A stretch of 37,403 nucleotides of DNA from Candidatus Lambdaproteobacteria bacterium RIFOXYD2_FULL_50_16. Its GTDB lineage: Bacteria > SAR324 > XYD2-FULL-50-16. Below the pieces are notes generated by a model that was given only the letters and a program-made list of their open reading frames with translations, was not told where the DNA came from and searched no databases. The translations under genes and the position numbers were made by a program. Shown here piece by piece: positions 1 through 37,403 of this stretch. Numbering within the stretch: position 1 is the stretch's first letter; every line of letters begins with the position of its first letter. The stretch spans positions 1 to 37,403 of the forward strand of contig MFNE01000014.1 in NCBI GenBank assembly GCA_001783695.1, in the 5' to 3' direction.

Positions 1-15
1 AATGCTGGCTGAAGA

Positions 16-35
16 ACCCGCCCTTTTGGCGGGGT
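16..35 (-). terminator. Possible intrinsic terminator downstream of the Nudix gene
   Basis: A short GC-rich hairpin (CCCGCC at 17-22 pairing with GGCGGG at 28-33, five-base loop) lies 17 bases past the stop of the minus-strand Nudix gene. Read on the minus strand it is followed only by TTCTTC, so the U-tract is weak. The position fits a terminator; the weak tail keeps confidence low. Confidence 0.4.
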
Positions 36-52
36 AAAAGTGAAAAGGTCAA

Positions 53-598
53 TCATAAAACCCGGTGGAAAAATTCCACTTGCAACTGGGTCCAGGACAG
101 TTTTCCTAACAAACCACACAATTTGGCTTGCCCAAAGGCAGCCGCCGCGGAGATGTGCGCCAATTCGCCCGTTTCGATAGCCCGCAAAATGGCTTTTTCG
201 GAAAATTTGAGGAGTTCCAAGCCTGGTTCGGGTGGGCCTTTCGCTTCGGCGGCGTCACAAAAAAAGATCAGCAACCGTTCGCTAAGCCGCTGGTCTATGG
301 CGTATGCGCCCAGGTACCGCGCCGTTTGTGCCCGGTATCCAGTTTCCTCCTCTAACTCCCGCAAAACCGCTTGATCTGGCGTTTCACCAGGGTCTATCGC
401 TCCCGCGGGTATCTCCAATACAGGGCCACCCATCGCAGGGCGAATTTGGCTCACGACCAGGAATTCGCCTTTTTTGGTCCGAGCCAAGGCAGCAACGGAG
501 GTTAACTGCTGGACGTAATAATAGGGTTGGCCACCGAGGTTGGGCCGACTTCGCAAAGAGAACCAGGGGGTTTCAAAGACCGGAATAGAGGGGTCCAT
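53..598 (-). CDS. Nudix hydrolase, ADP-ribose pyrophosphatase-like
   Basis: A 181-residue protein carrying a complete Nudix box G-x5-E-x7-R-E-L-x-E-E-x-G-Y (segment GAIDPGE then RELEEETGY, about residues 66-88). The preceding EIPAG segment is typical of the ADP-ribose/ADP-sugar pyrophosphatase branch, which hydrolyses nucleoside diphosphate sugars to a nucleoside monophosphate and a sugar phosphate in the cytoplasm. Length is normal for the family and there is no signal peptide. The ATG at 598 is preceded by a weak AAGG. A second, frameshifted Nudix gene lies at 20865-21387 with the same overall pattern. The gene is downstream of the family D gene on the same strand, 165 bp away. A role in trimming nucleotide-sugar pools for the glycan cluster is inference; the substrate cannot be read from the sequence. 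Confidence 0.9.
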   Translation of the reverse strand: MDPSIPVFETPWFSLRSRPNLGGQPYYYVQQLTSVAALARTKKGEFLVVSQIRPAMGGPVLEIPAGAIDPGETPDQAVLRELEEETGYRAQTARYLGAYAIDQRLSERLLIFFCDAAEAKGPPEPGLELLKFSEKAILRAIETGELAHISAAAAFGQAKLCGLLGKLSWTQLQVEFFHRVL

Positions 599-763
599 GG
601 GGAGCCTTTTTTAATAGAATCAGCGGTTTATCCCCGGATTGATTCCAAGGAGCACCATCAGCATATCCGGTCAGAGGCAGCCCCTGGCGTTTATGCAAAA
701 CCAAGGGCGCAATAAAATTCCTAAAGGCGAAAGGAAATCTCATTTGTCCCCGATTCTTTCAAC

Positions 764-3697
764 CTAGGGCAAGGAAAATTCCACCGCATCTTGATCGTCG
801 GGCGCATCACCGGCGGCAAACCGAATCAAATAAAACCGATAGGCCTTTTCGGAAACAAAATCATAAACTCTGGTTTCTCCAGCACTCCAAGATTCTGCGG
901 AACGATGATCAACTTCCTGCCAATCCACGCCATCGACAGAACCGAACACCTTCCAGTTTCTTGGCATTTGTTCGGGACCACGACTTTGATCCCGGTAAAG
1001 ACCGGGGCCTAATTTATACCTGTTTTTACGCGATATTTCAGGTAGTTCAATGCGAATCCAAAAGGGTACGCCTTGTTCCAACTTGGCCTGGTGTATCTTC
1101 GTGATGGCCAACGGAGCTTGCCGAAACAAAACCTTTTTATACCATTCTTGAGGGTCTTGGGGCAGTCCCCAAATAGATTGATAAAACCCACGAGAGGAAT
1201 TTTGTTCCCGCGCCTGATCTGCTGGAATCTTCCAATTGACCTCTTTATTGAGGCTCAATTCATTAAAATTGATCATCAACGTTCGTCCATCATCGGTCAC
1301 GGGAATGGGCACGCGCTTGATCACGTTTTCTGGTTTTATGCCAATATGCTCAACCCGAAACTGACCCAATTTGTACCCCGTTCCCTCCAACCCAAATTTG
1401 ATCAACGGCAGGTTAAAGGTATAATACATTTGGCTGGCAGCTAGATTAAAATCGAGCGCAATTTCTCGGTCCAAATAATGACTCATCATCGGGGCACCGA
1501 TCAATAAAATCTTCCGGTATACACTCAAATCCTCCGAACGTAGACGGGCCCTAATAAAATCGAGTTCCTTTTTTTTCTCTATCGAGACATAAAGCACATT
1601 ACGCGCACCAATCAAGCCGTAGGTGGCCAGCAAAACCCCTAAGCCCAGGACCAAGAGATTTTTTCCTGCACCCCCTCCCAAAATGCTAGCCCACTGCCAT
1701 ATCAGCCAGTAATAAAGAAGGACCAACAAAGCCCCGTAGATCAGTGTAATACGGTAGGCCGTGGGTACGTCTTCTACTAATAGATAAGGCGCATTTACCA
1801 ACAGGACAATTCCCGCTAGGCCCAACACCAACTGCGTCCAAACGCGCCAATACTCCTTGGCTGGTCCCTGTACCAAGTAAACCAGCAACAATGCGAATGC
1901 CAATAACCCAGTGACCCCCAACACCCACAGGTGGACTGTTTTTTCCCACCCAATCAGGTGTAAGGGCCCGGCGAGGGTCAACTTCGAAAGCCGTTCAAAG
2001 GTAAGCCATTTAGCCTCCCAGTTGAACAGCAGGTTCATCGAATAATGCCCGGTCCGCTTGGTAAAGGCCCCGCCCCAGTAAACCGGACCCGCCCAGGTTA
2101 AAAAAGGACCGATTAGATACTTATAAACCACAAAATACAGGGGCGCCGAAAAACCGATGAAGGCCATATCTTGGGCCAAAATAATTCGGTTTTTCCGCCA
2201 GTTATTTAAAGGCGTAAACAAGATGCGCGCAGTAACGGGCAACAAAAAGGCAAAGGTATTGGCCGGATAGGTCATAAAGCTACAAAGCAAGAGGCCTTGC
2301 CCTGCCAGCGCCAGCGTTAGGTTCCCCGTAAGGTTCCAACCCCGGACGCGGTGCTGGTCCCAAACCCAATAGGCCAAGAGACCCAAGGTAAACGACAGGG
2401 TATTGGGAAAGTTGGTCACCCATAGGATATAGAGCTGAAAACCTGGCAAAAAAAACAGCGTCGCTCCAATGGCCACCGCAAGTTTGGCTTCTAGCTTTAC
2501 CCGTTGCCATAAAATACTAGCCAAAAGCAGCACGTTAAAGATGGTCACCATCGCGGCATAAAACCTCGCTACCGCCAGATCCGAAAGCTCTTGGATAAAA
2601 TAAAATTGAAGGCTTAGCACCAAGCCGTTAAGTAACCGACCCATTCCGGCCACGTCCCGCGCCTCTGGGTGCCCCATCCACAGGTCTAGCACATTGGTAG
2701 GTTCGTAGTCGTTGTGAATGCCAAAATCTAATAAAAATGCGGGCAAATAAACCAGCAACGCCACCAATGCGAATAGAGCGCTATAAAGATAGAACAACCG
2801 ATTTTCCGGCCTTATCCAACAAACTCGGTTCACCCCATCGGCTACTTTGGTAATCACCCACAAAAATTGTTTTTTTAACCGCCAAAAAATCACGACCCCT
2901 AGAGCCAGCCCCCAAAGACTCCCAAGGGTGGCCCAATAAAAAACCCAGCGCTGGTTTAGATTACTATTGTTTTCTAGGGCTTTTTTAGCGACTCCAGCGA
3001 TCTCTTGGGCGTCTAAGGAGCGCGACCAAACGGCCAATTCGCTGATTCGGACGGCTGCACCCGTTGCGGGGCTTTTACCTCTACTTAGCAGGATCTGTTG
3101 GGCTGGTTGCAAAACGCCGGGCAGAACCGACTTTTCGATGACCGCTCCATTGAAATAGACCGCCGCTATCTCCTTCCTGGCATCGGTAACCAGGGCAACG
3201 TGTACCGGCGAATCCGGGGGTTTTGGCAAGTTAAAACTAGCACGGCCTCCGATAGTAAAAATGGAGACATGTAGGCCACCGTCCTCTTTAACCCAAAGAG
3301 AGGCACGTGGGTAAGGGGCGGATATGGCCCCGTCAAAAAAAATATTTGCTAACCCAGATTCCCTGCCACCCGCGCCGAGATCCAATAACAGGGTATAGGT
3401 CAGTGCCTGCTGGGAGCCAGATTTTGCCCATCCAGGCAATTCGCCGAAATGCTCGACCCCTTCATTAAAAAAAAGGCCATTAGCCGTGAAGTCTTTTGCC
3501 GATTTTGAAATCCCTAATTCTTGGCCCGTTACCTGATCTTTCAGGCTCCCCAAGAGCGGGTAATGAACCAAAAGGCCGGTTTGGTTTAATTCGACGGGGT
3601 CCAAGCCAATCTTGAAAAAAAGCTTTTTCCCGGCAAAAAGAATCAAAAGGGAAAAAACCGCCAGGAGTAACAGGCTGTTTTTTGTGGATTTTTTCAT
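764..3697 (-). CDS. Family D membrane protein: LamG + GtrII-like glycosyltransferase core + discoidin-like tail
   Basis: A 977-residue protein from the ATG at 3697. An upstream TTG at 3751 is in frame, but the ATG places a Lys-rich n-region directly before the hydrophobic anchor (about residues 8-23). The LamG opening motif GLLVHYPLLG is at 41-50, and the domain ends near 245 with the typical ISELAVWSRSLD strand. A second membrane segment leads into a polytopic core (about 300-760). There the loop IHNDY (about 325) followed by GRLLN resembles the acidic first periplasmic loop of GtrII/GT-C transferases. The tail (about 880-977) contains WKVFGSVDGVDWQEV and looks like an F5/8 type C carbohydrate-binding fold. 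The lectin and tail domains are predicted to be periplasmic. Paralogue at 15787-18786. The donor is expected to be a polyprenyl-phosphate sugar (family knowledge); the sugar is unknown. No Shine-Dalgarno is visible. Confidence 0.8.
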   Translation of the reverse strand: MKKSTKNSLLLLAVFSLLILFAGKKLFFKIGLDPVELNQTGLLVHYPLLGSLKDQVTGQELGISKSAKDFTANGLFFNEGVEHFGELPGWAKSGSQQALTYTLLLDLGAGGRESGLANIFFDGAISAPYPRASLWVKEDGGLHVSIFTIGGRASFNLPKPPDSPVHVALVTDARKEIAAVYFNGAVIEKSVLPGVLQPAQQILLSRGKSPATGAAVRISELAVWSRSLDAQEIAGVAKKALENNSNLNQRWVFYWATLGSLWGLALGVVIFWRLKKQFLWVITKVADGVNRVCWIRPENRLFYLYSALFALVALLVYLPAFLLDFGIHNDYEPTNVLDLWMGHPEARDVAGMGRLLNGLVLSLQFYFIQELSDLAVARFYAAMVTIFNVLLLASILWQRVKLEAKLAVAIGATLFFLPGFQLYILWVTNFPNTLSFTLGLLAYWVWDQHRVRGWNLTGNLTLALAGQGLLLCSFMTYPANTFAFLLPVTARILFTPLNNWRKNRIILAQDMAFIGFSAPLYFVVYKYLIGPFLTWAGPVYWGGAFTKRTGHYSMNLLFNWEAKWLTFERLSKLTLAGPLHLIGWEKTVHLWVLGVTGLLAFALLLVYLVQGPAKEYWRVWTQLVLGLAGIVLLVNAPYLLVEDVPTAYRITLIYGALLVLLYYWLIWQWASILGGGAGKNLLVLGLGVLLATYGLIGARNVLYVSIEKKKELDFIRARLRSEDLSVYRKILLIGAPMMSHYLDREIALDFNLAASQMYYTFNLPLIKFGLEGTGYKLGQFRVEHIGIKPENVIKRVPIPVTDDGRTLMINFNELSLNKEVNWKIPADQAREQNSSRGFYQSIWGLPQDPQEWYKKVLFRQAPLAITKIHQAKLEQGVPFWIRIELPEISRKNRYKLGPGLYRDQSRGPEQMPRNWKVFGSVDGVDWQEVDHRSAESWSAGETRVYDFVSEKAYRFYLIRFAAGDAPDDQDAVEFSLP

Positions 3698-4140
3698 GTA
3701 CGCCGATTCAACCTTTCCCTTTTGACATCCAAAAAGACCCTTTTGCAACACTTACGGTTAACCGAGGGGCAGTTGGTTTTAAACCCCACCAAATTCTGCC
3801 CTTTCAATAAAGCTGTTTTTATCAAACAAGAGGTGTAGAGAATTTGATCAAACCCGACCCGCTTAGAATGCGCTAACCTCCTAGAAAATTCAAGACCCCC
3901 AAGGAACGCTAAAGAAACAACTGTCTGCCAAAGTTCTTGCCATTTTCTTCATGACAAACCGATGAACCTTCGACTACCCTACCGTATGCTTCTCTTGAAA
4001 GCATGAGCCTCTTGACCGAAAAAAGATTTTATTAATTTACTTTGGAAAACAGGGTGATATCTTTGGTTGGGGCTTAAGATTTTTCCCCCGCAGCGTTGAA
4101 ACCTTGGTTCCTGCCTGTTAACTTCCAGTTTTTTGCTTTT
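3698..4140. other. Divergent intergenic region between family D and family A genes
   Basis: These 443 bp separate two outward-facing genes and should hold both promoters. A possible + strand promoter has TTGACC at 4012-4017 and an AT-rich TAATTT at 4033-4038, with a short 15-base spacer, so it is weak. An inverted repeat ATGCTT/AAGCAT with a short loop lies near 3987-4003 and could be an operator. I see no small gene, RNA gene or mobile-element end here. Confidence 0.4.
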
Positions 4141-6360
4141 ATGTCCCCAGTACCTTCCTTGGCGCGTTTACCCAAAGCTCCAGGGTTAGCATCCAAACCT
4201 GTTGCGGAATTTGCGCCCACCTTCCGGCAATTGTTGGGCCTAGGTATTTGGGCTGGCCTTTTGGGTCTATTTTTAGGCCTAGTCACCTATCCTGGATTGG
4301 ACCAAGCGACCGAAACGGCCCAAGCCCAAGCGGGGCTTGTCAATTATGCCACCAATAACCCCTTCTTTCAGTATCATATCCGAGTTTTCAGTCTTCCTAT
4401 TTTTATTGCCAAGGAGCTACTGCCATTTTTAGGGGAAACCCAGGTGGGGATGATCCTCAACGGGCTTGACGGAATCCTGGCCATGGTCGCCATGTGTTTT
4501 TTCACCTACGCCATATGCCGCAACCAAATCTACGCCTTATTGGTTGCTGTCTCGGTACACCTCAGCGGGATCTACGCCACCGAATTGCCTTACCACATAA
4601 CCCTGTTTGGGAGTGCCGACAGTCACGGACGGGTCGGTCTGTTGACCTTAACCTTAGTGCTGGCATTTTTGCTGCTTCAATATGACCGTACCGGGAATTT
4701 CCTTTTAGGCTTTTCCCCGATCATGCACCTTACCTTGGGCGCTTATTTTATCGGCTTGGTATGCGGATCCCTGACGTTGGCCTTGCTCTACGCCCGCTTG
4801 AGCAGGCAACCGTTGCTAGCGCCACTAGCGGGTATTTGGCGGGCACGGTTTTGGCTTGTGGCCGGATTTCTTTTATTTTTGGCATTTTTTGGCTACCACT
4901 GGAGTCAGTTCGCCGATGCTTACCAGCCCACTTCAGCGTCAGACCTTTTGGCCGTAAAGCAGTTTTTAGTTACCATAGCCAATCACCATGTACAATTTCC
5001 CTTCGCGGTGCGCAACTTACTGCCCTTGGCATTTTTCTTTTTTCTTTTTTCAAAACTCTGGAAAGTTGGAGTCGGACGGTTAGAGTTATTTGGAGGCCTT
5101 CTTTTTTTTAGTGGGCTAATCTTTCTTTTTGGCTCTTATATCCCCGTTGAATGGATGCCCCTGGCTTTTTGGCAGGTGGTTCCGCCGCGCTTGATGAACC
5201 CGGTTTACTTAATTACGCCGTTTCTCCTTTTGGCCATGCTCCCGGCAATTTCGCCACGCGGTTGGACGATTGGCTTGGTTTCTTGTTTTGCCTTATTATT
5301 TGTCGCTTGGTCCAAACACTTGGGATGGCTCGCCGAGCAACCGTGGCCCAATGATTTGGGGATGATATTACTCTTTGTTTTATCAGGGATTTCGGTTCCT
5401 GCCGACTGGCGTTTGAACCTTGGAAAAAAACCTTACCCAAGCGCGATCTTAGTTTCGGCCCTGGGCCTTTTGTTGGCTGCCGGTTTGTACGGGAGCCTCA
5501 CGGTTAATAAAATAAATACCGCTTGTACCCATCGATTCAAGTTGCAATGTTGGGTACATCATGTTTACCCCAGCTATCACAACGACGCCTTTTTGCGCGA
5601 GGTACACGACCATTCCAAACTGATTCTAGTCGCGGGAACTGGAATGGTGCAATTAAAAACAGGGGTGCCCGTTTGGCTGCCTGACGGGATTAACCAGGGG
5701 CTTTATGTCCCTTCAACGATGACCGAGATCGCGAACCGGCTCAAAGTGGTTTACGGTGTTGACTTCAAGACCTTTGTGGGTCCCAGGGATGGCGGAATCC
5801 CGATGGGGCCTACCCTTTATACCTGGAAGAGACGAAGCCAACGGGAGTGGGCTAACTTAGCTGAGGATTATGGGTTCGATAGTTTACTGACTTCTGAAAA
5901 GTTGGACCTGCCCATAAAAGCCAAATCCGCTACCGATACCCTATATTATTTCGACAATTCCGACCCCCAATATTACAAACTGATTATTGATCGTCCGTTC
6001 GAGAAATACGGCATCCATTTAGGGTTTAACCCATGGGGGGATGCGGACGACTTCTGGGAAGCTCCAAGCTACCCCCAAGAAGCCACCATTCGATTTAACG
6101 AACCCCAATCACTGGAATCCGTGAAACTGGAAACCGGTGCGGTTGGAGACCGTACCCCTACGGAAATCGATCTTTTGGGTTCTACCGATGGCCAAAACTT
6201 TACCTTGATTCACCAATGGCGGGTAAAACCGTTTAAGGGGCATGAAAAGCGCTACTTACCAGCACCCAACGTAGAATATCGTTATTTCAAATTTAGGTTT
6301 CTCGGTGGACCCGAACCGATCATGCGGATTTATTCGATCGAACCCGTGGTTCGGAATTAG
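4141..6360 (+). CDS. Family A polytopic membrane protein with discoidin-like C-terminus (copy 1)
   Basis: A 739-residue protein from the ATG at 4141. An in-frame TTG at 4096 would add 15 residues, but the ATG gives the same length as the paralogues at 13372 and 23375. About a dozen hydrophobic segments fill residues 30-480. The first loop carries ETAQAQAGLVNY and the conserved QYHIRVFSLPI. Further signatures shared by all three copies are an HGR-x-GLL motif, an HH-x-x-F-x-F loop and PLAFWQ-x-x-P-x-R. The last 120 residues (starting at FWEAPSYPQEA) form a beta-rich module with LLGSTDGQNFTL and YFKFRFLGG, resembling F5/8 type C domains. I do not recognise the membrane core as a named family; a GT-C-like transferase is the best guess from topology and context. 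Its stop codon overlaps that of the convergent family B gene by four bases. Confidence 0.75.
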   Translation: MSPVPSLARLPKAPGLASKPVAEFAPTFRQLLGLGIWAGLLGLFLGLVTYPGLDQATETAQAQAGLVNYATNNPFFQYHIRVFSLPIFIAKELLPFLGETQVGMILNGLDGILAMVAMCFFTYAICRNQIYALLVAVSVHLSGIYATELPYHITLFGSADSHGRVGLLTLTLVLAFLLLQYDRTGNFLLGFSPIMHLTLGAYFIGLVCGSLTLALLYARLSRQPLLAPLAGIWRARFWLVAGFLLFLAFFGYHWSQFADAYQPTSASDLLAVKQFLVTIANHHVQFPFAVRNLLPLAFFFFLFSKLWKVGVGRLELFGGLLFFSGLIFLFGSYIPVEWMPLAFWQVVPPRLMNPVYLITPFLLLAMLPAISPRGWTIGLVSCFALLFVAWSKHLGWLAEQPWPNDLGMILLFVLSGISVPADWRLNLGKKPYPSAILVSALGLLLAAGLYGSLTVNKINTACTHRFKLQCWVHHVYPSYHNDAFLREVHDHSKLILVAGTGMVQLKTGVPVWLPDGINQGLYVPSTMTEIANRLKVVYGVDFKTFVGPRDGGIPMGPTLYTWKRRSQREWANLAEDYGFDSLLTSEKLDLPIKAKSATDTLYYFDNSDPQYYKLIIDRPFEKYGIHLGFNPWGDADDFWEAPSYPQEATIRFNEPQSLESVKLETGAVGDRTPTEIDLLGSTDGQNFTLIHQWRVKPFKGHEKRYLPAPNVEYRYFKFRFLGGPEPIMRIYSIEPVVRN

Positions 6361-9158
6361 CGATAAGTCTGGTAGTTATACCTTACATACTTAAGATTTT
6401 CGACCATTTGGCCGATTCGTTCGGTCGCCAAAAACGGGGTAAAGGAGTAAAGCAGCATAAAAACTACCATCGCTTGTTTGATCCGCCTTCGACACCGGGC
6501 CACCTGAACGATCGCTAAAAACAGGACCAGAAAATACGGGACTTCAAAAAGCCGGGTTTTTGGCCAAGCGTAAACTCCGATTACGGAGTTGTTTGCGAAG
6601 AAATAGAGCAAAGGCAAAGAAACCGCACTCATCACGAAATAATAACGAGCGGTCAAATCAGCCCGCCGCCGGAAGAACAGGAAAAACCCCATAAACAGTA
6701 ACAACATCCCGGAGGTGCTTAGATAAATGGGTAAACTCTCGTGGTAAACAGTCCAACCGCCATGAGCGCGGAAATCCGAAATCGATTGGGCCCGAAAAAC
6801 GCCACCTTGATCAAAACCTTCAGAAAACAGGGGATGATAACCCAGCGGGGGGAATATCCGTTCTTCGACAAGTCCATCATTGGCTAAAATCTGGTTTACT
6901 TGGTGTCGCAAAAAATTTGACGGCATATTGCCTAGAGTAGCCATAGCCGTTATCAGCGCCAAAGCTCCAATCAAAAAAGCTCTCGGCTGCCTTAGGTAAA
7001 ACCGTCCTACTGCAGCACCGCGCAGCAATACCAATAGGATGCAAAAAACCATGGCCGATCGAATTAAAATACCCAGTTGTTCCCAATCCAAGCCAAAACT
7101 TAAGAGGGTCGCTAGGATAATAAGACCGATCCACATTCGGTCCCTTTTAATCAGTACCACCACCGGAAACATCAATACCAACAACCATAACCCCACGGAA
7201 ACGGAAAGCGCGGCGCAGCCAGCCAAAATCAATGCCCAAGATGCGGGATGGAGGGATAGGTTTTTAAGTTTCAGGCAGATCAAGGTAGCAGCCAACCCAA
7301 TTCCTACCACGCGGCCAGAGTAGGCTATAAAATATAACGGATTGCCGGAATCAAACTGGAGGTAATAAGACCAAGGTACCAAGGAGGAGGTTCCCCAAAA
7401 TAGAAAAATTGTCCCCACCCAAGCCAAACGTCGCTCCAGCCCAAGCCATTCGAACAGCAACAATAGTTGCCAAAAAACCGCCACCTTGGCCAACGACAGC
7501 GTGTACCAATGGGACAACAACGCTGGATAATGACCGGTCAGGGGTTTAGTTGCGAAACTATTATAGAGGATGTGGTCGTAGTGTTGACCGAAGATGGGCA
7601 AGCGCACCTGGGCAAACCGATCCACCAGCCGGGAGTATTGGTCTCCATGCCCGGCATAATAAAAGTCACCTTGCGAGATCTGCAACGTCAAAAGACTAGC
7701 CCACAGGATCAGGCTAAAAACTAACTCTCCTGAGTGGCCCCTGGGCGACTGCCGGGCAAGCTGGACCACCGTCCCGCGCCGCCAATAAATCAGACCCAAT
7801 ATACTGCTTAAAACAACAATATACAGAATATTTCCCCCAAAAACCAAGCTCCAGAGCCGCGTCCAAAAGATCACCGCCGGATAGCCCAAAACAAAGGCAG
7901 CCATCACTTTGACCCCTATGGAACGATCCATTTTTGCGTATAACGCTGGCGCCAGCACCAATCCCAACAAACAAGCGACCATCCAGTTGAGGGTCAGCCC
8001 AATAAAATACCAGGGTTTTATGGAAGACCAATGGATTTGGCTTAAATCGGAAAGAAAACTGATGGGATATTGGTTATCGCTAAGCTGGTAAATATTATAA
8101 AGTGCCGGAGGCAAAACAAGGCAAGCGACGAAAAGTAAACCCAACGATACCCCCAAAAACCCACCCACTCGAAGTCCAAATCGAAGTTCCCTTGGACCCT
8201 CAGCGTTAGAGGGATATATAAAAACTCCCACCGCAAACAACAGCACCATGACCCCAAAAAAAACCTGAAAACTCTCCTGTAATTCGGGGTACATCGTTTG
8301 CCCAAGCGGGTGTACTCCAAAAAGCCGAACCGGTTTTTCGGGATTTCGGGCCAAATAAACCAAAGCACCTAACCCCAAGGTTGCCAAGCCGTATTTTTTA
8401 ATTCGGTCAAACCCAGGTATGGGTTTCATGCGCTGCTGGGAAGCCAACCGATCAAGCCGGACCAGCCAGGGCAAAAGACCTACTCCCAAAAAGCCTAAGC
8501 CGAGTAACCGCATAAACACTTGCAGCCTTTGCTGGCGTTCACCTAGAAGCACACCCAACGGTATTTGTCCCCGCCAAAGCGCAACTTCGCGCAAGCTGGG
8601 AGCCTCTGCCTGCGCAAGTTGCAAGGAATCGACCTTAAGGGATGGATCGTTTATCCGCGCAAACCGTTTCCCTTGAACGGACCACTGCCAAACCCCGTTT
8701 TTTTGGCGCATTAACTCAACCAAGGCCCACTGATTGGGTTCTAGCGCAATTTTGCCGAGGCTACGCTGATTCAGCCTACCTTCTACCTGGGATGCCTCTG
8801 GTTGGTACCAAAGCTCTAAAGCTGCGGTCGTGTTTGGTGAACTCACCAGTTTTATAGGGGGGCGCTCTGGGGCCGGGGCCAATGCTCCCTCTTCGGTTGG
8901 TTCAGGGCGCTTGATCAAAAGATAAAAACTGACACCAAATTCCGGCGCTTCCTTGGGAAGGTTCAGCGTTATTTTGGAGGTACCGGCAAAAGATTGGGGG
9001 TAATAGGACAACAGTTTACCCCGGTACACGGGAGAATCAGGGCTCACCCACCAATGGGAAATGGTCGGTGCTAACCCCCAAAAAATCGACCCTGCAACTA
9101 AAGCCAATAGCGGAAAAAGCCAAGCACGCCGATGGAAGAGCTTGCGAATCCGGTTCAT
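6357..9158 (-). CDS. Family B polytopic membrane protein with degenerate lectin domain (copy 1)
   Basis: A 933-residue protein starting at ATG 9158. It has one N-terminal anchor (about 12-32), then a soluble module (about 45-215) opening with LLSYYPQS and containing REVALWRGQ, which looks like a degenerate concanavalin-like fold. The remainder is polytopic. A conserved hydrophilic block reads YYAGHGDQYS, then PIFGQHYDHILYNSFATKPL, and the protein ends with NLKYVRYNYQTYR. Both signatures recur in the paralogue at 25561-28401. The start lies one base after the stop of the free-standing LamG gene (arrangement TGA-A-ATG), so the two are almost certainly co-translated. No Shine-Dalgarno is visible. 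The core family is unknown to me; the His/Asp-rich loop between membrane spans is a candidate active site of a GT-C-type enzyme (inference). Confidence 0.75.
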   Translation of the reverse strand: MNRIRKLFHRRAWLFPLLALVAGSIFWGLAPTISHWWVSPDSPVYRGKLLSYYPQSFAGTSKITLNLPKEAPEFGVSFYLLIKRPEPTEEGALAPAPERPPIKLVSSPNTTAALELWYQPEASQVEGRLNQRSLGKIALEPNQWALVELMRQKNGVWQWSVQGKRFARINDPSLKVDSLQLAQAEAPSLREVALWRGQIPLGVLLGERQQRLQVFMRLLGLGFLGVGLLPWLVRLDRLASQQRMKPIPGFDRIKKYGLATLGLGALVYLARNPEKPVRLFGVHPLGQTMYPELQESFQVFFGVMVLLFAVGVFIYPSNAEGPRELRFGLRVGGFLGVSLGLLFVACLVLPPALYNIYQLSDNQYPISFLSDLSQIHWSSIKPWYFIGLTLNWMVACLLGLVLAPALYAKMDRSIGVKVMAAFVLGYPAVIFWTRLWSLVFGGNILYIVVLSSILGLIYWRRGTVVQLARQSPRGHSGELVFSLILWASLLTLQISQGDFYYAGHGDQYSRLVDRFAQVRLPIFGQHYDHILYNSFATKPLTGHYPALLSHWYTLSLAKVAVFWQLLLLFEWLGLERRLAWVGTIFLFWGTSSLVPWSYYLQFDSGNPLYFIAYSGRVVGIGLAATLICLKLKNLSLHPASWALILAGCAALSVSVGLWLLVLMFPVVVLIKRDRMWIGLIILATLLSFGLDWEQLGILIRSAMVFCILLVLLRGAAVGRFYLRQPRAFLIGALALITAMATLGNMPSNFLRHQVNQILANDGLVEERIFPPLGYHPLFSEGFDQGGVFRAQSISDFRAHGGWTVYHESLPIYLSTSGMLLLFMGFFLFFRRRADLTARYYFVMSAVSLPLLYFFANNSVIGVYAWPKTRLFEVPYFLVLFLAIVQVARCRRRIKQAMVVFMLLYSFTPFLATERIGQMVENLKYVRYNYQTYR

Positions 9159-9159
9159 T

Positions 9160-10023
9160 TCAATTCAAAAAGCGGTTAAAAAAACCCTGGTTTTGGTACA
9201 GCCTGAAGGCCCCGTAAAATAAAATAACCGCTATTAAATAAAGGGTACCCAAAATCACCCGGTAACGCAGATTCCACCGTTCTTGAAAATTCTGCTGATC
9301 CAGAAATATAAGCGCCGCTTCCTCCATTGACAGTTCTCGATCCCAAAAAGAAAAATTCCCCAAATTACCCTTAAACGAGGGTTCAAGGGAATCCCACCGG
9401 CCTAGTAAAAACTGATTCACCGCACCGGGATTTTCCATCTTGAAGGGCGCCTCTAAAAGTAATTTGCCGGAGACATAAACTCGGCTTCGGTTATTTTTGA
9501 AAGATACCGATGCCACCAGGTGCACCGGAAAATGTTGCAAGCTGGTCTCAAAGGGAAAATCCCGGGTCGCGCCTCCAACAGTATAGCGGATTCGCTGATT
9601 CATGCTGTTGATCTCAAGCGCTTGGATGGGTTGTTGCGGATTATCTCGATTGCCGCTCCAGAAAACCGGTTGATACCGATCTAACTTTGGCATTCTTACC
9701 CACAAAGAGACCGTCTGGTCCTGGTTTGGAGGGATTTTAAACGAATTTGCTTCCAGTTGTAAGAAATCCAACTTCTCGCCGCTTAGGCGAATTCCGCCGT
9801 TGTAAAAAGACCGGTCCCAGCGGTAACTTAAGGAAACGTTGTTTTCGCTGTAATCCTTGAGGTTGCCGTAGAGCGGAAAGAACAAAGCCAATCCTTGGGT
9901 AACAGAAGGGATACCCATAGGAGCGAAGTAGAGTGCCAAAGGCTTTGCCATAAAAGACAGCGCGATTGCCGCTAAAAGTATCAGTCCCCCGATTCGCCAG
10001 CGCCTCCTTTGGGTACCTTCCAT
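9160..10023 (-). CDS. Family C free-standing membrane-anchored LamG protein (copy 1)
   Basis: A 287-residue protein from the ATG at 10023. The frame stays open upstream into the neighbouring IS element, but the start at MEGTQ matches the length of its paralogue at 28496-29353 (285 aa). Layout: basic n-region and anchor (about 8-30), LamG opening GLALFFPLYGNLKDYSENN, then PVFWSGN, SRVYVSGKLL, FLLGR and NFSFWDRELS, in the classical Laminin_G_3 order. A second membrane segment lies near residues 255-280. It looks like the N-terminal half of the D and E proteins without the enzyme core, and probably displays a periplasmic lectin domain. The family B gene follows after one base. An IS inserted 41 bp upstream of the start, so the native promoter is probably displaced. 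Confidence 0.8.
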   Translation of the reverse strand: MEGTQRRRWRIGGLILLAAIALSFMAKPLALYFAPMGIPSVTQGLALFFPLYGNLKDYSENNVSLSYRWDRSFYNGGIRLSGEKLDFLQLEANSFKIPPNQDQTVSLWVRMPKLDRYQPVFWSGNRDNPQQPIQALEINSMNQRIRYTVGGATRDFPFETSLQHFPVHLVASVSFKNNRSRVYVSGKLLLEAPFKMENPGAVNQFLLGRWDSLEPSFKGNLGNFSFWDRELSMEEAALIFLDQQNFQERWNLRYRVILGTLYLIAVILFYGAFRLYQNQGFFNRFLN

Positions 10024-10064
10024 AAATCCATACTCGGTTTTAAAATCTCTACGCTTTGGTCCTA

Positions 10065-10118
10065 TGAGATGGTCCGGTGTGTTAGGACAACTTGAGACTG
10101 GCTTTAAGCTCTGATCCA
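10065..10118 (+). repeat. Left terminal inverted repeat region of IS-A
   Basis: This end begins TGAGATGGTCCGGTG and contains GGACAACTTG and GCTCTGATCC. It matches, inverted, the right end at 11293-11335 and the corresponding end of the deleted copy at 12397-12602. Differences from the deleted copy are few (for example GTCTCAAG versus GTCTTAAG). Confidence 0.75.
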
Positions 10119-10136
10119 GTTTTTCAATTCGAGGTC

Positions 10137-10967
10137 TCAAGCAGCCTCGATGATTCTTGGAAGTTCCCCGTAAACCTGATCGGGCATTCTGCCTCCGTGG
10201 GCCTGGTGAGGCCGTTCGGAGTTGTAGAAGTCAAACCAGGCTTTGAGGCCCTTCCTCAGGTCTGCGCCGCCATCAAAGGTGTGCAGGTACAGGTACTGGT
10301 ATTTCACAGTCCACCATTGCCGTTCAACCAGAATGTTGTCCTGGAAGCGGCCCCGACCGTCCATACTGATTGAAACACCAGCATCCTTCAGCACCCCGGT
10401 GAACTCAAGGCTGGTAAACTGAGAGCCCTGATCGGTGTTGAAGATCTCCGGGGTTCCATGCCGATTCAGGGCTTCTTTCAATGCCTCTAAGCAAAAATCC
10501 GCCTCCAGGCTGTTGGATACCCGCCAAGCCAGGACCTTGCGGCTATACCAATCCATGATCGTCACCAGATACATGAATCCACGGGCCATGGGCACGTAGG
10601 TGATGTCAGTGGCCCAGACCTGATTCGGCCTGTTGATTTTCAAGCCCCGCAGCAGATAGGGGTAAATCTTGTGCCCAGGCTGCGGCTTGCTTGTCCTGGG
10701 GCGGGGATAAACCGCCTCCAGGCCCATCCGCCGCATCAGGCTGCGAACTTTGTCTCGGCCAATGTCATGGCCCAATCGGCGAAGATGATCCATCATACTC
10801 CGGCTCCCGTAAAAGGGTGTTTTCAGGTACTGTTCGTCGATCAGCCGCATCAACTCCAGAACCGAAGCCCGAGAGGGCTTGGCTTGGTAATAACGCGTTG
10901 AGCGGCTGATGCCCAGCAGTTCACATTGCCGGGCCAGGCTTGGGGTGTTCTTACCCTGCTGGATCAT
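10137..10967 (-). CDS. IS3-family transposase OrfB (IS-A)
   Basis: A 276-residue transposase subunit. An N-terminal HTH_21-type region (SRSTRYY, then TPFYGSRSMMDHLRR) precedes an rve integrase core with the acidic triad visible: ATDITYV (first Asp), NTDQGSQFT (second Asp) and DNILVERQWW (Glu). It ends with the family-typical FYNSERPHQ. All key residues are present and the gene looks functional. In IS3 elements OrfB is usually made as an OrfAB fusion by ribosomal frameshifting; the upstream orfA ends 22 bases before this ATG. Minor oddity: the usual LWR after VER is QWW here. Confidence 0.93.
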   Translation of the reverse strand: MIQQGKNTPSLARQCELLGISRSTRYYQAKPSRASVLELMRLIDEQYLKTPFYGSRSMMDHLRRLGHDIGRDKVRSLMRRMGLEAVYPRPRTSKPQPGHKIYPYLLRGLKINRPNQVWATDITYVPMARGFMYLVTIMDWYSRKVLAWRVSNSLEADFCLEALKEALNRHGTPEIFNTDQGSQFTSLEFTGVLKDAGVSISMDGRGRFQDNILVERQWWTVKYQYLYLHTFDGGADLRKGLKAWFDFYNSERPHQAHGGRMPDQVYGELPRIIEAA

Positions 10968-10989
10968 TTTCTTGGCACGTCTTCCAGCC

Positions 10990-11271
10990 CTACCGATTGA
11001 GCCCTTTGGCTAAAAAATCCCGCTCCATCTTCAGTTTGCCGATCTCGCGGAAAAGCTCCTCTTCGCTAGGACCCCCCTTGACCGCTTGTTTCTTCCCCTT
11101 TTCAAAAACCCCGGCAGCCCCCTGAAGAAGGGCTTTCTTCCAGGCGTTGATCATGGTCGGGTGAACCTGGTACTGGGCGGCAAGCTCGGAAATCGTCTTT
11201 TCGCCTTTGATCGCCTCCAGGGCGACTTTGGCTTTGAACTCAGGTTTGTACTGCTGTCGTTTGTTGCTCAT
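10990..11271 (-). CDS. IS3-family transposase OrfA (IS-A)
   Basis: A 93-residue helix-turn-helix protein of the HTH_Tnp_1 type. YKPEFKAKVALEAIKGEKT, then AAQYQVHPTMINAWKK, form the DNA-binding segment for the IS ends; a leucine-rich coiled coil (EELFREIGKLKMERDFLAKG) at the C-terminus mediates multimerisation in this family. A GGAG six bases upstream of the ATG is a clear ribosome-binding site, unlike most cluster genes. Confidence 0.93.
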   Translation of the reverse strand: MSNKRQQYKPEFKAKVALEAIKGEKTISELAAQYQVHPTMINAWKKALLQGAAGVFEKGKKQAVKGGPSEEELFREIGKLKMERDFLAKGLNR

Positions 11272-11376
11272 CGTTTCTCCGCTGTTGATGACGATCAGAG
11301 CTTAACCAATTGTCCGAAAAAAGCCGACCACCTCAGAGCCTATAGCTTCGACAAGGGTAGGTCAAGCGGGCCACAA

Positions 11377-11415
11377 TATAGTGGACCCCAAAAACTGGAC
11401 AACAGGTTAAGATAG
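11377..11415 (+). repeat. IS left-end repeat shared with IS-C
   Basis: 39 bases from TATAGTGGACCCC through CTGGACAAC to GGTTAAGATAG are identical to 36622-36660 at 36 positions. Both copies are in the same orientation and each is followed by an orfA on the + strand. Confidence 0.85.
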
Positions 11416-11439
11416 AGCCTAACCAGAGGAAGGGGATTC

Positions 11440-11724
11440 ATGAAAAGGCAGAAATTCAGCAAGGACTTCAAAGCCAAGGTGGCCTTGGAGGCGATTAAAG
11501 GGCAGCGGACGGTCAACGAGATCGCCTCGGAATTTGAGGTCCACCCCTCGCAGGTCAATGCGTGGAAAAAGCAGGCCCTGGAAGGGCTGAGCGTGGCCTT
11601 CGAGAAAACTAATGCCAAGCAGGCGGCAGCTGATGAGCGAGAAAAGGAGCAGCACTTCCAGAAGGTTGGCCAGCTCCAGATCGAGGTGGACTGGCTAAAA
11701 AAAAAGACCGGTCACTTGCATTGA
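11440..11724 (+). CDS. IS3-family transposase OrfA (IS-B)
   Basis: A 94-residue HTH_Tnp_1-type protein: FSKDFKAKVALEAIKGQRTV, then ASEFEVHPSQVNAWKK, and a C-terminal coiled coil. It is clearly homologous to OrfA of IS-A. GAGGAAGG eight bases upstream of the ATG is a strong ribosome-binding site. The reading frame is intact although its orfB partner is dead. Confidence 0.9.
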   Translation: MKRQKFSKDFKAKVALEAIKGQRTVNEIASEFEVHPSQVNAWKKQALEGLSVAFEKTNAKQAAADEREKEQHFQKVGQLQIEVDWLKKKTGHLH

Positions 11725-12758
11725 GCGTCAAGGAAAAGCGGGCCTTGATCGAGCGGTCGCATGGCCAGATCAGCATGAAGCGGCAATGCGAGCTGCTGGG
11801 ACTGAGCCGCTCCAGTTTGTATTTGCGGCCTGCTTGTGGGGAGCGTGAGGCAAACTAGGTCTTGATGGGCTTGATCGACGAGCTCTATACGGCCCGCCCG
11901 TTTTTTGGCAGTCGACAGATGCGTGGCAGTTTGCGCCTGAAGGGTTTTCAGATCAACCGCAAACGGGTCCAGCGCTTGATGCGCAAGATGGGCTTGGTCT
12001 CGGTGTCTCCCAAGCCGGGGACCAGCAAGGCGGCACCGGGGCACAGGATTTACCCCTATCTGCTGCGCAAGCTGGCGGTGGTGCGCCGATATTACGTACA
12101 TCCGCCTTGCAAAGGGGGTTGTGTATTTGGTGGCAGTGATGGACTGGGTCAGCCGCAAGGTCTTGAGCTGGGAGCTCAGCTCCAGCCTGGAGGAAAGCTT
12201 CTGCTGCTCGGCCTTGGAGCGGGGTGGCCAGCCGGAGAACTTCAACACCGATCAAGGCGCTCAGTTCACCGGAGCGGCCTTCACCGGGCTTTTGAAGGAG
12301 AAAAAGGTGCAGATCAGCATGGACAGCAAGGGACGGGCGATGGACAACATCTTTGTGGAACGACCCTGGAGAAGCCTGAAATACGATGAGGTTTACTGAG
12401 GTGGTCGGCTTTTTTCGGACAATTGGTTAAGCTCTGATCGTTATCCACAGCGGAGAAACGATGAGCAACAAACGACAGCAGTACAAATCAGGTTTACGGG
12501 GAACTTCCAAGAATCATCGAGGCTGCTTGAGACCTCGAATTGAAAAACTGGATCAGAGCTTAAAGCCAGTCTTAAGTTGTCCAAACACACCGGACCATCT
12601 CATACCTCAAGGAATATGCCACGGCGGAAGACCTGAGAAAGGCTTTGGGGGCATATTTTGATTTTTACAACTTCGAGCGGCCTCATCAGTCGCTGAGCGG
12701 CAGAACCCCCGCAGTGGTTCACTTGGGCCAACACCCAATCCAGGGCTTGGCTGTTTAA
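11721..12758 (+). pseudogene. Broken IS3-family transposase OrfB (IS-B)
   Basis: The frame begins VKEKRALIERSHGQISMK and is stopped by an in-frame TAG at 11856-11858. It continues as LIDELYTARPFFGSRQMRG up to VVRR near 12087, where a short deletion with frame change removes the expected NQVW-A/S segment before DITY. It resumes in another frame as DITYIRLAKGVVYLVAVMDW through NTDQGAQFTG and ERPWRSLKYDEVY. At 12396 the IS-A derivative interrupts it. The C-terminal remainder (LKEYATAEDLRKALGAYFDF to RPHQSLSGRTP) lies at 12606-12758 and ends in TAA. At least three independent lesions make it non-functional. Confidence 0.88.
12397..12602 (+). mobile_element. 206-bp internally deleted IS-A derivative (MITE-like) in IS-B
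   Basis: Both ends of IS-A are present (TGAGGTGGTCGGC ... CGGACCATCTCA) in the orientation opposite to the complete copy. The inside retains the first nine codons of orfA (MSNKRQQYK) joined directly to the last codons of orfB (GELPRIIEAA region, out of frame) and the distal end. The target is duplicated: TAC at 12394-12396 and TAC at 12603-12605. A few base differences from the full element show that it is not a very recent product of that copy. It has no functional transposase of its own but could be moved in trans by IS-A. Confidence 0.88.
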
Positions 12759-12816
12759 ACCCTTGGCGCTATCTTAAAAAGCCCGAAAGGATGTCTTGAC
12801 GATGGGGTCCTCTTCA

Positions 12817-13371
12817 CCCTGGGCATTGAAAGGTTACCCGATGAGAGATGAAATCTATCGCGAAGCGGTAGGTGAGGTCGAAGTGCAGGGAAGATAATCG
12901 ATTGGAATGCGGCAAACCTGCTCGCTATGGAAAAAGACCCTGACGGTAAAAACTAAGGGGCCCAACAATCGGAAAAATCATTGGTTCGAAAAAAACAGCA
13001 TTACTTTAGGTTGGCCCCCGTTCCGACCAGATTTTAACATGCGCCAACAAAGGGAGTCCAAGTATAAGCCAGAAGGGCTATTAAACCCTCGATCAACTGC
13101 TAATTAATTTGTGTTACAAAACCGAACGGGCCTGTACCTGGTCCCTAAGGCCGAAAATTTGGCGACTTTTGGCAACGAACAGCCAGCGGTCCCGTTTGAT
13201 AAAAAACCCAGTTGCTCTGACCTATCCTTAGTAAGAGGTTGTACACAAATAACTTTACAACACCCAATCAATTCCCTGAAACTGTGCAACAAACGCAAAC
13301 AGAAGTTGTTCGCTTAAAACAAACTTCGCATCCAACCGTAAAGGCTCACTCCGTTGACCAGGTTAAATTTA
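12817..13371. other. Intergenic region upstream of the third family A gene
   Basis: These 555 bp lie between the right end of IS-B and the family A start. Short open frames exist in several frames but none has a recognisable motif, coding-like start context or homology to the neighbours. No RNA gene or further IS end was recognised. It probably carries the promoter of the gene at 13372. Confidence 0.4.
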
Positions 13372-15579
13372 ATGAGTTTGTTTGCTCCAATTAAAGCCTA
13401 CTTTTCCCTTGAGAAGTCGGATCTCTCTTTTATTCCAAAATCTAACGATCTGATCCTGCTTGGCCTCCTTGCGGGGCTGGCGGGGGCAATCCTCGCGCTT
13501 CTCGCCTATCCAAGCCTGGACCAAGCCGTAGAGACCGCTCAAGTGCAAGCGGGTTTAATCAACTACGAGCCAGAAAATCCCTTTTACCAATACCATATCA
13601 AGGTTTTTAGTTTACCAATTTTCATCGCTAAAATGCTTTTGCCCGCCCTGGGTGAAAGCGCGGTCACTATGGTACTAAACGCCTTAGGCGGCATCCTTTC
13701 GATGGTTGCCGTAACCTTTTTAGCTTACGCCTTTTCCAAACATAAAGGGTATGCACTACTAGTCGCCTTTACCCTAAATTTAAGCACGTTATACGATGCC
13801 AAGGTGCCCTATCACCTTACTTTGTTCGGTACCGGTGACAGTCATGGCCGCACGGGTTTACTTATCCTTGTATTAACCTTGGCCCTGCTCATCTTGCGGT
13901 TTGACCGTTGTGGAGTCTTGCTGCTGTCGCTCTCGCCGCTTTTTCATGCTACGCTAGGGCTCTACTTTTTTGGACTAGTTTGGGGTTGTGTCCTGGTAGC
14001 GTTGACCTACGGAAAAAGGAAAAAAATTGCTCACTTCCCACCTTTTGAAGGAATTTGGAAGGCCTACCGGTGGGCTCTTTTGGGATTAGCTATTGATGCG
14101 GTGATGGTAGGAAATCATCTTTTCGAGTTTGGACCCTTGCAAGAGGTCCCCACCGAGGAAGATTACCTGTTGTTGGCGCAATTTTACAATACCATGGCCA
14201 ATCATCATATCGACTTTCCGTTCAACTTAGAAAATTTATTGGTACTTTTTTGTTTCATCCTGTTCTGGTTTGCCACCGCACAAAAGGGGCTCGACCGCTT
14301 CGAAATCTTTACGGCGACACTTTTTTTGGGGGGGATGGTATTTTTGATCGGGTCTTATTTGCCCTGGAGTGTTATGCCTTTGGCTTTTTGGCAAATGGTT
14401 CCCCCCCGAATGATGAACAGTATTTTTTTGATCACTCCCATTATCTTATTAGCTAGACCGGCCCGCAGCAAGGAAGGTTGGCCAATTGCCATAGGCTCCT
14501 GCTTGGGCCTTTTGTTACTAACCACGGTCAAACAGATTGGTATTTTTTACCAAATCTATCCGTTTGGCCTAGTAACCTTGTTGGCCTTAGCGAGATACAG
14601 CCCCGCCGGTGGCGCGAATTTAAACACTGCCCCGCCCCGATGGGTCAATTTTGGGTTGGCTGTAGCATTTTTAGCCACTATTAGCCTTTATGCAGCCCAA
14701 ATTCAGCAGCGAATCGAAAATTCCTGCCCTGACAGTTTTAATTGGTCTTGTTGGAATAGAACCTATTATTCCAACTATCAAGATGACCCGTTTTTTAAAA
14801 AGGTCCACCAAGATACCACGAAACTGGTTGTCATCGGTTCAGGCATGGGTCTAATGCAGCTTAGGGGGGGGGTGCCCTTGTATCTGCCTCACGCTATCAA
14901 TCAAGGGCAATATGTTCCCGCGACCATGTCAACGATCAACGAAAGGTTGAAGCCGGTGTATAACTTGGACATCCGAAACTACCACGGGAAACCTTCCGGC
15001 GGCATTCCCCATGAAGCAAACCACGAATTGATGGAGTATAGAAGACCCTTTGAGTGGCAACGGTTAGGCGTTGAACAAGGATTTGATGCCCTTATCTCCA
15101 GTTTCCCGCTGCGGCCTATGTCCTTGACCGCCCAAAAAGGAGACTTATATTTTTATAAACTCGAATACGACCCTGAAGTTCCCGTTATCCTGGGCAACGA
15201 TAATCCTGGCAAATATGATAAAAGTTTTGCCTTTGACGCTTCTGCGGAACCAGATAGTTTTTGGGAAGCCTCTCCCTATCCCCAAGAAGTCATCTTCAAA
15301 TACGCCCATCCGCTCGCCTTAGAAGCGATCAAGTTAGATATCGGGGAATTTGCAAACCGCACGCCGACCGAGTATCAGCTCCTTGGTTCGCAGGACGGTA
15401 AAAACTATAAACTCCTCAAATCTTGGAGCGTGACTGCTTTTAAGCCGAACCAAATACGCTTGTTCCCAACCCCTGAAGTGCCCTATTTATACTATAAAAT
15501 TAAATTCCTAGGCGGCAAAGAGCCGATTTTGCGTATTTATGAAATCACGCCGTTAGTCAAAAAAAAAGGGGGTCCCTAA
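13372..15579 (+). CDS. Family A polytopic membrane protein with discoidin-like C-terminus (copy 3)
   Basis: A 735-residue protein from the ATG at 13372; an in-frame TTG at 13354 would add only six residues. It has the same architecture and signatures as the copies at 4141 and 23375: ETAQVQAGLINYEPENPFYQ, YHIKVFSLPIFIAK, DSHGRTGLL, NHHIDFPF, PLAFWQMVPPRMMN, and the tail FWEASPYPQEV with RTPTEYQLLGSQDGKNY. The tail is the best-recognised part and resembles discoidin/F5/8 type C sugar-binding domains. Unlike the other two copies it is not convergent with a family B gene; a family D gene follows on the same strand after 207 bp. The enzymatic role is inferred only from topology and neighbours. Confidence 0.75.
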   Translation: MSLFAPIKAYFSLEKSDLSFIPKSNDLILLGLLAGLAGAILALLAYPSLDQAVETAQVQAGLINYEPENPFYQYHIKVFSLPIFIAKMLLPALGESAVTMVLNALGGILSMVAVTFLAYAFSKHKGYALLVAFTLNLSTLYDAKVPYHLTLFGTGDSHGRTGLLILVLTLALLILRFDRCGVLLLSLSPLFHATLGLYFFGLVWGCVLVALTYGKRKKIAHFPPFEGIWKAYRWALLGLAIDAVMVGNHLFEFGPLQEVPTEEDYLLLAQFYNTMANHHIDFPFNLENLLVLFCFILFWFATAQKGLDRFEIFTATLFLGGMVFLIGSYLPWSVMPLAFWQMVPPRMMNSIFLITPIILLARPARSKEGWPIAIGSCLGLLLLTTVKQIGIFYQIYPFGLVTLLALARYSPAGGANLNTAPPRWVNFGLAVAFLATISLYAAQIQQRIENSCPDSFNWSCWNRTYYSNYQDDPFFKKVHQDTTKLVVIGSGMGLMQLRGGVPLYLPHAINQGQYVPATMSTINERLKPVYNLDIRNYHGKPSGGIPHEANHELMEYRRPFEWQRLGVEQGFDALISSFPLRPMSLTAQKGDLYFYKLEYDPEVPVILGNDNPGKYDKSFAFDASAEPDSFWEASPYPQEVIFKYAHPLALEAIKLDIGEFANRTPTEYQLLGSQDGKNYKLLKSWSVTAFKPNQIRLFPTPEVPYLYYKIKFLGGKEPILRIYEITPLVKKKGGP

Positions 15580-15696
15580 ACGACTCTGGTAATAAATAAC
15601 TTCACCGGTTCCTGGGCAGGTCGGACCTGGACACAGGACCGTCCTTACAAAAGGTTCCGCCCTAAACCAAAGCCCTGCGCAAGGTTCTAGGCTAGG

Positions 15697-15725
15697 TTGA
15701 CATACAAGGCTGGAAGCTTTATTTT
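15697..15725 (+). promoter_or_regulatory. Sigma70-type promoter candidate for the second family D gene
   Basis: A perfect TTGACA (15697-15702) is followed by a 17-base spacer and TATTTT (15720-15725, four of six consensus positions). It sits about 60 bases upstream of the ATG at 15787 in a 207-bp gap on the coding strand. It is the clearest promoter-like match I found in the window. Confidence 0.5.
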
Positions 15726-15786
15726 TTTTGTACTCCAGTTCCGGCTTCATTCAGCCTTTAGTAATCCCAACTTTCTTAGCGCATAA

Positions 15787-18786
15787 ATGTTTCAACTAAT
15801 TTCAAAACGTTTTGGGCGGGCCCGTTTCTTTTTTGCGCCCCTATTGCTGCTGGGAATTTTTCTCGCTGGCTGGATGTTGCCAAAGTACTTCAACGGAACC
15901 TGGATTCGCACGGCGGGTCAAATTCCTTCATCGGGCCTAGTTGGCTACCATTATTTGCAAAAGATCAACTCGAACCTGGAAGCCAAACTACTCCAAAAAA
16001 TCCGCTCCAAACTCTTTGCCCGCCGGGGCGCTAAAAAACAGGTTACCTGGCCTCTGGTCACCCAAAATGAGTGGGAATGGCTGGGGTGGCCCAAACAATC
16101 CCCAGCTGGCGAGGTTACCTACGCCTTTATTTTTGATCTAGACCCTGCTAGGAAAACCCCACCTCGCCAGGAAATCCTTCGCGACGAACCCATACCTTCG
16201 GATCAGCGGCTTTCTCCTCGCCTATTGGTTTGGGTCAAAAACGGAAATCATTTGGTCTCGGAGATCAACCTCCCTGGACAGGCTCCCATTACCCTGGACT
16301 TCCCCCTTTTAGAAACCGACGGTCAATTGGTCAGCTATTGGATTGATGCCCACCACAACCGTTACGCAATTTACCTAAACGGCAAAGAACGTTACCAGGC
16401 GAACCTGGGGAGCGCTCCGGTAACTTGGCCCGCGCCCGCCCACCTCCGATTGTCTACCCACGGGCCTAAAGGTGGGGTGCAGGTAAAAGAAATCGGCGTT
16501 TGGAATCGAAAATTAAACCCCGACGAGCTAGGTCGGCTGCGTTATTTTTATACCAAAGCGCGTTATGATGAAGCACTTTTTCGAACCTACTTTTGGGTTG
16601 CCCTGGGCCTGGGTTTAATTTTTGTACTGGTCCGGTTTTATCCAGGTAAGGGCGATTTAAGCTCAGACCAGGGTCCCTGGGGATTATCGTGGGCACATTT
16701 CAAAAAAGGGCCTTGGAGTTTAGCAAAAAAAGCATTTTTTACTTCTCAACTCTTTATTTTATCTCGCTGGACCCTTCCACTTTCGTTGCTTTCGGTCGCC
16801 TTATATCTTCCTGCCCTACTTTTGGATTTTGGGATACATAATGATTATTTGTTCGAGCAAGGTAAAGATGATCTCTTGATGGGTTATCCCGAAGCAACCT
16901 TTCTCGCTAAACGGGGGCGAATATTAAACGCCATCTTGTTAAGTACCCAATTTTCATTTGTCACCAAAGTTTCCGACTTAGCCATCGCTCGCGCTATCGC
17001 CGTAGCGACCTCATTGTTAGTTGCTTGGTTGATCAGTTGGTTTCTTTTTCGCAAGGTCAAGCTTTCGGCTCCGGTCTCGGCGGCAATGGGGTTTTTGATC
17101 ATTTTATTGCCAAGTGTACAACTATACGTTTTATGGGTAACCAACTACGCGAACCTCGTCAGTTTGTTGTTTAGTATCCTTGCCTATTTGCTATGGGATA
17201 GCGGCGTTGGCCAAAAAAAAGGGCGCTGGCCAAAATATGGTTTGGGCTTTTTTTTCCTGCTTGTTAGTTTTTTTACCTACCCGCCTAATAGTTTTTTTTT
17301 CCTGGTGCTAGCTATCGCTAAATTCCTTTTCGAACAGGCGGCGCTGAGGAAAACCAAGGTGGTGCGGCTAACGCTCGATGTTATTTTTCAGGTGGCTGGC
17401 ATAGGTAGCTACTATTTGCTCCAAAAGTTCATAATCCCCCCTATTTTGGTTGCCCTGTCTTGGGCCGGAGAAGATGTATTTGGGAAGACCGGTGCGGTGA
17501 TGTATGCTTTTGATCCCCAATTTTCTTTGGGGGCCAAACTCAACATCATCCAACAGGTCAGCGAAGTCGCTTGGGGCCTACATTGGGCGGTATTGCCAAC
17601 CGAGAATGATTGGTCTGTACATCTAACTCTTTTGATTTTCCTGGGCCTGTTTGGCCTCTTAGCGATCATAAACTTTGGCCGCCAAGACCTAGCCAAAAAA
17701 TTACCCGCTTTTTTACTGAGCCTAGTGGGCGTAGTTGGAACAATACTGCTGGTCAACGCCCCTTATATTATGAGAGAAGAGGCCCCCTTAAGCTACCGAA
17801 TTTCATTGCCCTATACGGCGATCCTCGTTTTGGTACTGCTTTGGGGCTTTTTTTCGTTGGAAAAAATTTTGGTCCGTCAACCGGCCAAGTACGCCGCCCG
17901 ATTCGGAATCACCGCCTTTATGCTCTCCGTATTTGTTATTGCGGGAATCAACATCACCAGGGTCAGCGTAGAAAAACATTTTGAATATGGAAGCCTCAAA
18001 GCCAGTATGGGTGAAGCAAATATTAACCAAATTCAACTAGTTCATGCGATCCTTGCGCCCAACTGGTCTGGCTTTACGGGAAAAATGTCGCGGGATTTTG
18101 CGTTAGGCTGTTTTCAAACGCACAACATTAGCTGCCTTGAGTTGCTCAAACGCGTTTACCAGGAAGCTGGGGGTTGGAAAAACATTGTTTATCACGTTAT
18201 TTCTCCCACGCCAGATCATTATATTAAGCACCAGCCTCATTATATTAACGAGCTTGGGGCAGATCATTTTTATGATGCCAATCACTACCGGATCGACAAG
18301 GAATATGATTATGGGGTTACCCTAAAGGAAATCCAGACACAAGCTTACTTGCGCGAATGGTATAAGGTCTGGGGCTATAATGAGCCGGAGGACCCGGTTT
18401 CTTGGCAGGTAGCCAGAGAGGCTAAAGCGGCGGACATCATTGGAGTTCGTTGGATGGTGGACACCGAAAAACGCTCGGTAATCGCCTTCGATTCCCATTC
18501 TGCCCCTTACCAAATAAAACCCTTTTCGGTGATATTTCGCTCTCAAAACAATGAGGTAGCAACGATAAAATGGCGATTAGTTGGTAGTTATGATCAGGTT
18601 TCTTGGACCGAACTTGGATCAGGAGCGTTGCTACCACTCAAGCGGGACCAACCAACGAACATCCCTTTTTGGCCCCCTGGCGACTACCCCCATTACCGGT
18701 TTTTCGCCACATTCCTAGAACCGGTGCCCACCGATGGGAAAGTTATTTTGGGCACCATCCACGACTATAAACCCTTCTCCTTCTAG
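15787..18786 (+). CDS. Family D membrane protein: LamG + GtrII-like core + C-terminal beta domain (copy 2)
   Basis: A 999-residue paralogue of the protein at 764-3697. An anchor lies at about 15-33 and a LamG-like region at about 45-255; its opening motif is altered to GLVGYHYLQK, and it ends with KEIGVWNRKLNPDEL. A membrane-spanning core then carries DFGIHNDY (about residue 350), GRILNAILLS and LYVLWVTNYANLVS, the last equivalent to LYILWVTNFPNTLS in copy 1. The C-terminal 120 residues (WRLVGSYDQVSWTEL) resemble a divergent discoidin-like domain. The LamG part contains an insertion (LEAKLLQKIRSKLFARRG) absent from copy 1. A TTGACA promoter candidate lies just upstream. The likely role is periplasmic sugar transfer from a polyprenyl carrier (inference from GtrII-like topology). 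Confidence 0.8.
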   Translation: MFQLISKRFGRARFFFAPLLLLGIFLAGWMLPKYFNGTWIRTAGQIPSSGLVGYHYLQKINSNLEAKLLQKIRSKLFARRGAKKQVTWPLVTQNEWEWLGWPKQSPAGEVTYAFIFDLDPARKTPPRQEILRDEPIPSDQRLSPRLLVWVKNGNHLVSEINLPGQAPITLDFPLLETDGQLVSYWIDAHHNRYAIYLNGKERYQANLGSAPVTWPAPAHLRLSTHGPKGGVQVKEIGVWNRKLNPDELGRLRYFYTKARYDEALFRTYFWVALGLGLIFVLVRFYPGKGDLSSDQGPWGLSWAHFKKGPWSLAKKAFFTSQLFILSRWTLPLSLLSVALYLPALLLDFGIHNDYLFEQGKDDLLMGYPEATFLAKRGRILNAILLSTQFSFVTKVSDLAIARAIAVATSLLVAWLISWFLFRKVKLSAPVSAAMGFLIILLPSVQLYVLWVTNYANLVSLLFSILAYLLWDSGVGQKKGRWPKYGLGFFFLLVSFFTYPPNSFFFLVLAIAKFLFEQAALRKTKVVRLTLDVIFQVAGIGSYYLLQKFIIPPILVALSWAGEDVFGKTGAVMYAFDPQFSLGAKLNIIQQVSEVAWGLHWAVLPTENDWSVHLTLLIFLGLFGLLAIINFGRQDLAKKLPAFLLSLVGVVGTILLVNAPYIMREEAPLSYRISLPYTAILVLVLLWGFFSLEKILVRQPAKYAARFGITAFMLSVFVIAGINITRVSVEKHFEYGSLKASMGEANINQIQLVHAILAPNWSGFTGKMSRDFALGCFQTHNISCLELLKRVYQEAGGWKNIVYHVISPTPDHYIKHQPHYINELGADHFYDANHYRIDKEYDYGVTLKEIQTQAYLREWYKVWGYNEPEDPVSWQVAREAKAADIIGVRWMVDTEKRSVIAFDSHSAPYQIKPFSVIFRSQNNEVATIKWRLVGSYDQVSWTELGSGALLPLKRDQPTNIPFWPPGDYPHYRFFATFLEPVPTDGKVILGTIHDYKPFSF

Positions 18787-18827
18787 GCTAACGGCAACTT
18801 GGAGCGAGTCGTGGACTTGGGAAGATC

Positions 18828-20732
18828 CTAGCGAAGGGGTTCTTGGACTCTAAAGGGAGGCTGGGTGTTGCGCGGTAAAACCAAGCGGTCTCGGTAAAAA
18901 CCCAGAATTCCAAGGACCGCAAGGTTGATTGCGCCAATTAATACAAGGGCATTCACCAATAGGGACCAATCTGGTTCATACCAACCCTGAGCGCTTAAAA
19001 AAAAGACTCCCCCGCCCAATACCACCGAGCCCATCGCGACCAAACGCCCTAAAAGGAGACTGGCCGTTAATGGGAGCGCAGCAAAGCTTTTTAACGCCAA
19101 GCCCACCTGTTCCCTCAATAACCGACCACTAAACATAGAAAAGGCCGTATCTTTTGCTCCATACAACGTAGCGGGATCGTAAAAAAACGATCCCTGTACC
19201 AATCCCCCCCAGCGAACCAAGGGGCGCAATTGGGGCAATTGTTCATTTTGGTTTAGGATTTCTTGTACGGCGGACCGGGTCAGAAGCTTGAAATCACCCC
19301 GATCAAGCAGCATCTCGACTCCAGAGAGTTTACCGAGCAGTTCGCCCCCTAATCGGCCAGCAGTCTGCCTTAATTGATTCCCTTGTTCCGGGTAGAGACA
19401 ATAGGCGCTAAGCACTTCTAGTTCGGGCTGGCTACGCCATTTGGCCAAGAGGTGGGCAATGACTTCGGGCGAGGGTTCCAGATCGGCATCGGTATAAACC
19501 ACCAAATCACCTTTAGCTTGGGAAAACCCGGCAAGCAAACTTTCAGTTACCCCAACAAAATAGCCCATATCAATCAGCACCATGTCCTGATTAGCTTGTG
19601 CCTGACGGCGCAGGGCTAAAGCACTTTGATCTGAAGAGTGATCGTTTACAAAAACCAGTTCGTAACTAACCAAGTGCTGGGCTGCGATTTCCCGTTGCAG
19701 CACCGCACGGAGGGAATCAATCAGGGATCCCAACCTTTTTTCCCGGTTTCGCAAAGAAACGACTACCGAAAGGCTAGGTGGCGCGGCCCAGGTCTCATCT
19801 TGTTCGGGTAGGCCGGTTGGGCTTACGGGACCCATTGCTACATCAGGAAAAATCTTGGCCGCCGTCCAAACCAATAACCTTCCAGCATCACCATTATTGA
19901 TTAAATAGAGCGCCCCTCGAACGAAAAGACCTAGCGCCCCTAATCGAATCAACCAGAGATAAAACAGACCCAAACCTTCTTGGTGGACTTGATCGGTCAA
20001 GATTTCTTGAAAGGTTTGCTCCATTTCCGCTTGGGTCAAGACCCGTTCGTAGATTGCTACGTTACTGATAATACCTTCGAATTTGTTATAAGGTTCCGGG
20101 CTTTGCCCAAGGTAAAAATGATTCGAATTGGTCCCCGGCCCCGGCGCAAAACTGCGTTGATAGGCTCGTTTCCCGTTAACGTAAATTTCACTGACACCGG
20201 TATCATAGTTTACTGTGGCCGCCACATAATACCGGCCCCCCAGCGGCTGGACATCGGCCCTGTATTGCACGCGGTGGCTGGTCAGATGCACAATCTCTTG
20301 GGTGGCTGGGATCAACCATACCGCCTGGCGAGGGTCCCCTTCGAATTCGATATTCCCGTCCCAAGCCAAGGGCAATAGCAGCGAACTTGCATCGGGATTC
20401 GCCGAAAAAATCAAGGTTTGCTGGTTTTTGTGGTACGCTTGCGCAAACCAATTGGGGACCTCCAAATAGTTTTTACGACTCCCATTTAAACGTAAACCCA
20501 GGGACTCGTAATTTTGTTTTTGATGATAGATCAACCCTAAAGGTGCCGAGCCCTGGGTGGCCTTAACCTGATTTAACAGGGGATAATAGGCCACCAAATC
20601 CTGCGTGACGGAAAGCAAACCAGGGGCAAGCAATCTAGGCACCACCTGTTTAGCTGTAAACCAGAGCAATCCGGCGGCAAGGAAAACCAATAGGGCCCAT
20701 AGTCTGGAGCGCCTGGACTTGGTAAGACTCAT
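18828..20732 (-). CDS. LamG-GT2 fusion: lectin-tethered GtrB-like polyprenyl-phosphate glycosyltransferase
   Basis: A 634-residue protein. Signal anchor at about 12-30; LamG domain at about 45-245 (DLVAYYPLLNQV, PLAWDGN, SEIYVNGKRAYQ, FYLGQ, NVAIYERVLTQAEM); membrane segment at about 260-285. A family 2 glycosyltransferase domain starts near 322 (LSVVVSLRNRE) with VNDHSSDQS (about 361) and YTDADLEPSPE (DAD at about 413). The C-terminus has FSMFSGRLLRE followed by two hydrophobic hairpins (about 545-615), the layout of GtrB/DPM1-type enzymes that load a sugar on polyprenyl phosphate at the cytoplasmic face. Fusion to an N-terminal LamG, which must be on the opposite membrane face, is unusual and is the same arm seen on the D, E and C proteins. 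It converges on the D gene, 41 bp apart. Confidence 0.85.
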   Translation of the reverse strand: MSLTKSRRSRLWALLVFLAAGLLWFTAKQVVPRLLAPGLLSVTQDLVAYYPLLNQVKATQGSAPLGLIYHQKQNYESLGLRLNGSRKNYLEVPNWFAQAYHKNQQTLIFSANPDASSLLLPLAWDGNIEFEGDPRQAVWLIPATQEIVHLTSHRVQYRADVQPLGGRYYVAATVNYDTGVSEIYVNGKRAYQRSFAPGPGTNSNHFYLGQSPEPYNKFEGIISNVAIYERVLTQAEMEQTFQEILTDQVHQEGLGLFYLWLIRLGALGLFVRGALYLINNGDAGRLLVWTAAKIFPDVAMGPVSPTGLPEQDETWAAPPSLSVVVSLRNREKRLGSLIDSLRAVLQREIAAQHLVSYELVFVNDHSSDQSALALRRQAQANQDMVLIDMGYFVGVTESLLAGFSQAKGDLVVYTDADLEPSPEVIAHLLAKWRSQPELEVLSAYCLYPEQGNQLRQTAGRLGGELLGKLSGVEMLLDRGDFKLLTRSAVQEILNQNEQLPQLRPLVRWGGLVQGSFFYDPATLYGAKDTAFSMFSGRLLREQVGLALKSFAALPLTASLLLGRLVAMGSVVLGGGVFFLSAQGWYEPDWSLLVNALVLIGAINLAVLGILGFYRDRLVLPRNTQPPFRVQEPLR

Positions 20733-20864
20733 GTTTTTTAAATAGGATAAAGGTTACTCAAGGCAACAACCCCGAAGGAACAAATTCGCAGCAGATTCGC
20801 CGCATAATTTCGCGTTTAGGGCCCCCCATAGGGGACCATGAAATCCAGGTGACGGGCCAACGGC

Positions 20865-21387
20865 TTAGCATAACCCTTTTGATTTTGCTTGGAAATAGGC
20901 CGCAATGCCTACCGCTTCGTCGAACCGATTATCGATTATCTGCGCTTCGAACTCCTCGGCGCTCCATACCTCCAGTTCGATGCCCGATTCGGGTTCCGCC
21001 ACGGGTACCGCTTGGTCGCAAAAAAAAAGGGTCACCTTTTTAGAGAGCTGACTAGAATAAAAAAAGCCGACCCAAAAAAACCGCTTCGTTGGCGCGGTAG
21101 CCGGTTTCTTCTTCTAATTCACGGAGTACCGCAACTTCAGGGATCTCCCCTGGGTCCACCCCTCCGGCTGGCATTTCCAGGGTGTAACTGCCCATGGCGG
21201 GGCGAAACTGTCGAACCAATAAAAAGCGTCCCTCCCGGTCGCGAGTCAAGGCGGCAACAGTGTCTTCACCGTCTATGGCGTAAAAATCCCGACCATCTTT
21301 ATAGGGGATTTTCTTTAAAGAAAACCGTGGAGTTGAAAATACCGCTTCTTTTTGGTCATATAAAAAACCACCGTCCCTAGATTGCAT
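20865..21387 (-). pseudogene. Frameshifted Nudix hydrolase
   Basis: It starts at the ATG at 21387 ([17 protein letters not shown]) and carries a full Nudix box (GGVDPGE then RELEEETGY), plus RQFRPAMG and LEMPAGG as in the intact copy at 53-598. The frame breaks at an A7 run (21059-21065, minus strand T7). Removing one base restores [20 protein letters not shown] and continues to GIAAYFQAKSKGLC with a TAA at 20865, for about 173 residues in total, which matches the intact paralogue. A homopolymer +1 change is either a real mutation or a sequencing error. The ATG lies two bases after the TAG of the transketolase remnant, which suggests former co-transcription. Confidence 0.82.
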
Positions 21388-21389
21388 TA

Positions 21390-21950
21390 CTATCCTCTGG
21401 CGGCTGCTAAGATTTGGGAAAGCCCCCAAGCCGCGTTGTTCGTGGAGTTCATCTCTTCGAGCGATTTCAAATTTATAGTTCTCCGCCAATCCCAAGGGTT
21501 TGATCCGCACCGAAAGCCCCCGTTGGTTGGCAAAGTACAAAAGCAACCAATCGAGCCCACCCTTGCCAACAAAGGCCTCTTCAATGGACACTACCCGATG
21601 GTACTGGGTCAACAGTTCGACCAACGCTTCGGGGGCAAAGGTTTTCAGTCCAAAAAAGTCCACCACACCCACCGATTGTCCTTCGCTCGCGAGTTGTTCA
21701 GCCGCTCGCAACGCCACCTGCACGGGGTACTCGATTCCAATCAAACAGCAGGCCGAACCCATTTTTTAGTTCCGCAAAACCTTGATTTAAAGGCACCTGA
21801 TCCTCATAAAGCCCCGGTTGAGGCTTGGAATCGAAGCGGAAATTTTTTTTAACGGTCCGCGCGTGGTCTAACAGGGCGCCTGCGGTGTTCCAATCGGCAG
21901 GACAAAAGACCGCTACGTTAGGGAGAGGCTTTCGGTCATGCTTAATCTTA
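21390..21950 (-). pseudogene. Decayed transketolase, C-terminal part
   Basis: The recognisable transketolase C-terminal domain reads [48 protein letters not shown] and [21 protein letters not shown], and in the repaired frame ends [11 protein letters not shown] with TAG at 21390. Upstream, in another frame, LPNVAVFCPADWNTAGALL is the end of the pyrimidine-binding domain. Two homopolymer shifts separate the pieces (T6 at 21762-21767 and C5 at 21423-21427 on the + strand), and the N-terminal two thirds are missing. Weak remnants may extend to about 22050. Transketolase-like enzymes in glycan clusters act in sugar precursor synthesis; here the gene is dead or badly sequenced. Reading straight through the C5 run fuses it artificially to the Nudix gene. 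Confidence 0.8.
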
Positions 21951-22218
21951 AGGGTAGGGGTGCTAAGATGCTGCCAGAAAACGCGCCAAAGCCCGCAAAT
22001 CGTATAGGAGAATAGACTTTTCTACCGGTTGCGTAAAGGGAAATGACCACCCTTAGCCTTAGAACCAGAAAATTAAACCCTGATTTTTCAGAACTCCGAA
22101 GAACCCTTGGCGACCACTTGGGGTTTTCCACCAACTAGAGAATGGCCTATGTCGGTTGACGGAGTCAGCGGGTTACGGCTCTACTTGGTGTATTGTTTAT
22201 TCAACCAACGGTGCATTG

Positions 22219-23202
22219 ATGCTGCTACGTTTACGAAAGGCCACTCCTTATGGGTTGAAGCTGATAATCATTGGCACCATTTTGTATTTTTTATACCAAA
22301 AAGATGTTCTTAACCTTTCTTCACTTTCGGTCTTTGTCGAACATCCGGTCGTTGGAATCGCCGCCGTGTTATTGGTGATCGTGATCAGCAACAGCATGAT
22401 GGCGCTGCGCTTAAAGATCTTATTGGTCGCGCACCAAATAGGTATTCCCTTATTAAAACTGACCAACATTCATTGGATCGGCCTATTTTTTTCTACCGTC
22501 TTGCCCGGCTCGGTTACGGGCGAAAGTGTAAAAGCGATTTATTTGATCCGTTCCGACAAAACCTACTCCAAAGCCACCATTTTAACGGTCATCATGGTTG
22601 ATAAAATAATGGCTTTGGTGGCATTGGTGCTGCTCGCCTTCGCGGGTATTCTGACCAAATGGGACCAGGTGGGGCAGTCTGCGAGCCTCCGGTATGTAAG
22701 CATCGTGGTCATAGGCACCGTGATTTTTATGATCCTGGGTGCCTTGGCTTGGGCCTTGCCCCTTTCTTCGACTAAACAAACGTTGCGCGACAAAACGGAA
22801 CCGCTAAAGCTTTTTGTGTTAGCTTGGCGCGTCTTTGATGCTCTTTCGACCTATAAAAAAAGGCCCGGCAGACTTGCGCTGGCGGTAGGTATTTCATTAT
22901 TTAATCAGTTGATCTTTATTGCCCTGATTATAATGTTTTCCTTTTATTTAACCGGCGAAAGTGGCGCTTGGAGCCATTTTTTGTTTGCCGTACCTTTAGG
23001 AGAGATTTCGACCGTAATCCCCTTTGCCCCAGCCGGAATCGGGGTCGGGCATGCGGCATACGAGTTTTTGTTTTCCATCAGCGGCCTTTCGAGCGGCGCC
23101 AACGTTTTCACGGCGATAACGGTTGTGCGCTTGACCGTGGGCATTTTAGGCGGCATCCCGTACCTTTTATACCGAAGCCAACAACCTGCGCCTACCGTTT
23201 AA
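22219..23202 (+). CDS. UPF0104 / LPG-synthase-TM flippase-like membrane protein (copy 1)
   Basis: A 327-residue polytopic protein. I chose the ATG at 22219 because the segment from KATPYGLKLIIIG aligns with the start of the paralogue at 29981-30982; an in-frame ATG at 22156 adds 21 residues with no counterpart. Typical features are GLFFSTVLPGSVTGESVKAIY, MVDKIMALVALV and, near the C-terminus, PLGEISTVIPFAPAGIGVGHA, the conserved P-x-G-I-G signature of the lysylphosphatidylglycerol synthetase TM (MprF flippase-like) superfamily. Members move lipids or lipid-linked compounds. In this cluster a polyprenyl-phosphate sugar is a reasonable cargo, but that is inference. No Shine-Dalgarno is visible. 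It is divergent from the decayed transketolase genes. Confidence 0.85.
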   Translation: MLLRLRKATPYGLKLIIIGTILYFLYQKDVLNLSSLSVFVEHPVVGIAAVLLVIVISNSMMALRLKILLVAHQIGIPLLKLTNIHWIGLFFSTVLPGSVTGESVKAIYLIRSDKTYSKATILTVIMVDKIMALVALVLLAFAGILTKWDQVGQSASLRYVSIVVIGTVIFMILGALAWALPLSSTKQTLRDKTEPLKLFVLAWRVFDALSTYKKRPGRLALAVGISLFNQLIFIALIIMFSFYLTGESGAWSHFLFAVPLGEISTVIPFAPAGIGVGHAAYEFLFSISGLSSGANVFTAITVVRLTVGILGGIPYLLYRSQQPAPTV

Positions 23203-23374
23203 GGATAACCTGACTCGCCAACCGGTAGGTTTACCTTGTCAATCCCGCCTACGCTGCGTAGAATCGGGGATAACCAATACTAGGCGTGTCGCGGTTACCT
23301 TGCGCTTTGCTGGCCTCCTGGCGCCCGGAAAAATTGCCCCTTGAGCCCGCTTGATAACTAACCAAAAAATTTCG

Positions 23375-25564
23375 ATGTCCCATCCCAACACCAAACTTTT
23401 TGTCCTGGTGAGCATATCTCTGGGCGCGCTGATTGGTTTGTTTGGATATCCAGGATGGGAGCAAACCATTGAGACGGCTCAAGCGCAAACCGGTTTGGTT
23501 CCGTATCCCATAGACAACCCATTTTACCAGTATCATATCCGTGTGTTCAGTCTGCCCATCCTATTGGCCGATTTTTTGGTGGGTTCCTTGGAGGAAGTAA
23601 CGGCGGGCTTGGTAATGAGCGCCTTTGGGGGCATTTTGGCTTTTTTAGCGCTTAGCTTGTTTTCGTATTCCTTCCATAAAAACGCTTTTTTTGCGTGGAT
23701 TGTAACGGGCAGCGTCCATTTGTTCGGCGCTTTTGAAGCGCGAGTACCCTACCATATTACCCTAATGGGAAGTATGGACTGCCATGGTCGAACGGGCTTG
23801 TTGTTTGCTTTGCTAGTAGTGGCTTGTTTGCTGCTAAAAAAAAATCGGCTCGGCGGCTTTTTATTGGGATTGGCGCCAGCGATGCACCTCAGTTTGGGGT
23901 TATTTTTAATCGGCGCAATTGCTGGCCCTGTTGTCTTGGCTGCAACCTGGAGCAAATTAAAACACCAGCCCCTACCAGAGCCATTACAGGGGATATGGGC
24001 AGTCCGCTTTTGGGTGGTCGGGGGGTTTGCGGTTTTTTTGACCATCTGGGGCAGTTTTACGGCCTATTTTTTCAGCCAATATGCCCCCACCAGTGCAGAA
24101 GATATAACCTTGGTACGCGCTTTTTTGGAAAAACTTTCTTCCCACCATGTGCAGTTTGTTTTTAGCCAAGATAATCTGCTGCCCCTGGTGGCGCTGTTCG
24201 CGGTGCTAGGGGCTCGTTTTTTTACCCGCCGATACCAACCCTGGCCTTCCCCGTTTGACTACCTCTTTGCCAGTCTTTTGCTCTTTGGCTTCCTCTTTGT
24301 GCTGGGCTCCCACTTGCCCGTAAACAAGATGCCCTTGGCGTTTTGGCAATTGATTCCTCCGCGGTTACTTAATCTCTGTTATTTAGCCGTACCCCTGGTG
24401 GTGATGTCCGCCGCACCTTTGTTGGGCCGCTTCGGTTGGGCCAGCGTGCTGTTGGTGCAAGGGGGTATGTTAGGTTGGCTGGGCGCGCAGTTGACAGGGA
24501 AAATCGCGTTAGAAAGTTTTCGGTTCCAGGCCACTATCTACGCCCTGTTGTTTCTCTCCTTGTTACACCTGCTACCGGGGCTACGCCGCTTTACCAAGCG
24601 TCAAGACCTATCGACTAGGGTTTCCTCTCCCCAAGGAATTTTGGTTTTTTTATTGATTGGGATCCTTTTCCTTTATGCCGCTGGAATCAAAGAAAATTGG
24701 GAAATAGCTTGCGCTGGACCCAATCAAAGCCCTGACTGCTGGACGGAACATTTTTATCCAAACTACCAAAATAACGAGTTTTTTAGGGCCATTCACCAAG
24801 AAGAAGGTGTTTTATTGGCTGGAGGGGTGCGAGGCATACAGCTCAATACTGGAAAACCGGTTTGGCTGCCCAACGGTATTAATCAAGGTATCTATATTCC
24901 GGCCACCATGGGCAGCATTGATCATCGGCTCAAGGTCGCCTATGGGATTGATATGGCGAAATACCAAGGACCTCGTCAAGGTGGGATACCTCAGGACGTA
25001 TTCCGACCAGTATGGGAGGCCCGGTCTAGGGACCAATGGCTTGCGATGGGCCAAGAGGAAGGGTTTTCTATGGTTTATATCTGGACCGGTTGGTACCTGG
25101 ATTTGCCCTTGACGGCTACCAATGGCGAGTTCGCGCTTTACTCGGTAAAAGCAGACCCAAAGGCGTTTAGCCTGATCCGTCCTCAGGTGACCGGACCCTA
25201 CGGTATCGAACGGGGCTTCGATCATTCAACGGCCAACAACAGCTTCTGGGAGGCGGCCAACTATCCCCAGGAAGCGAGCATTAAGTTTGAAGCACCCCAA
25301 CGATTGGCCAGTTTTACCTTAAGCGCTGGCGAGGAAGCGAGCCGAATGCCCACCCAATTCGAACTCCTAGGTTCGCCAGACGGGACTAACTGGACCCAGC
25401 TACAAAGTTGGAAAACCGAAGCCTTTAAACCCAACGAGACCCGTCAGTTCTTGGTGAATAGCCACCCATCCTTTGGTTACTTCCGATTCCGGTTTTTGGG
25501 CGGCGAACAATCAATTTTCCGGCTTTATGATTTGACGCCAACGATCGGGGAACCCACTACCTAG
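23375..25564 (+). CDS. Family A polytopic membrane protein with discoidin-like C-terminus (copy 2)
   Basis: A 729-residue protein from the ATG at 23375; an in-frame TTG at 23351 would add eight residues. Signatures shared with the copies at 4141 and 13372: ETAQAQTGLVPYPIDNPFYQ, YHIRVFSLPI, DCHGRTGLL (Ser to Cys change in the HGR motif), SHHVQFVFS, PLAFWQLIPPRLLN, and the tail FWEAANYPQEASIKF with MPTQFELLGSPDGTNW and YFRFRFLGG. The tail resembles discoidin/F5/8 type C domains. The stop overlaps that of the convergent family B gene by four bases, exactly as in the first cassette, with TAGCGATAAGT conserved at the junction. Confidence 0.75.
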   Translation: MSHPNTKLFVLVSISLGALIGLFGYPGWEQTIETAQAQTGLVPYPIDNPFYQYHIRVFSLPILLADFLVGSLEEVTAGLVMSAFGGILAFLALSLFSYSFHKNAFFAWIVTGSVHLFGAFEARVPYHITLMGSMDCHGRTGLLFALLVVACLLLKKNRLGGFLLGLAPAMHLSLGLFLIGAIAGPVVLAATWSKLKHQPLPEPLQGIWAVRFWVVGGFAVFLTIWGSFTAYFFSQYAPTSAEDITLVRAFLEKLSSHHVQFVFSQDNLLPLVALFAVLGARFFTRRYQPWPSPFDYLFASLLLFGFLFVLGSHLPVNKMPLAFWQLIPPRLLNLCYLAVPLVVMSAAPLLGRFGWASVLLVQGGMLGWLGAQLTGKIALESFRFQATIYALLFLSLLHLLPGLRRFTKRQDLSTRVSSPQGILVFLLIGILFLYAAGIKENWEIACAGPNQSPDCWTEHFYPNYQNNEFFRAIHQEEGVLLAGGVRGIQLNTGKPVWLPNGINQGIYIPATMGSIDHRLKVAYGIDMAKYQGPRQGGIPQDVFRPVWEARSRDQWLAMGQEEGFSMVYIWTGWYLDLPLTATNGEFALYSVKADPKAFSLIRPQVTGPYGIERGFDHSTANNSFWEAANYPQEASIKFEAPQRLASFTLSAGEEASRMPTQFELLGSPDGTNWTQLQSWKTEAFKPNETRQFLVNSHPSFGYFRFRFLGGEQSIFRLYDLTPTIGEPTT

Positions 25565-28401
25565 CGATAAGTGTCATAGTTATACTTAATATATTTCAGG
25601 TTAGTGTACATCTGCCCAATCCGTTCATTGGCCAAAAAGGGCAAGATCGAAAACACCAGCATATACACTAAAAAAAAGCGTTTAATCCATCGGGGACATT
25701 GGCGCAGGGTGTAAATCCCAAGGAATATAATCATATAGATCGGGACCTCCAGCAACCTGGTTTTTGGCCAAGAGGAGTTGCCAAAAATCACGTTGTTCGA
25801 AAAGAAATACAGCAGGGGCAACGAAGCCAAGCAAAGCAAAAAATAATACCGCGCCACCGTATCTCGGCGGCTGCGAAAAAATAAAAAAAGCACTACAAAA
25901 ACCAGCAGTGCGCCGGAGGTGCCCAGGTAAACAGGCAAACTTTCGTGATAAACGGTCCAACCTCCTCGATCTCGGACATCCCAAATGATCTTCTGCCGCT
26001 TTCCCCCGTTTTCGGCAAAGGCTCCCGTAAAAACAGGGTTAAACGTGATGGGTTGGTATGCGGCTTCGGGCGAATTTGGGCCAGCGATAACCCGGTTTAG
26101 AGAATCCAAAAAAAAGACGGATGGTAAATTGCCCAGCGTTACTAGCCCAAAAAGCAGCACTGCCGATCCAATAAAAAAATTGGGCCCCTGTCGCACGTAT
26201 ATCCGGCTCACACCAAAGCCCCGCAATAGACCCAATAAAACCAACAAAACCATAGCCGCTCGTCCAATTATATAGGCTTTAGTCCAAGGCAAGCCGAAGG
26301 AAAGGAGGATCATCGCTCCCAAAATCCCTAACCACAGCCGATCTTTGGGCATCGGCAGGATCAGCGGCACCATCAGCACTACCAGCCAAAGTCCCACCGA
26401 AATCGACAAGGCCGCAGCACCCAACAACAAAAGGCCCCAGGCGTAGGGGTTGACCTTGAGCTTGGCAATCTTCAACGTGATCAAGACGGCAGCCAGCACC
26501 ACCCCTTGTGCCCTACCAGAATAGGCTATGTAAAACAGTGGATTAGAGGAGTCGTACTGCAAATAATAGTTGGCCGGATACAAAGCGGAAGTTCCAAAAA
26601 AAAGAAAAAAGGTCCCTACCCAAGCTAGTCTGGTTGGCACCTTTAGATGCTCAAACAACACCAGAAACAACCAAAAAACCGAAAGCTTCATTAAGCCCAA
26701 CGTAAACCAATGGGAAACTAGCGCGGTATATTCGCCCGTAAACGGTTTAGTCGCAAAACTGTTGTACAAGATGTGGTCATAATGTTGGCCAAATATAGGT
26801 AAGGCACTGTCGGCGTACTGATCCACAAAATTGGAGTATTGGTTACCATGGCCGGCGTAAAAAAAATCGCCTTGGAAAAGCTGCAACGAAAGCGCCCCTG
26901 CCACAAAGACCAAGCTAAAGGCCTGCTCTCGTAAATTGGTCGGGGCCGAATGGATCAACACCCGTTTAAGCTCGTTACGGCGGAAATAGGCAAGGGTCCC
27001 CAAACTGGCCAGAACCAGGACATAAAGCCCCATTCCAGAAAAAACCAACGCCCAAAGCCGAGTAATTGCCACCACAGCGATATACCCAATGGCGAAGCCA
27101 GCCATCAACTTTAGCGGAATCGACCAATGGGCTCGATCGAAGAGGCGAGGCAACAAAATCAGCCCGGTAAAAGCCGTGATAAGGCCATTGCCCAACATAC
27201 TTAAAAAATAGATTGGTTTAATGTAGTACCAATGAATCTGAGCCATGTTGGCTAGAGCCGAGGTTGGATAAAGCGGATCGTTTGGCATAAAAACATTGTA
27301 CATTGGAGCCGCCGGTTGGCTCCAAGCTAGGCAAAAAATCCCCCCTAAAACCAGGGCAAACAAGGGATAACGGTACCGTTGAAAACCGCTCTCTAAGGCC
27401 CTACCTAGGGCCATTGGCGAGGCAAAAACGCGGGTTAAAAACAAGAGGCTCACCAAGCCTAACAGAGCGAAAAATTGCTGGAACGGCCATAATAGTTCGG
27501 GATATTCCAAAATACCCATCGGGTACTGCCCAAAAAGTGCAAGCAGTGGTTTGGGGAAAAGGATCATTAGAAAAAAAAACAAGCTCCCCAAACTTAAAAC
27601 CAATGCCAACCTTGCCCGTTGCAGGCGCGCTCGCTGGTGGAGCAAGGTTTTTTTTCCTAACCGATAGCCGAGCTGAATAACCGGAATGGCCCCAAAGGTG
27701 ATCAATAAAAAGCTAACTAATCGAAAAAATAACAGAATACGAACCCGAAGCTCACCCGGTTGCTTTTGCTGGGTCGCGGCCTGATTGACGTCCCAGATGG
27801 ACACCTCGGAAAACGCCATTTTTCCTTGGCGGTAGATGTGCAAGCTAGCAGGCACCTCGGAGCCTTCCAAACCTAAATCGGCGGTGAGGTAAGGAGTGCC
27901 CTCGGCCACCGTCGATAGGATCCCGGCTCCAGGCTCTTGAGTCAAACTAACATTTATCCATTTGGATCGCGGAAGGGGAATTCCAATAAAAAGCTGGTTT
28001 GCCCCCCAAATCATTAATCTTCCCTCTACAGGGTCGGCCCACACCTGATAGAGGATCTCGCCTTGAGGGTCGCGAAGTTCGAACAGTTGGACCAGATTGG
28101 CTATCCCTTCGGGCCCAAGCTCTAAAGGTAAATTAGCGAATTTTAGACAAAAGCTGGTCCCCACGGTTGAACCCGACGAAAGCGCTACCGCTTCAAAAAC
28201 GTTGGGATTTTCCTGGTCTGAGTGGTTGGAGTTAGTCGCAGTTTCCGTGAAGGGGAAATAGGCTTTTAGGTGAGTGGAGCTGAACCATCCCCCTGGATTC
28301 GACCAGAGACTCGCTAGGCTCCCACCGGCGACCCACAAAAAAACGCCAAAAATCGCACAAAGCAATTGCTTAAAGGGCAGCAACGTTAAGGGTCTTGGCA
28401 T
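25561..28401 (-). CDS. Family B polytopic membrane protein with degenerate lectin domain (copy 2)
   Basis: A 946-residue paralogue of 6357-9158. Anchor at about 15-35; lectin-like region at about 45-220 with LKAYFPFTET and FSEVSIWDV, more degenerate than in families C-F; then a long polytopic core. Conserved block: YYAGHGNQYSNFVDQYADSA, PIFGQHYDHILYNSFATKPF and GRAQGVVLAAVLI; C-terminal end NLKYIKYNYDTYR. Compared with copy 1 the GHG-D/N-QYS site has Asn for Asp. It is downstream of the family C gene with a 94-bp gap, whereas in the first cassette the gap is one base, and it is convergent with family A. The catalytic family is not recognised; its constant association with A and C suggests one complex. 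Confidence 0.75.
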   Translation of the reverse strand: MPRPLTLLPFKQLLCAIFGVFLWVAGGSLASLWSNPGGWFSSTHLKAYFPFTETATNSNHSDQENPNVFEAVALSSGSTVGTSFCLKFANLPLELGPEGIANLVQLFELRDPQGEILYQVWADPVEGRLMIWGANQLFIGIPLPRSKWINVSLTQEPGAGILSTVAEGTPYLTADLGLEGSEVPASLHIYRQGKMAFSEVSIWDVNQAATQQKQPGELRVRILLFFRLVSFLLITFGAIPVIQLGYRLGKKTLLHQRARLQRARLALVLSLGSLFFFLMILFPKPLLALFGQYPMGILEYPELLWPFQQFFALLGLVSLLFLTRVFASPMALGRALESGFQRYRYPLFALVLGGIFCLAWSQPAAPMYNVFMPNDPLYPTSALANMAQIHWYYIKPIYFLSMLGNGLITAFTGLILLPRLFDRAHWSIPLKLMAGFAIGYIAVVAITRLWALVFSGMGLYVLVLASLGTLAYFRRNELKRVLIHSAPTNLREQAFSLVFVAGALSLQLFQGDFFYAGHGNQYSNFVDQYADSALPIFGQHYDHILYNSFATKPFTGEYTALVSHWFTLGLMKLSVFWLFLVLFEHLKVPTRLAWVGTFFLFFGTSALYPANYYLQYDSSNPLFYIAYSGRAQGVVLAAVLITLKIAKLKVNPYAWGLLLLGAAALSISVGLWLVVLMVPLILPMPKDRLWLGILGAMILLSFGLPWTKAYIIGRAAMVLLVLLGLLRGFGVSRIYVRQGPNFFIGSAVLLFGLVTLGNLPSVFFLDSLNRVIAGPNSPEAAYQPITFNPVFTGAFAENGGKRQKIIWDVRDRGGWTVYHESLPVYLGTSGALLVFVVLFLFFRSRRDTVARYYFLLCLASLPLLYFFSNNVIFGNSSWPKTRLLEVPIYMIIFLGIYTLRQCPRWIKRFFLVYMLVFSILPFLANERIGQMYTNLKYIKYNYDTYR

Positions 28402-28495
28402 AGAAATTGGCTAGATAGGGCCTATTTATAAAGGCCAATAGGGTTTAACAGCCTGAGGGACCGCCCAGCTTTGGGGCCCAGGTTTAGGTTCTAGT

Positions 28496-29353
28496 CTAAT
28501 CAACCTCGAACAATTTGCTCCAGGGTTTAAACCCCAAAAGTATAAAAAGCCCCGCGTAACCTAAGCAAAAAGCGCAAAAATAGGTAAGTCCCAAAATAAA
28601 TCGCTCTCTGGTGCGCTTTATTTCTAGTTGCTCGTTCTGCTGGAGATACAAAAGCCCCATTTCCGATTCACTTAATGGGCGATCCCAAATACTCAATGAA
28701 CTCACAATTCCCACCAACTGACTTTCGGGATTAAAACCCCGGCCAATAAACAACTGATTGGAGGAATCCACATCTTGGGGGTCAAAGGGAATTTCTTTTT
28801 CTAAATTCCCGTTTACATAAACACGAGCAATCCCCTTTTTGTAGGAAACGGTTAAGGCAGCAAATACCCGTTTTTCGAGCCCCCAGTGAAAAGCCGTATC
28901 CTTATAAGGCCCTTTAAAGGTGGCGCTACGCAACAGCGAAGCAGCTGAATTAACCCAAAGCGTCAACGTCGGATGGGTGGGATTTGTTTCGGTACCATCC
29001 CAGACCAGTGGTCGCATTTGGTCCAAGTAGAGGGGCTTGACCCAAAGAGCAACGGTCCGCTCCGTTTTGCCTTTAGCAACCTCTTTCCAGTTGGAAATTT
29101 CCAGATAATTATTTGGATCTCCCGATAATTGCAGGCCCAGGTCCAAATAGTCTTGGCGGTGCGAGTAAAGCAGATGTTGATCGTTTTCGCTGTAATCGCT
29201 CAAATTGTTATATAACGGGAAAAAACCAACCAACCCTTTAGCAAAAGGAACCTGGAAACTACCGGGGAACTGGTGAGAAATAAAGGAAGCATTAGAGGCA
29301 AGAAGCAACGCCAACAACAACATGCTCAAGGCATAAATGCGTTTACTGCTCAT
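28496..29353 (-). CDS. Family C free-standing membrane-anchored LamG protein (copy 2)
   Basis: A 285-residue protein: anchor at about 8-24, LamG opening GLVGFFPLYNNLSDYSEND, ALWVKPLYLDQMRPLVWDG, ARVYVNGNLEKE, LFIGRG, SLSIWDRPLSESEM, then a membrane segment (about 252-275). It is a very clean Laminin_G_3 fold and the best example in the window. Paralogue at 9160-10023 with the same length and the same DYSEN block. An AGGG 12 bases upstream of the ATG is a weak ribosome-binding site. The lectin ligand is unknown; a periplasmic or outer glycan is likely from topology. Confidence 0.83.
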   Translation of the reverse strand: MSSKRIYALSMLLLALLLASNASFISHQFPGSFQVPFAKGLVGFFPLYNNLSDYSENDQHLLYSHRQDYLDLGLQLSGDPNNYLEISNWKEVAKGKTERTVALWVKPLYLDQMRPLVWDGTETNPTHPTLTLWVNSAASLLRSATFKGPYKDTAFHWGLEKRVFAALTVSYKKGIARVYVNGNLEKEIPFDPQDVDSSNQLFIGRGFNPESQLVGIVSSLSIWDRPLSESEMGLLYLQQNEQLEIKRTRERFILGLTYFCAFCLGYAGLFILLGFKPWSKLFEVD

Positions 29354-29980
29354 GGTTTTTTCCCTGGGCCTTTAATCTTAAAAAATCCATTGGGGCCACT
29401 TCGATTCCTCCAAGAAACCTTATCGGTGGCATCGGCGAATCGTTTTTTGGATGGTCTCTTTAAAGCAGTGTGGTTGAAAAGTGGGTATAATCTTTCTCCA
29501 GGTTTTACGGGCGACGCTTGGCTACCTGGCCAAGTGTGTCCATTCAACGAACCGTTAAGACGACGTTGTCCTTATATTCAGTCCGGTTTCCCCTAAAACA
29601 GCGTTTTAAAAGCACTCCCCTCGACCTGTTTGGCACATTAAAACCGAAAACAAGGCTGCCGCCAGCGGTAGACCAGCGCAAAAGTTGAACGAGAAAACCC
29701 TTATTTGCCTAAATCCTAGCCTCAATTCAGAAGCTTGGTCAAGCTTCGATCCAAAACGATAACGTCCCCTTTTGCAAAAAAATCAGCCTGCCGAAGTTGG
29801 TCCGCTTTGCGGTGTCTTTGACCAGCACAGGCACAAGTTTTCAATCCAGGGCATGGGGGGATAAAAAAGCAGCATATAGCTCTAGCTTTAATCCACCCGC
29901 AGCAAACAAAACTTAGTGCCAAACGAAGGTTTGGAATACCGCAGTTCGCAGGCCGCAACCGTTGAGGCCCATTTTTTTAA
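29354..29980. other. Intergenic region between family C copy 2 and flippase copy 2
   Basis: These 627 bp contain only short open frames without recognisable motifs (for example 29722-29958 on the minus strand, Cys-rich and unlike a known protein). A perfect TATAAT lies near 29492 on the + strand, but has no good -35 box and no + strand gene behind it. The promoter for the family C gene should be in the part nearest 29354. No IS end or RNA gene was recognised. Confidence 0.4.
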
Positions 29981-30982
29981 CTATTCGGTTTCTCTAGGGT
30001 TCAAGTGTCGTTGCTTTTTGTAAAATAGATAGGGCAGCCCACCCAAAACACCGGTCCCCAAACGAATGATGGTGAAAACGGTAAACACATCGGCTCCCCC
30101 TTTTAACCCACCTTGCAAAAACAAATAGTCATAAGCGGCATGGCCTACACCAATCCCACCGGGGGCCAAGGGAATTATCGTCGAAAGCTCACCCAAAGGA
30201 GCCGCAAAGAGAATATGAACCCAATCTGCTTGAGGGTCACAAAGCTGCCGCGCCACCAGCCAAATGATCAGCACAAAAATCAACTGGGTACTAACGGACA
30301 ATACCAGCGCCAAAGCCACTCGAAAGGGATGTTTCTTAAAGGGTGCTAGACCGTTGGAAAACTTTAGTAGCCATTGGGAATAGGGCAGCTCGTACACTCG
30401 GCAGATCAACCAACCTTTTAAATGGGTATTGGGCAAGGTCCAAAATAGGGCGATAGCCAGGGCCCCGGAAAACAAGATCACCACAAACCCGCCCACAACA
30501 CTCAACGCAGGATTGGACCAAATCAGCGGCCAATGCAGACCAATGGCAACTAGGCTGACCAACACAATGGCAATTAACGCAGTCAGTTTGTCGAACATTA
30601 CAACCGTTATACAGTCCACCCGCGAAACCTGCCCCCCGGTTTCCTTTATCAGGTAATAGGCCTTGACGCCTTCGCCGCTAACGGTTCCCGGAAGTAGGGT
30701 GGAAAAAAAAAAGCCGATCCATTGTATCGCATAAAGCCGCACGATCCCAAACGATATACCATGGGCCCGCAATAAAATTTGCCAGCGTAGGGCCATGAGC
30801 CCATTGCAAAGGACCACAACCAAAAAAACGGACGCCCAAAAAATTAGCGGTTGTTGATATACCATGGCCGTCGAGGCCAAGTCCAGTTTACCGCTGTTCC
30901 ACAAAAAATAAAGTATCAAGCCAACGACACTGGACTTCAGCAACAGCAAAAGGGCGGTTTTTTGATAAGAACTTTTTTTCAT
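29981..30982 (-). CDS. UPF0104 / LPG-synthase-TM flippase-like membrane protein (copy 2)
   Basis: A 333-residue polytopic protein paralogous to 22219-23202: KSSVVGLILYFLW, GFFFSTLLPGTVSGEGVKAY, MFDKLTALIAIV and PLGELSTIIPLAPGGIGVGH, the conserved superfamily signature. The start codon overlaps the stop of the upstream family E gene as ATGA (30979-30982), so translation is probably coupled to it and needs no Shine-Dalgarno of its own. This direct link of a flippase-like protein to a LamG-GtrII-like protein is the strongest context evidence for a joint function. The cargo is inferred, not shown. Confidence 0.87.
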   Translation of the reverse strand: MKKSSYQKTALLLLLKSSVVGLILYFLWNSGKLDLASTAMVYQQPLIFWASVFLVVVLCNGLMALRWQILLRAHGISFGIVRLYAIQWIGFFFSTLLPGTVSGEGVKAYYLIKETGGQVSRVDCITVVMFDKLTALIAIVLVSLVAIGLHWPLIWSNPALSVVGGFVVILFSGALAIALFWTLPNTHLKGWLICRVYELPYSQWLLKFSNGLAPFKKHPFRVALALVLSVSTQLIFVLIIWLVARQLCDPQADWVHILFAAPLGELSTIIPLAPGGIGVGHAAYDYLFLQGGLKGGADVFTVFTIIRLGTGVLGGLPYLFYKKQRHLNPRETE

Positions 30983-33585
30983 GGTAATTCCGGCCAGGGG
31001 ATGTCCGTTATCTGCTTCCCTGAGTTTCCGTTGAATAGATAATTAAAATCAATTACCACCATGTCACGACTTTTATATACGGGCTCGCCTAACTCGCTGT
31101 GGGTGACGAAAATAGTTTGGTCCCCGGTCTCGACAGGGCAATACCTTTGTTCCCGTTGGCAATCGCTGATGCTAAAGGTTTCGTGGCGAGCGACTCCTAA
31201 AAGAGCAAGGCGAATGAAGGCAGATACGTTGGCCTGGATATCGAGCGACTTTCGGTTAAATTCGTCGGTAACGCTGGGTAGACCGTTGAAGCCAACTTTA
31301 TCGTTTGCCGCTCTAATGATATGAATTCGTTTGATCGGCTTGCCCTGATATTGGGCAAGGATACTCCGGGCATAAGCCAATTCTACACTGGTGTTCCAAG
31401 TGTTAAGACTGGTGGTCCGATTAGCACTCATGGCGCCATATAAAGCCAATGCCGCCGCCCCCAGATAAAGCGTTATTTTCTGTGCTTTGGGCTTTAATCC
31501 CACTAGGCCCGCTAATTCTACCCCCCGCACCCAGAGGACAAACAAAACCAACAGGGCCAAGACCGAAAGGGGCATTAAAAATCGGTAAAGCAAATGCCCG
31601 GTGTGGCTTAACACCCAAGGAAGCATGGAAACAAACAAAAAGGCGGCCGCCGGAAAAACCCTGGAATATAAATTGACCACCAAAGCACCGCGTTTTTCAG
31701 ATGCCCATCGAACCAACGAAAATATCACCGCTGCCAAGCAGATTACCCAAGCCAACCGATTGCCCCAATATTCGCTGACATAGACGTTCCAATAGTTAAA
31801 GGCCCAAGGCATTGCGGCTTGAAAAAAGGCGTCTAGTTTCACCCAAAACTGGCTAAAATTGAGGCTAACCTGATAATTTTCCGGTAACATTGAGGGCTGA
31901 TAGTCCATCAACGGGTGAATCACCTTTTTGACGACCAGCAAAAAACCAAACGACGCGGCCCCCAATAAAGCCATATCTCGAATCGCCAAATGCAACCCGG
32001 TCCTCCAAAAAAAACGTCCCGAAAAGGGAGCAAAGGCCAGGGCTAAAAAAGAAGGGGCCAAAAAAAGGTAACTTAGGGCGGGATAAGTAAGGGTCGCTAA
32101 AAGCAGCAGCAATAAGGAGCTCAGGTATCGTCCGAACAACTGGTAATACGTTTTGCTCGGCCACAAAAGAGCCCCGTATGACATTAGACCTAGTAATGGG
32201 GCTAGGGCATTGGGCAGGTTGGTCATAAAAATCGTGTTTTGCGCCCCTGGTAGGCAATATATTGCCAAAGCCATCAACCCTGCCACCCCCAGGGGTAACC
32301 CAACCGCCACCGCCAAAACCGCAAGTAACGTTGCCCCGGCGGCCATCAAGATCAGCACCAAAAAGCGGAAAAAAACCAAGTCTTGCAACACAAACACCCG
32401 CGTGGCAACCTGACATTCCAAAAAAGCGGAAATCGGCCTTCCGACCAAAAAGAGCCATTTGTGTTGCCGGTCAAAAGCGCAGCTTGCCTTGTTGGCCAAG
32501 TCGGTGCCATATTCGGTAAAATAGCGCGTTTGGTCGTGGTGAGCCGTGGGGAGGTTGAAATTATCGGCGTAGATAAAATAGAGTGCCCCTAAAAGCAACC
32601 CGAACAAACCTAAGGTTTGGGCTAGGCTAATGAACTTCACCGCTCCTATAATTTGCGGTTTAGGGGCCTTCAGAAAAACACCATGGAGCGCCTTGGTTGG
32701 AGGTTTAAGGATGGCCCGCAAGCTACGCAGCATGGGCACACTCAACCAAAGACCGACCAAGGCCAATCCTAAGGCCACCAACCGATACAACAGGGTTTTA
32801 CGCCCTGCCTCATTTGCATAAAGGGCCTGTTGTGTTTGGTCGTGCTGGTAAAGCTGGTTAACCTCCTGAGGGCTCAAGGCCCGATTCCATATCGTCCAAC
32901 CACCCAAAATTCCATTAAACCTACGTTCTGGTTCCAGGCCTCGTCCTAGGTAAAGGGTGTCGGTCGTTTCCAAACCAGGCGCTTCGGTTGTGCCTTGATA
33001 GGCCAATTGGCCATCAATATAAAACCGAACCATTTTTTCCCGGTACGACAGGATAGAAGTCAAAAAAACCGGGCCCTCTGGGAGCTTGGTTTCCAAGTCG
33101 AAACTGTCGATCCGGGTTAAGCTGTGGTGGATAAGCTTGCCTTTATTTTTGATCCATAGCGAATGAATCGGACGACCAGGACTCTTTAAATCTCCATCCC
33201 AAAAAACCGGCAACTCGCTGGCGTATTGCAGTTGCTCGAATTGAGGCCAGACCCAAAGCGCCATGGTTTGCTCTTGAGCATCTCTATTTTGGCGCTTAAA
33301 CCAATCATCTACCTGTAAAAAGTCTTTTTCGCCTCCGCCCAAATAAAGCCCACCTTTCGCCTGTTCGCGCCGAGCGTAGAAAATAAGTTGCGGTGCTTCT
33401 GAATGGCTGGCCCCAAGGCCTTGTGCCAACGGATAGTAGGCGGTCAAACCTTGTTCAAAAGGGAGCGGGGTAGGGTCGCTTAAATGACGGTGCCCCCATA
33501 CTTCGGCCTGTAAGTATAGTACAATAGCCGTCAACCCTAATAAAAAGGCACCAACAAATCGCAACCATAGACCCAGAATTTTCAT
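30979..33585 (-). CDS. Family E membrane protein: LamG + GtrII-like glycosyltransferase core
   Basis: An 868-residue protein. Anchor at about 8-26; LamG at about 45-255 with GLTAYYPLAQGLG, MALWVWPQFEQL, PVFWDGD, VRFYIDGQLAYQ, LYLGRG and GWTIWNRALSPQEV; two membrane segments; then a polytopic core. There HHDQTRYF (about residue 350) followed by a W-x(5)-GRPIS block matches the acidic loop and arginine of GtrII-type (Glucos_trans_II) transferases. A soluble C-terminal region (about 740-868) includes NGLPSVTDEFNRKS and a Cys pair (DCQREQRYC), and ends without a discoidin domain. GtrII enzymes move a sugar from a polyprenyl carrier to O-antigen in the periplasm (family knowledge). A truncated paralogue is at 35708-36621. 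Translationally coupled to the flippase-like gene. Confidence 0.83.
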   Translation of the reverse strand: MKILGLWLRFVGAFLLGLTAIVLYLQAEVWGHRHLSDPTPLPFEQGLTAYYPLAQGLGASHSEAPQLIFYARREQAKGGLYLGGGEKDFLQVDDWFKRQNRDAQEQTMALWVWPQFEQLQYASELPVFWDGDLKSPGRPIHSLWIKNKGKLIHHSLTRIDSFDLETKLPEGPVFLTSILSYREKMVRFYIDGQLAYQGTTEAPGLETTDTLYLGRGLEPERRFNGILGGWTIWNRALSPQEVNQLYQHDQTQQALYANEAGRKTLLYRLVALGLALVGLWLSVPMLRSLRAILKPPTKALHGVFLKAPKPQIIGAVKFISLAQTLGLFGLLLGALYFIYADNFNLPTAHHDQTRYFTEYGTDLANKASCAFDRQHKWLFLVGRPISAFLECQVATRVFVLQDLVFFRFLVLILMAAGATLLAVLAVAVGLPLGVAGLMALAIYCLPGAQNTIFMTNLPNALAPLLGLMSYGALLWPSKTYYQLFGRYLSSLLLLLLATLTYPALSYLFLAPSFLALAFAPFSGRFFWRTGLHLAIRDMALLGAASFGFLLVVKKVIHPLMDYQPSMLPENYQVSLNFSQFWVKLDAFFQAAMPWAFNYWNVYVSEYWGNRLAWVICLAAVIFSLVRWASEKRGALVVNLYSRVFPAAAFLFVSMLPWVLSHTGHLLYRFLMPLSVLALLVLFVLWVRGVELAGLVGLKPKAQKITLYLGAAALALYGAMSANRTTSLNTWNTSVELAYARSILAQYQGKPIKRIHIIRAANDKVGFNGLPSVTDEFNRKSLDIQANVSAFIRLALLGVARHETFSISDCQREQRYCPVETGDQTIFVTHSELGEPVYKSRDMVVIDFNYLFNGNSGKQITDIPWPELP

Positions 33586-34072
33586 GTCCGCTTACCTTCA
33601 ACAACAGGAAGTGTGGCGATAGGGAAAAATGTATTCACGAAAGGGGCTCCTGGTTCTTAAATATCGTTGGAATCAGACCTAAGGGAAAGATTGGCACAGC
33701 GGTTTTCCAGCTTTGGCTCTAGTTTAGGTGTCAATTTTTTATGTCAACCGGTTTACCCCGTAAAAGATGGCACCTAAAAACAATGGTTGTTTTGCTGCAC
33801 CAAAAAAAGATTACGTCCCCTTATAGCTCCTTTTTTAGCTTCTGCCTAGCGTGGAGAAGGTATCATCAACCTAGAAAAACCTAGGTGATATCCCTTATCC
33901 TGGCAATTATTATTCCGGCTAGACGCCCGAATTTAAACTTTTTGCTAGCTTTTCCTATTAAAAACTGATAGGCAGATTGAGAAATAAGCTGTGCTTATGA
34001 CGGACCGTTGTGAGGAGCATTCTACCGTAGAAGGGGTGTGATGCTTCCCCCCAGAAACCCTGAAGAAAAAAT
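33586..34072. other. Divergent intergenic region between family E and radical SAM genes
   Basis: These 487 bp must hold promoters for both outward-reading genes. On the minus strand there are two TTGACA boxes 13 bases apart (see the separate entry). On the + strand I find no convincing -35/-10 pair. A near-palindromic CCTAG cluster (33871-33885) may be an operator. No small gene was recognised. Confidence 0.4.
33721..33747 (-). promoter_or_regulatory. Tandem TTGACA boxes, candidate promoter of the family E gene
   Basis: Minus-strand TTGACA occurs at 33747-33742 and again at 33734-33729. TAAACT (33726-33721) lies 15 bases after the first box as a poor -10. The geometry is suboptimal, and the leader to the ATG at 33585 would be about 130 nt. 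The duplicated hexamer could also be a regulator site. Confidence 0.3.
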
Positions 34073-35662
34073 ATGAACGAAGCGCTTCAAATCAAAGCCA
34101 ACCCTTGGGCCGAGCAAGTCAAAGGGAAGCGAAATATCGTAATGCTGTACCCTAAGACCGGGATGGACGTTGGCGGAGCCACGGTGGCTCCCCCGCACTC
34201 CCTGTTGGCCGCTGCGGCGCCAATGGATCACGCGGGTTATGATATTAAAATCATTGATATGCGCCGTGATAGTGATTGGAAAGCGTCAATGGAGGCCGTG
34301 GTCAGCGAGGAAAGTCTTTTCGTAGGCATTTCCGCGATGACCGGCACACAAGTGCATTTTGCGATTCTGATGGCCGAATTTGCTCGCAAGCTAACCAAAG
34401 GCAAGGTTCCCATCGTTTGGGGCGGGGCGCATGCCTCCATTCTTCCTGAACAAACTTTGGAACATGCCCTAGTGGACATGGTGGTACTCGCCGAAGGCGA
34501 GGTGACCGGCTTGGAACTGGCTAACGCCTTGGTTTCAGGTGCGCCCTTGAGCCAGGTTCCAGGTTTAGGCTTTAAAAAAGACGGCAAGCTGACCTTAAAC
34601 GAGAGCGCGGCTATGGTCGATGTCGATGAACTCTTGCCGGTTCCTTGGCATTTGATTGATGTGGAGTCCTACATCAGCCCTGACAACTATTTCTTAAAAG
34701 ATAGCCCCCGCACCCTCGATATCGGCCAAACTAGCCGCGGCTGCCCCTACAAATGCGGCTTTTGTGCTAGCTCCTCGATTCTGTACAAACGCTGGCGGGC
34801 CATGTCGATTGACCGGGCGATGAAAGCGATCGAAGAGCCGGTGAGGAAGTTTAACTTAACCGGGGTTTGGATCCGGGACGACGAATTCTACGTCAATAGC
34901 AAGCGGGCTTACGCGGTCTGCGAACGCATCCAAAATTCCGACCTCAACATCCAGTGGTACTCCACCGGCATGAGGGTCAACGACTTTCTGCGGGCCAAAC
35001 CAGAACAACTCGAAATGCTAAAGCGGTCGGGTGGCACCATTATGAAATTTGGGGCTGAATCGGGCAGTGACCGGATTTTGAAACTGATTCAAAAAGGGAT
35101 TGTCGCCGAGCAAACCCTTGAAGCCAACCAGCGCTGTAAAGAGTTTGGGATTATTCCGGCTTTTAGCTTTATTATTGGCTTCCCCACCGAGACCTTCGAA
35201 GAGATCAACCAAACCATCGATTTCGCCTTTAGGCTCAAGAAAGAAAACCCCGACGCCCAGCTGGAAACCTTTGCAACTTACACCGCGTTCCCTGGCACCC
35301 CCATGTACCCCTTAGCCTTGGAGTACGGACTTCGGCCCCCGAAAACCCTAGACGGTTGGAAGGACTGGATTCTCGATGATTATGACGAAACCGGCGATAA
35401 ATTGCCTTGGTTCTCGGAGGAAGAACGGGAATGGATTGGCAACATCTCTTACATGAGTATCTTGGCCAATGCCATCGACGGCATCGGTCGGGGGATCAAA
35501 TCGGATATGTGGCGGAACCTGTTTTCTAAGGGCTTGATCCCCATCAAGGGATACTACGGACACCAACTCAAGGCGCACCGGTATAAGTTTGTACCGGAGC
35601 TTAAAATCGCCCGGGCGATCCGCAAAAAGGTCTTCTACCGCTCCGAAGAAACCGTCCAGTAA
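34073..35662 (+). CDS. B12-binding domain radical SAM protein
   Basis: A 529-residue cytoplasmic protein. An N-terminal cobalamin-binding-type Rossmann region (about 20-165: VAPPHSLLAAAAPMDHAGY, LFVGISAMTGTQVH, VPIVWGGAHASILPEQTLEH, VVLAEGE) is followed by a radical SAM core with the [4Fe-4S] motif C-P-Y-K-C-G-F-C at Cys224, Cys228 and Cys231. Further core elements are WIRDDEFYVN, MKFGAESGSDRIL and FSFIIGFPTET. Such class B enzymes methylate unactivated carbons or catalyse other radical reactions on lipids, natural products or sugars; the substrate is not readable here. The classical B12 D-x-H-x-x-G motif is not obvious, as in many members. It is the only non-glycan-type enzyme in the cluster, stands alone on the + strand and is followed by a good terminator. 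Confidence 0.88.
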   Translation: MNEALQIKANPWAEQVKGKRNIVMLYPKTGMDVGGATVAPPHSLLAAAAPMDHAGYDIKIIDMRRDSDWKASMEAVVSEESLFVGISAMTGTQVHFAILMAEFARKLTKGKVPIVWGGAHASILPEQTLEHALVDMVVLAEGEVTGLELANALVSGAPLSQVPGLGFKKDGKLTLNESAAMVDVDELLPVPWHLIDVESYISPDNYFLKDSPRTLDIGQTSRGCPYKCGFCASSSILYKRWRAMSIDRAMKAIEEPVRKFNLTGVWIRDDEFYVNSKRAYAVCERIQNSDLNIQWYSTGMRVNDFLRAKPEQLEMLKRSGGTIMKFGAESGSDRILKLIQKGIVAEQTLEANQRCKEFGIIPAFSFIIGFPTETFEEINQTIDFAFRLKKENPDAQLETFATYTAFPGTPMYPLALEYGLRPPKTLDGWKDWILDDYDETGDKLPWFSEEEREWIGNISYMSILANAIDGIGRGIKSDMWRNLFSKGLIPIKGYYGHQLKAHRYKFVPELKIARAIRKKVFYRSEETVQ

Positions 35663-35668
35663 AACCCG

Positions 35669-35702
35669 AACCGCCTAGACTTTGCGGGTCTGGGCGGTTT
35701 TT
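35669..35702 (+). terminator. Intrinsic terminator after the radical SAM gene
   Basis: A 12-bp stem (AACCGCCTAGAC, 35669-35680, pairing with GTCTGGGCGGTT, 35688-35699, one wobble pair) with a short loop is followed by TTT at 35700-35702, giving five consecutive T including the stem end. It starts seven bases after the stop codon. It may act both ways on the convergent gene pair. Confidence 0.85.
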
Positions 35703-35707
35703 CCCTT

Positions 35708-36621
35708 TTAGGGTTGTTGTAAGCTGGGGTCGTCAGCGGTCCCTAGGCGGAAACGCCGTTTTTGAGGCTCCCAGTAAATTCCCAGGTCCGCTAAAGCCCT
35801 TAAGGGCTTAGGGTCAATCAGATAACCCTCTGAATTCCACCCATCGGGGTGATCCTTGAGACTGCTGTTGGCCATCTCCAAACTAATCGCCGGTTTTTTC
35901 GCTTGGGCCCCCATTTCAGCGGCATATTGCAACTTCCCGCTGAGGGTAGAAAAAGGTAGTTTAGCCAATTTCTTCGGCCCTTCGGTGGCGCGCACTAGTC
36001 GGTTCATGTCTAATACTACCGTCCCAGGAGAATCCACATAAGGGGTATCCGCCATGGCTTGGGTGACCAAAATATGCCCCCTAGGGCTACCTTCAATACA
36101 GGGTTTTTGCGCCCCATCGCAGCGGGCTAGGTGGTAGCTGTAAACCTTAAACACCCCCTCATCGCCAAGTTGACCACTTCGGTCATGTCTTGCCAAAAGT
36201 CGGTATTTTTCCGATTAAATTCGTCGCCGATTGAGGGCAAGCCGTTATAACCCCGTTGGTTGTCACCGGGCCGCTGCACATGGATTCGGTTGATCGGGCG
36301 ATTAGAAGCCTCTTCGATTAGGATCCGCGCAAACAACAACTCCATTTGATTATTTAGCACATTTTGGGTCATTGTATAACTGGCTCCCAAAGCGCCTAAA
36401 GTCGCGAAAAAACCGGCCAAGTAGGACAGGCCTGGCGCAGTGGTACGCCTTAAAACCCGGCCCCCAACTTGGAGAATTTCCTGGCCGACCTGGAACAAAA
36501 CCAAGATGGCCATGGCACCGATAACCGGTAAAAAGCGAAATTGCAGATGCCCGGCCGGGCTTGCCAACCAGGGGACCACCGAGGCCCCAAACAGCAAAAA
36601 CAACGGTGGTAGTCGTCCGAG
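35708..36621 (-). pseudogene. Truncated, frameshifted family E protein (C-terminal part)
   Basis: The fragment corresponds to the C-terminal third of the protein at 30979-33585. The last membrane spans (RLPPLFLLFGASVVPWL; GHLQFRFLPV) are followed by NRPINRIHVQRPGDNQRGYN, GLPSIGDEFNRKN and, after a shift at the C5 run 36154-36158, VFKVYSYHLARCDGAQKPC and VVLDMNRLVRATE. One base must be added there to restore the frame. The frame is still open upstream to 36621, where the IS-C end begins, so the insertion removed the LamG and GtrII-like regions from this locus. The tail is about 65 residues longer than in the intact copy, ending ALADLGIYWEPQKRRFRLG. Confidence 0.85.
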
Positions 36622-36660
36622 TATAGTGGACCCCAGAATCTGGACAACCGGTTAAGATAG
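36622..36660 (+). repeat. IS left-end repeat shared with IS-B
   Basis: These 39 bases match 11377-11415 at 36 positions, in the same orientation about 25 kb away. Confidence 0.85.
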
Positions 36661-36737
36661 ATGTATTGGTTCGAGTTAATGGGACCGAGTGACATGAGAG
36701 ATCTTTTCGGTTAAAGACAAACCAACCGAGGAGGAAG

Positions 36738-37034
36738 ATGAAACGGACGAAGTTAACAGCCGAGGAGCAGTTGGAGGTGGTTTTAGCCCTGCTTCGTAAA
36801 GAGGAGCCCGCTAGGGTGCTGGCTCGACGCTACGGGATTTCTGAACCGACTCTTTACCGTATGCGGGAGCGTTTTTTGTCAGGGGGTAAGAATGCCCTGC
36901 AAAGCCAGGATTCGGACGGGCGGGCTAAGGAGATCAAGAAGCTGGCCAAGGAATTAGGCGAGCGGGACCGGGTGATTGGAGAGTTGACCATTGCCAACCG
37001 GATTCTAAAAAAAACGGCAACCGGAGGACCGTAG
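36738..37034 (+). CDS. IS3-family transposase OrfA (IS-C)
   Basis: A 98-residue HTH protein: LTAEEQLEVVLALLRKEEPA, RRYGISEPTLYRMRERFL, then a charged coiled coil (IKKLAKELGERDRVIGELTI). Its sequence is clearly different from the OrfA proteins of IS-A and IS-B. A perfect GAGGAGG lies just upstream of the ATG. An A8 run (37007-37014) close to the 3' end provides a slippery site; a -1 shift there enters the orfB frame. Confidence 0.92.
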   Translation: MKRTKLTAEEQLEVVLALLRKEEPARVLARRYGISEPTLYRMRERFLSGGKNALQSQDSDGRAKEIKKLAKELGERDRVIGELTIANRILKKTATGGP

Positions 37035-37403
37035 GCGAGGAACTGTGCCAAAGCTTGGATGAGCTTTTTCAGGAAGTCCCTAAACCAAGGCTCAAGGAGT
37101 TGCTGCAGCATTTGGACTTGTCCGCGTCCAGTTGGCACAGAACATCAGCGGCGAAGAAAGAGGCTAAGAAGCGCCCTGGGCCCAAGCCGCAGGTTTCGCT
37201 AGCGTTGATTTCCTGGGTGGAACTTATCGCCCTGGAAAACCCGTGGTATGGTTATCACAAGCTGGCGATCTTGTGCCGCCGAAGCGAGATCAAGGTTAGT
37301 GATCGTCAGGTTTACCGGATTTTGAAGGATAAAAAGCTGCTCAAGAAAAAGCGCAAGCGCAAAGCCGAGGAATACCCAAGCGCAAGGCTTTTTGAGCTGT
37401 TGC
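37013..37403 (+). CDS. IS3-family transposase OrfB, N-terminal part (IS-C, truncated by window end)
   Basis: This is the -1 frame following the A8 slippery run (L-K-K then N-G-N-R-R-T). It contains LDELFQEVPKPRLKELLQHL, NPWYGYHKLAIL and VSDRQVYRILKDKKLLKKKR, the HTH_21 region that precedes the rve catalytic core in IS3 OrfB. No independent start codon is evident near the beginning, so expression as an OrfAB frameshift fusion is likely. The DDE residues lie beyond the window. Confidence 0.85.

Follow-up and report, generated by a model that had tools for sequence, protein, structure and literature searches.

Three-component glycosylation is divided among a charging enzyme, a flippase and a GT-C (PMC8035078). 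A review of these systems foresaw separate proteins for acceptor recognition (PMC8035078), and on the GT-C enzymes EmbC, AftD and GT136 ORF12, the acceptor is bound by carbohydrate-binding modules (PMC11127046). In Ppm1 (Rv2051c) of M. tuberculosis, an Lnt domain and a polyprenol-phosphate-mannose synthase form one chain, which is split in relatives (PMC3460810). In GtrB (sll0501 of Synechocystis; structures 5EKP and 5EKE), the donor/metal site contains D94 and D96, D157 is the putative acid of catalysis, and the acceptor phosphate is proposed to be held by R122 and R200; activity is abolished by mutations at R122, R125, K132, A136, Y140, R200, L212, A216 or R290 (PMC4728340). Q98 of GtrB serves as a metal ligand (PMC5526996). 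It is not settled by what means the charging enzyme in the cytoplasm, the flippase and the outer GT-C locate one another and the correct acceptor.

Here we analyzed a window of 37,403 nucleotides (the whole stretch of DNA under study, contig MFNE01000014.1), in which a LamG domain and a GtrB-like GT2 are fused in one polypeptide. The open reading frame (ORF) begins with ATG, contains no internal stops, and encodes, in this order, a transmembrane segment (TM), LamG, a second TM, a GT-A glycosyltransferase, and a TM hairpin (Table 1). Both domains passed the Pfam cut-offs, which is the curated one for Laminin_G_3 (Laminin_G_3, residues 163-236, E 9e-12; Glycos_transf_2, residues 322-492, E 5e-16). 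Hydrophobic stretches were found at residues 9-27, 253-271, 543-582, and 591-609. The AlphaFold2 model (mean pLDDT 71; the beta sandwich and the GT-A core mostly 75-93, the acceptor region and linkers low) shows helices at 4-34 and 234-279, the sandwich at approximately 64-230, the GT-A fold at 320-490, and C-terminal helices at 550-581 and 590-617. The LamG half is modelled with a jelly-roll fold, for which Foldseek retrieved concanavalin-A-like lectin domains and, from a viral structure library, LamG jelly-roll proteins; for the glycosyltransferase (GT) half, it retrieved ArnC/GtrB. Among solved structures, residues 320-628 were closest to GtrB of Synechocystis (5EKE/5EKP, E 4e-23), followed by ArnC and DPMS. 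Positive charge precedes the first hydrophobic stretch, and charges and hydropathy fit a topology with the N-terminus inside, LamG outside, and GT2 inside. The two halves are thus predicted to be on opposite sides of the membrane. The preliminary description of this DNA, made from its letters, had proposed this single-chain architecture and topology, the motifs VNDHSSDQS and DAD (residues 415-417), and a C-terminal hydrophobic hairpin, and all of these were borne out, the topology by prediction.

Table 1. Features of the window, with positions counted from its first nucleotide
Feature	Position	Strand	Details and basis
LamG-GtrB fusion gene	18828..20732	(-)	634 aa; ORF calling, Pfam, structure-database match, paralogue
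TM1 / signal anchor, residues 9-27	20652..20708	(-)	hydropathy; model helix 4-34
LamG (concanavalin-A-like) domain, residues ~36-250, predicted periplasmic	19983..20627	(-)	Pfam, AlphaFold2, Foldseek
TM2, residues 253-271, chain back to the cytoplasm (predicted)	19920..19976	(-)	hydropathy; model helix 234-279
GT-A (GT2) domain and juxtamembrane/acceptor region, residues 316-540	19113..19787	(-)	Pfam, structure match, AlphaFold2
C-terminal TM hairpin, helices 550-581 and 590-617	18882..19085	(-)	hydropathy, AlphaFold2
DAD motif (GtrB D94/D96), kept	19482..19490	(-)	alignment
Cys445 replacing GtrB R122 (acceptor phosphate)	19398..19400	(-)	alignment
Gly463 replacing GtrB Y140	19344..19346	(-)	alignment
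Thr522-Leu523 at the GtrB R200 (acceptor phosphate) site, T or L by alignment	19164..19169	(-)	alignment
NUDIX remnant, two frames, between tktC remnant and fusion gene	20871..21357	(-)	
Transketolase C-terminal-subunit (tktC) remnant, two frames, N-terminal part missing; upstream neighbour	21394..22000	(-)	
TM-LamG-TM fused to polytopic GT-C-like protein	764..3751	(-)	Pfam, hydropathy, profile
Stand-alone TM-LamG-TM protein abutting polytopic gene	9160..10140	(-)	Pfam, profile
Divergent TM-LamG-TM fused to polytopic GT-C-like protein	15787..18786	(+)	hydropathy, profile
Stand-alone TM-LamG-TM protein	28496..29353	(-)	Pfam, profile
TM-LamG-TM fused to polytopic GT-C-like protein	30979..33585	(-)	Pfam, hydropathy, profile

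Homology to GtrB extends across the GT-A domain, the juxtamembrane region, and the C-terminal TM pair, and, judged by alignment and structure match, the GT half is, in both fold and descent, a member of the GtrB/ArnC group. The window protein shares DAD and D157 with GtrB; it differs by the additional N-terminal TM-LamG-TM and by lacking Q98, R122, R125, Y140, and R200. ArnC (Und-P 4-deoxy-4-formamido-L-arabinose transferase), the top Foldseek match, has the same fold and belongs to the same family, but it has no periplasmic domain and resembles the GT half less in sequence than GtrB does. As in EmbC, AftD, and GT136 ORF12, an outer-side domain of glycan-binding type is attached to an enzyme of a lipid-linked-sugar pathway; in those proteins it is carried by a GT-C, whereas here it is carried by a cytoplasmic charging enzyme. 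Like Ppm1, LamG-GtrB combines a polyprenol-phosphate-sugar synthase in one chain with another envelope domain, which is an Lnt acyltransferase in Ppm1 and a lectin-like domain here.

Contig C33 of the source genome (3.14 Mb in 54 contigs) carries a second LamG-GtrB gene (L033:11382-13349), whose 655-aa product is 44% identical to the window protein end to end. The two copies joined each other in the tree of the GT2 halves (support 100/100) and in that of the LamG halves (100/99). Since both halves are sisters, one fusion occurred and was followed by duplication. Apart from these two copies, no LamG-GtrB was detected in 52 genomes of the phylum or in 288 sampled relatives, and strong matches in the other genomes covered the GT2 half only. 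The same was true of plasmid and phage records. Peptide-pattern scans of 85,000 species genomes also detected no fusion, which is weak evidence, as few patterns were used and those of the second scan came from the LamG half only. The literature searched contained no LamG-glycosyltransferase fusion, nor any polyprenyl-phosphate charging enzyme bearing LamG or another lectin. The joining had been called a rare topology; this was overstated, since in Ppm1 a charging enzyme is likewise fused to another envelope domain.

Next to its GtrB-like fold, the active-site residues of the window copy were compared by alignment (GtrB numbering). D43, D94, D96, D157, and R290 are kept and K132 is R. In contrast to GtrB, Q98 is replaced by E, D99 by P, R122 by C, R125 by P, Y140 by G, and R200 by T or L, depending on the alignment; these assignments rest on alignment of a region with low confidence in the AlphaFold2 model. 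Q98, R122, Y140, and R200 are invariant in all 17 other aligned sequences (the C33 copy, sll0501, the Solidesulfovibrio protein described below, eight sequences from genome loci, and six from viral contigs). The window copy departs from 20 of 46 columns that are conserved among the others, and the C33 copy from 6 of 51. In agreement with the residue losses, the NCBIfam model PgfS scored the window copy at 73 bits versus 214 for the C33 copy. The latter keeps D94, D96, Q98, R122, R125, K132, Y140, D157, and R200 together with a DADLQD motif. It differs at A136, A216, and R290, and so does its Solidesulfovibrio relative, so the residues essential in GtrB are not all universal. Judged by these residues, the window copy does not pass as an active GtrB, and the C33 copy passes as a GtrB-type enzyme by the nine that it keeps. 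Because the lipid-phosphate site appears to be gone, the window copy can hardly charge a lipid, and it probably no longer does so. The charging step that had been assigned to the window protein is therefore not supported for this copy. The idea can be transferred to the paralogue, whose alignment makes it best read as the working form of LamG-GtrB.

Of the stand-alone proteins related to the fused GT half that we found, the closest is encoded by plasmid pDMC1 of Solidesulfovibrio magneticus; it shares 61% identity with the C33 copy and 38% with the window copy. With this protein as the outgroup, 98 changes in the GT half were unique to the window copy and 23 to the C33 copy (p 9e-12). The GT half has thus changed approximately four times faster in the window copy than in its paralogue, and the LamG half much less so. 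Window-only to C33-only changes were 44:6 in the acceptor/juxtamembrane part, 30:5 in the TM part, and 24:12 in the donor part; for LamG, four outgroup modules gave 33:17, 19:11, 26:15, and 17:14. Between the copies, identity is 55% in the donor half and 33% in the acceptor half, and pairwise dN/dS, with synonymous change near saturation, was 0.17 for LamG, 0.25 for the donor part, and 0.41 for the acceptor part. dN/dS is below 1 throughout and the window ORF is intact, showing that the window copy is not a simple dead gene. Together, rates and dN/dS indicate that the window protein has been under selection, LamG most, and that its acceptor site relaxed or changed.

On contig C33, 12 bp separate the stop codon of LamG-GtrB, a GtrB/CsbB-like enzyme, from the next gene, which is YfhO-like (Pfam YfhO, E 6e-9). 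By this match, a GT-C partner is encoded together with the charging enzyme, as in the CsbB / YfhO / GtcA systems. Unlike those systems, the C33 locus bears LamG both on its charging enzyme and on a YfhO-like protein, and it has no adjacent GtrA/GtcA. The YfhO-like gene next to LamG-GtrB overlaps a stand-alone LamG gene. GtrA was not found at this locus, and in the genome it is encoded only on contigs C8 and C41. Flippase-like LPG_synthase_TM / TIGR00374 proteins are present in the window and on C49, and several of their genes lie beside LamG genes (window 22156-23202 and 29981-30982; L034:2938-3942); they are candidate lipid-sugar flippases. Further along C33 lie an isomerase-like gene, which inspection suggests is GmhA-like, and a gene for a LamG fusion protein that shares 31% identity with the YfhO-like protein. 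Plasmid pDMC1 (L144:7189-9020) carries adjacent GT2 and GtrB genes whose products are 57% and 61% identical to those of two C33-locus genes (L033:2249-3073 and 11382-13349), which suggests that a glycan cassette may have been shared or transferred.

A profile search for the TM-LamG-TM hairpin matched 23 times in the source genome; matches elsewhere in the phylum were few and came mostly from a second genus of the same family (G002). The hairpins examined were located at the N-terminus of polytopic proteins or encoded as stand-alone proteins abutting or overlapping a polytopic gene on the same strand (contigs C31, C53, C10, C35, C46, C7, and C33). A few stand alone without such a neighbour, for example on C49 and at window position 28496, and two are attached to GtrB. 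Thus, the hairpin chiefly accompanies polytopic proteins, and its attachment to GtrB is the exception. LamG is not peculiar to the charging enzyme, and in this respect too the preliminary description was overstated. Most polytopic partners had no Pfam or NCBIfam match. Two match YfhO; for the others, size, topology, and context suggest a GT-C identity. The AlphaFold2 model of one LamG-GT-C protein (five rows) was unusable (pLDDT 39). The window also encodes three paralogous polytopic proteins of approximately 740-754 aa with 36-43% identity (4096-6360, 13354-15579, and 23351-25564), whose C-terminal part resembles F5/8 type C (discoidin) domains. Another two polytopic paralogues (6357-9158 and 25561-28401; 42% identity) had no Pfam family match and consist of an N-terminal TM, a region of periplasmic size, and many TM segments.

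We consider the following history the probable one. A TM-LamG-TM hairpin, in this genome normally a companion of polytopic GT-C-like proteins, became attached in a single event to the N-terminus of a GtrB-type enzyme, and the fused gene was then duplicated. The C33 paralogue would charge undecaprenyl phosphate with a sugar for use by the YfhO-like GT-C of the downstream gene, and its periplasmic LamG would dock it to this GT-C or to the glycan acceptor, so that charging would take place where the product is needed. The window copy, with its fold, DAD, and LamG kept and its lipid-phosphate site apparently lost, would survive as an intact, noncharging LamG-bearing membrane protein. It may persist for its LamG or as a subunit that contributes no activity to a GtrB-type tetramer, or it may be disappearing.

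The surroundings of the window copy raise the question of plain decay. In contrast to the intact transketolase pair upstream of the C33 copy, tktC and NUDIX are frameshifted remnants in the window. An ORF finder reads them (20871-22000) as one chimeric 236-aa ORF at 21052-21762. An IS3-type transposase gene with a degraded second copy in several frames (10137-12737), an IS3-like ORF at the window end (37055-37402), and a broken LamG-GT-C fragment (35708-36603) were also found. This fragment is split into two overlapping ORFs, of which the upstream one shares 37% identity with the LamG-GT-C protein at 30979-33585 over the C-terminal part of that protein. Because of these remnants, the segment looks like a partly decayed, IS-rich duplicate of a C33-like locus. 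Most genes of the window and of L033 have no SD-like motif upstream of the predicted start, so ribosome-binding sites are uninformative as a sign of decay. The fusion gene could accordingly be on its way to a pseudogene with neither domain functional now, and the somewhat long LamG branch of the window copy in the tree is in line with this. However, 634 codons have remained free of stops after deep divergence, and LamG has changed only mildly faster than in the paralogue, with the low dN/dS given above. We therefore regard plain decay as rather unlikely.

A second alternative is an active, neofunctionalized GT2 that kept its donor site and rebuilt its acceptor site for another acceptor. The intact ORF, dN/dS below 1, and the better conservation of the donor half are what this would predict; however, donor-side motifs were changed too (Q98E, D99P, and SRNFG to GYFVG), and the new residues occur in no related sequence, with almost half of the conserved columns affected. 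This makes such a new activity improbable. Even more doubtful is an active polyprenyl-phosphate glycosyltransferase whose periplasmic LamG ties sugar loading to acceptor recognition, as first proposed for the window protein. Its architecture and predicted topology are correct and D94, D96, and D157 are kept, but R122, R200, Y140, and Q98 are lost, single GtrB mutants at the first three of these positions are inactive, and the acceptor part has changed at an accelerated rate. Equally speculative is the idea that the window protein is a catalytically dead subunit in mixed tetramers with the active C33 enzyme, in which periplasmic binding of a glycan or partner by LamG would gate the loading of Und-P with sugar across the membrane. 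Misassembly or a chance joining of two genes, favored by nothing beyond the restriction of the fusion to this genome among those sampled, is in practice refuted by the full-length paralogue, since two contigs share the architecture at so low an identity and both halves are sisters in trees.

We thus return to a single fusion followed by duplication, with a working C33 enzyme and a noncharging window copy that still bears LamG. By analogy with the systems above, LamG would most likely serve in the periplasm to dock enzymes of lipid-sugar pathways, either onto one another or onto a glycan; the concanavalin-A-like fold also serves protein contacts, and glycan binding by LamG is putative. One periplasmic module carried by the charging enzyme and by GT-C-like proteins of the same loci would be a natural handle on the question of how the partners of such pathways find each other. 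The pair of an intact and an eroded LamG-GtrB offers a ready comparison for the role of LamG apart from catalysis. The hairpin module itself, nearly confined to two genera of one family, is perhaps more interesting than the fusion.
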